Notes: generated by a model from the letters alone, not told the origin. Shown: positions 1 through 64,000, counted from the first letter of the stretch. The stretch: DNA of 64,000 bases from Anaerosalibacter bizertensis (GCF_009696605.1 NZ_VULR01000001.1:1-64000), one strand, 5' to 3'. Program-made: numbers and translations.

Positions 1-101
<101 letters not shown>

Positions 102-248
102 TTTTATCCTTCAGAACTAATTACTTCTGTATGTTAAACATACAGACTTAAGTTATGAATTATATTTAAATCAAAGTTATTAACTTAAGGACTTTTTTAC
201 ACTGTTTAATTTTCTAGGTTCTTTTGTTGCTTTTTTGCTGACTTATTC

Positions 249-277
249 AGTATAGCGTATTTTTTTTATTTTGTCAA
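249..277 (-). promoter_or_regulatory. rRNA promoter, proximal copy
   Basis: On the minus strand a perfect TTGACA (272-277) and a TATACT (249-254) are separated by exactly 17 bases. It fires toward the 16S gene, leaving a leader of about 140 bases. The leader contains an inverted repeat of CTTAAGTTA/TAACTTAAG (about 149-189) and a short hairpin near 130-145, possible processing signals. Confidence 0.85.
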
Positions 278-352
278 GTCTTTTTTTGATTTATTTTTTG
301 TTCTTTTTTTATGTTTTTTATCTAATTCGCTATATCGGTGACAGCTCTTAAA

Positions 353-381
353 AATATATCAGTTTTTTTAGATTTTGTCAA
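353..381 (-). promoter_or_regulatory. rRNA promoter, distal copy
   Basis: A second TTGACA (376-381) and TATATT (353-358) are again 17 bases apart, about 104 bases upstream of the proximal copy. Tandem consensus promoters are usual for rRNA operons. Nothing else was found between the 16S leader and the divergent LysR gene. Confidence 0.82.
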
Positions 382-496
382 TAGTTTTTTGCAAAAATAT
401 TTAAAATTTATATTTTACGTCTTAAATATTACAATTGCTATAGAATTTGATAATATATAAATATAGTATGAACTTTTTTTGAAAGTGGTGATTAAA

Positions 497-1414
497 TTGG
501 ATCTTCGTCAATTAGAAACTTTTGTTGAAGTTACAAATCTAAAGAGTTTTTCTAAAGCTGCAAAAAAATTATATATTACACAACCTACTGTCACAAGCCA
601 TATTCAAAACCTAGAAAAAGAACTCGGAACAATACTTATAAATCGTTCTGGAAAAAACATGTCACTTACAGAAGCAGGAGATATTCTTTATAAATATGCT
701 ATAAATATTATTAATACTTGTGAAATGGCCAAGTTTCAACTTGCTTCTTATAAAGGAAAGATTCAGGGACATCTAGAAATATGCTCTAGTTCCGTTCCTA
801 GAAAATATGTCCTCCCGAATATTCTTAAAGAATTTGTTCTAAAATATCCAGATGTAACTTTTTCACTAACTGATAGAGATTCAAAAGAAGTTATAAGAAA
901 TATTCTAGATGGTGAAAATGACTTTGGAATAGTTGGAGCAAAATATCCATCTAAAAATTTAGATTATATTGAATTGATTGAAGACGAGCTTCTTCTAGTT
1001 ACAGCTAATATCCCTAAGTTCTTTCAAGATAACTATTCTTATTTGGATAAGGAAATATTATTAAAAGAAAAAATAATATTTAGAGAAAAGGGTTCTGGAA
1101 CTAGAAATCTTTTAGAAAGGGAGTTAGAAAAAAATAATATTAGTTCAAATCTTTTAAATATAATAGGATATATAGAGGATACCGAAACCATAAAAAAACT
1201 AATATCCCTTGGAATCGGAGTTAGTTTTTTATCTGAAAAAACTATACTTGAAGAATTAAATTTAAATAAATTTAAAGTATTTAATATTAAAGGGTTTGAT
1301 CTTAATAGAAAATTTTATTTTGTCTATCATAAAAATAGACAACTCTCTCCACTAAGTGAAACTTTTAAAAATTTTATGTTAGAACATATAAATAAATCAG
1401 GCAATATTGCCTGA
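497..1414 (+). CDS. LysR-family transcriptional regulator
   Basis: Typical LysR protein of 305 residues: N-terminal winged helix-turn-helix (about residues 1-60, with QPTVTSHIQNLEKELG as recognition region) followed by a two-lobed LysR substrate domain (about 90-295). An in-frame TTG occurs 18 bases earlier (479), but GGTGAT at 487-492 pairs with the 16S tail and sits 7-8 bases before the TTG at 497, giving the normal family start MDLRQLETFVEV. The overall pattern resembles LysR proteins reported near selenium-metabolism genes, but no such gene is in the window, so the effector is unknown. The gene is divergent from the rRNA operon and convergent with the aminopeptidase. Confidence 0.9.
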   Translation: MDLRQLETFVEVTNLKSFSKAAKKLYITQPTVTSHIQNLEKELGTILINRSGKNMSLTEAGDILYKYAINIINTCEMAKFQLASYKGKIQGHLEICSSSVPRKYVLPNILKEFVLKYPDVTFSLTDRDSKEVIRNILDGENDFGIVGAKYPSKNLDYIELIEDELLLVTANIPKFFQDNYSYLDKEILLKEKIIFREKGSGTRNLLERELEKNNISSNLLNIIGYIEDTETIKKLISLGIGVSFLSEKTILEELNLNKFKVFNIKGFDLNRKFYFVYHKNRQLSPLSETFKNFMLEHINKSGNIA

Positions 1415-1421
1415 TTTATTT
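1390..1421. terminator. Bidirectional terminator between lysR and aminopeptidase
   Basis: Perfect 16-bp inverted repeat AAATAAATCAGGCAAT/ATTGCCTGATTTATTT. It overlaps the last codons of the LysR gene and lies just after the aminopeptidase stop, so it can end both convergent transcripts. Confidence 0.8.
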
Positions 1422-1430
1422 ATATTAATA

Positions 1431-2846
1431 TTAAGCCAAATAAAATGCTTTATATCCTTTATATGTCATGTAAACATCTGCTTTACTTACAGCTTCATAA
1501 GGTCCATGCATACTTAAAACTGGTACTCCACAATCTACTACGTCCATACCATAATTAGCTAATATATAAGCTATGGTACCTCCTCCACCTTGGTCTACTT
1601 TTCCCAATTCACCTGTTTGCCATATAATATTATTTTCATTAAATACCCTTCTAATATAATTTATATATTCGGAGTTAGCATCACTACTACCTCCCTTTCC
1701 TCTAGAGCCAGTGTACTTCACTAAAGTAATACCTCTTCCTATATAAGCAGTATTTAACTTATCGAATACTTGAGGATAATTAGGATCAAAAGCAGCTGCT
1801 ACATCTGCAGATAAAACTCTTGAATTTGACATAGCTCTTCTGATATTTACTGCATTACAATCTCCTTCTCCTAGCGCTACTAATTCTGCAACAATATTTT
1901 CAAAGAATTTAGAATGCATACCTGTATTTCCTACGCTTCCAATTTCTTCTTTATCTACAAATAATGCTACTGAAGTCCTCACAGGTTTTTCAACTTCTAA
2001 TATAGCATTTAAGGATGTGTATGCACAAACCCTATCATCATGACCATAAGAAAGCACTAAACTTCTATCTATTCCTAAATCTCTTGCCTTACCTTCTGGT
2101 ACTGCTACAATCTCAGCAGTTGTAAAATCTTCTTCAGTTATTCCATACTTTTCATTTAGTATTTTTAAAACATTTAACTTAACTCTCTCGTCCAAATCTT
2201 TTTCACCACAAGGTATGGTTCCAACTGTTATATTTAAACCTTCTCCTTCAATTCCTTCACCAAGACTTTTCTTTTCTTGATCTTTTGCAAGATGAGGTAA
2301 AAGGTCGGATACAAAAAATACTGGCTCTCCTTCCTTTTCACCTATTACAATATTCACCTTTTCACCATTATTTTTTATTACTACGCCATGTAATGATAAA
2401 GGTAAAGACACCCATTGATACTTCTTTATTCCCCCATAATAATGAGTTTTAAATAGTGCCATATCAGAATCTTCATATAGTGGATAAGATTTTATATCTA
2501 ATCTTGGAGAATCAATATGGGAACCTATTATATTCATGCCTTCTGTAATATTTTCAGTTCCTATCACAAATAAAGCCACAGCTTTGTTTTTATTATTTGC
2601 ATAAATTTTCATTCCAGGTGTAAGTTTTTCTTTAGCATTTATCACATCTTCTATTGGCTTAAATCCATTTTCCTCAGCTTTTTTTATGATTTCGCTAGCT
2701 GCTTCTCTTTCAGTTTTACTTATGTTTAAAAACTTTTTATAGTCTTCGTTTAACTCAAATAACTCTTCTTTTTCTTCATCATTTATGCTGTCCCATACAT
2801 TCCTAAATTTAAAAGTCAGCTTTTCTTTTAATTTCTTTCCATCCAC
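1431..2846 (-). CDS. apeA: M18-family zinc aminopeptidase
   Basis: 471 residues, the usual size for bacterial M18 (aspartyl aminopeptidase-like) enzymes, which remove N-terminal residues from cytoplasmic peptides using two metal ions and form large oligomers. Metal and active-site motifs are visible: GSHIDSPRLD (about 108-117), YGHDDRVCAY (about 267-276), DKEEIGS (about 298) and a C-terminal SMHGPYE (about 446). The start is a GTG preceded by GGAGGG 6 bases upstream. It lies 41 bases after degU with no obvious terminator between, so it may be the last gene of the cheW-degS-degU transcript. The symbol follows the clostridial family name; the exact substrate is not determined. Confidence 0.92.
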   Translation of the reverse strand: MDGKKLKEKLTFKFRNVWDSINDEEKEELFELNEDYKKFLNISKTEREAASEIIKKAEENGFKPIEDVINAKEKLTPGMKIYANNKNKAVALFVIGTENITEGMNIIGSHIDSPRLDIKSYPLYEDSDMALFKTHYYGGIKKYQWVSLPLSLHGVVIKNNGEKVNIVIGEKEGEPVFFVSDLLPHLAKDQEKKSLGEGIEGEGLNITVGTIPCGEKDLDERVKLNVLKILNEKYGITEEDFTTAEIVAVPEGKARDLGIDRSLVLSYGHDDRVCAYTSLNAILEVEKPVRTSVALFVDKEEIGSVGNTGMHSKFFENIVAELVALGEGDCNAVNIRRAMSNSRVLSADVAAAFDPNYPQVFDKLNTAYIGRGITLVKYTGSRGKGGSSDANSEYINYIRRVFNENNIIWQTGELGKVDQGGGGTIAYILANYGMDVVDCGVPVLSMHGPYEAVSKADVYMTYKGYKAFYLA

Positions 2847-2887
2847 GCTAATCCCTCCATATTATTTTAATCCCATATTATAAATTT

Positions 2888-3550
2888 CTATATTTTTTTT
2901 ATATTATTTTTATATGCAAATATTGCCGCCTGAATTCTATCATTTACATCTATTTTTTTAAATATATTAGAAACATGATTTTTTACAGTTTTTTCACTAA
3001 TAAACAATCTTTCAGCAATTTCCCTATTATTAAGACCTTCTGCTACTAAAGTTAAGACTTCATACTCTCTTTTAGTCAAAGCTTCAATTTTTAATAAATC
3101 TCCATTAGTTTCTTTTTCTTTAGAATTTAGTTCTTCTATAAGCATAGAAGCTACACTAGGTTGTATGTAAGTCTTCCCATCTTTCACATCTCTAATAGCT
3201 TTTATCAAACTATCGGCATCTGAATCTTTTAATATATAACCATTTGCTCCAATTTTTATAGTCTCACATAAATATTCCCTATCATCATGAATTGTAAGCA
3301 TTATAGTTTTTGACGTAATACCTAGATCTTTAAATCTTCTTAATGTTTCTATCCCATTCATTTTAGGCATATTTATATCCAACAATATTACATCAACTCT
3401 ATGTTTTAATGCTTTAGCAACTGCTTCTTCCCCATCTCCAGCTTGAGCAACAACATCTATGTCTTCCTCAAGATCTAAAATTTGCTTTAAGCCTTCCCTT
3501 AGAAGTACGTGGTCATCTACTATCATTACTGTTATATTTTTATTTTTCAC
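2888..3550 (-). CDS. degU: DegU-like NarL-family response regulator
   Basis: Receiver domain (about residues 5-120) with the acidic pair near DDH, phosphoacceptor Asp58 in LLDINMP, and switch Thr and Lys in MLTIHDD and ILKDSD. A LuxR-type helix-turn-helix follows (about 155-212, [21 protein letters not shown]). An ATG exists at 3568, but it is part of the GAGGAGG ribosome site; the site is correctly spaced only for the GTG at 3550, giving 220 residues. The gene overlaps the end of degS by 11 bases, so the pair is translationally coupled. It would be phosphorylated by the neighbouring kinase; its targets cannot be read from the window. Confidence 0.93.
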
Positions 3551-4715
3551 AAATATCTTCCTCCTCATTTAATGGTATAGAAAGAGATATCTTGGTTCCC
3601 ATACCTGGAGATGATTTGACTTTTAATTTACCATTTAATAGTTCAGCCCTTTCTTTCATACTCATAAGTCCGAACCCCCCAGAACGTATATCTTTATCTA
3701 TAATCTCATCTTCAATAATAAATCCAATCCCATCATCAGATATTGATATATTAAGCCTAGTGAAAGTTTTTTCTACTAAAATATTTACTTTTCTGGCATG
3801 TGAATGTTTTTGAACATTATTTAAAGCTTCTTGAACTATTCTAAATACAGCAATCTCTATAGCCGATTCAAATCCAACTATATCACCTAATACTTTTAGT
3901 TCTACTAAAATATTACTTTCTTCCATAAAATTATAAATATATCTTTCTAAAGTAGGAATTAAACCTAGATCATCTAAAGTCATTGGTCTTAAGTCATATA
4001 TAATCTTTCTTATATCATTTAAATTGGTTTTAGCTATATTCTTTAAACTGCCTAGTTCTTTTTTAGTTCTCTCAACATCGTGTTCTAAAAGTTTTTCACA
4101 TAGTTGTGCTTTTACTAAAATATTAGCCATAGATTGAGCTGGACCATCATGTATATCTCTTGCAAGCCTTTGCCTTTCCTCTTCTTGAGCTTCAATAATT
4201 TTAATTCCCAGAAATTGTCTTTTACTTAAATCACCTACTGTAGACAAGATATCCTCAGCATTACCCTTTAAATATTGAGTAGCGACACCTATTTGTTTGC
4301 TCACTTTTTCTGCTTTTTCTAAAACTTTTATAGTTTCCTTAAGTCTTATTTCAAGTTCTCCTCTTTTTTCTATGAGCGTTCTTTCTTCTTCCCGTTTTAG
4401 AGTAAGTCGGACTCTTAGATCGTTTGCCTTTTCATAAGCATTTTTTATATCATTTTCATTATAAACATGGAAATTTTTGCTTACATTAGCCAGTTCGATC
4501 CTACTTCTCTTCTCTGCTATTTCTAATTTGTCCACCTCACAGATAATAATATCGACCTTTTCCCTAATTTTTTTTAGTTCATACTCAATATTTTTACACT
4601 CATTTTGAGTATGCTCTACAATATCAAACAGCTGCTCTCTACTGCTTTCAACAGCAGATATAGTTTCAGTTAGTATATCATTTATTTTCTTAAATCCTAT
4701 GAAAGAATCACCCAT
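3540..4715 (-). CDS. degS: DegS-like cytoplasmic sensor histidine kinase
   Basis: 391 residues with no membrane segment. The first 160 residues are strongly coiled coil, as in Bacillus DegS. A HisKA_3 dimerisation domain has the phosphorylated His at about 189 ([11 protein letters not shown]), and a HATPase_c domain follows with the N box ([12 protein letters not shown], about 291) and G box (DDGIGF, about 326). The start is an ATG with TAGGAG upstream, 15 bases after the cheW stop. Soluble DegS-type kinases sense cytoplasmic or motility-linked cues in relatives; the preceding CheW gene suggests a link to chemotaxis-type signalling here, which is inference. Confidence 0.93.
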
Positions 4716-4730
4716 TATAGTACACTCCTA

Positions 4731-5192
4731 CTATTTTAATTCCATATTCCCTATCTCTTCCTTCTCTTCATCACTCAATACTTTTTCAAGATCTATTAGT
4801 ATTAAGAGCCTTTTTTCATCTAGTTTCCCGACTCCCGTAATATATCTTCTCTCTATTTTTGATATAATATCTGGGGTTGGATCTATGTTTTTGTCATCTA
4901 ATCTAACTGTCTGTGAAGCTTCATCAACTACAAATCCTACCTGTCTTTCTCCTAAATTAATAATAATTATCCTAGTATCATTTGTAACCCCTTCATCTAT
5001 AAGATTAAATCTTTTTTTAAGATTTATTATAGGAATTACTCTGTCTCTAAAATTAATTATACCTTCAATAAAACTAGGTGCATTAGGTAGTTTAACAGAT
5101 TCTTGATAAGGTCCTATTTCTTTAACATTCATAATATCTATGCCATAATCTTCTTTTCCTAGTTTAAAAACAACATATTGCTTTTCAGCCAT
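4731..5192 (-). CDS. cheW: CheW-like chemotaxis coupling protein
   Basis: A single CheW domain of 153 residues: KQYVVFKLGKEDYGIDI at the N-terminus, IEGIINFRDRVIPIINLKKRF (in the 60s) and GFVVDEASQTVRL (about 95-110), the usual receptor/CheA-binding barrel. The open frame extends upstream to 5225, but GGGGGGAAG lies 5-6 bases before the ATG at 5192, which gives MAEKQYVV as start. It is first in a cluster with degS and degU; no cheA, receptor or other chemotaxis gene is in the window. Its upstream edge touches a decayed insertion element, so its promoter probably lies within former element DNA. Confidence 0.9.
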   Translation of the reverse strand: MAEKQYVVFKLGKEDYGIDIMNVKEIGPYQESVKLPNAPSFIEGIINFRDRVIPIINLKKRFNLIDEGVTNDTRIIIINLGERQVGFVVDEASQTVRLDDKNIDPTPDIISKIERRYITGVGKLDEKRLLILIDLEKVLSDEEKEEIGNMELK

Positions 5193-5231
5193 CTTAACTT
5201 CCCCCCATATAAGATATTTTAACATATATTT

Positions 5232-5908
5232 CTACATATTTGTCATAAGTCCTCTATTTTTTTCATAAAGTAACATTTTCATTTCTGCAACAATTTTTTC
5301 CATGCTCCTATGTCTAAATCTTAAATATCTCATTCCCGATTTTATATATGAAAATATTCCTTCAGCTTGAATTGAACGATTAAGTCTTTCTGTAATTCCT
5401 TCTTTTGTAGTTATATTTTGTTCTGATTCTTTTCTTAAATTTTCAAATCGTTCTGCCACATATATTCGTTTTAATTGTATCAAGCTTATTAAGCCACTCT
5501 TCAAACAATTCATATCTTTTTTGTTCTTCTGTTTTTCTTTTCCCTTGACCATAAACAAATACTATATCTTTTGATTTACAAATATTTCTTACATTATTAA
5601 ATTCCTTTAAAACAAGCTTTTTAAGATCGCCTTTTGATAATTCATCATTAATATTAAAATACTCCGAAATCTTTTCTATTTAGATATGCAAAAACTAATA
5701 CTTTTAACATAGTACGTGGTTCTACAGCCGGCTTTCTACCTTTATGAAAGTAGGCACTAGTTAAAAAACTTAAATTCATCTCCTCAATAATATTGTGCAC
5801 CAGGAAAACCTCGTCATCCATATCAAAATTATTAGTCAAATCAAAACTAAAAGATAGTTGCATTTTTTTGATTTTTGCTTTATGATTAAATTTAGTATGG
5901 TTTTTCAT
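5232..5908 (-). pseudogene. IS1182-family transposase remnant (internal deletion and frameshifts)
   Basis: The N-terminal piece (5908-5654) has the family's opening domain, including GRKPAVEPRTMLKVLVFAYLN. It then runs into a stop where the frame changes near 5680. The sequence that follows is from the C-terminal half in another frame, and a third frame carries the end (5400-5232) with LNRSIQAEGIFSYIKSGMRYLRF, the conserved C-terminal catalytic region. The central DDE part is missing. No functional transposase can be made. Confidence 0.75.
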
Positions 5909-5920
5909 GACAGATAAATT

Positions 5921-5967
5921 ATACTAAAAAACAGGTCTTAGAGCCAGTGCTCTTTGACCTGTTTTTA
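5921..5967 (-). terminator. Hairpin at the left end of the IS remnant, likely terminator for the hut operon
   Basis: On the minus strand AAAACAGGTC pairs with GACCTGTTTT around an inner GAGC/GCTC stem, followed by TTTTTTAG. It lies 35 bases inside the element and about 40 bases after hutI, and is the first good terminator downstream of the hut genes. Confidence 0.65.
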
Positions 5968-6001
5968 TTTTATGGGTTGTTTATTTTGAAACAGCCCCTT
6001 C

Positions 6002-7255
6002 TTATTTTATAACTATACCATCTTTTATAACCTTTTCAACATGATTGATTCCAAAATGATATATAATATAGTTTAAATTTGGTGCATCAAATATAACTAG
6101 ATCTGCTTTTTTACCCTCTTCTATGCTTCCTTTTTTTGATTCCAGTCCTAGAGAACATGCCCCGTTTATAGTTACTGCTGTAATAACTTCTTCTGGAGTC
6201 ATTTTCATAATTAGTGAAGCAAAGCTCATTATTAATTGTAAATTTTCCGTAGGACAACTTCCTGGGTTATAATCTGTTGATAAAGATACTGGTACACCAA
6301 TTTCTATTAATTTTCTAGCCTTAGCAAAATTGCCAGATTGAAGATTGAAAGAGGTTCCAGGTAATAAATTAGCTATAACTTTTTCCTCAGACATCCTCTT
6401 CATTCCTTCTTCACTAGCTGCAACTAAATGATCTGCTGTGATACATCCTATATCAGCTGCTAGTTCTGCTCCACCTAATGGTTTGATTTCATCTGCGTGT
6501 ATTTTAGGTATTAGTCCATAGCTTTTTCCTGCTTCTAGTATTTTTCTAGATTGTTCTATACTAAATACACCTTTCTCACAGAACACATCACAAAACTTTG
6601 CAAGACCTTTTTTACTTACTTCTGGAATCATTTCTTCTATTATAATATCTACAAATTTTTCAGGATTGTTTTCATACTTTTCTGGTATAGCATGTGCCCC
6701 CATGAAAGTAGATACAATATCTATTGGATGATCTTCATCTAATTTTTTTGCTACTTCCATTTGTTTTAATTCTACGTCAAAATCTTCAATTCCATATCCA
6801 CTTTTAGCTTCAACAGTTGTAACACCATAGGAAAGCATTGTATCTAAACTCTTTTTAGCTTTTTCATATAACTCTTGAAAAGTTGCTTCTTTTGTAGCTT
6901 TAACTGTGCTGTGTATTCCTCCGCCTTTTTCCAATATATCTAAATACTCCACACCCTTTAGTTTCATAGCCAGTTCATTCTCTCTTGAACCTCCATGAAC
7001 TAAATGAGTATGAGAGTCTATAAGTCCTGGAGTTACAGTTTTTCCTGTCCCATCTATAAATACAGTATCATTATCTACTTCTATGTGAGAAGGAAGATTC
7101 CCTTCCCCTACATAGATAATCTCATTTCCATCAATTGCAACAATTCCGTTCTCAATTAAACCTATCTCTCTCATTTCTTGTCCGACTCTCGGCCTATTTT
7201 CACCTTTTAAGGTTATTAGTTTAGAAATATTTTCTATAACTAAAGTTGCTTTCAT
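6002..7255 (-). CDS. hutI: Imidazolonepropionase
   Basis: Third step of histidine breakdown: hydrolyses imidazolone-propionate to N-formiminoglutamate. The 417-residue protein is an amidohydrolase-superfamily barrel with the metal-binding HTHLVHGG (about residue 83), a conserved Glu/Lys region near EAKSGYG, a metal His in IHADEIKPLGGAELA (about 253) and the terminal metal Asp in STDYNPGSCP (about 325). The start ATG has GGGTGAT upstream. It is last in hutH-hutU-ftcD-hutI, 9 bases after ftcD. The stop codon is almost touched by an IS1182 relic. Confidence 0.96.
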   Translation of the reverse strand: MKATLVIENISKLITLKGENRPRVGQEMREIGLIENGIVAIDGNEIIYVGEGNLPSHIEVDNDTVFIDGTGKTVTPGLIDSHTHLVHGGSRENELAMKLKGVEYLDILEKGGGIHSTVKATKEATFQELYEKAKKSLDTMLSYGVTTVEAKSGYGIEDFDVELKQMEVAKKLDEDHPIDIVSTFMGAHAIPEKYENNPEKFVDIIIEEMIPEVSKKGLAKFCDVFCEKGVFSIEQSRKILEAGKSYGLIPKIHADEIKPLGGAELAADIGCITADHLVAASEEGMKRMSEEKVIANLLPGTSFNLQSGNFAKARKLIEIGVPVSLSTDYNPGSCPTENLQLIMSFASLIMKMTPEEVITAVTINGACSLGLESKKGSIEEGKKADLVIFDAPNLNYIIYHFGINHVEKVIKDGIVIK

Positions 7256-7264
7256 TTTATCACC

Positions 7265-8161
7265 CTATTCAAAAATTCTTTTTTCAAGTATTTGACTTTC
7301 ATCAAAATCTTCGACTTTTAAATAATAATTAGCACAATCTATTAATGCATTCATTGGAACCAATCCGATTATTTCGCTTCCTATTACATTTACTCCATAT
7401 CTATTAGCTTCTCTTTCAATCATATCAAAAACTCTATATAATGGAGTCTTTGTATAGTCAACCATATTCATACTAACTTGAACTATATTTCTTTCCTTTA
7501 TTTCTATACCTAAAGCTTTACAATAAGCAAAACCTCCACTGCTTCCTCTAACTGCCTTACCTATCTTCTTTGCAATTGATAGATCATCAGTATCTAAATT
7601 AACATTAAATGCAACTAAAGGCATCCTTGCACCAACTGCCGTAACACCAGCTTTAATGTTTAATTCATTAGGTCCAAAATCTGGAGCCCATTCTTCTTCT
7701 TTTAATTTTTCTGCCATTCCTTCATATTGACCTTTTCTAACTTTTGCTAGATTCTCCCTATGAGGTGCAGAAGCAGACTTTTCATATAGATATACTGGAA
7801 TATTTAACTCTTCTCCTATTCTTTTACCCAATTTTTTAGACATTTTAATAGTATCTTCTTCATTAATATCTGATATTGGTATTAGAGGTATAACATCTGT
7901 TGCTCCCATTCTTGGATGTTCTCCAACATGTTTAGTCATATCAATAAGTTCTGAAGCCTTTTTACATGCGTTAAATGCTGCTTCTAATACTTTTTCTGGT
8001 TCTCCTATAAATGTTACAACTGTACGATTATGGTCTTTATCTGAAGAATAATCGAGTAATTTCACTTCATCTACTTTTCTTACTTCGTCTACTATAGCCT
8101 CAATTACCTCCTTATTTCTTCCTTCACTGAAATTTGGTACACATTGTAAAATTCTAGCCAT
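7265..8161 (-). CDS. ftcD: Glutamate formimidoyltransferase
   Basis: Moves the formimino group of formiminoglutamate to tetrahydrofolate, releasing glutamate; this is the ammonia-saving, folate-coupled branch of histidine degradation. The 298 residues match only the formiminotransferase part of vertebrate FTCD (both FT subdomains; opening LQCVPNFSEGRN, then VGEHPRMGATDVIPLIP near 80-96, and NVNLDTDDLSIAKKIGKAVR near 184). The cyclodeaminase half is absent, so a separate FchA enzyme should exist elsewhere in the genome. AGGAGGCGAT precedes the ATG; the gene follows hutU by 20 bases. Confidence 0.96.
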   Translation of the reverse strand: MARILQCVPNFSEGRNKEVIEAIVDEVRKVDEVKLLDYSSDKDHNRTVVTFIGEPEKVLEAAFNACKKASELIDMTKHVGEHPRMGATDVIPLIPISDINEEDTIKMSKKLGKRIGEELNIPVYLYEKSASAPHRENLAKVRKGQYEGMAEKLKEEEWAPDFGPNELNIKAGVTAVGARMPLVAFNVNLDTDDLSIAKKIGKAVRGSSGGFAYCKALGIEIKERNIVQVSMNMVDYTKTPLYRVFDMIEREANRYGVNVIGSEIIGLVPMNALIDCANYYLKVEDFDESQILEKRIFE

Positions 8162-8181
8162 TTTATCGCCTCCTATATTTT

Positions 8182-10218
8182 TTATTTATTATATTTATCA
8201 TAATTATTTTCAACAAGTTTATTAACTAAATCTTCATCGGCTATATAAGGAATAGTTATATGATCAGTATCTGTATGTTTATCATTATATTCCATACAGG
8301 TTTTTATAGAGTTTTCATTCCTTGCCCAAGACCTTCTAGCTACTCCTCCCATAACATCCCAAGGTATAGCTGATTTTATTATTTCATCTACTCTTTCACT
8401 TCCATCTAATACTAATCCAAAGCCGCCATTTATGGATTTTCCAATTCCTACTCCTCCACCATTATGAAGAGCAATTAAACTCATGCCCCTTGCAGAGTTC
8501 CCTGCATAACAATGGGTTGCCATATCTGCCATTATATTGCTACCATCTTTAATATTTGCTGTTTCTCTAAATGGTGAATCTGTTCCCCCTGTATCATGGT
8601 GATCCCTTCCTAACATTACAGGTCCTATTTCTCCATTCCTTACCATTTCATTGAATTTAAGAGCAATATCTCTTCTTCCTAATGCATCTTGATACAGTAT
8701 TCTTGCTTGGGTTCCTACTACTAAATCATGTTCTTCCGCATCCCTTATCCAAATATAATTATCTCTGTCTTGTCCACGTCTGTTTGGATCAATACATTCC
8801 ATAGCAGCCTTATCTGTCTTTATAAGATCTTCATGTTTTCCACTCAAGCATACCCATCTAAAAGGTCCATAGCCATAATCAAATAGCATAGGCCCCATAA
8901 TATCTTCTACATAGGATGGAAATATGAATCCTTCACTTTCATCTACTCCATTTTTAGTAATTTCTTTTACCCCTGCATCATATACTGCTTTCATAAAACT
9001 GTTTCCATAATCGAAGAAGTAAGTTCCTTTATCTACTAGCTCCTTTATGAGTTCATAGTGACGCACTAAAGATCTATCTACTAATTTAACAAATTTCTTT
9101 TTATCTGCACGGAGTAATTCTGTTCTCTCTTCAAAAGTAAGACCTTGTGGACAATACCCACCATCATAAGGTACATGACAAGACGTTTGATCTGATAGCA
9201 AATCTATTTTGATTCCTTTTTCTACTATATATTCAAGTAAATCAACTATATTTCCATGATAAGCAATAGCTATAGATTCATTTTTGTTTAAATATTTATC
9301 CGCTATTTTAAATACTTCATCTAAATCATCTGAAACTTTATCTATCCACCCTTGATTTAATCTAGTTTCTATTCTTGAGTAATCAACTTCTGCAATAATT
9401 CCTACCCCATTTGCAATTTCTATTGCTTTGCCTTGGGCACCACTCATGCCACCAAGGCCAGAAGTTACAAATATATGACCTCTTAAATCTCCATCTTCTG
9501 GTATGCCTAATTTAAGTCTACCTGCATTTAATATAGTATTATAAGTACCATGAACTATCCCTTGAGGTCCAATATACATCCAACCTCCTGCAGTCATTTG
9601 TCCATAGTTAGCTACTCCCATAGCTTGAGCTTTAATCCAATGTTCCTGATCATCAAACATACCTACCATTAGTGCATTGGTTATAATAACTCTAGGACTA
9701 TGTGGAAAAGATTTAAATAATCCTACAGGATGTCCTGAGGCAACTACTAATGTTTGCTCATCTGTTAGCTCTTCAAGATATTTTTTAAGAAGCCTATACT
9801 GCATCCAGTTCTGACAAACCTGCCCTGTTTCTCCATAAGTAACAAGTTCATAAGGATACAAAGCCACATCAAAATCTAAATTGTTATCAATCATCACTTG
9901 AAAAGCCTTACCTTCAATACACTTTCCTTTATATTCATCAATTGGTTTACCTTTAATATTACCTTCTGGTCTAAAACGATATCCATATATTCTTCCACGA
10001 GTAAATAATTCTTCTAAAAATTCAGGAGCTAGTTCTTCATGAAGTTCTTCAGGTACATATCTTAATGCATTTTTAAGAGCAATTTCTGTTTCTTTTTTTG
10101 TTAGATTAAATTCTCTCTTTGGTGCTCTCCTAATTCCTTCAACAAATTTAGGCATTGGAGGTAATTCATTATCCAATTTAATTGTCATAGCTTTTGAAAT
10201 ATCAAAATTGTTAACCAC
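8182..10218 (-). CDS. hutU: Urocanate hydratase, long form
   Basis: Adds water to urocanate to give imidazolone-propionate, using tightly bound NAD+ as an electrophile. Urocanase signatures include QNWMQYRLLKKYL (about 136), the NAD-binding stretch FVTSGLGGMSGAQGKA (about 251), SDQTSCHVPYDGGYCP (about 342) and the C-terminal GGVGIGKSINGGFG. At 678 residues it is of the long, vertebrate-like class rather than the roughly 555-residue Bacillus/Pseudomonas class. Start is GTG with GGGGGAG upstream. It lies 17 bases after hutH in one operon. Confidence 0.96.
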   Translation of the reverse strand: MVNNFDISKAMTIKLDNELPPMPKFVEGIRRAPKREFNLTKKETEIALKNALRYVPEELHEELAPEFLEELFTRGRIYGYRFRPEGNIKGKPIDEYKGKCIEGKAFQVMIDNNLDFDVALYPYELVTYGETGQVCQNWMQYRLLKKYLEELTDEQTLVVASGHPVGLFKSFPHSPRVIITNALMVGMFDDQEHWIKAQAMGVANYGQMTAGGWMYIGPQGIVHGTYNTILNAGRLKLGIPEDGDLRGHIFVTSGLGGMSGAQGKAIEIANGVGIIAEVDYSRIETRLNQGWIDKVSDDLDEVFKIADKYLNKNESIAIAYHGNIVDLLEYIVEKGIKIDLLSDQTSCHVPYDGGYCPQGLTFEERTELLRADKKKFVKLVDRSLVRHYELIKELVDKGTYFFDYGNSFMKAVYDAGVKEITKNGVDESEGFIFPSYVEDIMGPMLFDYGYGPFRWVCLSGKHEDLIKTDKAAMECIDPNRRGQDRDNYIWIRDAEEHDLVVGTQARILYQDALGRRDIALKFNEMVRNGEIGPVMLGRDHHDTGGTDSPFRETANIKDGSNIMADMATHCYAGNSARGMSLIALHNGGGVGIGKSINGGFGLVLDGSERVDEIIKSAIPWDVMGGVARRSWARNENSIKTCMEYNDKHTDTDHITIPYIADEDLVNKLVENNYDKYNK

Positions 10219-10235
10219 TTAAACTCCCCCTTTTT

Positions 10236-11762
10236 TTAATTTAATCTACCTAGTTTTTCTTCTACTCTATTTAAAATAATATTTGATTTTATTAATTCTT
10301 CACATTTATTTATCTCTTTGTACATAATTATATCATCTTCTACCTTACATGTATTTTCTCTTACTATATCATAGGCTATATTACTTCCATGACCTAGTCC
10401 ACTATTTCCTCTTAAATCTATAGCCTGACATGCAGTTAGAAGTTCCATAGCAAGAACTTTTCTTGCATTATCTAAAATAGTTCTGGCCTTCCTGGCAGCT
10501 ATAGTTCCCATAGATACATGATCTTCTTGGTTAGCAGAAGAAGGTATAGAATCTACACTAGCTGGATGGGCTAATACCTTATTTTCTGAAACAAGAGATG
10601 CAGCTGAATATTGAACTATCATAAATCCAGAGTTCAATCCACCTTCCTCTACTAAAAATGCTGGTAGCCCACTTAATGCTGGATTTACCATTCTTTCTAT
10701 TCTTCTTTCAGAACTATTTGCAATTTCAGCTAAAGCAATACCTAAAAAATCAAAACTTAATGCCATAGGTTGACCATGAAAATTTCCACCTGAAATAACT
10801 TCTCCTACTTCACTAAATATTAGTGGATTATCTGTAGCAGAGTTTATCTCTATCTCCACTTTTTTCTTTACATATTCTATAGCATCTTTAGAAGCACCAT
10901 GAATTTGTGGCAGACATCTTAAAGAATAAGCATCTTGAACCCTAATTTCGCCTTGAGTTGTAGTCATGTTACTTCCTTTAAGAAGTCTTAATAGGTTTTT
11001 AGCTGTATTTATCTGACCATTATGAGGTCTGACATTATGAACTTTTTCATCATATGCAGTTACTATTCCATTTAAAGCTTCAATTGTTAAAGATGAAGCT
11101 ATATCTGCTATTTTACTTAAATTTATACTATCATATACTGCTAATGCACCAATAGAAGTCATAACTTGGGTTCCATTGATTAAAGCAAGACCTTCCTTTG
11201 AGGTTAACTGTACTGTAGAAATTTCAGCTAATTCCATAGCTTTTTTACCTTCCATTCTTTCCCCTTTATAATAAGCTTCTCCTTCACCTAACATGACCAA
11301 TACCATATGTGCTAATGGCGCCAAGTCCCCACTAGCTCCCAATGAGCCTTTTTCCGGTATTACAGGATGGACCCCTCTATTTAACATTTCTAATAAAGTA
11401 TTTAAAGTTGAAAGTCTTATACCAGAAAAACCTTTAGCTAGAGCATTTGCTCTTAGAAGCATTATACCCCTTACTATCTCTTCATCTAATGGATTACCTA
11501 CTCCACAAGAATGACTTACTATGAGATTCTTTTGTAACTTTTTAGTTTCATCTTTAGATATAACTACATCACTAAACATTCCAAATCCTGTTGTAATCCC
11601 ATAGACTACTTTTTCCTCTTCTACAAATTTATCTACTATCTTTCTTGACTCTTCTACATTTTTAATAGCTTCTTTAGACAATTCCACCTTGTATCCATTT
11701 CTTGCAACATTAGCAAATTCTTCAATCGTAAGACTATTTCCGTCGATAATTACTTTATTCAT
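10236..11762 (-). CDS. hutH: Histidine ammonia-lyase
   Basis: Removes ammonia from L-histidine to give trans-urocanate, the first step of the pathway. The Ala143-Ser144-Gly145 triad in GSLGASGDLAPL forms the MIO electrophile, the catalytic Tyr loop YGITTGFG is at about 54, and the C-terminal active-site segment SSANQEDHVSMG is near 408. Length 508 is normal. The ATG has AAGGAGTGAT upstream. This is the promoter-proximal gene of hutHU-ftcD-hutI; no hut regulator gene or clear operator is adjacent. Confidence 0.97.
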   Translation of the reverse strand: MNKVIIDGNSLTIEEFANVARNGYKVELSKEAIKNVEESRKIVDKFVEEEKVVYGITTGFGMFSDVVISKDETKKLQKNLIVSHSCGVGNPLDEEIVRGIMLLRANALAKGFSGIRLSTLNTLLEMLNRGVHPVIPEKGSLGASGDLAPLAHMVLVMLGEGEAYYKGERMEGKKAMELAEISTVQLTSKEGLALINGTQVMTSIGALAVYDSINLSKIADIASSLTIEALNGIVTAYDEKVHNVRPHNGQINTAKNLLRLLKGSNMTTTQGEIRVQDAYSLRCLPQIHGASKDAIEYVKKKVEIEINSATDNPLIFSEVGEVISGGNFHGQPMALSFDFLGIALAEIANSSERRIERMVNPALSGLPAFLVEEGGLNSGFMIVQYSAASLVSENKVLAHPASVDSIPSSANQEDHVSMGTIAARKARTILDNARKVLAMELLTACQAIDLRGNSGLGHGSNIAYDIVRENTCKVEDDIIMYKEINKCEELIKSNIILNRVEEKLGRLN

Positions 11763-11864
11763 ATTATCACTCCTTAATTAATTTATTTTATATAACCTTT
11801 TAGTTGACAGGTTTTAAGTCATCTTTTCTTTTAATTATGTGTTACATTATCTTAATAAAGTGTA

Positions 11865-11893
11865 TAAAAAATACCACAGATTTATTCTGTGGT
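11865..11893 (-). terminator. Terminator of thpR
   Basis: ACCACAGA/TCTGTGGT stem with a 5-base loop. On the minus strand it is followed by ATTTTTTAT. The stem overlaps the last codons of thpR. T-rich flanks on both sides could make it work in both directions. Confidence 0.75.
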
Positions 11894-12448
11894 TATTTTT
11901 TTAAATTTATATGATTTTAATGGAGTATATACTCTCTTTCCCATAATTTCCTCACTCTTCATTAATTTTATTTTACTTAAAGTGAAGTCATAATCCATTT
12001 CTTTATTTAATTGATCTTTAAGCTCATAGAAATCTTTTTTAAGTACTACCCTTCTAGCTAAGGTAATATGAGGTTTAAATCTTCTATTCTCTCTTTTAAA
12101 CCCTATTTTGACCATTTCATCTTCTAATCTTCTATGTAAAGTACTTAAAGCTTTAGTATCTCCTCTAGTTCCTAACCATAGCACCCTTATGTTTTCATTA
12201 CCTTCAAAAAAACCAAGTCTATCTAATGTTAAATGTATAGGATTAAATTTTGTACAAATATTTTTTATTGATTTATCTATTTTGGGCATACCTTCCAATT
12301 TTATATTTCCTAAAAACTTTAAAGTTAAATGGAAATTATCATAAGGTACCCAAGAACCTTTTATTGCTTCTTCTTTAATATTAGACTGTATATTTGATAA
12401 TTTATCTTTTAATTTTTCATCAAATTCCAATGCAATAAAGCTTCTCAT
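11882..12448 (-). CDS. thpR: RNA 2',3'-cyclic phosphodiesterase (2'-5' RNA ligase family)
   Basis: 188-residue 2H phosphoesterase. The two catalytic HxT motifs are present: HLTLKFLG (about residue 41) and HITLAR (about 128). The family opens RNA 2',3'-cyclic phosphates to 2'-phosphates and also joins 2'-5' half tRNAs in vitro; the physiological role is unclear. It follows a small membrane-protein gene by 16 bases and is probably last in the lacI-family transcript. Confidence 0.9.
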   Translation of the reverse strand: MRSFIALEFDEKLKDKLSNIQSNIKEEAIKGSWVPYDNFHLTLKFLGNIKLEGMPKIDKSIKNICTKFNPIHLTLDRLGFFEGNENIRVLWLGTRGDTKALSTLHRRLEDEMVKIGFKRENRRFKPHITLARRVVLKKDFYELKDQLNKEMDYDFTLSKIKLMKSEEIMGKRVYTPLKSYKFKKITTE

Positions 12449-12464
12449 TTTCCATCACCATCAA

Positions 12465-12860
12465 CTATAAAAATGCTAACGCTACTATGGATAATAAAAA
12501 ATCAATAGTGCCTACAAACATAAATCTTTTCCACAATAGTCCTAATACTTCTTTCTTTTTTTTAAGCTCATCTGATTTTTTAATATTTGATATGGTAACA
12601 GCATCTTTATGGCTATTTCCTAACCGTTGTAATTCTTCTATATCCATAGGTTGTTTGTTTAGCATTTTTTTGTGAGTAGACCAAGCAAATAATCGAAATG
12701 CCACACCTACACTTAGAAAAACTACTCCAACAATAAATAAATTATTACTCAATCTATGGATAAAACTGTATTTATGGCCTAATATTATCGATAAAATTAA
12801 AACTACTAAAATACTTATTATAAATAAAGTTAAGTAAGACTTTATTTCTTTATTTTTCAA
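12465..12860 (-). CDS. Small membrane protein, function unknown
   Basis: 131 residues with four hydrophobic segments visible: about 10-30, 40-60 and a C-terminal pair near 105-130. Between them is a charged cytoplasmic loop of about 40 residues. Size and layout are similar to DUF3899-type proteins, but the match is not secure. The TTG start overlaps the end of the lacI-type gene by 11 bases with only a weak ribosome site (GAGAG), which suggests translational coupling. Confidence 0.6.
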   Translation of the reverse strand: MKNKEIKSYLTLFIISILVVLILSIILGHKYSFIHRLSNNLFIVGVVFLSVGVAFRLFAWSTHKKMLNKQPMDIEELQRLGNSHKDAVTISNIKKSDELKKKKEVLGLLWKRFMFVGTIDFLLSIVALAFL

Positions 12861-13869
12861 TTTTAGTACAACTCTCTCTCGTTAATATTTGAAATGGTAA
12901 TTTAATATGAGACTTATCCATCTCTTCTCCTTTTATTTCTTTGATTATTCTCCTTATAGCTACAGCACCAATATCATAATAAGGTTCTTTAATAGTTGTA
13001 AGTCTAGGTCTATATATTGAAGCTATTTTTATATCTCCATATCCAGAAACAGAAATATCTTCTGGAACCCTTATACTATTATCATAGAAATAATTCATAA
13101 GTCCAATAGCCAATTCATCATGGCTACAGAACACCGCTGTTATATTAAGGTCTTTCTTAAGATTCAAAACATCTTTTCCTATTTCATAACCATCTTCAAT
13201 ATTATATCCTTTTGTGAAACAAAGTATTTCATCACTTTCTCCAAGTTCTTCAATGGCTTTTCTATAGCCAGCTATCTTTAATTTCTCTAAAGAATATTCT
13301 ACTTCCTCATTAGTAGTTACATAAGCTATATTTTTGTGCCCTAAACTTATTAGATATCTAGTCATTTCATAGCTTGCATCATAATCATTTATTGATACAG
13401 TAGGAAAGTGTTCAATAAAAAAGTATCTATTTAAATATACAAATGGAATTTTCAATAGTTCTATTTGCTCTTTTACTTCTTTATTTACTATTTCTGATAG
13501 TAATATAATACCTTCTACTTGCTTTCTATTTAACAATTGTATAAATCTTAACTCAGTTTCTTTATCACCATAACTACTACAAAGTAATATATCATAATTA
13601 TACATTTTTCCTACTTCTTCTATCCCTCTAACCATTTGTGCAACATAAGAGTTACCAATATCTGTTACTATTATACCTATTAAAAAAGATTTTTTAGTTA
13701 CTAATGTTCTTGCTATTTCATTTGGTCTATATCCTAATTCTTCGATAGCATCTAGAACCTTTTTCTTAACTTCTTGACTTACAGGTTTTGAATCATTTAT
13801 TACTCTAGAAACCGTTGATATAGATACTCCTGCTAACTTTGCAACATCCTTAATAGTTGCTGGCATCAT
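12850..13869 (-). CDS. LacI/GalR-family transcriptional repressor
   Basis: N-terminal LacI helix-turn-helix with the hinge (TIKDVAKLAGVSISTVSRVI, then GYRPNEIARTL near residue 50) and a periplasmic-binding-protein-like effector domain (about 60-330; NRYFFIEHFPTVSINDYDA and VFCSHDELAIGLM are typical). An ATG at 13881 is itself within the GAGGTGG ribosome site, so translation starts at the ATG at 13869 or the next one at 13866. No sugar transport or catabolic gene lies beside it, so the ligand is not evident. A promoter and a 13-bp dyad precede it. Confidence 0.9.
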   Translation of the reverse strand: MMPATIKDVAKLAGVSISTVSRVINDSKPVSQEVKKKVLDAIEELGYRPNEIARTLVTKKSFLIGIIVTDIGNSYVAQMVRGIEEVGKMYNYDILLCSSYGDKETELRFIQLLNRKQVEGIILLSEIVNKEVKEQIELLKIPFVYLNRYFFIEHFPTVSINDYDASYEMTRYLISLGHKNIAYVTTNEEVEYSLEKLKIAGYRKAIEELGESDEILCFTKGYNIEDGYEIGKDVLNLKKDLNITAVFCSHDELAIGLMNYFYDNSIRVPEDISVSGYGDIKIASIYRPRLTTIKEPYYDIGAVAIRRIIKEIKGEEMDKSHIKLPFQILTRESCTKIEK

Positions 13870-13888
13870 TATCCACCTCATTTATTAA

Positions 13889-13901
13889 TCATGAATCATG
13901 A
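13889..13901. promoter_or_regulatory. Candidate operator dyad upstream of the LacI-type gene
   Basis: TCATGA-N-TCATGA, a perfect dyad with a single central base. It lies about 20 bases before the start codon and some 28 bases downstream of the -10 element, a sensible place for autoregulation by a LacI-family dimer. Binding is inferred from position and symmetry only. Confidence 0.4.
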
Positions 13902-13929
13902 ACAAAATATAATTATAAATATCTTGTAT

Positions 13930-13959
13930 ATTATATCATATTATCTACGATATATGCAA
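13930..13959 (-). promoter_or_regulatory. Promoter of the LacI-type gene
   Basis: TTGCAT (13954-13959) and TATAAT (13930-13935) on the minus strand, 18 bases apart. The rest of the gap between the LacI-type and MarR genes (about 13960-14064) is AT-rich without a visible feature. Confidence 0.6.
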
Positions 13960-14064
13960 TAAAACTACTATAAGTTTAAAGACTTCATTTAAGTTTTCAA
14001 TAAAACTTTTATTTTTATTAAATTTATATCAATTAGAGATTATTTTAATAAATATATATCTACT

Positions 14065-14508
14065 CTAATCATCTTTCATAGCAGTATAAAGGGAATCCAA
14101 TGCTTTTTTTAAGAATTTTTTTTCTTCTTCTTTAAACCCCTTTAGTTTTCCATTTAAATAATCTATTCTTTTATCTAAAACTTTTTCTACTAAATCATAT
14201 CCTATAGGTTGTACTTCAACTCTAACTACCCTTTTATCTTCCTTATCTTTCTTTCTTACAACTAGTCCAGCTTTTTCCATCCTATTTATTAAATCTGTTA
14301 TAGTACTACAAGCTAAAGCCATTTCTTGGCTTAACTCTCCAACTGTTAAATCTCCTTGGCTTATTAATATTTGTAATGCTGTAAATTGAGGAATTGTAAT
14401 ATTAAAATCATTTAAAATCTCTCTACCTTTTTTTCTAATAATATAGTCTACTTTTCTTAAATGTTTTTCAATTTCAACTACATTTTCACATGCTTTTTCA
14501 TTGCTCAA
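14065..14508 (-). CDS. MarR-family transcriptional regulator
   Basis: Winged helix protein: LNDFNITIPQFTALQILISQGDLTVGEL and the recognition helix region ALACSTITDLINRMEKAGLVVRKKDKEDKRVVRV (about residues 70-105). The upstream ATG at 14523 is embedded in the GGAGGAG ribosome site, so the TTG at 14508 (MSNEKACENV, 147 residues) is the likely start. It stands alone between the LacI-type gene and the lipid kinase, so its target is not apparent. Confidence 0.88.
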   Translation of the reverse strand: MSNEKACENVVEIEKHLRKVDYIIRKKGREILNDFNITIPQFTALQILISQGDLTVGELSQEMALACSTITDLINRMEKAGLVVRKKDKEDKRVVRVEVQPIGYDLVEKVLDKRIDYLNGKLKGFKEEEKKFLKKALDSLYTAMKDD

Positions 14509-14621
14509 AAAAATCTCCTCCATTGTTTTTTGTATTTATCATATTATAAACTATTTGAGCTTTAGCCAAACATATTTTTTATTATATAAGTATTTATAAG
14601 AAATAGTATTTGATATTATAG

Positions 14622-14646
14622 AAAAAAGCAGATTAATCTGCTTTTT
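14622..14646 (-). terminator. Terminator of the gdpD-dgk pair
   Basis: AAAAAGCAGATTAATCTGCTTTTT, a perfect inverted repeat directly after the lipid kinase stop codon; a T run follows on the minus strand. Confidence 0.75.
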
Positions 14647-14647
14647 G

Positions 14648-15535
14648 TTACTTTACAAATATTCTAAAGCTACTAGGAACTACCTCAAAGGTTGAAGGAA
14701 GTTTTCCTCCAAATTCTCCATCTATGTCTATAGGTACATCTTCATCTGTATGTATAGTTATTTTTTTCGTTTTAAAATACTCTACATTTGGATGATTTAT
14801 ATGCTCTCCTGTAAAAATATTTATAAATATGGACATTAAATCTTGAACTTCTGATTTTTTGATTATAATACTATCTAAGTACCCGTCTGATACATTAGCC
14901 TTTGGTGCAAGCTTTTTAAAGCCTCCTATGGAAGAACTATTCGATAATAAGAATAGTAATATATCTTCTTCTTTAGTGTATTCTTCACTTTCAAACTTAA
15001 CCCTTATAGGTTCAAATTTTTGTTTTGGTATCTCTTTTAAACCTTCTAAATAATAAGCCATTCTTCCCAATATAGCTTTTACTTCTGGCTGAACTTGATA
15101 GCCAACATTGGTAAGTAGTCCGCTAGCTGCTACATTCACAAAATATTCATCATTTACTTTACCTAAATCTACATCTACAGTATTTTCCTTTTTTATCATC
15201 TCATAAAATTCTCTACTATTCTTAGGTATATCCATATAGTTAGCAAAATCATTAACAGTTCCTGCTGCTAAAATAGCAACTGGTATTTTTCTTCCACCAT
15301 TTACTATACCTTTAGCTACTTCATTTACTGTTCCATCTCCCCCACATGCAATTATTATGTCCCAATCCTCTTTGCAACATTTGATAGTTTCTAACATAGC
15401 ATCATCTTTTTTTCTGGTTAAAAATTTACTTATTGTATAGCCATCATCAATAAGTAATTTACATATAGAATCAAGTCTTCTTTGTATTATTTGTCTTCCT
15501 GAAGAAGGATTGCATATTATCTTAACTTTTTTCAT
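14648..15535 (-). CDS. Diacylglycerol kinase-type lipid kinase (YegS/DgkB/BmrU family)
   Basis: 295 residues with the catalytic-domain nucleotide loop IACGGDGTVNEVAKGI (about residue 63) and the opening KKVKIICNPSSGR common to this family; the C-terminal half has FLLSNSSSIGGFKKLAPKANVSDGYLD (about 198-225). Members phosphorylate diacylglycerol or related lipids, recycling lipids released in envelope synthesis. It follows the glycerophosphodiester phosphodiesterase by 27 bases in the same orientation, which supports a shared role in membrane lipid turnover. The exact lipid substrate is not determined. Confidence 0.88.
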   Translation of the reverse strand: MKKVKIICNPSSGRQIIQRRLDSICKLLIDDGYTISKFLTRKKDDAMLETIKCCKEDWDIIIACGGDGTVNEVAKGIVNGGRKIPVAILAAGTVNDFANYMDIPKNSREFYEMIKKENTVDVDLGKVNDEYFVNVAASGLLTNVGYQVQPEVKAILGRMAYYLEGLKEIPKQKFEPIRVKFESEEYTKEEDILLFLLSNSSSIGGFKKLAPKANVSDGYLDSIIIKKSEVQDLMSIFINIFTGEHINHPNVEYFKTKKITIHTDEDVPIDIDGEFGGKLPSTFEVVPSSFRIFVK

Positions 15536-15562
15536 GGGTACCAGCCTTTCCTAATCTAATAA

Positions 15563-16288
15563 TTAACTAACTACTCTTATACCAATATCAGGACAATCAG
15601 TTATTATACTAGTAACATTAAGTTTATTCATTAACGTAATCTCTTTTTCATTATTTACTGTAAATGGATTTACCATAACTTTATTAAAAAGACATTCTTT
15701 AACAACTTCTTTATTTATAGTAATAAATAGTGGATGTATAGCATCTGCTCCTATACTTTTAGCATACTTCCAGGGAGAAACCATTCCAGCTATATATAGT
15801 ATACCTGTTTTAATTGTGGGTTCAAGTTTTTTTATTTTTAGCAAGCTATAATGATTAAAAGAAGAAATAATCACATGATTCTCCAATCTATAATCTTTTA
15901 TAAGTCCCACTACATCTTCTTCTATATTTGAATAAAATATGGGACCATTTTTTAACTCTATATTTAAAAATATGTTTTCTTTTTTAACCAACTCAAATAC
16001 TTCTTCTAATACCGGAATCTTTTCTTTAGAAAACTTTTTATCAAACCAACTTCCAGCATCTAGTGATTTTATCTCTTCTAAAGTTAAATCCTTAATATAT
16101 CCAGTTCCATTAGTAGTTCTATCTACTTTTTCATCATGACATACTATAAGATGTCCATCTTTAGATTTATGAATATCTATCTCAATTCCATCTGCATTCA
16201 TATCAACTGCCATTTCATAAGAAGCAAAAGTATTTTCTGGTGCATAATGAGATGCTCCTCTATGAGCTAATATTAAAGGTCTACCCAA
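15563..16288 (-). CDS. Glycerophosphodiester phosphodiesterase
   Basis: 241-residue GDPD TIM barrel without a signal peptide, so cytoplasmic (UgpQ type). Catalytic residues are in AHRGASHYAPENT (His and Glu, about 8-20), DGIEIDIHKSKDGHLIVCHD (Glu/Asp and the second His, about 34-53) and NIELKNG (about 111). It hydrolyses glycerophosphodiesters to glycerol-3-phosphate and an alcohol. The start is TTG with GGGGGG 6 bases upstream. First gene of a pair with the lipid kinase. Confidence 0.93.
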   Translation of the reverse strand: MGRPLILAHRGASHYAPENTFASYEMAVDMNADGIEIDIHKSKDGHLIVCHDEKVDRTTNGTGYIKDLTLEEIKSLDAGSWFDKKFSKEKIPVLEEVFELVKKENIFLNIELKNGPIFYSNIEEDVVGLIKDYRLENHVIISSFNHYSLLKIKKLEPTIKTGILYIAGMVSPWKYAKSIGADAIHPLFITINKEVVKECLFNKVMVNPFTVNNEKEITLMNKLNVTSIITDCPDIGIRVVS

Positions 16289-16341
16289 TTAAATCCCCCC
16301 TCTAAAAATACATCTATATCTATTATACACTTTTTATATTA

Positions 16342-16389
16342 AAAAAAATATAAAAAGTAAGAAATAGGGAGAGTTCCCCCTATTTCTTA
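16342..16389 (-). terminator. Terminator of the 64-residue gene
   Basis: Stem TAAGAAATAGGG/CCCTATTTCTTA (16358-16369 and 16378-16389), then CTTTTTATATTTTTTTT on the minus strand. It overlaps the stop codon of the gene. Confidence 0.8.
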
Positions 16390-16574
16390 TTTTCTATACC
16401 TTTTAACATTTTTTGAAGTTTACGCGCTTGATGACCACATTCTTCTGCAAAATCTTTAAAAGCTTTAGCTATTTCAGTATCATGAACTTGTTTAGATTGT
16501 GTTTCAAAATCTCTTACCATCTCTTGTGTATCCAATATTTTTTTCTTGATAATTTCTTTTGTATTCATTTCCAT
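16380..16574 (-). CDS. Small helical protein, function unknown
   Basis: 64 residues, highly charged and predicted all-helical, with no Cys pairs or membrane segment. An ideal ribosome site, GGAGGTGAT, sits 4 bases before the ATG, and a strong terminator follows, so this is a real monocistronic gene. Spaced acidic and His residues (DFAEECGHQ) faintly recall the ferritin/rubrerythrin helical fold, but that is only a resemblance. Confidence 0.7.
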   Translation of the reverse strand: MEMNTKEIIKKKILDTQEMVRDFETQSKQVHDTEIAKAFKDFAEECGHQARKLQKMLKGIENKK

Positions 16575-16718
16575 ATAATCACCTCCAAGTAATATCTACT
16601 AATATCTTTTCTTATTAAATGTTTTTTATGTGTTTATATTTAATATTTAAAGCTTTACTTATCTTTAATTTTAAAGTAAAATAATCTCAGTATAATTTTA
16701 AAAATAGGAGTGTATAAA

Positions 16719-17519
16719 ATGTACGATTTTCATATTCACAGTGATTTCTCTATGGATTGTAAATATTCTATGGAGGATATGGTGTTGGAAGGAATAAGAA
16801 AAAATATGAGATCTTTATGCTTTACTGACCATATTGAATTTCAAGTTACGGAAAAAAAAATAGATATTGCTTTCCGAACAAAAGATTATTTTAGGAAAGC
16901 TAATCAAATTAAATATAAATATTTTAAAGATATTGAGATTTTAACTGGGGTTGAAATAGGAATGCAACCCCATCTAAGTAAACAATATAATTCCTTTCTA
17001 AATAAAGAACGTTTTGATTTTGTTCTCATGTCAATTCATTCTGTAGGAGGAAAAGATATATGCTTTGATGGCTTTTTAGATGGAAAAGATCCTACTGAAG
17101 CTATTTTAAAATACTATGAGAATATTTTAAATTGTGTGGAAAACTTTTGCAATTATGATATATTAGGCCATGTTGATTTAATAGATAGATATTTTGAAGA
17201 CTTTTCTCTCATTCCTGAAACAAAAGAATATATAGACTTAGTAGAAAATATATTTAAAGTAATTATTTCTTCAGGAAAGGGGATTGAACTAAATACTTCA
17301 GGAATAAGATATGGATTAAAATATTATCATCCAAAAATCGAATTATTAAAACTCTATAAGAAATTGGGAGGAGAAATTATAACCATAGGTTCAGATGCAC
17401 ATAAACCAGATTTTGTTGGCTATGATTATAAAAAAGCAGAAAAATTATTAAGAGATTTAGGTTATAAATATATATTTATATTTAGAGATAGAAAAAAATT
17501 TCCAATTCAAATAGCCTAG
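16719..17519 (+). CDS. PHP-domain phosphoesterase, histidinol-phosphatase (HisJ) family
   Basis: 266 residues of the PHP superfamily: DFHIHSDFSMD at the N-terminus, CFTDHIEF (about 36), GVEIGMQ (about 78), SIHSVGG (about 108), LGHVDL (about 151) and the final metal motif GSDAHKPDFVG (about 225). These supply the multinuclear metal site. A GTG at 16710 overlaps the AGGAG ribosome site, so the ATG at 16719 is preferred. No other his genes are nearby; a role as a general phosphoesterase remains possible. Confidence 0.85.
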   Translation: MYDFHIHSDFSMDCKYSMEDMVLEGIRKNMRSLCFTDHIEFQVTEKKIDIAFRTKDYFRKANQIKYKYFKDIEILTGVEIGMQPHLSKQYNSFLNKERFDFVLMSIHSVGGKDICFDGFLDGKDPTEAILKYYENILNCVENFCNYDILGHVDLIDRYFEDFSLIPETKEYIDLVENIFKVIISSGKGIELNTSGIRYGLKYYHPKIELLKLYKKLGGEIITIGSDAHKPDFVGYDYKKAEKLLRDLGYKYIFIFRDRKKFPIQIA

Positions 17520-17762
17520 TTAAATGTATATTCGATCTATATGAATTCTTCTGTCACTGTTACAATGAGGGCATTTATAAAGATGGGTACATTTATAACT
17601 AGGAACCCCATCAACTTTTGAAGTAATATCATCTAATAGATAAGGACTATAATCATCTAAATAATTTACTAAAGCTCCTTTATCTTTCATTACATTAGTA
17701 CATACAGGACAACTAACCTTTATTTCATATATTCCATTGCATAGTGGACAGACACGATTCAT
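17520..17762 (-). CDS. Small zinc-ribbon protein, function unknown
   Basis: 80 residues with four Cys pairs: CPLC (about 5), CPVC (about 18), a single C near 59 and CPHC (about 64), giving one or two zinc knuckles. The middle (LVNYLDDYSPYLLDDI) is hydrophobic and acidic. The stop lies directly against the convergent PHP gene, with no terminator seen between. Not recognised as a named family. Confidence 0.65.
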   Translation of the reverse strand: MNRVCPLCNGIYEIKVSCPVCTNVMKDKGALVNYLDDYSPYLLDDITSKVDGVPSYKCTHLYKCPHCNSDRRIHIDRIYI

Positions 17763-17832
17763 ATTTTCCCTTCTTTCTGCTATTATAGTATCAGTAAATA
17801 TTATATCTACTTCTTTAAAAAATATGCAAAAT

Positions 17833-17879
17833 ACAAAAAATACAGAAAACCCTTAGATTGAATCTAAGGGTTTTCTGTA
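17833..17879 (-). terminator. Terminator of the 6S RNA gene
   Basis: A 19-bp perfect stem (17841-17859 paired with 17861-17879; TACAGAAAACCCTTAGATT arm), then TTTTTTGTATTTT on the minus strand. One of the strongest hairpins in the window. Confidence 0.9.
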
Positions 17880-18056
17880 TTCCCACAATGCCGTCTTCCT
17901 ACTTAATTCACACCCGCCTCTTACAAGGTGGGTGTCCTGTCGATAATTTTTGACGTCCTTTTAAAAAGGCATGCCATACATTATCGAACTCAGACTCCCG
18001 TTGAATACTATGTCGGTTGAATTACTTAGGATAACGAACACCGCAGAAATTTTTCT
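17880..18056 (-). ncRNA. ssrS: 6S RNA candidate
   Basis: About 175 bases with a consensus promoter and a strong terminator but no open frame. The ends pair: CTGCGGTGTT near the 5' end with GGCATTGTGG near the 3' end (10 pairs with wobbles, extended by UUU/GAA), as in 6S RNA. Landmarks match E. coli 6S in order: TGTTCG after the closing stem, CCGACATA where E. coli has CCGATATT, and GGCAT before the 3' end. 6S RNA binds the housekeeping RNA polymerase holoenzyme by mimicking an open promoter. The next downstream gene (17762) could make this a leader instead, but the terminator and closed-end pairing favour a stand-alone RNA. Confidence 0.75.
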
Positions 18057-18062
18057 ATATAT

Positions 18063-18091
18063 ATTATAACCTCTATCTTCTTTAACTTCAA
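18063..18091 (-). promoter_or_regulatory. Promoter of the 6S RNA
   Basis: TTGAAG (18086-18091) and TATAAT (18063-18068) with a 17-base spacer, predicting transcription from about 18056, exactly where the closing stem begins. Confidence 0.8.
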
Positions 18092-18136
18092 GTATTGTTT
18101 TCTATTAAGTTATTTTTTTCTATTAATTCAATAATT

Positions 18137-19888
18137 TTACGATACTAATCTATTCATATCTTCTTCATCTAATACTTCTTTTTCAAGAAGAAGAGACGCA
18201 ATCTTATCTAAATACTCAATATTGTCTATAATAAGTTTTTTCGTTTCACTATAAAGACTATCTAATATATCTTTTATTCTATCAATCAATATTTTATTTC
18301 CTTCCATATTCTGTCCTAATATTGATTCATAATTTAAAAGTCCTAATTCTTTATCCATACCGTAAATTCCTATCATAGATAAAGACATTTCAGTAGCCTT
18401 TTTCAAATCGCTAGAAGCTCCTGTAGTAATATTATTTTCTCCAAATACTACTTCTTCCGCTGCCCTTCCTCCTAAAGCTACCATTATATTATTCTTTATA
18501 TCATTTTTAGTTTGATACATCTTATCTGGAGGAATATTCATGCTAAATCCTCCCATTCCTCTCGTACTAGGAATAATACTTACTTTTGTAACCCTATTTT
18601 CTTTCGAGACTAGTTTTGTTATTAATGCATGTCCTGCTTCATGATAAGCAGTAATCTTTTTATCTTCAAATAGAATAGTACTTCTATCTTTTTTCTCTTC
18701 TCCTACTAATACTGTATAAAAAGCTTTATCTATATGATTCATATTTATTAAAGGATCATTATTTTTTGCAGCTAACATTGCAGACTCGTTCATTAAGTTT
18801 TCTAGCATAGCTCCACTAAAATACACTGTTTCATGAGCAACTTTCTTTAAATTTACAGAATCAGATAAGGGTTTATTTTTGCTATGAAGACTTAATATTT
18901 TATATCTAGCATTTACATCTGGAAGTCCTACTTCTATTTGTCTATCAAATCTACCTGGTCTAAGTAATGCCTCATCTAATGTATCAATCCTATTTGTAGC
19001 AGCTACGACTATAATACCTTCATTTTCTTTAAAACCTGACATCTCAGTTAAAAGGGCATTTAATGTTCTATCACTTTCATCGCTTCCACCATTTGAAAAG
19101 TTGCCCTTTCTCTTCTTACCTAATGCATCTATCTCATCAATAAAAATAACACTTTTACCACTTTCCTTAGCCTTTTTGAAAAGTGTTCTAATTCTACTTG
19201 CACCAAGTCCTGCATAAACCTGTATAAAATCTGAACCTGCTACTGAATAAAATGGCACTTTAGCCTCTCCAGCTAGTGCTTTTGCAAGAAGGGTCTTTCC
19301 GGTTCCAGGAGGACCATACAACAATACTCCTCTAGGTATCCTAGCCCCATATTTATCATATTTATCAGGATTTTGAATAAAATCTACCAATTCTTTTAAT
19401 GATCCTATAGCTTCTTCATTTCCTGCCACATCTTTAAAAGAGATATCTTTCTCGCTAAAATTTTCTTCATCTACATTTGACATTACAGCCATTTCTTTCT
19501 GTGCCTGCTTTGTCATATTATTGTTTAAAAAATAGCCAATTGCCCCTATTCCTAATAAAAACAAAATAAAAGTTAACCCTTGCATTAAAGCTGAATTTCC
19601 ATTAGTTTCTTTAACTTTTATATTGTTCTTTAATAAATTTTCTTTGAAATTTTCTGTTCTTGGATTATCAGTTACGAAATAGTTACCATTTTTAAGTTTC
19701 CCAGTTATTTTTGGGCTATCATCTAGCTCTACTTTTTCAACTTGTCCATTTTCTACATAGGATAAAAATCTTTTATAAGAAATCTCTTTATAATTCTTAT
19801 TACTATTCATATATGAATATAGACTAGATAACAGAGCTATTGAAATTATTAGGAATAGAAGTACTTTAACTTTCCTATCTATTCTCAT
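18137..19888 (-). CDS. ftsH: FtsH-type AAA+ membrane metalloprotease, short form
   Basis: 583 residues: N-terminal membrane segment (about 8-27), a small extracytoplasmic domain, a second membrane segment (about 105-122), AAA+ module with Walker A GPPGTGKT (about 192), Walker [10 protein letters not shown] (about 247) and [21 protein letters not shown], then the M41 protease with the zinc site HEAGH (about 417). It degrades misfolded membrane and some cytoplasmic proteins. It lacks the long C-terminal tail of the Bacillus enzyme (about 637 residues). Promoter at 19923-19951; GGAGG precedes the ATG. It stands alone. Confidence 0.95.
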
Positions 19889-19922
19889 ATTATTTTCCTC
19901 CTAGTTAACATAATGTAATGAC

Positions 19923-19951
19923 ATTATAACATTAATTTACTTCTATGTCTA
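19923..19951 (-). promoter_or_regulatory. Promoter of ftsH
   Basis: TAGACA (19946-19951) and TATAAT (19923-19928), 17 bases apart, about 30 bases upstream of the start codon. Confidence 0.65.
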
Positions 19952-19990
19952 TTTCCTACATTTAGCAGTATGACAAAAAATACGTAGAAA

Positions 19991-20038
19991 CAGCTTTTAA
20001 AACTATTAGATCTTTGAAATCTAATAGTTCTAAAAGCT
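19991..20038 (-). terminator. Hairpin after the 95-residue gene
   Basis: A long imperfect stem, AGCTTTTAAAACTATTAGAT against ATCTAATAGTTCTAAAAGCT. The T run (TATTTTTTG) comes about 12 bases after the stem instead of directly, so termination is likely but not textbook. Confidence 0.5.
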
Positions 20039-20068
20039 ATATACTATATCTAAATATTACATTTTTCT

Positions 20069-20356
20069 TTATCTATCTCCCTTAAGTACATTTAATAATT
20101 TATCTAATCTTTCTCTTTGTTCTTCATTGAGTAGTGGTCTTATTTTTTCAAGTCTTTCTAATAAATCTTCATATTCTTCTGGATCCATACTATCTTCCAT
20201 TTTTTCATTTAATTTAATTATTTCAAAAAAAATTTCATCATCAGATTTGCTGGAATAATCTTCTGCTACTTTTTTTATATTTTCCATTTGTTCATCTGTA
20301 ACTTCTGTATTTCCTATTTCTTCTAATGATTTTTTAAGTTCATCATTATTATCCAT
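20069..20356 (-). CDS. Small acidic helical protein, function unknown
   Basis: 95 residues, strongly acidic, predicted helical throughout, with heptad-like Leu spacing in the C-terminal half (YEDLLERLEKIRPLL). AAGGAGGC precedes the ATG. It is divergent from the 203-residue unknown gene at 20487 with about 130 bases between them. No named family recognised; the acidic coil and lack of membrane segments suggest a protein-binding role. Confidence 0.65.
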   Translation of the reverse strand: MDNNDELKKSLEEIGNTEVTDEQMENIKKVAEDYSSKSDDEIFFEIIKLNEKMEDSMDPEEYEDLLERLEKIRPLLNEEQRERLDKLLNVLKGDR

Positions 20357-20486
20357 TTAAACGCCTCCTTAAAACTTTATATTCTAATTTATGTAATGTT
20401 TTTTGAATATATTACATTTCATGGAACATTTTTAATTCTACCTCATATAATAATATAAGTACTTTTTTCAAATGGGAGGATTTAAT

Positions 20487-21098
20487 GTGGATAATAAATT
20501 ATTAGCTTTTTTCATTTTTTATACTTTAAAGAATACTGAAATAAAAAAATCAAATGTAAAAAATGTTCTTTTACTAGATTTAGATAGCCTAGATACTGAA
20601 TATACAACTGAAAAGATTAGAATTTTAAAAGAAGTAGGTCCTTACTTTCCAGAAGAACTAATTCCTATACTAAACAAATCTTTACTAATAACTGAAAAAA
20701 TAATAAAAACACATGAGACTATGAATTTCATAAAAAATAATGAACCTTTTAAAGAAGTACAATTAACCAAAGTTGAAAACAATAAGGAAAGATTCAACTA
20801 CATAATTTCAACATTAAAAAGAGAAATTCCTGAAGAAAAAATAAATAACATAGGATATCCTTTTAATTTAATTCTAAATTATGATAAATATAAGTATATG
20901 TTTAATCTATTTTCTTCTATAGTTTCCAATCCTGAAAAACTAGATAATCCTAAAGAGCTTATTTCCTTAATAGAGCCTATGATGGAAGGAAAAGATGAGA
21001 AAGAAAAAAAGAAAATGAAAGAAATGTTACAAATGGCTGAAATAATGATGGCTCTAGAACCTTCTAATAAAAAGGAAAAAGACTCAGAAACTAAATAG
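20487..21098 (+). CDS. Helical protein, function unknown
   Basis: 203 residues, hydrophobic N-terminus (LLAFFIFYTL), then charged helices and a methionine-rich, Lys/Glu-rich tail (MLQMAEIMMALEP). An in-frame ATG at 20472 is part of the GGGAGG ribosome site; the GTG at 20487, 7 bases after it, is the likely start. The layout resembles small sporulation-associated proteins of clostridia, but no family could be identified. Divergent from the 95-residue gene and convergent with rluD. Confidence 0.65.
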   Translation: MDNKLLAFFIFYTLKNTEIKKSNVKNVLLLDLDSLDTEYTTEKIRILKEVGPYFPEELIPILNKSLLITEKIIKTHETMNFIKNNEPFKEVQLTKVENNKERFNYIISTLKREIPEEKINNIGYPFNLILNYDKYKYMFNLFSSIVSNPEKLDNPKELISLIEPMMEGKDEKEKKKMKEMLQMAEIMMALEPSNKKEKDSETK

Positions 21099-21113
21099 TT
21101 TCTGAGTCTTTTA
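21077..21113. terminator. Bidirectional terminator
   Basis: AAAAAGACTCAGAAACTA pairs with TAGTTTCTGAGTCTTTT. It spans the ends of both convergent genes. Confidence 0.8.
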
Positions 21114-22002
21114 AACTTTTCATCATATTTTTTATATCTAAAGGTAAAGGGGCATTAAATTCTATTTTTTCATTAGTTCTAGGATGCTTCGCTACTAATT
21201 GGCTAGCGTGAAGAGCTTGTCTCTTTATTAAATCACTAGGTTTATTGTACAATGTATCACCAATAATAGGATGACCAATATGATTTAAATGAACCCTTAT
21301 CTGATGGCTTCTACCTGTGTATATTTGAACCTCTAAAAGGGTTGAATCTTTAAATCTCTTTATTACGTTATACTTTGTTATTGCCCTTTTCCCGTCTTTA
21401 GTAACTACTTTTTTTATACTTTTTTCTTCTTCTCGCCCTATAGGCAAATCTATTATATCCTCATCTTTCAAAACCACTCCCTCAACTATTGCTAAGTACT
21501 TTTTTATCACTGTGTTTTCCTGGAACTGTAGTGCCATCTGTTGATGGCTAAAAGAGTTTTTAGCTAATATTAAAACTCCTGAAGTATCCATATCTAATCT
21601 GTTAATAAATCTTATTTTCTTTTTAATATTTTTATTCCTATAATAATAACTAACTCCATTTGAAATAGTACCATCAACATGGCTTTTGGTAGGATGGACT
21701 ACTATATTAGCTGCCTTATTGAGTACTAAAAGGTCATAATCTTCATAAATTATATCTAAAGGAATATTTTGAGGAATAGTATTATCTATTTCATCTTCCA
21801 ATACTATAGATATAATATCGCCTTTTTTAGTTTTTTTAGTTCTTTTTACATTAGCTCCATTTAGAAATATTGATTTTTCTCTTTTTAATTTCCTAAAAAG
21901 CCTTCCAGAAATATTGTTTTCAAAAAGAACCTCTTCTACAGTCATTCCATTAGTTTTTACTTCGAATAAAACAACATTTTCACTTTCCTTTAAAATTCCC
22001 AT
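21091..22002 (-). CDS. RluA-family 23S rRNA/tRNA pseudouridine synthase
   Basis: 303 residues: an N-terminal S4-like RNA-binding region (VEEVLFENNISGRLFRKLKREKSIFLNG) and an RluA catalytic domain with the nucleophilic Asp in FINRLDMDTSGVLILAKN (about residue 131), LPIGRE and TGRSHQIRVHLNHIGHPIIGD (about 243). It isomerises uridines to pseudouridine in structured RNA; RluD-like specificity is likely but not provable. The frame opens at 22026, but GGAGG lies 6 bases before the ATG at 22002, which fixes the start. Confidence 0.92.
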   Translation of the reverse strand: MGILKESENVVLFEVKTNGMTVEEVLFENNISGRLFRKLKREKSIFLNGANVKRTKKTKKGDIISIVLEDEIDNTIPQNIPLDIIYEDYDLLVLNKAANIVVHPTKSHVDGTISNGVSYYYRNKNIKKKIRFINRLDMDTSGVLILAKNSFSHQQMALQFQENTVIKKYLAIVEGVVLKDEDIIDLPIGREEEKSIKKVVTKDGKRAITKYNVIKRFKDSTLLEVQIYTGRSHQIRVHLNHIGHPIIGDTLYNKPSDLIKRQALHASQLVAKHPRTNEKIEFNAPLPLDIKNMMKSLKDSETI

Positions 22003-22110
22003 ATATATCCTCCAATTATTTTTCATTTATTGTATAATATATACATAACGTTAATTATTATATCAAATTTTTTATATTTTTAAATAAGAGCTTATTTAGG
22101 AGGGAGAAAT

Positions 22111-22923
22111 TTGAGTTTAAATAAGGATCGAATCATAAATATTATCTCAAATAATAATAAGGATTCTAAAAAAACTCGTAAATTATTAGTAAAGAAACTA
22201 GATAACAATGGATTTATAGTTCCAAAGAATTATAATGATAATGGGGAATTAAATATTTGTATTGGTGGAGATGGTGCTTTTTTAAGAGCAGTACATAAAT
22301 ATAATTTCCCTAAAATCCCTTTTGTAGGTATAAATACAGGACATTTAGGATTCTTTCAAGAGATACTTCCAGAAAATTTAGATGAATTTATTAATAACTA
22401 TAAAAACAAGAAATATTTTGTTGAAGAAATATTTCTTATCGAAGCAAATGTTTGCACTAAAGATCATTGTATAAAGCTTACTGGAGTTAACGAATTTGCT
22501 ATTAAAGGAATCGATTCTAAAGTAGTCCATTTAGAAATTTTTATCAATGACAATCATTTAGAAAAGTTTAGTGGAGATGGAATTATTATATCTACTCCTG
22601 TTGGAAGTACTGCTTATAATTTCTCTAGTGGAGGAAGTATTGTCTATCCTTCTCTTAAAACTTTGCAAATAACACCCCTATCCCCTATTAGTTCTAAAGC
22701 TTATCGCTCCCTTCCAAACAGTACTATTGTTCCTGGTGATATGACTATAAAGATAAAACCAGAATATTTATATCAAAATTCTATCTTAATAGTAAATGAT
22801 GGAGTTCAACATACATATGAAAATATAGTAGAAATTTATTTTACTATTTCTAAAATGACCATTTTTAGATTAGTCTTTAATAAAGATATGTACTGGAGCA
22901 ATTTAAAAAGTAAATTTTTATAA
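22111..22923 (+). CDS. nadK: NAD kinase
   Basis: 270 residues. Phosphorylates NAD+ to NADP+. Family motifs: GGDGAFLRAV (about 52), GINTGHLGFF (about 72) and SGDGIIISTPVGSTAYNFSSGG (about 152). The TTG start follows GGAGGG with 6-base spacing. Monocistronic, divergent from the pseudouridine synthase, and ended by a strong hairpin. Confidence 0.95.
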   Translation: MSLNKDRIINIISNNNKDSKKTRKLLVKKLDNNGFIVPKNYNDNGELNICIGGDGAFLRAVHKYNFPKIPFVGINTGHLGFFQEILPENLDEFINNYKNKKYFVEEIFLIEANVCTKDHCIKLTGVNEFAIKGIDSKVVHLEIFINDNHLEKFSGDGIIISTPVGSTAYNFSSGGSIVYPSLKTLQITPLSPISSKAYRSLPNSTIVPGDMTIKIKPEYLYQNSILIVNDGVQHTYENIVEIYFTISKMTIFRLVFNKDMYWSNLKSKFL

Positions 22924-22956
22924 TATAAAAGAGAGGCTGAGCCTCTCTTTTATATT
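22922..22956. terminator. Bidirectional terminator between nadK and pepF
   Basis: 16-bp stem AATATAAAAGAGAGGC/GCCTCTCTTTTATATT with a TGA loop, directly after the nadK stop and 4 bases before the pepF stop. Confidence 0.85.
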
Positions 22957-22960
22957 ATAT

Positions 22961-24766
22961 TTATATTAACTTATCCATTTCATCAACTAATTGGCTAAAT
23001 AGTCCTAAAGCTTTATCTACAGGTTCAGATGTTGTCATATCTACACCAGCTTTTCTTAGAACATTGATAGGATAATCCGAATTTCCACTTTTTAAAAATC
23101 CAATATATCTATCTACTGCTTCTTCTCCTTCTTCAAGTATCTGTTGGGATAATGAAACTGCAGAAGAAAATCCTGTTGCATATTGGAATACATAGAAATT
23201 ATAATAGAAATGAGGTATTCTGGCCCATTCAAAAGCTATTTCTTCATCAACAACCATATCTGGTCCATAATATTTTTCATTCAATCCTTTATACATTTCA
23301 CATAGATAATCTGCCGTTAAAGCTCCTCCATTTTCTACATATTCATGAATATTCTTTTCAAATTCAGCAAACATAGTTTGTCTATATACAGTGGTTCTAA
23401 ATTGTTCTAAATAATGATTTAATAGATATAATTTTTCATTATCATTTTTTACATTTTTAAGCATATGATCTATAAGTAAAGCTTCATTAGTTGTAGATGC
23501 AACTTCTGCTAAAAATATACTATAGCTTCCATAAATATAAGGTTGTGCTGTTTTAGAATAGTAGCTATGAATTGAATGTCCCATTTCATGAGCAATTGTA
23601 AATACATTATCTAAAGTTTCATGATAATTTAACAATACAAAGGGTTTAGAATCATAAGTTCCTGAAGAATAAGCTCCACTTCTTTTGCCCCTATTTTCAT
23701 ATACATCTATCCACCTTGAATTAAATCCTTCGTCTAGTATCTCTATATAGGCTTTACCTAAAGGTTTTAATCCTTCCTTAATAATAGTTTGTGATTCATC
23801 ATAAGGTACCTTTATATCTACATCTTTCACTATAGGAGTATATATGTCGTACATATGAAGATTATCTAATTTAAGAGCTCTTTTTCTTATATCCATATAT
23901 TTATACATAGCATCTAAATTGTTGTGAACAGAATTTATTAGGTTATCATATACAGAAGTAGGTATATTATTTTCATCAAGAGCAGCTTCTAAACTAGAAC
24001 TATAGTTTCTTGCCTTTGAATAAAATATGTTTTTCTTAACACAACCATTTAATGTAGAAGCAAATGTATTTTTAAACTCTTCATAGGTATTATAAACTGC
24101 TTTAAAAGCCTCTTCTCTAACCCTTCTATCATTACTTTCCATAAGAGGTATGAAGTTTCCATGGGTTATTTCTACATTGTTTCCACTTTCGTCTTTTATA
24201 GAAGGAAATTTCATATCTGCATCACTTAGCATAGAAAAAACAGTTTCTGGAGTGCTAGCCATTTCCCCTATTTCAGCAAGTAAAGCTTCTTCTTTTTGGG
24301 ACAATACATGGTTCTTTCCCCTTAGCACATCTTCTAAATAATGTTCATAAAGTTTTAAACCTTCTTCCTCTTGCATATACTTTTCTAAATCATCTTCTTC
24401 CAATGAGAGTATTTCAGGCACTATAAAAGAAGTTTCGCTATTTACTAATACATATAGATTTGTAGCTCTATCAGTTAATGCTTGATAAGTAGATTTTCTA
24501 CTATCTTCATCTAATCTCATTCTTGCATATACTAATACATTAGATATTTTTCTATATAGATCATCCTTTAGTTTTAAAACTTCTAATAGTTTGCTGCTAC
24601 TTTCAACAGTTTTACCCTTATATTTTGATATTTCCTTTACCAATACTTTGACCTTTTCAAAGTCCTCTTCCCAAGCTTCATTATTTGCATACATCGACTC
24701 TAAATCCCATTTGTATTTTTCTTGAATATTCTCTCTATCTATTGGTGTGTTTTTTTTATTATCCAT
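22961..24766 (-). CDS. pepF: Oligoendopeptidase F (M3B metallopeptidase)
   Basis: 601 residues, the standard PepF length. The zinc site HEMGHSIHSYYS is at about residue 391 with the third ligand Glu in FLAEVASTTNEALL (about 418). N-terminal helices match the oligopeptidase F cap (KYKWDLESMYAN). It cleaves peptides of roughly 7-17 residues in the cytoplasm. Single gene, with its own ribosome site. Confidence 0.96.
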   Translation of the reverse strand: MDNKKNTPIDRENIQEKYKWDLESMYANNEAWEEDFEKVKVLVKEISKYKGKTVESSSKLLEVLKLKDDLYRKISNVLVYARMRLDEDSRKSTYQALTDRATNLYVLVNSETSFIVPEILSLEEDDLEKYMQEEEGLKLYEHYLEDVLRGKNHVLSQKEEALLAEIGEMASTPETVFSMLSDADMKFPSIKDESGNNVEITHGNFIPLMESNDRRVREEAFKAVYNTYEEFKNTFASTLNGCVKKNIFYSKARNYSSSLEAALDENNIPTSVYDNLINSVHNNLDAMYKYMDIRKRALKLDNLHMYDIYTPIVKDVDIKVPYDESQTIIKEGLKPLGKAYIEILDEGFNSRWIDVYENRGKRSGAYSSGTYDSKPFVLLNYHETLDNVFTIAHEMGHSIHSYYSKTAQPYIYGSYSIFLAEVASTTNEALLIDHMLKNVKNDNEKLYLLNHYLEQFRTTVYRQTMFAEFEKNIHEYVENGGALTADYLCEMYKGLNEKYYGPDMVVDEEIAFEWARIPHFYYNFYVFQYATGFSSAVSLSQQILEEGEEAVDRYIGFLKSGNSDYPINVLRKAGVDMTTSEPVDKALGLFSQLVDEMDKLI

Positions 24767-24807
24767 GTAATTACCCCTTTCTTTTTTTATATTATATATT
24801 AATTTTA

Positions 24808-26211
24808 TTATTTTATCCTATTTAATCCTTCGATCATAATTTGTCTAGCTATAGGAGCTGCAGTTTTTCCTCCAGTAGTTCCATCACTTTCTAATATTAC
24901 GCTAATAGCAATTTTAGGTTCATCTGCTGGAGCAAATCCTATAAACCAAGCATGAGATTTTCCTGTTGGATTTTCTGCTGTTCCAGTCTTCCCTGCTACC
25001 CTTATATCACCAATACTAGCATTAGTACCAGTTCCCCTTTTTACTACTTCTACCATCATATTTTTTACCTGGTTAGCTATAAGAGGATCTGTTACCTGGG
25101 AAATAGTTTCTGTATCGTTTAATTTTATTAAATGTCCTTTAGGAGATAAAATCTCTTTTACTAAAATAGGTTTTACCATATTTCCTTCATTTCCAATAGC
25201 AGAAGCTACCATAGCCATATTTAATGGTGTTACAAGTGTTTTTCCTTGTCCAATACTAGAAGCAGCAATATCTGTCTTTTTTAATTCTTCACCATGAGCA
25301 AATTTAGAGGCCTTAACTGGTAAATCAAATGGAATATCTTTATTCATCATAAATCTCTCAGATACTCCTCCCAGTTCCTGTCTACCTACTTGTAGACCTA
25401 ACTGTGCGAAATATGAATTACAAGATTTAACTAATGCTTCTTCTAATCCTAATTTGCCATGGGCTTTTCCACCATAGTCTTCTAATGTATAGCCCTCTAC
25501 AGTAAATGAGCCCTTACAATCATAGGATTTACTAACATTAGGGTTTTCTAATCCAGCCACAGCAGTAACTACTTTAAAAATCGAACCTGGAGCATAAAGT
25601 CCACTAGTTGCTCTATTAAGGAAAGGGCTATCTGGATTTTCTACTATAGATTGCCAATTTTGTTTCATTGTATTAGGGTCAAAATCTGGCTGACTTACCA
25701 TAGCATATATTTCTCCATTTTGTGGATTCATAGCCACTATAGAGCCTTTCTTTCCCTTAAGAGAATTTCGTGCAATTTCTTGTAATTCGTGATCTAATGT
25801 TAGCTTAATATTATTTCCTTCTCCATCAGGTTTTATAATCTTACTAATCTCCTTCAGAGTTGTACTTTCTTTTAAATTAAGTAATTCATTATTATAGGTT
25901 AATTCTAATCCTGATTTTCCATAGTCTCTATAGCTATATCCAATAATATGACTATAAAGACTTCCATAATTATAATGTCTTATAGTTGAATCTTCAGTTT
26001 TTTCACTGTAAGCCAATGTTTTCCCATTTCTATCTAGAATCATTCCCCTTAAAATATTTTCTTCATCTATCCACAATCTTTTATTAAAACTATTATTTTT
26101 TATCTTTGGAGCTGTGAAAATTTGAAAATAGCTTAAATAAACTATTAAACTAGTAAAAAGTAAACACATAGCAATAAGTACCCTTGCCATTCTTTTAACT
26201 TCCTTATTCAT
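24808..26211 (-). CDS. Class B penicillin-binding protein (transpeptidase)
   Basis: 467 residues: one N-terminal membrane anchor (about 8-28) and a transpeptidase domain with the three penicillin-fold motifs APGSIFKVV (nucleophile Ser, about 205), SCNSYF (about 264) and GKTGTAE (about 408). The dimerisation domain is short, as in the PbpA proteins that pair with FtsW/RodA. The ATG overlaps the ftsW stop by 8 bases. It cross-links glycan made by the neighbouring SEDS protein. Confidence 0.94.
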   Translation of the reverse strand: MNKEVKRMARVLIAMCLLFTSLIVYLSYFQIFTAPKIKNNSFNKRLWIDEENILRGMILDRNGKTLAYSEKTEDSTIRHYNYGSLYSHIIGYSYRDYGKSGLELTYNNELLNLKESTTLKEISKIIKPDGEGNNIKLTLDHELQEIARNSLKGKKGSIVAMNPQNGEIYAMVSQPDFDPNTMKQNWQSIVENPDSPFLNRATSGLYAPGSIFKVVTAVAGLENPNVSKSYDCKGSFTVEGYTLEDYGGKAHGKLGLEEALVKSCNSYFAQLGLQVGRQELGGVSERFMMNKDIPFDLPVKASKFAHGEELKKTDIAASSIGQGKTLVTPLNMAMVASAIGNEGNMVKPILVKEILSPKGHLIKLNDTETISQVTDPLIANQVKNMMVEVVKRGTGTNASIGDIRVAGKTGTAENPTGKSHAWFIGFAPADEPKIAISVILESDGTTGGKTAAPIARQIMIEGLNRIK

Positions 26212-27445
26212 GCTCTTCCACCTCTTCCATAGGTAACTCTTCAGAAGCTACTTGCAAAATACCTAATGCAATAAAACTAGAAATTATAGAGCTACCTCCA
26301 TAGCTTATAAAAGGTACTGTAATACCAGTTAGAGGTATCATTTTAATAACTCCTCCAAAAATTATAAAGGTTTGAAAACCAAACATAGCACTAATGCCAA
26401 AAGCAACTATCCTAAAAAACTTATCGCTTTGGCTTAAGGCAATTTTAAAGCCTCTATAAACTAATATTAAAAACAACATCATTATAGCAATACCAGTAAA
26501 TATTCCCATTTCCTCACAAATAGCAGGAAATATAAAATCTGTGTGAACTTCAGGAATAAAATCTGGATGGCCTAAGCCTATACCAGTTCCAAAAAAACCT
26601 CCATTAGCAATAGCAAATAAGGATTGAGTAATTTGGTATCCTTTGTTGTCTACATATCTCCAAGGATCTATCCAAGTTTCTACCCTTATTTTTACATGGT
26701 CAAATATAAAATAACTAACTATAGCTCCTATAGAAGCTAATAGTATATTATACAATATAAGTTTTCTATCCTTTTCATAAACGTATTGAATAACTAAAAA
26801 TATCAAATAAAATAATAGTGCACCACCTAAATCTTTCTGTAAAAATAAAAAGCCAATAAATACATATACAGATATTAATAATCTATATCCAGATTTCCCA
26901 TTTTTATCGAATTTTTTTTCATTTGTATAAAATGATGCAATAAAAAATATAAAAGCTATTTTTATAATCTCAGAAGGTTGAAAACCAAAACTACCAATTT
27001 TAATCCAATTCCTAGCTCCTCCAATGGTCTTACCAAATACTAATGTAAATAAGAATAAAACTACTGAACCTAATCCATAAAATAAAGTTAACCTATCCCA
27101 CTTTTTGAAGCTTTTCACAATTATATAAGAAATAAAAAAAATCAAGATTCCTCCACTTACCCATACTACTTGTCTAGCCCCTAATTTTGGATTTAATCTA
27201 TATATCATTATGATGCCTAGTTTAAGAAGCATAGTAACGATTAAAAAAATATAATGATCACCAGAAGATATTTTTAACAAAATAAAATTTGATACATATA
27301 TTATAAATATTAATACAATTCCAGTAATCAAGGTAAATTTATCTAATTCATCAGTACTATATGCAAATAATAGTAATAAGGCAATTACATCAATAAGTAC
27401 AAGAAGATTTCTAGGGACTCTATAGCTTATTAATTTTTTAAACAT
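26204..27445 (-). CDS. FtsW/RodA/SpoVE-family (SEDS) peptidoglycan glycosyltransferase
   Basis: 413 residues, about ten membrane segments. The SEDS signatures are present: GGARNWIKIGSFGFQPSEIIKI (about 143-164), FLFLQKDLGGALL (about 200) and the catalytic-Asp region QKDLG, IANGGFFGTGIGLG and the C-terminal GITVPFISYGGSS (about 373). SEDS proteins polymerise lipid II together with a class B PBP, encoded next with an 8-base overlap. FtsW, RodA and SpoVE cannot be told apart here. Confidence 0.95.
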   Translation of the reverse strand: MFKKLISYRVPRNLLVLIDVIALLLLFAYSTDELDKFTLITGIVLIFIIYVSNFILLKISSGDHYIFLIVTMLLKLGIIMIYRLNPKLGARQVVWVSGGILIFFISYIIVKSFKKWDRLTLFYGLGSVVLFLFTLVFGKTIGGARNWIKIGSFGFQPSEIIKIAFIFFIASFYTNEKKFDKNGKSGYRLLISVYVFIGFLFLQKDLGGALLFYLIFLVIQYVYEKDRKLILYNILLASIGAIVSYFIFDHVKIRVETWIDPWRYVDNKGYQITQSLFAIANGGFFGTGIGLGHPDFIPEVHTDFIFPAICEEMGIFTGIAIMMLFLILVYRGFKIALSQSDKFFRIVAFGISAMFGFQTFIIFGGVIKMIPLTGITVPFISYGGSSIISSFIALGILQVASEELPMEEVEEHE

Positions 27446-27457
27446 TTTTTCAACTCC

Positions 27458-27889
27458 TTATTTCCTATTTACAAATAAAAATTCTACCTGCCCTAATCTA
27501 ATTCTATCGCCATTTCTTAGTTTTACTACATCCATTATTTTATCTCCATTTACAAATGTTCCATTTGCGCTTTCTAAATCCTCTAGATAATAATCACCTT
27601 CATCTTTTACTATCTTTAAATGTTTCTTAGATATATAAGGATCTTTTATAATTATATTATTTTGATTGCCTCTACCAATAGTCGTATCTTTATCTAATGA
27701 ATAGACTTCCTTCACCTTAAAAGGTAAAGTTTCCTTTTGATTTATTAGTTTAAGATAATTATTTTTACTTAATGTATTAAGGCTCATACCTTTTATGTCT
27801 AAATAAATTAATCTTATAATACTTAACATAAACAAATAAATTATAAGTATAAAAACATATTTAAATACTACTGATAATATATTAAACAT
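27458..27889 (-). CDS. Membrane-anchored FHA-domain protein
   Basis: 143 residues: one N-terminal membrane segment (about 8-28) and a cytoplasmic forkhead-associated domain (about 68-138) with TIGRGNQNNIIIKDPYISKKHLKI and LEDLESANGTFVNGD, including the phosphothreonine-binding Arg, Ser and Asn. It starts the FHA-SEDS-PBP operon, 12 bases before ftsW. By analogy with actinobacterial FhaB-RodA-PbpA, it may link Ser/Thr kinase signalling to wall growth; no kinase gene is in the window. Confidence 0.92.
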   Translation of the reverse strand: MFNILSVVFKYVFILIIYLFMLSIIRLIYLDIKGMSLNTLSKNNYLKLINQKETLPFKVKEVYSLDKDTTIGRGNQNNIIIKDPYISKKHLKIVKDEGDYYLEDLESANGTFVNGDKIMDVVKLRNGDRIRLGQVEFLFVNRK

Positions 27890-28050
27890 TTTTAACCTCC
27901 AAATTATGAAACTATTATACTCTTTTAGAATAATGTTATCATATTACTTAATGAATGTGAATAAACATATTTTAATTTTTAAACAAGTTTAATTTAGACT
28001 AATAATCTGTTAATATTAATCTATATGGATTTATTTAGGGAGGTATTTCT

Positions 28051-28452
28051 ATGTCAAAAAAGTTCTATCGTTCTTCTAATGATAAAATCATAGCTGGAGT
28101 ATGTGGTGGATTAGGTGAATATTTTAATATTGATCCTTCTATCATTAGAATTTTCTGGTTGCTTTTCTCCATATCAGGAAGTGGCTCAGGTATAGTTGCT
28201 TATATTATATGTGCTATTGTAATTCCTGAAAAGGACAGCGATGTTATTTATTATGATGAAAATGAGAATAAAAGTTATAAAAATAGTGCCTTATTTATTG
28301 GCATAGTATTAATTTTAATAGGTGCCAGCCTACTAGTAAGAAAAATTTGGCCTTGGTTTAGTCTAAAAAGTTTAAAAATAGCCAGATACTGGCCTATACT
28401 ATTAATAATTGCCGGAATATACATTATATATAATCAAAAAAAAGAAAATTAA
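28051..28452 (+). CDS. PspC-domain membrane protein
   Basis: 133 residues. PspC domain at the N-terminus (KKFYRSSNDKIIAGVCGGLGEYFNIDPSIIRI, then WLLFSISGSGSGIVAYIICAIVIPE), followed by two more hydrophobic segments (about 87-103 and 113-127). PspC-type proteins act in envelope-stress responses or as membrane anchors; the partner is unknown here. GGGAGG precedes the ATG. Divergent from the FHA operon. Confidence 0.9.
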   Translation: MSKKFYRSSNDKIIAGVCGGLGEYFNIDPSIIRIFWLLFSISGSGSGIVAYIICAIVIPEKDSDVIYYDENENKSYKNSALFIGIVLILIGASLLVRKIWPWFSLKSLKIARYWPILLIIAGIYIIYNQKKEN

Positions 28453-28453
28453 A

Positions 28454-28493
28454 TAATAAGTCTTGATTTTTTAGCTAAAAAATCAAGACTTAT
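28454..28493. terminator. Bidirectional terminator
   Basis: A 40-base perfect palindrome with AATAAGTCTTGATTTTTTAG arms, just after pspC and at the end of patB. Confidence 0.85.
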
Positions 28494-28498
28494 TATTT

Positions 28499-29671
28499 TT
28501 ATAGATTATTTATAGTATTCTTTATTCTAGATAACCCTTCTTCTAAAATACTTCTTGGACATCCTATATTCAATCTTTGGAATCCACTTCCACCTATTCC
28601 AAAGGTAGGACCATGATTCAATCCAATTTTAGCTTTATTTATCATTAAACCTTTTATTTCTTCATCACTTAATCCCAGTTTCCTAAAATCTAACCAAATA
28701 AGAAAAGTTCCCTCAGGTCTTACCACTTTAATTTCTGGTATATTCTTTTCTATATAATCCATAAGAAAATTTAAATTTCCTTCTAAATAAATTAAAAGCT
28801 CATCTAACCATTCTTCTCCATAATTATAAGCTGCTTCAAGTCCTACAAGTCCAAATATATTAGTAGTATTCGCTCCTATTAAATCGATAGTTTCTTTATA
28901 TTTTTTCCTTATTTCTTCATTAGGAATAATTGCTACTGAAGTATGAAGACCTGCTATATTAAAAGTTTTACTTGGAGCCATTAAAGTAATAGTATTCATT
29001 GCCATATCATCAGATATAGAAGCTATAGGTATATGCTTATTTCCACTATATATAATATCTCCATGTATTTCATCTGAAACTACTAAAATTTCCTTTTCTA
29101 AACATACTTTCTCTAATCTCTTTAGTTCTTCTTCATCCCAAACCCTTCCTACTGGGTTATGGGGACTACATAAAAATAATATCTTTGTATCTTCATCAAT
29201 ATTTTTCTCCAAATCATCAATATCCATAATATATCTTATACCATTAAATTTTAGTGGATTATTTAAAACCTTTCTTCCATTTTTTTCTATAACTTTATAA
29301 AAAGGTGGGTATATGGGAGGTTGAAGAACTATCTTATCACCTTTTTTAGAAAAGCTTAATACTGCTAAATTAAGTCCTGTAACTACTCCTGGAGTAAACA
29401 CTATCCATTCTTCATCAATATTCCATCCATGTCGCTTTTTAACCCAATTAGCTACAGATTTATAAAAAGATTTAGGTATACCTGTATAACCAAAAATTCC
29501 ATGTCTTACCCTTTCCTCCATAGCTTTAATAACTTCATTAGGAGATTTAAAATCCATATCTGCTACCCACATAGGTAAAACCTCTTCATCTCCATATATC
29601 TTTTTTAAATAGCTCCACTTTGCTGAATGAGTAGACTTTCTATTAATTATTTGATCAAAATCATATTTCAT
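28499..29671 (-). CDS. patB: PLP-dependent C-S lyase/aminotransferase, MalY/PatB family
   Basis: 390 residues of fold-type I. MalY/PatB signatures: VLPMWVADMDFKSP (about 32), FGYTGIP, LCSPHNPVGRVW (about 163), VSDEIHGDIIYSG (about 195, with the PLP-contacting Asp) and the cofactor Lys in LMAPSKTFNIAGLH (about 230). The family cleaves cystathionine or cysteine, releasing pyruvate, ammonia and a thiol or sulfide; some members have regulatory roles. Substrate here is undetermined. Single gene with GGGGAGAG ribosome site. Confidence 0.93.
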   Translation of the reverse strand: MKYDFDQIINRKSTHSAKWSYLKKIYGDEEVLPMWVADMDFKSPNEVIKAMEERVRHGIFGYTGIPKSFYKSVANWVKKRHGWNIDEEWIVFTPGVVTGLNLAVLSFSKKGDKIVLQPPIYPPFYKVIEKNGRKVLNNPLKFNGIRYIMDIDDLEKNIDEDTKILFLCSPHNPVGRVWDEEELKRLEKVCLEKEILVVSDEIHGDIIYSGNKHIPIASISDDMAMNTITLMAPSKTFNIAGLHTSVAIIPNEEIRKKYKETIDLIGANTTNIFGLVGLEAAYNYGEEWLDELLIYLEGNLNFLMDYIEKNIPEIKVVRPEGTFLIWLDFRKLGLSDEEIKGLMINKAKIGLNHGPTFGIGGSGFQRLNIGCPRSILEEGLSRIKNTINNL

Positions 29672-29702
29672 ACATCTCTCCCCTTTATCCTAAGTACATA
29701 GT

Positions 29703-29762
29703 ATCTAAAGCATATATTCTATATATCTTTATAAAGTCCTTCTAATACTTAATGCTTTAGAT
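29703..29762. repeat. Inverted repeat in the patB-uppS divergent gap
   Basis: ATCTAAAGCAT (29703-29713) and its reverse complement ATGCTTTAGAT (29752-29762), with 38 bases between. It could be a pair of operator half-sites or a long-loop hairpin in both 5' untranslated regions. Nothing else is visible in this gap except a possible promoter near 29808-29838 (TTGAAT, 16 bases, TATAAA) for the prenyltransferase. Confidence 0.45.
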
Positions 29763-29857
29763 GTCAATACTTATTTAAATAAGTTTTTGATCAATTTCAA
29801 GGATTTTTTTGAATATATAGGAAATAATACTATAAAAAGATATAAGGAGTGGTTATT

Positions 29858-30502
29858 TTGAGAATTCCTAAACACATAGGTATTATTCCAGATGGTAATA
29901 GAAGATGGGCTGTAGAAAATGGGCTTACTAAAGAAAAAGGATATGAAAGAGGTTTAAATCCTGGACTTGAACTTTTTAAACTCTGTGAAAAAGAAGGTAT
30001 TGAAGAAATTACTTATTATGGATTTACTGTAGATAATACTAAAAGGCCAAAATTTCAAAGACTGGCTTTTAGCCAAGCTTGTGTAGATGCTGTTAAAATG
30101 CTTTCTAAAGAAAATGCCTCCCTTTTAGTTGTTGGCAATACAAAATCTCCTATGTTCCCAAAAGAACTTCTTCCCTATGCCATAAGACGTCAAACTTTTG
30201 GAAATGGAGGTATTAAGGTAAACTTTTTAGTTAATTATGGTTGGCAATGGGATTTAAAAAATCACTTTTCAGATGAAAATAAAAAACAAGATCCCTTAAA
30301 TTTAGTTTATTCAAGAGATATTTCTAGAATAGATTTAATAATTAGATGGGGTGGCAGAAGAAGACTTAGTGGCTTCTTGCCTTTACAATCTGTTTATTCA
30401 GATTTTTATGTAATTAATGATTATTGGCCAGATTTTAGAGAAGAACATTTCTATGATGCTTTAAGTTGGTATAATAAGCAAGACATTACATTAGGGGGAT
30501 AA
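29858..30502 (+). CDS. Divergent short cis-prenyltransferase (UppS family)
   Basis: 214 residues against the usual 230-260. The N-terminal catalytic loop is recognisable as HIGIIPDGNRRWA (Asp12; the family norm is MDGNGRWA), and the C-terminal part has LIIRWGGRRRLSGFLPLQSVYSDFYV, matching the [23 protein letters not shown] region. The conserved segment after the first domain is altered (YGFTVDNTKRPKFQRLAF). The frame opens at GTG 29849, but AGGAG overlaps that codon and is spaced 8 bases from the TTG at 29858. It should condense isopentenyl diphosphate into a Z-polyprenyl chain, but the changes leave substrate and product length open. Confidence 0.8.
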   Translation: MRIPKHIGIIPDGNRRWAVENGLTKEKGYERGLNPGLELFKLCEKEGIEEITYYGFTVDNTKRPKFQRLAFSQACVDAVKMLSKENASLLVVGNTKSPMFPKELLPYAIRRQTFGNGGIKVNFLVNYGWQWDLKNHFSDENKKQDPLNLVYSRDISRIDLIIRWGGRRRLSGFLPLQSVYSDFYVINDYWPDFREEHFYDALSWYNKQDITLGG

Positions 30503-30570
30503 CCCCCTTTATTATTGCCTTAATTGAAATAAAATGTTAAAATTAGTTGACAAACTAAGGGAGGGATATG

Positions 30571-31242
30571 ATGAAAGAATATGGCGTTTTTGATGTTTTA
30601 GGCCCTATAATGATAGGTCCTTCCAGCTCCCATACTGCCGGTGCTGCTCGCTTAGGTAAAATCGCAAAGCAAATCGTTGGAGAAGACTTTGTTAAAGCAA
30701 CCTTTCTACTCCATGGTTCTTTTGCAAAAACTTATAAAGGTCATGGTACAGATAAAGCTTTAGTCGCTGGAATATTGGGAATGGATCCTTCTGATGAAAG
30801 AATTAAACACTCGCTAGAAATTGCCGAAAAAAAAGGTATTGTAATTCAATTTCATGAAACAGATTTAGGATATGAACATCCTAATAGTGTAAAAATAATA
30901 TTTGAAGATAAAAAAGGAGATACATTTTATATAATAGGTTCTTCTATAGGTGGAGGAAGTATTTTAATCACAGATATTGATGGAACTAAAGTTGAATTTA
31001 CAGGCAATCTACCAACTTTGATACTAAAATATGATGATAGAAAAGGAAGTGTTAGTAGGATAAGTACTATACTCTCTTCTAATAGTATAAATATTGCTAC
31101 AATGAAAGTTTCAAGAGAAGGTAAAATCGCTACAATGGTTCTTGAAGCTGATAGTGAAATAAATGAAACTGTTCTTAAAGAAATTTCAAATATTGAACAT
31201 ATCTTCTATATTAAGGCTGTAAATCCTATAGATAAGAGGTGA
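30571..31242 (+). CDS. sdaAB: L-serine dehydratase, beta subunit
   Basis: 223 residues: an N-terminal SDH beta domain (YGVFDVLGPIMIGPSSSHTAGAARLGKIA) and a C-terminal ACT domain (about 150-215, GSVSRISTILSSNSINIATMKVSR). With SdaAA it deaminates L-serine to pyruvate using an oxygen-sensitive [4Fe-4S] cluster. Two adjacent ATGs exist (30568 and 30571); GGGAGG at 30559-30564 fits the second better. The alpha gene follows within 5 bases. Confidence 0.96.
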   Translation: MKEYGVFDVLGPIMIGPSSSHTAGAARLGKIAKQIVGEDFVKATFLLHGSFAKTYKGHGTDKALVAGILGMDPSDERIKHSLEIAEKKGIVIQFHETDLGYEHPNSVKIIFEDKKGDTFYIIGSSIGGGSILITDIDGTKVEFTGNLPTLILKYDDRKGSVSRISTILSSNSINIATMKVSREGKIATMVLEADSEINETVLKEISNIEHIFYIKAVNPIDKR

Positions 31243-31247
31243 TTATT

Positions 31248-32114
31248 TTGTTTAATAATGGTGAAGAGCTATTAACAATATGCAACAAGGAAAATAAAAA
31301 AATTTATGAAGTAGTTCTTGAAAAAGAGATGGATCAAACTGGAAAACCCATAGAAGAAATAAGAAATTTAATGAAAGAAAATTTAAATGTAATGATAGAA
31401 TCTTCTAATCATGCCCTTGACAAAAATATCATTTCAGTAAGTGGATTGATTGGAGGACAAGCAAATAAAGTAAAAAGATATAGTGAAAATAATAAAACTT
31501 TATGTGGTGATTTAATAAATATTGCAATGGCAAGGTCTTTATCAACTTCAGAAGTAAACGCTTCCATGGGTAAAATAGTGGCAGCACCTACAGCTGGAGC
31601 TTCTGGTATTTTACCTAGCGCAATAATTACAACAGCAGAAAAATTTGATTTAGGTAAGGAAGAAATGATAAATAGTTTATTTACAGCTGCTGGAATTGGA
31701 GAAATAGTAGCAAAAAATGCAACTATTTCTGGGGCTTATGGAGGTTGTCAGGCTGAATGTGGGGTGGCAGCTGCTATGGCTGCAGCTTCCATTGTTGAAA
31801 TGCTGGGAGGAAGTCCTGAAGCCTGTCTTCATGCCGCAAGTATTTCAATAGTAAATGTACTAGGTCTTGTATGTGATCCTATAGCAGGTTTAGTAGAATT
31901 TCCATGTGCATTCAGAAATGCTTCTGGAGTAGTTAACGCTTTAATTTCTGCAGATTTAGCCCTAGCTGGAGTAAAAAGTTTAATTCCTTTTGATGAAGTA
32001 GTTGAAGCTATGTATAAAGTAGGAAAATCATTACCTGATTCTTTAAAAGAAACAGCATTGGGAGGATTAGCTGCTACACCAACAGGAAAAGATTTGAAAA
32101 ATAAAGTCCTATAA
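31248..32114 (+). CDS. sdaAA: L-serine dehydratase, alpha (iron-sulfur) subunit
   Basis: 288 residues. Cys residues that hold the [4Fe-4S] cluster are in GGCQAECGVAAA (about 162) and LVCDPIAGLVEFPCAFRN (about 205-222); the substrate-binding stretch APTAGASGILPS lies near 119. The open frame extends to a GTG at 31239 that overlaps the sdaAB stop, but AGAGGTGATT is spaced for the TTG at 31248. Produces pyruvate for fermentation. Confidence 0.96.
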   Translation: MFNNGEELLTICNKENKKIYEVVLEKEMDQTGKPIEEIRNLMKENLNVMIESSNHALDKNIISVSGLIGGQANKVKRYSENNKTLCGDLINIAMARSLSTSEVNASMGKIVAAPTAGASGILPSAIITTAEKFDLGKEEMINSLFTAAGIGEIVAKNATISGAYGGCQAECGVAAAMAAASIVEMLGGSPEACLHAASISIVNVLGLVCDPIAGLVEFPCAFRNASGVVNALISADLALAGVKSLIPFDEVVEAMYKVGKSLPDSLKETALGGLAATPTGKDLKNKVL

Positions 32115-32116
32115 TA

Positions 32117-32149
32117 AATAAAACTCTCCGAAAATCGGAGAGTTTTATT
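32117..32149. terminator. Bidirectional terminator between sdaAA and nfnB
   Basis: 15-bp stem AATAAAACTCTCCGA/TCGGAGAGTTTTATT with an AAA loop. Confidence 0.85.
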
Positions 32150-33540
32150 TATTTATTATATTTTTCTTTTATATATTTATCTATAGATGCTGCTGCTTTT
32201 TTGCCTGCTCCCATAGCAAGTATAACCGTTGCAGCACCAGTTACTGCATCTCCACCAGCAAACACACCTTCTCTAGATGTTTGTCCATTTTCATCTGCTA
32301 CTATACATCTTCTTCTATCTATTTCAAGGCCTTCTGTAGTTGATGGTATAAGTGGATTTGGTGATGTTCCAAGGGACATAATAACAGTATCTACCTCAAA
32401 TTCAAACTCAGTACCTTCAATAGGCTCTGGTCTTCTTCTTCCTGATTTATCTGGTTCGCCAAGCTCCATTCTTATACATCTAATACCCTTTACCCAACCC
32501 TTTTCATCTGCAAGTATTTCTATAGGATTGGTTAGAAGTTCAAAGTTTATACCTTCTTCTTTAGCATGATGAACTTCTTCCACTCTTGCTGGTAACTCTT
32601 CTTCAGACCTTCTATAAACTATCCAAACTTCAGCTCCTAATCTTTTAGCAGTTCTAGCAGCATCCATTGCAACATTTCCGCCACCTACTACTGCAACTTT
32701 GTCTCCTACTTTTATAGGTGTATCATAATTTTTTCTAAAAGCCTTCATAAGGTTATTTCTTGTTAAAAATTCATTTGCTGAAAATACTCCATTAAGATTT
32801 TCTCCAGGTATTCCCATAAATTTAGGTAAACCAGCACCTGAGCCTATAAATACTGCATCAAAACCTTCTTTTTCCATAAGATCTGCTATAGTTACAGTTC
32901 TACCTACTACTACATTAGTTTCTATTTTCACTCCGAGCTTCTTTAAGTTTTCTATCTCTTTTTTAACAACTTTTTCTTTTGGCAATCTAAACTCAGGTAT
33001 TCCATATACTAGAACTCCACCTGCTTCGTGAAGGGATTCAAATATAGTTACATCATATCCTTCTTTAACCAGATCTCCTGCACAAGTAACTCCAGCAGGT
33101 CCTGAACCTATAACTGCTACTTTATGTCCATTCTTTTCTTTAACTTCTCCTACTTGTATATTATGTTCTCTTGCCCAGTCTGCAGCAAATCTTTCTAATT
33201 TTCCAATAGATACCGGATCCCCTTTATGCCCAAGAACACAAGTCTTTTCACATTGTTCTTCTTGAGGGCAAACCCTTCCACAAACTGCAGGAAGAGCACT
33301 ATACTTAGCAAGAATTTGAGCTGCTTCTGCAAAATTACCTTCTGCTATTTCTTTAATAAATGCTGGTATATCTATAGATACAGGACAATTTCCTCTACAA
33401 GCAGGTTTCTTACAGTTTAAACAGCGCTTTGCTTCAGCTATAGCCTCTTCTTCTGTATATCCAAGACATACTTCATCAAAGTTTTTTATTCTTTCTTCCG
33501 GGTCTTGCACTGAAATTGGCACTCTTTTAAATCTATCCAT
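32149..33540 (-). CDS. nfnB: NADH-dependent ferredoxin:NADP+ oxidoreductase, large subunit (NfnB)
   Basis: 463 residues, related to glutamate synthase small subunit. Two N-terminal Cys clusters carry [4Fe-4S] centres: CLNCKKPACRGNCP (about 40) and CGRVCPQEEQCEKTC (about 88). Rossmann motifs follow: AVIGSGPAGVTCAG (about 148, FAD) and VAVVGGGNVAMDAARTAKRLG (about 283, NADPH). Glutamate synthase could use the same protein, but the adjoining NfnA gene (sharing one base at TAATG) marks it as the electron-bifurcating transhydrogenase, which couples NADH and reduced ferredoxin to make NADPH reversibly. Confidence 0.9.
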   Translation of the reverse strand: MDRFKRVPISVQDPEERIKNFDEVCLGYTEEEAIAEAKRCLNCKKPACRGNCPVSIDIPAFIKEIAEGNFAEAAQILAKYSALPAVCGRVCPQEEQCEKTCVLGHKGDPVSIGKLERFAADWAREHNIQVGEVKEKNGHKVAVIGSGPAGVTCAGDLVKEGYDVTIFESLHEAGGVLVYGIPEFRLPKEKVVKKEIENLKKLGVKIETNVVVGRTVTIADLMEKEGFDAVFIGSGAGLPKFMGIPGENLNGVFSANEFLTRNNLMKAFRKNYDTPIKVGDKVAVVGGGNVAMDAARTAKRLGAEVWIVYRRSEEELPARVEEVHHAKEEGINFELLTNPIEILADEKGWVKGIRCIRMELGEPDKSGRRRPEPIEGTEFEFEVDTVIMSLGTSPNPLIPSTTEGLEIDRRRCIVADENGQTSREGVFAGGDAVTGAATVILAMGAGKKAAASIDKYIKEKYNK

Positions 33541-34415
33541 TATTTAGCACCTCCTTCAGTTTGTTTACATCTGCATTCATATTGTTCATCTTTTTCACAT
33601 TCTTCATTTTTATATTGAGCTTGTCTTTTCAAAGCTTCATCAAAATCTACAAGATGACCATCAAATTCCGGACCATCTACACAAGCAAATTTAGTTTCAT
33701 TTCCAACTGTAACCCTGCAAGCACCACACATTCCTGTACCATCTACCATTATAGGATTAAGACTAACAACCGTATCTATCCCTAATTCATCTGTAAGCTT
33801 ACATACAAATTTCATCATTATCATTGGTCCAATTGCTATTACTTTATCGTAATGTTTTCCTTGATTTTTTACAAGTTCTTCAATTAAACCAGTTACCATA
33901 CCATTAAATCCATAACTTCCATCATCAGTTGCTATATAAAGATTTCCTGCTACACTTTTAATTTTATCTTCTAGAATTATCATTTCCTTATTTTTGGCTC
34001 CAACTATTACATCAACATCAATACCATTTTCATGGAACCATCTTACCTGTGGATAAACAGGAGCTGCGCCAACTCCTCCAGCTACAAATAAATATTTTTC
34101 TTTCTTCAATTTCTCAATATCTTCATTTACATATTCTGATGGTTGTCCAAGAGGACCTACAAAATCTTTAAAATACTCTCCCTCATTGTATCTAGCCATT
34201 TTTTTAGTAGAACAACCCATAGATTGAACTACTATAGTAACTGTTCCTTTTTCCTTATCATAATCACATATAGTTAGAGGAACCCTTTCTCCCTGCTCAT
34301 CAGCTATAACAATAACAAATTGTCCTGGCTTAGCTGACTCAGCTACCCTTGGAGCTAAAATATCCATGGAAAAGATATTTGGTGCTAAACTTTTCTTTTC
34401 TACAATTTTGAACAA
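33540..34415 (-). CDS. nfnA: NADH-dependent ferredoxin:NADP+ oxidoreductase, small subunit (NfnA)
   Basis: 291 residues of the dihydroorotate dehydrogenase PyrK/ferredoxin reductase family: FAD domain (about 1-100, with RVPLTICDYD), NAD-binding domain (about 100-215, VAGGVGAAPVYPQ) and a [2Fe-2S] site, CGACRVTVGNETKFACVDGPEFDG (Asp ligand feature of Nfn; about 235-258). It ends in a Cys-rich tail (CEKDEQYECRCK). TTG start with GGAGG upstream. No pyrD is nearby, which supports Nfn over PyrK. Confidence 0.9.
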   Translation of the reverse strand: MFKIVEKKSLAPNIFSMDILAPRVAESAKPGQFVIVIADEQGERVPLTICDYDKEKGTVTIVVQSMGCSTKKMARYNEGEYFKDFVGPLGQPSEYVNEDIEKLKKEKYLFVAGGVGAAPVYPQVRWFHENGIDVDVIVGAKNKEMIILEDKIKSVAGNLYIATDDGSYGFNGMVTGLIEELVKNQGKHYDKVIAIGPMIMMKFVCKLTDELGIDTVVSLNPIMVDGTGMCGACRVTVGNETKFACVDGPEFDGHLVDFDEALKRQAQYKNEECEKDEQYECRCKQTEGGAK

Positions 34416-34497
34416 TTACAACTCCTCCCTCAATTGACAATATAATTCTAATCATACATTACTAATACTACTTATTATACATTGATAATATTACTCA

Positions 34498-34523
34498 AAA
34501 TATCTTATTTTAAAAATAAGATA
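34498..34523 (-). terminator. AT-only hairpin upstream of nfnA
   Basis: ATATCTTATTTT/AAAATAAGATAT stem, followed on the minus strand by TTTTGAG. It could end transcripts of the RNA-like segment upstream, or act as an attenuator in the nfnA leader; the weak stem makes either uncertain. Confidence 0.4.
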
Positions 34524-34559
34524 TAGAATCATATTGTCCTAATATTTAATTTAAACTAG

Positions 34560-34830
34560 ATAAATAAGTTTAGATAAGACTGAAACTCCCATGGCTAAAC
34601 CAATGGGCCTCTCAGGTACTATATAGATTTCTTCAATAATCTTACTGTGTTTACTACAATTAGAACATATTGAAACTATCTATTTTCCCTAAGACTTTTA
34701 CTAACTATGAATATTCCAGTGAGCCACATTAATGTTAGTATAAACCTCGTTTCAAAACCTATCTTAGGCTACCCGTTCCATACTTAAAAATATGGACCTT
34801 CCGCCTTTATTTGTAAACTTGCCCCTATAT
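34560..34830 (-). ncRNA. Orphan structured RNA, probable IS200/IS605-type right end (omega-RNA-like relic)
   Basis: About 270 bases with no open frame but several strong local stems. In minus-strand order: CCATA/TATGG near 34795, GCCTA/TAGGT near 34755, ACTAAC/GTTAGT closing a long loop (about 34690-34740), and a terminal hairpin CCCATTGG-TTTAG-CCATGGG near 34600 with one bulged T. A bulged hairpin beside GAGGCCC/ATGGGAGTTTCAG is typical of IS605 right ends, where the TnpB guide RNA is encoded. No tnpA or tnpB remains. G+C is higher than in the flanks. It could instead be an unknown leader of nfnAB. Confidence 0.42.
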
Positions 34831-34926
34831 TTAGTTTTTAATAAAAAATTTTTTATTATTAATATATTACTAATTTTGCATTAGGAAAACCTTTTCCATA
34901 TAATATAAATCTATCTTCCTATGATA

Positions 34927-34955
34927 ATTTTATCACAATATATTTAATAATTCAA
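34927..34955 (-). promoter_or_regulatory. Promoter-like site ahead of the orphan RNA
   Basis: TTGAAT (34950-34955) and TAAAAT (34927-34932), 17 bases apart, on the minus strand. It would start a transcript near 34920 reading through the structured segment toward nfnA. It partly overlaps a palindrome (AATATATTTAATAATTCA, about 34937-34973) that may be the xpt terminator. Confidence 0.5.
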
Positions 34956-35002
34956 TGAATTATTAAATATATTCATTATTGAAGCATTGGATCTTTTTAA
35001 AT

Positions 35003-35572
35003 TTATCTGAATTTTATTTCTCCATTTTCTAAACTGTCTATTATTACTAATGAATCCACTCTAATTTTATTGTTTCTTAAATTATCTCCTCCTTTTTGAA
35101 ATCCTTTCTCTATAACTATTCCTGCCCCTACAAGGGTAGCTTCTGCTTGTTCTACTATATCCTTTAAACCTAATAGTGCTCTTCCATTAGCTAAGAAATC
35201 ATCTATTAAAAGGATTCTGTCTTCCTTATTTAAATATCTCTTTGCTACCCTTATTTTATAATTTTTTTCTTTAGTATAGGAATATACATTACTTTCATAA
35301 GTTTCCTTATCTAAATTCTTTGACTCTGTTTTTCTAGCAAAAAGTACAGGAACATTAAAATATTGGGCAGCTATTGCTCCAATCGCTATTCCTGAAGTTT
35401 CTATAGTTAATATTTTAGTTATTTTTTCATTTTTAAATCTTCTTTTAAATTCTTTTCCAATTTCATTTAATAGTTCAATATCTAATTGATGATTTAAAAA
35501 ACTATCTACTTTTAATATATTCCCTTCTTCTATTCTTCCTTCTTTTAGTATTTTTTCTTTTAGTATTTCCAT
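35003..35572 (-). CDS. xpt: Xanthine phosphoribosyltransferase
   Basis: 189 residues, the standard Xpt length. Joins xanthine and PRPP to make XMP. The opening ([31 protein letters not shown]) is typical of Xpt, [11 protein letters not shown] (about 59) holds the phosphate-binding region and [18 protein letters not shown] (about 119) is the PRPP loop. No purine riboswitch is visible: only 74 bases separate it from the glucan synthase gene, and these are AT-rich with no aptamer fold. Confidence 0.94.
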
Positions 35573-35631
35573 TTCTTTATTTCCTCCTCGATTATTACTC
35601 TATTTAATGCAATATTATATCAATTATATAT

Positions 35632-35663
35632 AAAAAAAGATAGAGTCTACAAATACGACTCTA
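35632..35663 (-). terminator. Terminator of the glucan locus
   Basis: TAGAGTC/GACTCTA stem with a 9-base loop, followed on the minus strand by TCTTTTTTTATA. The stem overlaps the stop codon of the giant gene, so it ends that operon ahead of xpt. Confidence 0.8.
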
Positions 35664-38600
35664 CTTTATGCTTTCCTAAAACTACTTCTATATGATGACT
35701 TTTATAGTCATTTATTAATTTCACATAGTTTTCATCTAATAAAATCCCATCTAATTTTATATATCCTATACCAGTATTTAATTTATATGGATTTCTCACT
35801 TCTATATTATAAATAGTTTCAAAATATTTATATTTTATATTGTACTTATCCCAATTTTTAGGAATACAAGGATTTATATATAAATTTTCTCCTTCTAATC
35901 TAAAACCTAATATATGCTCTAAGCCTACTTTATAAATCCATCCTGAAGAGCCAGTATACCACGTCCATCCTCCTCTTCCTATATGAGGGCTAACCCCATA
36001 TACATCGGCTGCCATTACATAAGGTTCCGCTTTATACTTTCCACATTCAATTAAAGTTCTTGTGTGATTAATAGGATTTATAATATTGAATAGTTTAAAA
36101 GCTTTATCTCCTTCTCCCATAAGTGCAAAAGCTCCTATGACCCAAGCAGCCGCATGAGTATATTGTCCTCCATTCTCCCTTACTCCTGGGACATAACTTT
36201 TTATATATCCAGGATCTAGTTCTCCACTATCAAATGGTGGACTTAGAAGTAGTATCATCCCTTCCTCTGCTTTCACAAGATATTCTTCTACTGATTTCAT
36301 AGCTTTTTGATTTCTATCTTTAGTACCAAGACCAGATAATACTGCCCAAGTCTGAGCAATAGAATCTATCCTACATTCTTCATTCTCTTTTGAACCTAAA
36401 ACATTTCCGTCATCAAAATATGCTCTTAGATACCAATCCCCATCCCATCCATTTTTTTCTATAGATTCTTTTATATTATTTATTAGCTCTTCATATCTTT
36501 TTGATCTATCTAGGTCTCCAACTTTTTTACATATAGGTACAAATTTGCTTAAAATACTTCCTAAGAACCATCCTAGCCAGATACTTTCTCCTTTGCCTTT
36601 ATACCCTACTTTATTCATTCCATCGTTCCAATCACCTGATCCCATAAGAGGAATGCCTCTTTCTCCAAACTTGAGGGATTTTTCAATAGCTTTTATACAA
36701 TGTTCATAAACGGTACCAATTTTTTCAGACATATTTGGTACTTCATATCTCTCTTGTTCTTCACTACTAAGAATTACACTTTCAATATAAGGAACTTTTT
36801 CTTCCAGGATAGAATAATCTTCAGTAATCATTAAATATTCTGCTACTACAAAAGGTAGCCATAACAAATCATCTGAATACTTACTTCTAATCCCTTTGTG
36901 AACCTTATCCATAGGGTTAGGATGCCACCAATGCTGTATATCTCCTTCCACGAACTGATGTCTACAATTATTTATAATTTGTTTTTTGCATTCTTCTGGA
37001 GCTATATATAAACAGTTCATCACATCTTGAATTTGATCCCTTCCACCAAAAGCACCACCCACTTGGTAAAATCCTGTTCTGCCCCAAAGTCTAGAAACTA
37101 TAGTTTGATACATTAGCCAATTATTCATAATTAGATTCATAGAAAGTTCAGGAGTATCTATTTGAATCTTTTCCAGTTTCTCCTTCCAATACTCTTTAAC
37201 TTTAGTTAGCTCTTCTTTAGCCTTATCTAATTTTCTATATCTTTTAATCATAGAATATCCATTCTCTACACTACCACTTTCACCTAAAACCATAACCAAT
37301 TCCTTTTCACTTCCACTAGGAATAGTTACTTCAACTTCAATAGACGAACAAGGATCATATCCTATACCTACAGTATTAGAAAGCCTTTCCTTTTTCAGAG
37401 CTTCTGGATCTTCTAATGAGCCTAAATCTCCTATGAATTCTCTCCTATTTCCTGTATAACTTTTAATTTTCTCTGAAGTTCCAATGAAAATACTACTGTT
37501 TCTAAAATCTACATTTGTTGAGTTTTTTATTAAAAATATTTCTTCTTTTTCATCCATATCAGTTTCAATAAATTTATCTGTAATTTCATCTGTTACACCT
37601 AGTACAGGTCTTACAAAGTATACTAAAGTTAACTTTCTTTCAAAACTTGAATGGTTTTTTAATTTAATTAAATTCATCTTAATATTATGATCTAAAGCTG
37701 TGTATAGAGTTAGTTCTTGTTCAATGCCTTGGCTAAAATGATTAAATTTAGAATACCCCTGCCCATGAGTAATAACATAGTCTTCTTTTTCTCTAATAGG
37801 AGAAGAGGTTATATTCCAAATATAACCAGTGTCATCATCTCTTAAGTATATTATTTCTCCTGGTAAATTCACTACAGCATCATTGTACCAAGGAGTCAAT
37901 TTATTTTCCCTGCTATTATGTGCCCAGCTAAAACCTGCACCAGTTTCTGAAACTATAAATCCAAAATTTCTATTAGCTATAACATTTATCCAAGGAAGAG
38001 GTGTATTTAAGCCTTCAGTAAGCTTTATAATATATTCGCTTCCTCCTTTTGCAAACCCTCCATAACCATTGAAATATTCAAGGTCTAATTCTTTTTCAAT
38101 AGTAGGATAATCTTTCCTTATTCCAGTAAAAGTTTTGTCAGGAATATATTCTTCCTTTTCAAGTTTCTTTTTTAATCCTTCTTCTGCATCAATTATTAAG
38201 GATGCCCATTTAAATAATAATGCTCTGTCCTCATAAGGCATATTATTAGATTTTCTAATATATATATTGCTACTATTTCTACCGCATTCAAATACAGTTT
38301 CCTGAATACTTTCATACAATGGTTCATAATAAGAACTTTCATATTCACATAGTATAACTAAATCTACTTCTAATCCTTTAAAAAACCAGTAGCCATGAGC
38401 TCTTAATATTTTCTTCAAGTTTTCTAATCCTTCCAAGCTCCGTATTATTATGAGAACAATAGGAATATCCCCAGAAATTCCATAAGCCCATAACCCTTCC
38501 TGTCCTTTAAAACTTTCTTTTATAATATCTCTATATTTAATAATATTTGTATTATTAAAAAATACTAGACTAGAAACCAATTCATCGTATAATTTTAAGT

Positions 38601-41600
38601 CATCCCCTTTGTAAGTTAAATATCCAATCTCTGCTTGACTTCTAGTATGAGCTAATTCAAAGGCCTTAGAAAAGCTGATTTCATCATTATATTTTTTGAA
38701 AAGTTTGATTGCTCCTTCTTTAGTGCTGTCTATTCCAGTTACAAAGTAAATTTCTTTACTTTCTCCGCTTTTAACTTTTACTCTTCTTTTAAGGCTCATT
38801 ATTGGATCTAAAACAGCACCTGTTGTATTGGTAAGTTCTTTAAATAATCCTTGGGGATTTGATAGTTTATTCCCTCTACCAATAAAATTAAATCTATTAG
38901 TTTCATATTCAAATGCTATTTCATCTTTATCTTCATTCCCTATGCCATGAACTATATATACTATATCCTGGTCTTCTCTTCTCTTCCTTCTGTAGGCTAT
39001 AATGCCCTTACTATCTTCTATCTCTTCTGTCCTTATAAATAAATTATTAAATACAGGATGAGATATATCTGCATCTAAAAGATCTCCCACTATTTCAAAA
39101 TAACTACACACTTCAAGTAAAGCGTCTTCTTCACCATTGTTTGTTAATGTAACCTTTCTAATCTCCCCGTCTTCTTCAGATAATAAAACTATATCCATTC
39201 TAGTTTCTATATAACCATCTTTTCTATAAAAACTTACTTTATCATTAGAAAAATAAACTTTATATTCATCTGGTTCTACCTTAGTAGGCTCATAGGTTGT
39301 AGACCAATACCTGTTCTCTGTTAAATTATTTATATATATAAACTTTCCATATTGATTTACTAATTCTTCTTTTCTCCATCTATTTATAAAAATATTATCC
39401 TTCTTTGAATATCCTAATCCTTTATTAGTAATCATTGTTGAGTAATCTCCTGAAGCCAATATATGACAGTGTGTATTTTTTAAATCCTCCTTATCATATA
39501 TTCTTCCTAAGTTTAAATGTCTTTTTTCTTCCTGGTATTCTATATCTACTAGATTTTCTTTTTCTTTGGCCACAACTACTTTCATAGGTATTTTTTCTTG
39601 CAATAAAAGCTCCCCTGTTTTCATTTCAGGATTTCTATGAAATCTATCTATTAAAATTTCTCCATTTAAAAAATTATTTATAGATAGAAATATCATACCT
39701 TGATGATGTGTCATATAGCTTTTTACTATTCCTTTATCCATGTTTTGTGGAAGCCTTCTAGTAGTAAAATCTATAGCCTCGTATAATCCATATTTTCCAT
39801 CCATTTGTTCTTTGACTAAATTATCTACATTAGATATAACGGATTTAGGATTAAATTTTATAGCAAGAATAGAGGAATATGGGGATATTACTAAATCTTC
39901 TTTAAGACCTCTTTTAAAACCTAACTGGGGAACCCCAAAAGCCTTATATTGATAATTTAAGTTTACATCAAAAGCAAAAAATCCTGATTCAGATATTCCC
40001 CAAGGAAGATTTTTATCACTGCAATAATTCTCTTGTACCCTTATAGCTGTATTATAGGTTTCATCTAATAAAGTGTTTTTATAATTTTTCATAATTAGTG
40101 TAGGCATTAAATATTCAAACATAGTTCCAGTCCAAGAAGCTAATCCTCTATATCCATCTTTCTCAATTAAAGTTCTTCCTAATTTAAACCAGTGCTTCAC
40201 AGGAACTTCTCTTCTGCATATAGCAATATAACTAGTAGTCCTTGCTTCTGAAGCTAATAGGTCATAATAAGAATCTAATAATTCTTTTTTCTCAACAATA
40301 TATCCTACAGAAAATAACTCTTTCTCTTCATTATATAAAGGTCTAAAATCCACTTCATCTATTAACCTTTCTATTCTGGATATTAGATTTTCAATATTAT
40401 CTATAGCTCTTTGTGTATTTTTATATAAAACTTTTATATTTTCATCTTCAGTATCTTTTAAAAGTTTTTCGTAATATGTTTTTAAATCTAAAAGGGAGTA
40501 TTTATTATTTTCATCTAGTATATAATCTCTATACTCTTTTAATAAAGCCTCAACCCTGCTTAAACTTTTAATAGCCCATTTATCTTTATTAAGGTCAATA
40601 TTATTATTTAGTCTATCTTTTAGCTCTTTCAATCCATCTATACTTATATCTTCTATTTCTTCAACTTGAGCAACTATTTCCGACTTTAATTCTTCATCTT
40701 CTATTAAATTTATAGTATCTTTTAATCCTTGTAGATCTTTTTTATCTATCAATGGATTTCTTAAGTACTCTTTAAGACCTTCTCTTAATGCATAAAGGTA
40801 AGAAATAAAATTACCACTATCTACTGTAGATACAAAGTAAGGACGTAATGGCTCTAAGTCTGTTGTACTATACCAATTGTACAAATGTCCTTCCCATTTC
40901 TCCATTTTTTCTACTGAAGAAATAGTCTTATCAAGTAATTTTGCCATTTCTGATATGGTTATATATCCTAAATCTTTAGCAGATAAAATCCCTACCCATA
41001 AAAATCCTATATTAGTTGGAGATGTTCTATAAGCTACTCCATTATAAGGATATTCTTGATAGTTATCTGGAGGTAGAAAATTATTCTCTTCATTTGTAAA
41101 CATCTCATAATAATCCCAAGTCTTTCTTGCTATCTCCCTTAAATAATTAGTTTCTATTTTAGGTTTTTCCTCTATATCTTCTTTACTAATAAAATAAGCT
41201 ATTATAGGAGATCCGATCCATAGTATCACAATGATTATTGATGCATATATATTTTTTATATTAAGTAAAAAAGTTAATCCAATTGTAGCAAGCCCTATTA
41301 AAACACTACTTCTCATTCTTAAAAAGAAACTTTTTAAATCATTTTTAAGCCTCTTCTCCATATCAAAAGCAGTAGTCCATTGAAGTAAATTTTTCTTTGA
41401 AAAAAACACTCTATAAATTGTTCTTAAAATAGCATCTACCATCATATACCCTTCATAAGGTAAAAATATAAAAGAAAGTACTCCTTGATAGAAGCTACCC
41501 TTTACACCTGTTATTATATTTCCATTTAATTTTAATTTACTTATAAGATTGTTTCCATATAGTATATGTTCCATCAATGTAATTATAAAAGGTGTAAATA

Positions 41601-44052
41601 TAGCAAGTAACCCTACCATTATCCAAAAATATATACTTCCAGGAAAAATAGTTAAACCAAATATTATTGTAAGAAGTACACTTACAGGAACTAAACTTCG
41701 CCTCATATTGTCCACTATTTTCCACTTGGAAATTGACGATATAGGATTTCTTCTATTGCTCTTAAGCCATCTAATTAATTGCCAATCTCCACGGACCCAT
41801 CTATGGAGTCTCATTATATAAGAATTATACTTTTCTGGATATCCATCTATTAACTCAACATCTGTTGCTAATCCTGCCCTGACATAACAACTTTCTAATA
41901 AATCATGACTTAATACTGCATTTTCAGGTATAGAATCTTTTAAACATGTTTGAAAAACCTTTAGATCATATATTCCTTTCCCTGTGAATATTCCTTCTCT
42001 AAATAAATCTTGATATATATCAGATACAGCTGTAGTATAAGGGTCTATTCCACCTTGTCCTGCATATATCCTAGTAAATAATGATTTATTTGAACTTTCA
42101 ATATCTATAGAAATTCTAGGTTGAATTATTCCATAACCTTCCGTTACAATATTTTTCTCACTATCAATTATTGCTGAATTTAATGGATGAGCAATTGTAC
42201 CTACAAGTTTTTTTGCTGATTCTAAAGGCAGTTTGGTATCAGCATCTAACGTGATTATATATTTTATTTTATTTTTTAATGAAGATATATCACTAGATAT
42301 CACTGAATAAGTAGTATCTTCATTTCCTAATATTAACTCATTAAATTCTACTAGTGCTCCTCTTTTTCGTTCCCATCCCATCCACTTTTCTTCACCATCA
42401 GAATATACTCTATCCCTGTGAAAATAATAGAATATCTTCTCATTTTTACTATATTTATTATTTAATTCTTCAATAGCTTGTAAACCTTTTTGAATTATCT
42501 TTTCATCTTCTTTTTCCTTTTCTAATTGACCATCTTTGAAATCCCCAATTAAACCAAAATACAAATTCTTTTCTCCATTGGATAGATAATGAATCTCTAA
42601 TTGTTTTACCAATTCTTCTACCCTTTTTTCATCTGTTAAAAGGGTAGGTATGACTATAAAAGTTTTAAATTTATCTGGTATTCCATCTTTAAACTCTAAT
42701 TTTGGCAAATGTATTGGAGAAAACTTCTTAGAAAATATTGTATTAAATATCCCTATAGATATATTAGAAGCAGGAACTAATGTTGTTAATCCAACTAATA
42801 TTGCCATAACTATATTACTTGTTGCATAAGCATATCTTCCAAATAAAAATACAAGAAACAATGTAAAGAGAACTACAGGAAGAGTATAATATTTTTCACT
42901 CTTTAAATAAAATCCTGTTCTTTTTTCCTTTTTATTTAAACTATTAAAAATTTCTTCTCTTCCATCATCTATAATATAATATCCTACATGACTTTCTTTA
43001 CCTTTATTTCCATTTTCATATTCATTTCTAGCTAGCTCTAATGCTTTTTTAGCTATAAAGATTTCCTTTGTATTTAATTTTTCAGCCAATTCCTGAACAT
43101 GGTGTATATAATAATTTTTTGATTCTAAATCCATATTTCTATAAACTTCTAAAGGATCTTCTTTCAGTGTCTTTTCTACAATACTTAATGATTCAAATAT
43201 ATTGACCCATTTTAAATTTGAAATGTTTTTTAAACTAATTATGCTATTACCTATTTTTAATTTCATATTGGCCTGTTTAATATGTTCTTTTTCTATTATT
43301 TTTTCAACTGTAGTACCAAGATAGTTAAGTCTTCTTTCAAACGAAAATATACTTTGTTGTGTCTCTTCTTTTTTTATTCTAACAAATAATCTTTCTAAGA
43401 AGGATGAACTTATTTCTTCCATTTCTTCAATATACTTTTCTATATCTCTAATTTGAGACAGATCTATTTCATTAGCCTTTTGCCATTGATTGCTTATATT
43501 TTCAATTTTAGTGCAAATATTTCGAATATAATTCATTAAAGCTAAAGTTAGCATAAGTGGCAAAGAAGAAACTTCTTTAATAGATAAAGTACTTTCCTCT
43601 TGATAAGAATTTATAAAATCTATTAAAGTTTCCTCTGTAACAACACCTTCTGTATGAGATATTAGCTCTACTGCTAATATATAGATTCTAGGACAATTTC
43701 TAAATACTCCATTTTCTAAAGTATTTAGCTCTAACCCTCTTTCTTCTTCTAAACTTTGTCTTATCTTTTTATATTGAAGTTCTATTATATAAAAATTATC
43801 CAGAAGCCATTCTGAAGCTTTAGGCAAGTCCTTATTTCTGCTTAACATTGTATTTAATTTCAAGTATATTTTTTCAATATATTTAAAGTTTTTGTCTAGA
43901 TTGAACATTAGAAAATTTTTTACATCAGTTTTTTTTCCTATTTTATGATTTCTTCCTAGCTCTCTACCATGTTTCAATAGTTCTTCTCTGGACAAAAGTA
44001 TATCTTCAGTCTCTATAACACAGGTTTTCTTTCCTCTTAAATATTTCCGCAT
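35647..44052 (-). CDS. ndvB: Cyclic beta-1,2-glucan synthase-like protein (NdvB type)
   Basis: 2,801 residues, the length of Brucella/Sinorhizobium cyclic glucan synthases. Domains in order: soluble helical N-terminus (1-380); membrane segments (about 385-440); GT84 glycosyltransferase (about 465-780) with LDADTKLP (about 602) and WVRGDWQLIRWL (about 757); more membrane segments (about 787-950); a glycoamylase-like domain (about 985-1500; YRTSPTNIGFLWVG, GLASWTGTMFEYLMP); GH94-type domains to the end, with GAFGGRDQIQDV (about 2340) and the acid GSGDWNDGMN (about 2470). In proteobacteria the GT makes beta-1,2-glucan from UDP-glucose, and the GH94 part trims it during cyclisation. Follows the nucleotidyltransferase fusion by 26 bases. 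Confidence 0.88.
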   Translation of the reverse strand: MRKYLRGKKTCVIETEDILLSREELLKHGRELGRNHKIGKKTDVKNFLMFNLDKNFKYIEKIYLKLNTMLSRNKDLPKASEWLLDNFYIIELQYKKIRQSLEEERGLELNTLENGVFRNCPRIYILAVELISHTEGVVTEETLIDFINSYQEESTLSIKEVSSLPLMLTLALMNYIRNICTKIENISNQWQKANEIDLSQIRDIEKYIEEMEEISSSFLERLFVRIKKEETQQSIFSFERRLNYLGTTVEKIIEKEHIKQANMKLKIGNSIISLKNISNLKWVNIFESLSIVEKTLKEDPLEVYRNMDLESKNYYIHHVQELAEKLNTKEIFIAKKALELARNEYENGNKGKESHVGYYIIDDGREEIFNSLNKKEKRTGFYLKSEKYYTLPVVLFTLFLVFLFGRYAYATSNIVMAILVGLTTLVPASNISIGIFNTIFSKKFSPIHLPKLEFKDGIPDKFKTFIVIPTLLTDEKRVEELVKQLEIHYLSNGEKNLYFGLIGDFKDGQLEKEKEDEKIIQKGLQAIEELNNKYSKNEKIFYYFHRDRVYSDGEEKWMGWERKRGALVEFNELILGNEDTTYSVISSDISSLKNKIKYIITLDADTKLPLESAKKLVGTIAHPLNSAIIDSEKNIVTEGYGIIQPRISIDIESSNKSLFTRIYAGQGGIDPYTTAVSDIYQDLFREGIFTGKGIYDLKVFQTCLKDSIPENAVLSHDLLESCYVRAGLATDVELIDGYPEKYNSYIMRLHRWVRGDWQLIRWLKSNRRNPISSISKWKIVDNMRRSLVPVSVLLTIIFGLTIFPGSIYFWIMVGLLAIFTPFIITLMEHILYGNNLISKLKLNGNIITGVKGSFYQGVLSFIFLPYEGYMMVDAILRTIYRVFFSKKNLLQWTTAFDMEKRLKNDLKSFFLRMRSSVLIGLATIGLTFLLNIKNIYASIIIVILWIGSPIIAYFISKEDIEEKPKIETNYLREIARKTWDYYEMFTNEENNFLPPDNYQEYPYNGVAYRTSPTNIGFLWVGILSAKDLGYITISEMAKLLDKTISSVEKMEKWEGHLYNWYSTTDLEPLRPYFVSTVDSGNFISYLYALREGLKEYLRNPLIDKKDLQGLKDTINLIEDEELKSEIVAQVEEIEDISIDGLKELKDRLNNNIDLNKDKWAIKSLSRVEALLKEYRDYILDENNKYSLLDLKTYYEKLLKDTEDENIKVLYKNTQRAIDNIENLISRIERLIDEVDFRPLYNEEKELFSVGYIVEKKELLDSYYDLLASEARTTSYIAICRREVPVKHWFKLGRTLIEKDGYRGLASWTGTMFEYLMPTLIMKNYKNTLLDETYNTAIRVQENYCSDKNLPWGISESGFFAFDVNLNYQYKAFGVPQLGFKRGLKEDLVISPYSSILAIKFNPKSVISNVDNLVKEQMDGKYGLYEAIDFTTRRLPQNMDKGIVKSYMTHHQGMIFLSINNFLNGEILIDRFHRNPEMKTGELLLQEKIPMKVVVAKEKENLVDIEYQEEKRHLNLGRIYDKEDLKNTHCHILASGDYSTMITNKGLGYSKKDNIFINRWRKEELVNQYGKFIYINNLTENRYWSTTYEPTKVEPDEYKVYFSNDKVSFYRKDGYIETRMDIVLLSEEDGEIRKVTLTNNGEEDALLEVCSYFEIVGDLLDADISHPVFNNLFIRTEEIEDSKGIIAYRRKRREDQDIVYIVHGIGNEDKDEIAFEYETNRFNFIGRGNKLSNPQGLFKELTNTTGAVLDPIMSLKRRVKVKSGESKEIYFVTGIDSTKEGAIKLFKKYNDEISFSKAFELAHTRSQAEIGYLTYKGDDLKLYDELVSSLVFFNNTNIIKYRDIIKESFKGQEGLWAYGISGDIPIVLIIIRSLEGLENLKKILRAHGYWFFKGLEVDLVILCEYESSYYEPLYESIQETVFECGRNSSNIYIRKSNNMPYEDRALLFKWASLIIDAEEGLKKKLEKEEYIPDKTFTGIRKDYPTIEKELDLEYFNGYGGFAKGGSEYIIKLTEGLNTPLPWINVIANRNFGFIVSETGAGFSWAHNSRENKLTPWYNDAVVNLPGEIIYLRDDDTGYIWNITSSPIREKEDYVITHGQGYSKFNHFSQGIEQELTLYTALDHNIKMNLIKLKNHSSFERKLTLVYFVRPVLGVTDEITDKFIETDMDEKEEIFLIKNSTNVDFRNSSIFIGTSEKIKSYTGNRREFIGDLGSLEDPEALKKERLSNTVGIGYDPCSSIEVEVTIPSGSEKELVMVLGESGSVENGYSMIKRYRKLDKAKEELTKVKEYWKEKLEKIQIDTPELSMNLIMNNWLMYQTIVSRLWGRTGFYQVGGAFGGRDQIQDVMNCLYIAPEECKKQIINNCRHQFVEGDIQHWWHPNPMDKVHKGIRSKYSDDLLWLPFVVAEYLMITEDYSILEEKVPYIESVILSSEEQERYEVPNMSEKIGTVYEHCIKAIEKSLKFGERGIPLMGSGDWNDGMNKVGYKGKGESIWLGWFLGSILSKFVPICKKVGDLDRSKRYEELINNIKESIEKNGWDGDWYLRAYFDDGNVLGSKENEECRIDSIAQTWAVLSGLGTKDRNQKAMKSVEEYLVKAEEGMILLLSPPFDSGELDPGYIKSYVPGVRENGGQYTHAAAWVIGAFALMGEGDKAFKLFNIINPINHTRTLIECGKYKAEPYVMAADVYGVSPHIGRGGWTWYTGSSGWIYKVGLEHILGFRLEGENLYINPCIPKNWDKYNIKYKYFETIYNIEVRNPYKLNTGIGYIKLDGILLDENYVKLINDYKSHHIEVVLGKHKVESYL

Positions 44053-44078
44053 CTAACTCATCCCTTTCAACTGCTAAT

Positions 44079-46523
44079 CTATGTAGAGTCTTTCCTTATC
44101 ATCTTTCTTATCTTTTTATCATAAAAATCAGATAATTCTTCAGCATATTCCTCTGATAAACCCTCTACATATATATTGAACACAGGTTTTTCATTGTCTG
44201 GTAGAACTAAAACCCATCCTCTATCTTCTACAATTCTTGCCCCTTCAAAAGTTTCTATAACATCATTATCTTCTTCAATAAGCTTTCTAAGCACTTCTCC
44301 TTTATCTTCCCATTTACAAGGAACTTGTTTTTCTAAATAATAATATCTGGGTAATTCATCTATTAAGCTAGTTAAAGAAATATCATTTCCTACTAAGAAA
44401 TCTATTATTTTTCCTACTCCCCATATAGCATCAAAGTTTAATATATATTGACTTATACAATTTCTATTTATTATTTCAGTCATAATATCTGAAATATTCG
44501 TCTTTGCTATATGAACTTTTCCATTAAACTTTTCTGCCATCTCTTCTACAACTCTTGGAAAATTATATGGCACAATAACCTCTTCAATTTCTCCAGATTT
44601 AAATCCTATTAAAGTAGTGAATAATAAAAATTCTTCTTCAGTTAATATTTTTCCATTACTTTCTATTAGAATTAAATCCTCTCCATCTTCACTAAATACT
44701 ATTCCTAAATCAAATTTTTCTTTTTTCACTTCTTCAGATAAAATTTCCATTGATTTTTTTCCATAAAAGTCAGTTGTTTTTACATTACAACCAATGCTCT
44801 CTAAATACTCTTTAGCAAGAGTTATTATATTATGGGATTTTGAACTAATTAAGATATTAGGGGACTTTCTTTTTATTTTGTTAATATTTTTTAATATTTT
44901 TTTACCTTCTTCTATGTATATAGAAGAAAAATTATACATCTTAACTATATCCTTAACCCTTTTTCCACTACATCTTTTGAAATCTTCAATAGCAAAGGTA
45001 TTTTCAATTTTTCTTTCTAAATTTCTACTTATATTAACACCGTTACTATCAAGTAATTCTATATGAATTTTATTTCTATCCAAAGAATCTACCTTAACTT
45101 GTATTCCTCCGCTAGCTTGAAATTTTTTTACTGCAAATCTACACATAGGAAGGGAAGCTTCCTCTATATCTATCACCTTGGCACCTGTTGAAAGTACACC
45201 AGCTATCAAAGAGTTTTTAATTAAATTAGATGAATTGTACTCATCGCAACTTATTATAAACGTTCCACTTTCTTTGATTGTTGAGGCAAAAGCTGTCCCT
45301 AATTTAGACGCAAATTCAGGTGTAATATCTATATTTGCATCTCCTGATATATCTCTATATCCGAATATATTCTTTGAAGCCTTTGAGCTCCAAATTAAAT
45401 TTTCTTGTACTACTGCACCTTCTTCTACTGTTTTATATGGCCATATTTTTATATTAGGATTTATAGTTGAATTTGCTAAGAGTTTCGAATTACTTCCTAT
45501 TACTGCTTCTTCATAGATTTTAACTTGTTCTTCAATTTGTACCAAATCGCATACAACACTTTTTCTAAGCTCTACATTATCTGATACAAATACCTTATCC
45601 CATAAAATACTTCTTTTTAATGATGAGTTTTTACGTATATGACAATTATCTCCGATTACACTATAAGGCTCTATAATAGTATTGTCTTCTATAATAGTAT
45701 TATCTCCAATATAAACTGGTGGAATTAACTTCACTCCATTTCCTAATGAAGTCCCATCTCCAATCCATATTCCATCTTTTATTTCTTTCGACTTAAATTT
45801 CATTTCTATTTTTTTATTTAGTAAATCTTCATGGGTTTTTATATATGAATTTAAATCCCCTATATCGCACCAATATTCATGGGTTACATAACCATACATA
45901 GGGACATTGTCTTTCAAAAGTCTTGGAAATAGATCTTTGCTAAAATCAAAATTCTCACCTTTTTTATAATAGTCTAGTACTTCTGGTTCCAATATGTATA
46001 TACCAGTATTTATAGTATCGCTAAATACTTCTCCCCAACTAGGCTTTTCTAAAAATCTTGTTATCTTACCATTTTCATCTGTTATTACTACACCATACTC
46101 TAACGGTATAGGTTCTTTTTTCAATATAAGAGTAGCTTTAGAATTTCTTTCTTTGTGAAAATTTAAAGCTTTTTCAATATCTATATTAGTAAAAGCATCA
46201 CCACTTACAACTATAAAAGTATTGTCAAGAAAATCTTCTGCATTTTTCACACTTCCACCTGTGCCTAATGGTGTTTCCTCTATATAATAATCCATATTTA
46301 CACCAAATCTTTTACCATCGCCAAAATATTCCGTTATCATTGCAGGTAGATAGTGTAAAGTTACAGCTATATCATTTATATTGTACTTTTTTAAAAGATC
46401 TACAGTGTATTCCATGACTGGTTTATTGAATATGGGTACCATTGGTTTTGGAATACGACAAGTAAGAGGTCGTAATCTAGTTCCTTGACCACCAGACATT
46501 ATTACAGCTTTAATTTTAATCAC
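44079..46523 (-). CDS. Sugar-1-phosphate nucleotidyltransferase fused to a degenerate phosphomutase domain
   Basis: 814 residues. N-terminal NTP transferase (1-235) with AVIMSGGQGTRLRPLT, FNKPVMEYTV, VVSGDAFTNID and EYWCDIGD; left-handed beta-helix hexapeptide repeats (about 250-375); a phosphohexomutase-like region (about 385-800). In the last, the active-site TASHNP is replaced by VKVDSLDRNK, so it is probably not a mutase; similar fusions elsewhere are annotated mannose-1-phosphate guanylyltransferase. It may instead make UDP- or GDP-glucose for NdvB. The GTG at 46523 overlaps the AAGGAG ribosome site; the best-spaced codon, and the one at the family's start position, is ATT at 46514. Confidence 0.85.
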   Translation of the reverse strand: MIKIKAVIMSGGQGTRLRPLTCRIPKPMVPIFNKPVMEYTVDLLKKYNINDIAVTLHYLPAMITEYFGDGKRFGVNMDYYIEETPLGTGGSVKNAEDFLDNTFIVVSGDAFTNIDIEKALNFHKERNSKATLILKKEPIPLEYGVVITDENGKITRFLEKPSWGEVFSDTINTGIYILEPEVLDYYKKGENFDFSKDLFPRLLKDNVPMYGYVTHEYWCDIGDLNSYIKTHEDLLNKKIEMKFKSKEIKDGIWIGDGTSLGNGVKLIPPVYIGDNTIIEDNTIIEPYSVIGDNCHIRKNSSLKRSILWDKVFVSDNVELRKSVVCDLVQIEEQVKIYEEAVIGSNSKLLANSTINPNIKIWPYKTVEEGAVVQENLIWSSKASKNIFGYRDISGDANIDITPEFASKLGTAFASTIKESGTFIISCDEYNSSNLIKNSLIAGVLSTGAKVIDIEEASLPMCRFAVKKFQASGGIQVKVDSLDRNKIHIELLDSNGVNISRNLERKIENTFAIEDFKRCSGKRVKDIVKMYNFSSIYIEEGKKILKNINKIKRKSPNILISSKSHNIITLAKEYLESIGCNVKTTDFYGKKSMEILSEEVKKEKFDLGIVFSEDGEDLILIESNGKILTEEEFLLFTTLIGFKSGEIEEVIVPYNFPRVVEEMAEKFNGKVHIAKTNISDIMTEIINRNCISQYILNFDAIWGVGKIIDFLVGNDISLTSLIDELPRYYYLEKQVPCKWEDKGEVLRKLIEEDNDVIETFEGARIVEDRGWVLVLPDNEKPVFNIYVEGLSEEYAEELSDFYDKKIRKMIRKDST

Positions 46524-46602
46524 TCCTTGCTTTCTTTTATCGTATACATTATTGTTTCATATAAGTGGGAAATATATTCATAAAAGTCATTTTTTCGTAA
46601 CA

Positions 46603-46648
46603 ATAAAAAAGCTAAGGTTTTAAACTATAGTTTAAAACCTTAGCTTTC
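46603..46648 (-). terminator. Terminator of pgcA
   Basis: A 40-base perfect palindrome, AAAGCTAAGGTTTTAAACTA arms, followed by TTTTTTATTG on the minus strand. It separates pgcA from the nucleotidyltransferase fusion, so the glucan genes lie in two transcripts. Confidence 0.85.
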
Positions 46649-46665
46649 TATTATTATTTAAAATA

Positions 46666-48357
46666 TTACTTCACAGATTTTATTCTTTCAATTACAGCTT
46701 CTTCAATAGCTTCTATTTGTTTTAAAGATTCTTCTTCGCTATCTGCTTTTGAATAAATATATATTTTTATCTTAGGTTCCGTTCCTGATGGTCTTATGGC
46801 ATACCAAGCTTCTGTATCAAATATATATTTAAGTACATTTGAAGGAGGTGTACCTGTATTTCCTTCTAAATAATCTATGGTCTTTACAAGATTATTATTT
46901 CCTATACTTTTAATAGCTTTATCTCTAAAGGAATCCATTATTCTTCCTATTCTTTCCTGCCCCTCTATACCTTCTAAAACTATTGATATTAATTTTTCTT
47001 TATAATAACCATGTTCTTTATACAATTCTTCTAATATATCTAAAAGGGTTTTTCCTCTTTTTTTATAATAGGCAGCCATTTCAGCAATAAGCATACTGGA
47101 TATAACTCCATCCTTATCCCTTACTATAGTATCATATACATATCCAATACTTTCTTCATATCCAAAGATAAAAGTATGCTCTTTAGTCTTATCAAATTCA
47201 TTTGCCTTTCCACATATATGCTTAAATCCTGTTAAAGTATCTATGGTTTCTATACCATACTTTTTAGCAATTGATTTACTTAAATCTCCAGTTACTATAG
47301 ATTTAACTATCACTCCATCATTAGGTAAATTTCCTTTTTTGTATCTAGACCCTAAAATATATTCAACTAATAGAGCTCCCGTTTGGTTTCCATTCAAAGG
47401 AATGAAATCCCCTTCACTATTCCTTACAACACAAGCTACCCTATCACAATCTGGATCTGTTGCTATTAATAAATCAGCTTCTACATTCTTTCCTAACGCT
47501 TCTGCGTATTCAAAAGCTTTCACATCTTCTGGATTTGGATATCCTACTGTAGTAAAATCTGGATCTGGATTTTCTTGTTCAGGTACTACTATAATATTTG
47601 TAAATCCTCTTTCTTTTAAAACCCTTCTTACAGGTTTGTTTCCTGTTCCATTTAATGGAGTATATACAATTTTAATTTCCTTATCTATATCATTGTTTAA
47701 AGCAAGAGATTTTACTTTCTCGATATATTCATCTTCCACATCTTTCCCTATAATATTTAACAAGCCACTTTCTTCTGCTTCTTTTCTTTCCATAATCTTT
47801 ATATCTGAAAAATCTTCTATATTTTTAATATTGTTTAAAATCTTTTCTGCAATATCATCTAGTATTTGGGAACCTTCTTCCCAATACACTTTATAACCAT
47901 TATAATCTCTTGGATTATGGCTAGCAGTTATTACTATTCCAGAAATAGTATTTAACTTTCTAACAGCAAAAGAAAGTTCTGGTGTAGGTCTTAAATCATC
48001 AAAAAGATATACCTTAATTCCATTTGCAGCCAATACTAATGAAGATATTTCTGCAAATTCTTTTGAAAAATGTCTTACATCATAGCCTATAACTACTCCC
48101 CTATTCATAGCCTCTTGACCAAAAGATTTTATTGTATCCGCAAGTCCTTGGGTTGCTAAGGAAACAGTATATCTATTCATCCTATTAGTTCCTGCTCCAA
48201 TTTTTCCTCTTAAACCAGCTGTTCCAAAAGATAAATCAGCATAAAATCTATCTTTTATTTCTTCATTATCCTCTTTTATAGATAAAAGCTCTTCCTTAGT
48301 TTTTTCATCAAAATATGGACTATTTAGCCACCTCTCATATTTTTTTATGTAATCCAT
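46666..48357 (-). CDS. pgcA: Alpha-phosphoglucomutase (phospho-sugar mutase)
   Basis: 563 residues, PgcA size. Interconverts glucose-6-phosphate and glucose-1-phosphate. An intact serine loop, GIVITASHNPRDYNGYKVYW (about residue 133), a metal loop ATDPDCDRVA (about 298), sugar loop FGYEESIGY and phosphate loop RPSGTEPKIK (about 524) are present, in contrast to the degenerate copy in the fusion protein. The frame opens at 48381, but GAGGAGGG is spaced 6 bases from the ATG at 48357. Lies 20 bases after the M20 peptidase gene. Confidence 0.94.
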   Translation of the reverse strand: MDYIKKYERWLNSPYFDEKTKEELLSIKEDNEEIKDRFYADLSFGTAGLRGKIGAGTNRMNRYTVSLATQGLADTIKSFGQEAMNRGVVIGYDVRHFSKEFAEISSLVLAANGIKVYLFDDLRPTPELSFAVRKLNTISGIVITASHNPRDYNGYKVYWEEGSQILDDIAEKILNNIKNIEDFSDIKIMERKEAEESGLLNIIGKDVEDEYIEKVKSLALNNDIDKEIKIVYTPLNGTGNKPVRRVLKERGFTNIIVVPEQENPDPDFTTVGYPNPEDVKAFEYAEALGKNVEADLLIATDPDCDRVACVVRNSEGDFIPLNGNQTGALLVEYILGSRYKKGNLPNDGVIVKSIVTGDLSKSIAKKYGIETIDTLTGFKHICGKANEFDKTKEHTFIFGYEESIGYVYDTIVRDKDGVISSMLIAEMAAYYKKRGKTLLDILEELYKEHGYYKEKLISIVLEGIEGQERIGRIMDSFRDKAIKSIGNNNLVKTIDYLEGNTGTPPSNVLKYIFDTEAWYAIRPSGTEPKIKIYIYSKADSEEESLKQIEAIEEAVIERIKSVK

Positions 48358-48377
48358 ACTATCCCTCCTCAAAATCT

Positions 48378-49568
48378 TCAATATCTAGTTAAAAAACTTA
48401 ATACATTTTTACATTGTAATAATACCCCAATTTTAAGACAGTTTTCATCAATATCAAATAGTGGTGTATGAGCCTCATGGACTATTCCATTCTCTTCATT
48501 TCTGGAGCCTAAATTGAAAAAAGCTCCTGGAACACTTTCTGCAAAATAGGAAAAATCCTCTACTCCAAAACTAGGATGTTTTATATTTATTATATTTTCT
48601 GCTCCAAGTAGATCCTCTCCATTATTATATACAATATCTACCATGCTGTCATTATTTATAAGGGAAGTATAACTTTTTTCCCGTATAACTTCACCTTTTC
48701 CACCCATTGATAAAGCTATGTTTTCAACTATATCTATTAATTCTTTCATAACTTTTTCTCTTGTAATTGGATCTAAAGTCCTTACTATACCCTCCATTTC
48801 AACTTTATCTGCTACTATATTCCTAGCTTCCCCTCCATGAATAGTCCCTATAGTTATTACTGCTGAATTTCTTGGATCTACTCTTCTACTTACAATAGTT
48901 TGAATAGTAGTTACTATTTGTGAAGCAATAGCTATAGCATCTATTCCTAAATCAGGATAGGCTCCATGACTATTTTTACCATGAATAATTATTTTAATCA
49001 TATCTGAACTAGCATTCATTTGACCATATCTTATACCTATTTCTCCTATTTCTATTCCATTAGATACATGAAGGCCAAATATTCCATCAACTTTTGGGTT
49101 TTCTAGAACTCCTTCTTCTATCATTGGTTTTGCTCCTCCCACAGTTTCTTCTGCTGGTTGGAAAATCAACTTTACATTTCCTTTAAATTTATCTTTAAGC
49201 TCATTAAGTACTTTAGCTGCTCCAAGTAATATGGCAGTATGTGCATCATGTCCACAAGCATGCATTTTTCCTTTTATTTTAGATTTATAAGGTATTTCTT
49301 TTTTATCTTCCATAGGAAGGGCATCTATATCTGCCCTTAAGGCCACAGTTTTCCCTCCTGCTTTTCCTTTAATAATACCTACAACTCCTGTATTTGCAAT
49401 ATCTTTTTCATATTCAATACCCATTTCTTCTAAATATTCTACTATCTTATCTCTAGTCCTGTATTCTTCCATTCCCAATTCTGGATACATATGAAAATCT
49501 CTTCTTGTCTTTATTAAAAAGTCTTCGATTTCATTAACCTTCTTCTCTAATTCTTTATTAGAAATCAT
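48378..49568 (-). CDS. M20-family amidohydrolase (N-acyl amino acid/hippurate type)
   Basis: 396 residues. Metal ligands and catalytic residues: MHACGHDAHTAIL (about 103), FQPAEETVGGAKPMIE (about 137), LHVSNG (about 168) and the late His in KHPSFGVEDFSYF (about 350); the insert domain lies between about 185 and 295. The family removes acyl groups from amino acids or cuts dipeptides in the cytoplasm. AGGAGG precedes the ATG. It is probably cotranscribed with pgcA, which has no evident functional link. Confidence 0.92.
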   Translation of the reverse strand: MISNKELEKKVNEIEDFLIKTRRDFHMYPELGMEEYRTRDKIVEYLEEMGIEYEKDIANTGVVGIIKGKAGGKTVALRADIDALPMEDKKEIPYKSKIKGKMHACGHDAHTAILLGAAKVLNELKDKFKGNVKLIFQPAEETVGGAKPMIEEGVLENPKVDGIFGLHVSNGIEIGEIGIRYGQMNASSDMIKIIIHGKNSHGAYPDLGIDAIAIASQIVTTIQTIVSRRVDPRNSAVITIGTIHGGEARNIVADKVEMEGIVRTLDPITREKVMKELIDIVENIALSMGGKGEVIREKSYTSLINNDSMVDIVYNNGEDLLGAENIINIKHPSFGVEDFSYFAESVPGAFFNLGSRNEENGIVHEAHTPLFDIDENCLKIGVLLQCKNVLSFLTRY

Positions 49569-49675
49569 TTTTTCCTCCTATTTTTTAATTTAAATATATT
49601 TAATTTTGAATATATTTAAATCTATTATAATAAGCTATTATATAACAATAAAATACATTTAGAAAGGGGCACAAA

Positions 49676-50413
49676 ATGAATAAAAAAATATCCTTAGTAA
49701 TTATAATTGTTGTAATATTAAGTATTTTAACTATAAAATACACACAAAGAAGGAGTAGATTTACTTTTGGAAATAACTATGCACAAGTAATAAAAAAAGG
49801 TACAAAAGAAGAAAAAATCATAGCTTTAACTTTTGATGATGGTCCACATCCAGATTTTACCCCTAAAATACTGGATATATTAAAAAAATATGATGTAAAA
49901 GCAACTTTTTTTATTCTTGGTCAACATGGACAAATGTATCCAGATATACTAAAAAGACAAGTAGAAGAAGGTCATGAAATTGGAAATCATACTTTCTCTC
50001 ATATAAATATTAAAAAAACACCTGAAGAAAAAATTAGAGAGGAATTTTATAAAACTCAAGAGGTAATTTATTCTATAACAAATACAGAACCTAGGTTATT
50101 TAGACCACCTTATGGAATCTATAATGATCTAGCCATAAATCTTGCTAATGAAAATAATTGTTCTATAGTGTTATGGACCCCTCATCAAGATTCTAAAGAC
50201 TGGGGTAATCCAGAAGTGGAAGAAATAATAGATACAACTGTTTCTAAAATAGAAAATGGAGATATTATCCTATTCCATGACTATATTTATGATGAAAAAA
50301 GCAATACCATAGAAGCATTAGAATATATAATACCAGAGTTAAAAAATAGAGGATATAAGTTTGTAACTATGTCTGAGTTAATAGATTTATCGGTGAAACA
50401 AGTATCCCATTAA
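49676..50413 (+). CDS. Membrane-anchored polysaccharide deacetylase
   Basis: 245 residues with an N-terminal signal anchor (about 4-22) and an extracytoplasmic NodB domain (about 50-235). Metal-site motifs: LTFDDGPHPDFTP (about 53), GNHTFSHINI (about 105), RPPYGIYN (about 138) and the catalytic His in ILFHDYIY (about 199). It removes N-acetyl groups from glycans, most likely peptidoglycan or a secreted polysaccharide. GAAAGGGGC precedes the ATG. Divergent from the M20 gene. Confidence 0.92.
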   Translation: MNKKISLVIIIVVILSILTIKYTQRRSRFTFGNNYAQVIKKGTKEEKIIALTFDDGPHPDFTPKILDILKKYDVKATFFILGQHGQMYPDILKRQVEEGHEIGNHTFSHINIKKTPEEKIREEFYKTQEVIYSITNTEPRLFRPPYGIYNDLAINLANENNCSIVLWTPHQDSKDWGNPEVEEIIDTTVSKIENGDIILFHDYIYDEKSNTIEALEYIIPELKNRGYKFVTMSELIDLSVKQVSH

Positions 50414-50449
50414 AAAACTTGATTAGATTTTGGTCTAATCAAGTTTTTT
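50412..50449 (+). terminator. Terminator of the deacetylase gene
   Basis: 16-bp stem AAAAAACTTGATTAGA/TCTAATCAAGTTTTTT with a TTTTGG loop. Confidence 0.85.
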
Positions 50450-50461
50450 ATGTAAAAATGA

Positions 50462-51082
50462 ATTCACCAACCTAGTAATTCTTTGTTGATTTTGGGGACT
50501 TCAATGCTAGCTATTTATGTTTTTCCGTATGAAGTAAATCCTGATATAGAGATTGTTATCAAAGGACAATTCCCATATGCAAGATATATGTCTTTTACTT
50601 TAGCTGGCCAACTGGGACAATGTCATAGCTACAGCTCCTGATAGAGTGTTAATTCCAGGCCCTAGAAATACCAATCCTTTCTTGCCTGGTGCTAATTGGA
50701 ATACAGATAATCGTAATTACACTATAAAAATCCGTTCTATTCCTCCACCACAAAGCTCCGAGCATTTTATTCCGGAGGCAGGCAATAACACCTTTTGTGC
50801 GGGAACTTTAAAAGATAGCACACCTAATAAATTTGGACTCATTGGGATACGAATTTATGTTCCCAGCATTGGCCATGATAAAACAGGTGGTGTAGGACTT
50901 CCTAAAATCACTTACTGTACCGCGAAAAAGATCGTAGAGATACAAGCATTTCCGAAACTGATGCTAAAACTACTCAGCCTGAGAATCCACTAAACCCAGC
51001 AGATGTTTTTAGCAAAGAAACTTCCTTCCAGCATTGTTGTGATTGCAATGATAAACATGACAATAATAAATGCTCTTGTTAG
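50462..51082 (+). pseudogene. Frameshifted gene remnant of unknown family
   Basis: Three pieces of one protein read in two frames. Frame A (from 50462, no start codon beyond an internal ATG at 50504) gives FPYEVNPDIEIVIKGQFPYA and RYMSFTLAG; a second frame (about 50605-50925) gives IATAPDRVLIPGPRNTNPF, NRNYTIKI and KTGGVGLPKITYC; then frame A resumes with ETDAKTTQPENPLNPADVFS and a Cys-rich end (HCCDCND, CSC) before TAG at 51080. The two indels compensate. G+C is well above neighbouring genes, so the gene was probably acquired. The conserved pieces suggest a beta-rich protein; the family could not be named. Sequencing error is an alternative. Confidence 0.6.
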
Positions 51083-51218
51083 TGTCTAGAATGTTTATTG
51101 CATAATAGAATTTCTCAAAATTGCAAAAAACATTACAGGCACCACACTATGAAATTATCCTTGTAATCTCAATTACAATGGAAGAATGGCTTAAGGCTTC
51201 TAATAAAGATTTAGTGCC

Positions 51219-51261
51219 AGCCCTCATCAGATATTAAATATTACTTTATCTGATGAGGGCT
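51219..51261. repeat. 15-bp inverted repeat in the decayed island
   Basis: AGCCCTCATCAGATA (51219-51233) and TATCTGATGAGGGCT (51247-51261), separated by 13 bases. No T run follows on either strand, so it is not a normal terminator; it may be a mobile-element end. From 51083 to 51218, and from 51262 to about 51480, no other supported feature was found. Confidence 0.5.
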
Positions 51262-51479
51262 GATGTGAGTATAGTTCTGTATAATGGAAGATATATTAGC
51301 AGCTAAAAAGTGCACCTACCTATAAAGGTTTTTAATATATATTCTAGTATATAGATGACATATGATTAAACCAATATAAAAAATCTTTCTTCCTTTTAAT
51401 AGGTACTCCTATTGAATATAATATAAAAGATAGGACAAAACTGAATATAAAATTATATTACATCAACTCTACAAATTGT

Positions 51480-51924
51480 ATTTTATCTATTTATGTAAAG
51501 CATAATCATTATAACAAATGAAATTAAATTATATCCACAGTGTTGCAAACATACAACTCAAAATTGAATCTGTTTTAATGAAAAGAAGCCCAAGTATAAT
51601 TCCACAAATAAAAGCAGAAAACGTCTAAACCATATTAAAATGAAGCAGGATATAGATTTTCAAATATTGGGTCAAAACATTTATCTAAAAAAAATAGAAT
51701 AGTATAGAACAGCCAACTGCTAAGAGAATATTTATAATTGTAATATTCTCAAAAACTCTAACTTTATAACCTTGAACCATCGGATTCTGATTTTTTATAC
51801 TATTATCATCTTCTATAACTACCTTATCTATAATAAATATCCATAAAACTTCATCAAAATCTGTTAAAATTGTATCTTGGCTACCTTTTCTAACCTTGTT
51901 TTCTTGCTGCTTTCCAAAAAACAA
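51480..51924 (-). pseudogene. Possible membrane-protein gene remnants
   Basis: The minus strand carries a 79-codon frame (51924-51685) with a hydrophobic end (ITIINILLAVGCSILFYFF). Further on (about 51640-51490) it carries a broken hydrophobic frame including TFSAFICGIILGLLFIKTDS, which loosely recalls the C-terminal helices of CPBP-type membrane proteases. The first frame starts in the T run of the ssrA terminator with no ribosome site, and stops interrupt the second. Probably relic coding sequence rather than active genes. Confidence 0.25.
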
Positions 51925-51947
51925 TAAAACCCCTTGAAATCAAGGAG
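51915..51947 (-). terminator. Terminator of smpB-ssrA
   Basis: CTCCTTGA/TCAAGGGG stem, followed on the minus strand by TTTTATTGTTTTTTGG, about 30 bases after the tmRNA CCA end. Confidence 0.8.
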
Positions 51948-51977
51948 CTTACACTGTAACAATATTTAATTTATATT

Positions 51978-52327
51978 TGGTGGAGACGGTGGGAGTCGAA
52001 CCCACGTCCGAAAGTACTTTATAAGGAGTTTCTCCGAGTGCAGCTATTGATTTAGTATTCGCTAAATATAACGCCCAATAGCAAGCTTTATATCTAGCTA
52101 TCTCCAAAGTCCACTATAGGTTGGAGAAGGCCTATAGCAGTTCCCCACTATAAATGACACTCTATTCTAGTAGGTGGGACTACTAGGTAGAGCGACAGCG
52201 TTTAAATTACGCTGCTAATGCTAAATTATCGTCTGCGTTTAAATTTAAGTGCCACTTTTTACGTTGTTTGGCGACAACGACTCGCTACTCCTTACTCCAT
52301 ACTCCCGTCGAAACCAGTTTCGTCCCC
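51978..52327 (-). ncRNA. ssrA: Transfer-messenger RNA (tmRNA)
   Basis: 350 bases. The 5' end GGGGACGAAACTGGTTTCGA and the 3' end GGTTCGACTCCCACCGTCTC-CACCA form the alanine tRNA-like domain with an encoded CCA. The tag frame reads GCA GAC GAT AAT TTA GCA TTA GCA GCG TAA (52226-52256 region), giving (A)ADDNLALAA, close to clostridial tags. It rescues stalled ribosomes and marks proteins for proteolysis. It lies 5 bases after smpB in the same direction, so the two are cotranscribed. Confidence 0.97.
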
Positions 52328-52332
52328 AAGTA

Positions 52333-52794
52333 TTAGTATCTTTCTTTAAATTCTCTTTGTATCTTTCTTTCTACTTCTTTTTTAGCTATGCTTTCTCTTT
52401 TATCATAAAGTTTCTTACCTTTTGCAATAGCTAATTCGACCTTTACAAGTCCATTTTTTATATAAACAGTTATTGGAACTAGTGTATATCCTTTTTGAGC
52501 TGTATATCCTATTAATTTATTAATCTCTCTTTTATTGAGAAGAAGTTTTCTTTTCCTAGTAGGATCTTCATTATATCTATTTCCCTGTTCATAAGGGCTG
52601 ATATGCATATTATAAAGAAATACTTCTCCATTTTCTACCAAAGCATGGCTATCTTTTATATTACATCTACCTTGTCTTATAGATTTTACCTCTGTTCCTT
52701 TTAAAACTATACCTGCTTCTATTGAATCTTCTATAAAATAATCATGCCTTGCTCTTCTATTCTTCGCCATTACTTTAACATTACTTTTTCCCAT
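52333..52794 (-). CDS. smpB: tmRNA-binding protein SmpB
   Basis: 153 residues. SmpB motifs: [22 protein letters not shown] (about 12-33), [17 protein letters not shown] (about 35-51), [18 protein letters not shown] and the basic C-terminal tail needed on the ribosome ([21 protein letters not shown]). GGTGATTG precedes the ATG at 52794; the frame's earlier GTG/ATG at 52806 overlaps that site. Length and start agree with Bacillus SmpB. Confidence 0.96.
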
Positions 52795-52831
52795 TTCAAT
52801 CACCATGCCTATTTTTGAGAGTCCATTTAAT

Positions 52832-52860
52832 ATAGTATCAAATTTTCAGAAATATGTCAA
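52832..52860 (-). promoter_or_regulatory. Promoter of smpB-ssrA
   Basis: A perfect TTGACA (52855-52860) and TACTAT (52832-52837), 17 bases apart, about 38 bases before the smpB start. It shows that smpB-ssrA is transcribed apart from rnr. Confidence 0.75.
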
Positions 52861-52881
52861 TATCTTAGATAGTTCAAATGA

Positions 52882-52945
52882 AAATAAGTAAGTATCTCCT
52901 TCTTTTGATATAATACCAAAAGTCAAAAGAGATACTTTACTTATT
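52882..52945 (-). terminator. Terminator of rnr
   Basis: AATAAGTAAAGTATCTCTTTTGA pairs (with a small bulge) with TCAAAAGAAGGAGATACTTACTTATT on the minus strand, then TTTTCATTT. It precedes the smpB promoter. Confidence 0.7.
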
Positions 52946-52977
52946 ATTAAATATTTTTATATTAATAATACTCTAAC

Positions 52978-55092
52978 TTACTCAATTAACATAAAATCAA
53001 TCTTTCCTCTAAGAACATCTGCCCCTATAACTTTTATTTTTACTTCATCACCTATTCTATATTTCTTTTTAGTTAATTCTCCCATTATATAATATTTTTC
53101 TTCATCATAATAATAATAGTCATCTAGCATATTGCTAAAATGTACAAGACCTTCAATAGTATTTTCAAGTTGAACAAATATACCAAAATGGGTCAAGGAT
53201 GAAATCATGCCATCATATTCATTCCCTATTCTTTCTTTCATGTATTGAGCTTTCTTTAAGTCTTCCACATCTCTTTCAGCTTCTTCTGCTATTCTTTCCA
53301 TAGTAGAAGATTGTTCAGCTATTTGAGGAAGTTTAGATTCTATTTGTTCTATTGTACTAGATTTTAATCTGCCATTTATATATTCTTTTATTATCCTATG
53401 AATTTCTAAATCTGGATATCTTCTTATAGGGGAAGTAAAATGACAATAATACTTAGCTGCAAGACCAAAATGCCCACCTATTTCACTGCTGTACTTAGCT
53501 TTTTTAAGGGATCTTAGTAATAACTTGTTAAGAAGTTCCTCTTCTTTTTTACCTTTTACTTCAACCATAAGATTTTGTAATTCTTTAGGGTGAACTTCTT
53601 TACTCCCTTTCAAATTATAACCAAAATTGTGTATAAATTTATTAAACTCTTCTATTTCATCTGCATCAGGATCCTCATGAACCCTATATATGAGAGGAAT
53701 TTGGGCCCAATACATGTTTTCTGCTATGGTTTCATTACATACGAGCATAAATTCTTCTATCATTTTATTAGCAATTCGTCTTTCTTCTTTTCTTATATCA
53801 ACTGGTCTTCCTTCCTCATCTAAAATTATTTCAGTTTCAGGAAAGTCAAAATCTAAACTACCTCTTTTCTCCCTTTTCTTCTTTAAAATATGGCATAGTT
53901 CTTCCATATAAACAAGTTCTTTATATATATGGTTATATCTATCTTTAAGTTCTTTGTCACCTTTTTCTAATATATCTGATATATCATCGTATATAAGTCT
54001 TTCTTTACTTTCTATTACGCTTTCAATTATTGTATGCTCTTTTACATTACCATTTTTATCTATTTCCATAAATACTGAAAGGGTAAGTCTAGGTTCATTA
54101 GGGTTTAAACTGCAGATGCCATTGGACAATTCCTTTGGTAACATTGGAATAACCCTATCTACTAGATATACACTATTTCCCCTCTTCAATGCTTCTTTAT
54201 CAAGAGGGCTATTTTCTTTAACATAATGAGATACATCGGCAATGTGAACTCCCAATTTATAATTTCCGTTTTCTAATTTTTCTATAGATACAGCATCATC
54301 AAAATCTTTAGCATCTTCTCCATCTATAGTAAATGTAGTTAAATCCCTTAAATCTACTCTTCTTTCTATTTCCTCTTGGGTAACAATTTGTTCAATATTA
54401 TCTACCTGATTTAATACTTTATTAGGAAATTCTTCAGGTAAATTAAATTGCTTAATTACAGATAATATATCTGTCCCTTTTTCATCAATATAACCAAGGA
54501 CTTCTATTACTTTTCCTTCAGGGTTTCTTCTTTTTTCAGGCCATCTGGTTATTTCCACGATTACCTTCTGATTAGGTAATGCATTGTTCATATGTGCCTT
54601 TGGTATAAATACATCCATACTTATTCTTCGATCATCAGGTAAGACAAAACCAAAATTCTTGCTACTTTCAAAAGTTCCTACAATAGTAGGATTACCCCTG
54701 TCTAATATGCGAAGGATTTCTCCTTCTTCTCTTCTTCCCTCTTCACTTCTCTTAATTATTCTAGATACAACTTTATCACCATGTAGTGCTCCGTTCATAT
54801 TTTCAGATGATATATATATATCATCCCTATCTTTTTTCTCTGGTATAACAAAACCATACCCTTTTTCATTTCCTTCTAACTTTCCTATAACTAAATTCAT
54901 CTTTTCAGGTAAACCATATCTTTCATTCCTAGTTTTTATTATGGTTCCTTCTTTCTCCATATCCTCTAATACCTTGTAAAACTCTTCTTCATAGTTTTTT
55001 TCTATTTCAAATGTACTGGCCAATTCTTCCCTAGTCATAGGTTTATATAATTTTTCTTCCATAAAATTTAAAATGTTTATTTTTATACTCAT
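52978..55092 (-). CDS. rnr: Ribonuclease R
   Basis: 704 residues: N-terminal winged helix (about 1-60), two cold-shock domains (about 70-215), RNB exoribonuclease domain (about 255-580) with the metal Asp cluster DLTTFTIDGEDAKDFDDAVS, and an S1 domain (about 625-700, GMISSLTHFGIFVQLENTIEGLVHFSNM). It degrades structured RNA 3' to 5' and helps with tmRNA-linked mRNA decay. GGAGAG is spaced for the ATG at 55092; the GTG at 55101 overlaps it. Adjacent to smpB-ssrA, as in many Firmicutes. Confidence 0.96.
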   Translation of the reverse strand: MSIKINILNFMEEKLYKPMTREELASTFEIEKNYEEEFYKVLEDMEKEGTIIKTRNERYGLPEKMNLVIGKLEGNEKGYGFVIPEKKDRDDIYISSENMNGALHGDKVVSRIIKRSEEGRREEGEILRILDRGNPTIVGTFESSKNFGFVLPDDRRISMDVFIPKAHMNNALPNQKVIVEITRWPEKRRNPEGKVIEVLGYIDEKGTDILSVIKQFNLPEEFPNKVLNQVDNIEQIVTQEEIERRVDLRDLTTFTIDGEDAKDFDDAVSIEKLENGNYKLGVHIADVSHYVKENSPLDKEALKRGNSVYLVDRVIPMLPKELSNGICSLNPNEPRLTLSVFMEIDKNGNVKEHTIIESVIESKERLIYDDISDILEKGDKELKDRYNHIYKELVYMEELCHILKKKREKRGSLDFDFPETEIILDEEGRPVDIRKEERRIANKMIEEFMLVCNETIAENMYWAQIPLIYRVHEDPDADEIEEFNKFIHNFGYNLKGSKEVHPKELQNLMVEVKGKKEEELLNKLLLRSLKKAKYSSEIGGHFGLAAKYYCHFTSPIRRYPDLEIHRIIKEYINGRLKSSTIEQIESKLPQIAEQSSTMERIAEEAERDVEDLKKAQYMKERIGNEYDGMISSLTHFGIFVQLENTIEGLVHFSNMLDDYYYYDEEKYYIMGELTKKKYRIGDEVKIKVIGADVLRGKIDFMLIE

Positions 55093-55179
55093 CTTTTTCA
55101 CTCTCCATTAGTGATAATTATTTCCTTATCTGGTTAAAGTATATTACCCTTTAATTTTAATTTTAACCTATTTTATAAA

Positions 55180-55212
55180 AAATAATGTAAGATATATTAA
55201 TATATCTTACAT
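55180..55212 (-). terminator. Terminator of the hydrolase-murF-ddl operon
   Basis: AATGTAAGATATATT/AATATATCTTACATT stem, then ATTTTTTATAAAA on the minus strand. The stem overlaps the end of ddl. Confidence 0.75.
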
Positions 55213-56373
55213 TTTCCCTGTTTTGCCGCCAAACTGTATCTTATTAAATAAATCTGCATCATAGGAATACATGTTTTTTTCTTTTTCATCATAAACTTTT
55301 AATGCAATATCTATCATTTCATTTATTAATTGTTTAAACGAGATACCTTTTCCTTCCCAAAGATAGTATGCAATAGAACCTGGCAAAGTATTTATCTCAT
55401 TGATATATACTTTGTTTTTCTGGTCTAATAAAAAATCTATTCTAGCGTTCCCTCTTCCATCTATTGCTTTGAAAGACTTTTTAGCAATAGTTTCAATTTC
55501 TGCTCTAATTTCATCTTCTATATCTGCTGGTATTCTTCTTCTTTCTTCTCCTCCATATTTCGCATTACTATTTACATATTTATCTTCATAAGAAAGAAAT
55601 TCTTGCCATCCTAATGGTTCTTCACATAAAGATGTTTTTAAATTTTCATCATAACCTATAACAGCACAATTTATCTCTCTTGGATTTTCAATAGCTTTTT
55701 CTACAATTATTTTTCTATCATATCTAATTGCTATTTCCACTCCATTAATTAAGGAATTTCTATCTATTGCTTTAGAAATACCAACACTAGATCCTAAATT
55801 AGCTGGCTTAATAAAAAGTGGATATTTAAGCTTATTTTCAATTTCTTCTAAGATTTCTTCCCTATTTTCTATCCATTTTGATCTATAAAACCAGGTATAA
55901 TCTACTATTGGTAGATTATTGGATTTGAATACATCTTTCATCAAAATCTTATCCATACCTACACTTGAAGCTAATACGTTGCTGCCTACATATGGTACAT
56001 TCATAAGTTCAAATAAACCTTGAATAGTACCATCTTCTCCATTAGTTCCGTGGATAGCTGGAAAAATTATATCTACCTTTCCTACTATCTTCTTTCTAAA
56101 AATACCTGCCTTATTTGGAATAGCATATAAATTAAAATCATTATGTGTGGGACTAATCATTATCTCTTCTGTATCTTCAAAATTATTGTGTTTAAAATTT
56201 TCAAAATCAAATAAACCATTTCCAGTAAGCCATTTTCCTTCTTTATTAATGTATATTGGAACTACATCATATTTATCTTTATCTATATTTTCCATTATTT
56301 GAAGACCAGTAATTATCGAAACCTCGTGTTCTACACTTCTGCCACCAAATACTACTCCAACATTTTTTTTCAT
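55207..56373 (-). CDS. ddl: D-alanine--D-alanine ligase
   Basis: 388 residues of the ATP-grasp Ddl family. VVFGGRSVEHEVSI at the N-terminus, FPAIHGTNGEDGTIQGLFEL (about 106-125), IKPANLGSSVGISKA (about 196), EDKYVNSNAKY in the omega loop (about 260) and NARIDFLLDQKNKVYINEINTLPGS (about 306-330). The omega-loop EDKY pattern is that of D-Ala adding enzymes, not the D-lactate (VanA) type. The protein is longer than E. coli Ddl (about 306). It lies 17 bases after murF, whose substrate it makes. Confidence 0.93.
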   Translation of the reverse strand: MKKNVGVVFGGRSVEHEVSIITGLQIMENIDKDKYDVVPIYINKEGKWLTGNGLFDFENFKHNNFEDTEEIMISPTHNDFNLYAIPNKAGIFRKKIVGKVDIIFPAIHGTNGEDGTIQGLFELMNVPYVGSNVLASSVGMDKILMKDVFKSNNLPIVDYTWFYRSKWIENREEILEEIENKLKYPLFIKPANLGSSVGISKAIDRNSLINGVEIAIRYDRKIIVEKAIENPREINCAVIGYDENLKTSLCEEPLGWQEFLSYEDKYVNSNAKYGGEERRRIPADIEDEIRAEIETIAKKSFKAIDGRGNARIDFLLDQKNKVYINEINTLPGSIAYYLWEGKGISFKQLINEMIDIALKVYDEKEKNMYSYDADLFNKIQFGGKTGKM

Positions 56374-56390
56374 TTTACATCCTCCTTAAA

Positions 56391-58019
56391 CTATTCTTCA
56401 TAGTTATCAGGTAAATCATTTTCAAATAATACTACATCTTTAGGTCTAACAATTTTTTGAAACTCTTTTGTAGCCTCATCTAAGTTTTGTACAACAATTA
56501 TATTATTTTCATTATACCCTGATTCTTTTAACCCTTTATAAATAGGTTTAGTCCTATTTTTACCTACCAATATTACATAATCGCATACAGTGCTCATTCT
56601 AACTCCAAACTCTCTATTTGATTCTTCTTCCTTATCACCTAGTTCAACCATTCCAGGAGTTATTATTATCTTCCTACCTTCTTTAAATTGGTTTAAGACT
56701 TCTAGTGCTGCTTTTACTCCTACAGGATTTGAATTAAAAGTATCATCTATAACTATAACACCTGTTCCTGGATTAATGATATTCAACCTATGGGGTATAG
56801 GTTCAATTTTTGCTATTCCTCGTCTTATTTCTTCAAATGTAAGTCCCAATGCTTTTGCTACACTAGCTCCTGCCAGTATATTATATATATTATGCTTTCC
56901 TAGAAGTTTAGTTGTACATTTTATTTCTTCTCCACTTTTATCTTTTAAAATAAAACTAGATCCTAATTCTGATACTTCTATATCTGTAGCATAAATATCT
57001 AGTTTTTCTTGATTTTCTAATCCATATAATATTTTTTCTTTAAATGTTTTATCTGCTAATTTTCTAAGGTATTTATTGTCATAATTAAATATAGCTATCC
57101 CATCACTTGGTAACTCTTCTATAAGCTCATATTTCGTTTTCATTATATTTTCAATGTTTTTAAAAGTTTCTAAATGGGCTGGCCCTATAGATGTAATAAC
57201 TCCTATTTTAGGATGTACTAGCTTAGCAATTTCCTTTATATCTCCAATATACCTAGCACCCATTTCTGCTATAAAAATTTCATAGTCATTTGTCAATTTG
57301 CTATTTATCACTTTACTAATGCCCATAGGAGTATTATAACTTTCAGGAGTTTTCAACACCCTATATTTTTCTTTCAATATAGTATCTACAATGAATTTAG
57401 TACTGGTTTTACCAAAGCTTCCTGTTATGCCAACAGTATCTAAATCATCCATAGACTTTATCTTTTCTTGAGCCATTGTATAATAATATGTATTTATTCT
57501 TTTTTCAATTGGATTTACTATAGTATTAGCTAATATCATATTCCTTCCCTGTAAAAAATTGATTATAAATAGTCCGTATAAAATTATAGTAATACTGGTT
57601 TTTCCGTTTGGAAATAAAATTTTAATTATTATAAACAATATTAATAATTGCAAAATATTAACTAAGAGGGATGAAATATATAGCCTTTTCGCCCTAGGTG
57701 TAAATTCTAATTTCTTTTTAGGTTCCTCTTTTTTAAAATCTAATGTACCTAGAGTTAAAAGCACCCATAATCCAATATATATATATAATAGAATATTACT
57801 TTTAATAAATATAATGTATAATAATAAAACGGCAGTTAATATTATGAAGGAAATTTTTATTTTTTTTGGATAAGCTTTTGTCGAGGTTTTGATCCATCTT
57901 TTATATTCCTCATTTTTATACCCTTCTAATTGAATCATGTGTAAAAAAAACTTCGACCTAAATATAATTATTAGCATCCAGAGCAAGACAAAAATATAAA
58001 GCATTTTATCCAATACCAT
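56391..58019 (-). CDS. murF: MurF-type Mur ligase with an N-terminal membrane domain
   Basis: 542 residues against about 450 for typical MurF. The first 170 residues carry four or five hydrophobic segments (about 5-22, 54-73, 76-93, 113-133, 140-155) in place of the usual UDP-MurNAc-binding domain. The Mur ligase core follows: P-loop GITGSFGKTST (about 196), EMGARYIGDI (about 247), SIGPAHLETF, PHRLNIINPGTGVIVIDDTFNSNP (about 405-428), and the C-terminal domain. MurF adds D-Ala-D-Ala to UDP-MurNAc-tripeptide; ddl directly downstream supports that. Its start lies 1 base after the hydrolase stop. Confidence 0.87.
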   Translation of the reverse strand: MVLDKMLYIFVLLWMLIIIFRSKFFLHMIQLEGYKNEEYKRWIKTSTKAYPKKIKISFIILTAVLLLYIIFIKSNILLYIYIGLWVLLTLGTLDFKKEEPKKKLEFTPRAKRLYISSLLVNILQLLILFIIIKILFPNGKTSITIILYGLFIINFLQGRNMILANTIVNPIEKRINTYYYTMAQEKIKSMDDLDTVGITGSFGKTSTKFIVDTILKEKYRVLKTPESYNTPMGISKVINSKLTNDYEIFIAEMGARYIGDIKEIAKLVHPKIGVITSIGPAHLETFKNIENIMKTKYELIEELPSDGIAIFNYDNKYLRKLADKTFKEKILYGLENQEKLDIYATDIEVSELGSSFILKDKSGEEIKCTTKLLGKHNIYNILAGASVAKALGLTFEEIRRGIAKIEPIPHRLNIINPGTGVIVIDDTFNSNPVGVKAALEVLNQFKEGRKIIITPGMVELGDKEEESNREFGVRMSTVCDYVILVGKNRTKPIYKGLKESGYNENNIIVVQNLDEATKEFQKIVRPKDVVLFENDLPDNYEE

Positions 58020-58020
58020 T

Positions 58021-58788
58021 TCATTTACCTCCTAATAAAAAGGTTTTTAATATAACGGAAAACCTTCTAAAATCATCTAAATACGAATAATGACCTGCTC
58101 CCTGAAGAACTACAAGACCACTATCCTTTATTTTCTTTTCCATTATTTCACCCATATATACAGGGGTTGCTGTATCATTCCCCCCCCAAATAAGTAATGT
58201 AGAAGCTTTGATATCTTTTAAATGTGGTTCCAAATCTTCGTTTACCACCTTCACTAAAATTCTCCTCATAATACCTGAGGCTTCTTGATAATCTGTGGAA
58301 CCAAATTTTTTATAAAATTTTTCCATTCTTTCTTTATTATCCTTCCAGAAAAAAAGAATATTGTATAGGAATTTTAAAGTTTTAAAACTATAGACCTTGA
58401 TATAATATTTTAAACTTCTTTTTGGAATAAGCCCTGCACTATCGATTAAAACCATTTTCTTTACTAGATTATTATATTGACTACTAAGTACTATAGAAAC
58501 TCTTCCACCAAAAGAATGTCCTATTAGTATAACTTCCTCCATTCCCATTTTATCTATAAACTTTTTGGTAATCCTTGCATAATCATATACTCCATAAATT
58601 TCTTTCGGTTCTTGACTTTCCCCAAATCCTGGGAAATCCAATGCATAGACTTTGAAATCCTTCTTTAATAAATTAAATATGGGCATCATAGTATCAATAT
58701 TTGCTCCCCAACCATGTAAAAGCAAAACATTTGAACCTTTACCTTCCACACTATAATGTATATCTAATCCTTCTATTTGGACTCTCAT
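58021..58788 (-). CDS. Alpha/beta-hydrolase
   Basis: 255 residues. Oxyanion HGWGAN (about 23), nucleophile elbow LIGHSFGGRVSIVLS (about 89), acid Asp in LLIWGGNDTATPV (about 207) and catalytic His in GAGHYSYLDD (about 234) form a complete triad. GAGGAAG is spaced for the ATG at 58788; the GTG at 58803 overlaps it. No membrane anchor or secretion signal. It opens the operon with murF and ddl, but its substrate is not evident. Confidence 0.88.
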   Translation of the reverse strand: MRVQIEGLDIHYSVEGKGSNVLLLHGWGANIDTMMPIFNLLKKDFKVYALDFPGFGESQEPKEIYGVYDYARITKKFIDKMGMEEVILIGHSFGGRVSIVLSSQYNNLVKKMVLIDSAGLIPKRSLKYYIKVYSFKTLKFLYNILFFWKDNKERMEKFYKKFGSTDYQEASGIMRRILVKVVNEDLEPHLKDIKASTLLIWGGNDTATPVYMGEIMEKKIKDSGLVVLQGAGHYSYLDDFRRFSVILKTFLLGGK

Positions 58789-58841
58789 ATTTATCTTCCT
58801 CACTAATCTTTTTAATTCATATTATTATCCTACTATATATG

Positions 58842-58871
58842 ATTATAACAAATACCAATTTTTTATTTCAA
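58842..58871 (-). promoter_or_regulatory. Promoter of the hydrolase-murF-ddl operon
   Basis: TTGAAA (58866-58871) and TATAAT (58842-58847), 18 bases apart, with TG one base before the -10 element (extended -10). Confidence 0.7.
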
Positions 58872-58935
58872 TAAAATCAAATTAATTAGAAAATCATGCC
58901 AATTAATATATATATTATACCATATAATACATATT

Positions 58936-58964
58936 AAAAGGTCCCTCAAATTGAGGGACCTTTT
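58936..58964 (-). terminator. Terminator of secG-hppA
   Basis: AAAAGGTCCCTCAA/TTGAGGGACCTTTT stem, then ATATGTATTAT on the minus strand, 8 bases after hppA. Confidence 0.8.
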
Positions 58965-58971
58965 ATCTATC

Positions 58972-60972
58972 TTATTTAAATAATATTCCACCATATTTAA
59001 CAAATAACTGTGCAAAAACTAATGATACTACAGTCATAAGTTTAATTAATATATTTATTGATGGACCAGAAGTATCTTTAAATGGATCCCCTACTGTGTC
59101 ACCAACTACAGCTGCTTTATGAGCTTCACTTCCCTTTCCACCATTATTTCCATCTTCTATATGTTTCTTAGCATTATCCCATGCTCCACCAGCATTTGCC
59201 ATAAATATGGCCATTAACACACCAGTTACTAAAGCTCCTGCTAGTAATCCGCCTAGAGCTTCTGTTCCTAATACAATTCCTACAACTACAGGAACAACTA
59301 CTGCTAGTAATCCTGGAATAATCATTTCCCTTAGTGCTGCTTGAGTACTTATATCTACACAAGTACTATACTCTGGTGTTGCCTTTCCTTCCATAATTCC
59401 TGGAATTTCTTTAAATTGTCTTCTAACTTCTTCTATCATACTAAATGCTGCTTTTCCAACAGCCTCCATAGTAATAGCTGAGAATAAGAATGGAAGCATT
59501 CCTCCAATAAATAATCCTGCTATAACAGCTGGACTAGTTAAATCTATTCCTTCTAAGTTAACTGCTTGAGTATAAGAAGCGAATAATGCTAAAGCTGTTA
59601 GTGCAGCTGAACCTATTGCAAATCCTTTACCTACAGCTGCAGTAGTGTTTCCTACTGAATCCAATGTATCTGTAATTTCACGTACATCTTCAGGTAGATC
59701 ACACATTTCTGCAATTCCACCAGCATTATCTGCTATAGGTCCATAAGCATCAACTGCTATTGTCATACCTGCTGTTGAAAGCATACCTACAGCTGCTAAT
59801 GCTATACCATATAATCCTTCTGCAGCATCAGCCGCACCATTTGAAGCATAAAAAGCTACTAATATTCCTATAGCTATAACAATTATTGGTCCTGCTGTTG
59901 AAGCCATACCTACAGAAAGACCGCCAATAATATTTGTTGAAGCACCTGTTTCAGATTCATCTGCTATTCTTTTTACTGGAGCATGATCGGCAGATGTATA
60001 ATATTCAGTAATTCTTGCAATTATAAGACCTACAATAAGACCTGCAACTATAGAAATAAAAGGTCTATTAGAACCTAATATTGGCTTACTAAATACAAAT
60101 GCAAATATTATAGTTATTACTGAACTTACTACTGTTCCTGTATTTAAAGCTTTTTGTGGATCTTTATCTCCTTTTACAAAGAATACTCCTATTATTGAAG
60201 CAATAACACCTACAGCCGCAAGTGCTAATGCATAACTAACACCACTTTCTCCATAGGATGCTAATCCAAGGGTTATAGCTGATATAATAGCTCCTACATA
60301 GGATTCAAATAAATCAGCACCCATTCCTGCTACGTCTCCTACATTATCTCCTACGTTGTCTGCAATTACAGCTGGGTTTCTTGGATCATCTTCAGGAATT
60401 CCTGCTTCTACTTTTCCAACCAAGTCTGCTCCAACGTCAGCTGCTTTTGTATATATTCCTCCACCAACACGAGCGAAAAGTGCTATTGAAGAAGCTCCTA
60501 GTGCAAATCCTGTGATTATATCTGGATCACCAAATAGTATGTATAATAGTCCTACACCAAATATTCCAAGTCCTACTACACACATTCCCATAACAGCTCC
60601 ACCAGAAAATGCTACTTCTAGTGCACTGTTCATTCCACCTTCTTTAGCTGCATTTGCAGTTCTTACATTAGCTTTTGTAGCCACTCTCATACCAAAGTAA
60701 CCTGCAAGTATTGAAAAAATTGCTCCTAATAAGAAAGAAATTGCAGTTTTAATATTTATTATTGCTAAAATAACAAATAATACAATTACGAATATTGTTA
60801 GAGAACGATATTCTCTTTTTAAAAATGCCATCGCACCTTCTTGAATATATGATGCAATTTCTTGCATCCTATCATTTCCTGGGTTTACTTTATTAACTGC
60901 ACTTGCCTTATATATAGCAAATAAAAGAGCTAGTACCCCTACAATAGGTGCAATTATAATAGCCTTATCCAT
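58972..60972 (-). CDS. hppA: Membrane-bound ion-pumping pyrophosphatase, K+-dependent
   Basis: 666 residues, about 16 membrane segments. Uses PPi hydrolysis to pump H+ or Na+ out of the cell. The PPi site [11 protein letters not shown] is at about 178 and DNVGDNVGD at about 205. Ala in [10 protein letters not shown] (about 444) marks the K+-dependent subfamily, where K+-independent enzymes have Lys. Glu in ADLFESYVG (about 222) is at the position found in Na+-transporting members. Follows secG by 19 bases. Confidence 0.95.
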
Positions 60973-60991
60973 ATTTACTTTTACCTCCTTT

Positions 60992-61219
60992 TTATTGTAT
61001 AGACGCCAGTACTAATGCAGATATTATAAATAAAGCAGCTGATATAGTAGTCAGCCTACTTAACGTATCTTCAAAGCTTTGGCCTTTATTCTTACCCCAT
61101 ATACTCTCAGCACCGCCACCTATTGTTCCAAGACCTTGAGACTTTCCAGGTTGTAACAATATAGTAGCTATTAAAAACAAACTAGAAATAATAATAATAA
61201 TAGAAAACAAAGTTTTCAC
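60992..61219 (-). CDS. secG: Preprotein translocase subunit SecG
   Basis: 75 residues with two membrane segments (about 3-20 and 53-72) around [22 protein letters not shown], the SecG signature. Part of the SecYEG channel. The frame extends to 61252, but GGAGGTGG is spaced 4-5 bases from the GTG at 61219. It has its own promoter and lies between eno and hppA, as in the common clostridial eno-secG-rnr order, here interrupted by hppA and the murF operon. Confidence 0.94.
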
Positions 61220-61276
61220 TATTCCACCTCCTGTTTCCCATATGAAAAACAACTTAGAGCCTTTGCAAACAACAAT

Positions 61277-61305
61277 ATTTTACCATAGGGATTATATAAA
61301 ATCAA
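61277..61305 (-). promoter_or_regulatory. Promoter of secG-hppA
   Basis: TTGATT (61300-61305) and TAAAAT (61277-61282), 17 bases apart on the minus strand. Confidence 0.65.
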
Positions 61306-61329
61306 TAGTAAATGAAGACAGATCAATTT

Positions 61330-61371
61330 CCAAAAATAAATAGTAAGGTTAACCTTACTATTTATTTTTGG
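61330..61371 (-). terminator. Terminator of eno
   Basis: A 42-base perfect palindrome (CCAAAAATAAATAGTAAGGTT arm) 16 bases after the enolase stop; the T-rich end of the second arm serves as the T tract. Confidence 0.75.
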
Positions 61372-61387
61372 AATATTTTATGCAATA

Positions 61388-64000
<2,613 letters not shown>

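Follow-up and report, generated by a model that had tools for sequence, protein, structure and literature searches.

The window analysed here, a stretch of 64,000 nucleotides from Anaerosalibacter bizertensis, contains a cyclic β-1,2-glucan synthase (CGS) gene with a nucleotidyltransferase-pseudomutase fusion gene directly upstream. The locus as a whole is best explained, in our view, by a monoderm clostridial host that encodes a complete, Agrobacterium/Brucella-type CGS, a reading to which we assign a probability of roughly 80%. The CGS itself is an intact, ordinary member of its family; such enzymes are frequent in this lineage but have received little discussion. What is new here is its conserved partner, the fusion, and this is the part worth following. 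Cyclic β-1,2-glucans have been discussed almost wholly as Gram-negative periplasmic or host-interaction glycans, and a 2025 review even calls Thermoanaerobacter italicus, the source of a characterised CGS cyclisation domain, Gram-negative (PMC11842490). The locus comprises the following features, numbered from the start of the window.

35647..44052, minus strand: CGS ORF, 2801 aa, ATG start, no internal stops
36622..37038, minus strand: GH94 catalytic region of CGS, residues D2339 and D2477
39703..40248, minus strand: GH189 catalytic core of CGS, residues E1269, E1313, E1355 and H1449/H1450
41800..42543, minus strand: GT84 catalytic region of CGS, residues D504, D603/D605, Y672, D717 and R751
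44053..44078, minus strand: intergenic gap of 26 bp from fusion stop to CGS start, with a Shine-Dalgarno-like purine stretch
44079..46523, minus strand: nucleotidyltransferase-pseudomutase fusion, 814 aa
46606..46649, minus strand: predicted terminator at the phosphoglucomutase/fusion boundary, a 20-pair hairpin followed by a T-tail
46666..48381, minus strand: phosphoglucomutase/phosphomannomutase family enzyme; TASHNP, DPDCDR, GYEES and RPSGTEP motifs all intact

The CGS gene and its active sites

The initial annotation had described an intact NdvB-type gene with GT84, glycoamylase-like and GH94 modules, and alignment to solved structures bears this out. Residues 54-2741 matched the Agrobacterium Cgs/NdvB structures 8rf0 and 8rf9 (phmmer against PDB, E = 0, 1824 bits), and the middle part matched 8wy1, the cyclisation domain of the T. 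italicus enzyme (E = 5e-167, 561 bits). Pfam placed the glycoamylase domain (PF10091) at residues 1262-1475, the GH94 supersandwich in two stretches and the GH94 catalytic domain at residues 2288-2716. The GT84 part had no Pfam match, yet could be aligned to a solved GT84 domain. Hydropathy analysis located transmembrane helices at residues ~390-432 and ~787-955, flanking the GT domain, and all catalytic modules are predicted to face the cytosol. This gene is the sole carrier of PF10091 or of a GH94 catalytic domain in the 2.46-Mb, 98%-complete genome.

Catalytic residue numbers for the Agrobacterium (Atu) and T. italicus (Ti) enzymes were taken from PMC10901819 and PMC10834661, respectively, and transferred through the alignments; the codon of CGS residue n starts at position 44052-3*(n-1) on the minus strand. 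In the GT84 domain, D504 corresponds to Atu D527, D603/D605 to Atu D624/D626, the base D717 to Atu D739 and R751 of the RW motif to Atu R773. The primer tyrosine Y672 belongs to a GIDPY motif that the Agrobacterium enzyme has in the same form; its counterpart there, Y694, bears the growing glucan chain (PMC10901819). In the GH189 core, the acid/base E1269 corresponds to Ti E1356, the nucleophile E1355 to Ti E1442, the helper E1313 to Ti E1400 and H1449/H1450 to Ti H1536/H1537. Aligned with the Agrobacterium cyclisation domain, D1078 and E1269 fall on Atu D1104 and E1300, while in GH94 the partner D2339 and the general acid D2477 fall on Atu D2393 and D2528. All of the published catalytic residues checked in the three domains are thus kept, and nearly all are invariant in 17 full-length relatives from the same order. 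The exceptions occur in one relative (L055), where D504 is replaced by E and the primer loop has diverged but retains a Tyr. Since the published catalytic residues, and the primer tyrosine with them, are all present, neither a loss of GT84 geometry nor a reduction to a phosphorylase, the two outcomes that the initial annotation had said would overturn it, is seen at the sequence level. We consider it very probable that the gene encodes a working CGS.

The CGS resembles Agrobacterium tumefaciens Cgs/ChvB (8rf0, 8rf9; PMC10901819) in domain order over its whole length, in the catalytic residues of the GT, CY and GP domains, in its primer tyrosine and in the transmembrane segments that flank the GT domain. 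Unlike in A. tumefaciens, the host lacks the outer-membrane marker and there is no adjacent NdvA/ChvA-type exporter, the fusion being directly upstream instead. With the T. italicus GH189 enzyme (8wy1; PMC10834661), the CGS shares its Bacillota lineage and five of five catalytic or near-catalytic residues. The study of the T. italicus enzyme dealt with its isolated cyclisation domain only.

Host envelope and distribution of CGS

We found no gene for the outer-membrane marker Omp85 in the host genome, of which ~2% may be missing at 98% completeness, while the same search was positive in seven of the control genomes, all diderm or of the Thermotoga/Thermus type. The earlier description of the host as a cell without a periplasm is therefore reasonable, and we treat it as monoderm.

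The suggestion that a CGS would be exceptional in a Gram-positive was not supported. Matches to the GT84-GH189 part were found in 115 of 293 sampled genomes of the class Clostridia (~39%; genomes requested at ≥90% completeness), and a scan of genome collections confirmed at least 585 CGS relatives. The best 80 of these at least 585 relatives included many Bacillota (e.g., Caldanaerobacter, Geosporobacter, Alkaliphilus, Clostridium and Desulfosporosinus) and representatives of several other phyla. T. italicus is a Bacillota species, and its relative Caldanaerobacter falls within the Bacillota part of the CGS tree. The cyclisation domain of the T. italicus CGS was characterised in 2024 and makes cyclic glucans with a DP of 17-26 (PMC10834661). 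GT84 is also listed in a study of clostridial MAGs (PMC7229112).

As the best-studied CGSs are proteobacterial, we considered that the gene might have been transferred recently from a proteobacterium and be non-functional in its present host. In a FastTree phylogeny of 120 sequences, however, the Bacillota CGSs, one Fibrobacter MAG among them, formed a group apart from those of Pseudomonadota, making a recent transfer from rhizobia unlikely, and the CGS occupies a conserved position in each of the six genomes sampled from the host family. We regard recent transfer as refuted at present sampling, with next to no probability left to it. It is also conceivable that the enzyme makes linear β-1,2-glucan only, or acts mainly as a phosphorylase or processing enzyme, one activity having been lost. 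Its function is, after all, only inferred, and some CGS-like ORFs of the class measure just ~1770-1890 aa, which suggests that domains may have been lost elsewhere in the family. On the other hand, the residues with published roles in GT84, GH189 and GH94 are kept as described above, and an isolated GH189 domain from Bacillota cyclises linear glucan without hydrolysis (PMC10834661). We consider such a loss improbable and retain the reading of a complete cyclic glucan synthase.

The fusion gene and its association with CGS

The fusion consists of a sugar-1-phosphate nucleotidyltransferase (residues 1-236), a left-handed β-helix (~250-370) and a degenerate phosphoglucomutase-like domain (385-810). 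In an alignment of 31 fusions, the GGxGTRLRP motif, the metal Asp, the EKP motif and the second metal Asp were invariant or nearly so. These nucleotidyltransferase motifs are common to other sugar nucleotidyltransferases too. The TASHNP phosphoserine, DxDxDR metal, GEES/GYEES sugar and RxSGTEP phosphate loops were absent from all 31 aligned fusions; by its motifs, the mutase half is catalytically degenerate. AlphaFold nevertheless modelled this C-terminal half confidently as a mutase fold (pLDDT mostly 85-95), with target-normalised TM-scores of 0.84-0.85 to the archaeal phosphoglucomutase/phosphomannomutase structures 9du5 and 1wqa at 24-25% identity. The fold is thus that of the archaeal mutases, but all four of their loops (phosphoserine, metal, sugar, phosphate) have degenerated in the fusion. 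The N-terminal half was modelled poorly in places. Its structural match, tlr0611 (PDB 8x7s; 31-37% identity), likewise has a nucleotidyltransferase and a left-handed β-helix, but the tlr0611 chain is ~390 residues long and has no mutase-like domain.

With only the short gap between them, the fusion and CGS probably form a two-gene transcript. The phosphoglucomutase had been assigned to a separate transcript, and this is backed by the sequence, since the hairpin at 46649-46606, with a T-tail, precedes the fusion; shuffling the region yields ~4.5 terminator-like sites on average, but the hairpin here has 20 pairs. Both neighbouring genes agree with the first description. The route from glucose-6-phosphate to glucan that had been proposed for these genes remains plausible, given the phosphoglucomutase, the nucleotidyltransferase and CGS, but its mutase step cannot be supplied by the fusion, as the mutase half of the latter is degenerate.

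Within the order of the host, the fusion was found in 20 of the 21 genomes with a CGS of full or contig-cut length and in none of the 39 others. By coordinates, it adjoins the CGS start in all 20 fusion genomes. The single CGS genome of the order without a fusion (G048) is an 82%-complete MAG. Across the class, fusions at ≥36% identity occurred in 71 genomes with CGS and three without, and 44 CGS genomes had no fusion at this threshold (Fisher p ~3e-33, uncorrected for phylogeny). At ≥45% identity, the counts were 44 genomes with CGS and zero without. By family, the fusion was present in every sampled CGS genome for 25 of the 44 CGS-bearing families and in none for 17. The class-wide lists of fusions and CGSs were compiled by hand and include a few fragments truncated by contig ends (e.g., G147).

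Where the CGS of a fusion genome could be located (n = 62), the two genes were adjacent in 17 genomes, far apart on the same contig in 10 and on different contigs in 35. Co-occurrence therefore holds even where the two genes are unlinked. Fusions away from CGS had housekeeping neighbours (RNase J, CodY, an AAA+ ATPase, DUF881 and GT4), and no glycan theme was seen among the neighbour genes inspected around them. In lineages without a linked fusion, the neighbours of CGS varied (GH9, peptidase, decarboxylase); the CGS locus of Caldanaerobacter subterraneus (L058), the relative of T. italicus, has no fusion. At the loci compared, no glycan gene other than the fusion and CGS was constant.

Proposed route and fate of the product

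We propose that the phosphoglucomutase would convert Glc-6-P to Glc-1-P, and that UDP-glucose for CGS would come from the nucleotidyltransferase of the fusion, the fusion and CGS genes probably sharing a transcript. The dead mutase-like domain would probably serve as a scaffold or as a sensor of Glc-1-P/Glc-6-P. From its conserved residues, the GT84 domain of CGS is predicted to glucosylate its own Tyr672 and then to extend a β-1,2-glucan, which the GH94 domain may shorten by phosphorolysis. The GH189 domain would then release the chain from the tyrosine, the ring being closed by transglycosylation. For the organism itself, we infer these enzyme activities, as well as the UDP-glucose specificity and sensor role of the fusion and the fate of the product. 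Extending this to the Clostridia, a bolder reading, which we consider less likely than not, is that they run a dedicated cyclic β-1,2-glucan pathway, in which the fusion is a committed CGS partner that meters UDP-glucose through glucose-phosphate sensing and the rings have a periplasm-free role, for example as a cytosolic osmolyte or as a carbon reserve recoverable by GH94. With CGS this frequent in the class, and many of its genomes carrying a co-inherited candidate supplier, the role of the ring in a cell without a periplasm becomes a testable question. The proposal also provides a function hypothesis for the nucleotidyltransferase-pseudomutase fusion family, which has so far had generic annotation only.

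The fusion might instead make another activated sugar, such as GDP-mannose, and owe its link with CGS to an envelope or exopolysaccharide programme common to both. NCBIfam has no model that names the fusion; the best-scoring one is a mannose-1-phosphate guanylyltransferase family, at 231.6 bits far short of its cut-off of 440. A bona fide GalU is encoded elsewhere in the genome (413.7 bits against a cut-off of 326.8), so UDP-glucose as such does not need the fusion, and a plasmid search found related fusions at 29-35% identity in actinobacteria and other lineages. Set against this are the 26 bp that separate the fusion from a UDP-glucose-consuming CGS, and a co-occurrence that involves no other constant glycan gene. 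In addition, the best match among solved relatives of the nucleotidyltransferase is tlr0611, a UTP-glucose-1-phosphate uridylyltransferase, at 228 bits, the next being a GDP-mannose pyrophosphorylase at 143. On balance, a different sugar seems unlikely, while a supply of UDP-glucose to CGS by the fusion is reasonably likely. We interpret the fusion as a dedicated CGS partner, most simply a UDP-glucose supplier and probably a regulated one, its dead mutase domain probably acting as scaffold or Glc-1-P/Glc-6-P sensor.

No exporter examined in the 98%-complete genome corresponds to the trait that defines osmoregulated periplasmic glucans in proteobacteria, an NdvA/ChvA-type exporter into the periplasm. 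The ABC exporters examined matched MsbA-like models best and reached at most ~55% of the chvA/PRK13657 cut-offs, in keeping with the earlier remark that no cyclic-glucan exporter is visible. The glucanase search that had been recommended found no free-standing GH144/GH189-type (PF10091) glucanase, second GH94 enzyme or MdoG/OpgG/OpgD homologue in the genome. That the cell must export its product is not supported: the catalytic domains are predicted to be cytosolic, and exporter linkage in Bacillota is inconsistent.

Export of the cyclic glucan would be compatible with our main explanation, whether through the membrane domain of CGS itself, a MATE-type transporter or a general ABC exporter encoded at another locus, and we consider it a real possibility, at a little under even odds. 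It is disfavoured by the sub-threshold scores of the host exporters examined and by the lack of any constant transporter at Bacillota CGS loci. MATE genes do lie near CGS in six relatives, but they belong to different subfamilies, and none is near CGS in the window. In its favour, the genome encodes several MsbA-like exporters, and an ABC exporter gene adjoins CGS at several loci in Mesorhizobium, Aminobacter and Rhizobium. In one relative (L042), two ABC exporter genes are located upstream of the fusion.

Module composition of the synthase

In Herbinix hemicellulosilytica, the cyclic beta-1,2-glucan synthase (CGS) is encoded by two adjacent ORFs, which suggests a phosphorylase module capable of acting in trans.

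L127 (H. hemicellulosilytica locus) 8498-14599: first CGS ORF, 2033 aa
L127 14603-17044: second CGS ORF, GH94 part, 813 aa

Among the sampled Clostridia-class genomes, GT84-GH189 matches in G090, G138, G247, G339, G308, G280, G207 and G332 fell in CGS-like open frames of only ~1770-1890 aa. These are possibly natural variants in which the GH94 module is missing or encoded separately.

Transporter genes near the synthase

In one relative in the order, the pair formed by CGS and the nucleotidyltransferase-pseudomutase fusion has two genes for ABC exporters immediately upstream, a candidate exporter in the L042 lineage.

L042 17240-19997, (-): two ABC exporter genes

MATE-family transporter genes were found near CGS in six relatives (L048 14592, L049 15605, L055 2342, L040 1431, L041 17144 and L050 1757). 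By mutual identity they represent three subfamilies, and no homologue of them was found in the window.

Genes downstream of the synthase

Just downstream of CGS, an NfnAB-like gene pair is kept in many relatives, most of which have a xanthine phosphoribosyltransferase gene in between.

Window 32149-34415: NfnAB-like pair, sulfide/dihydroorotate dehydrogenase-like subunit and GltA-type subunit

Elsewhere, the window contains a tmRNA gene (51978-52327; tag ADDNLALAA).
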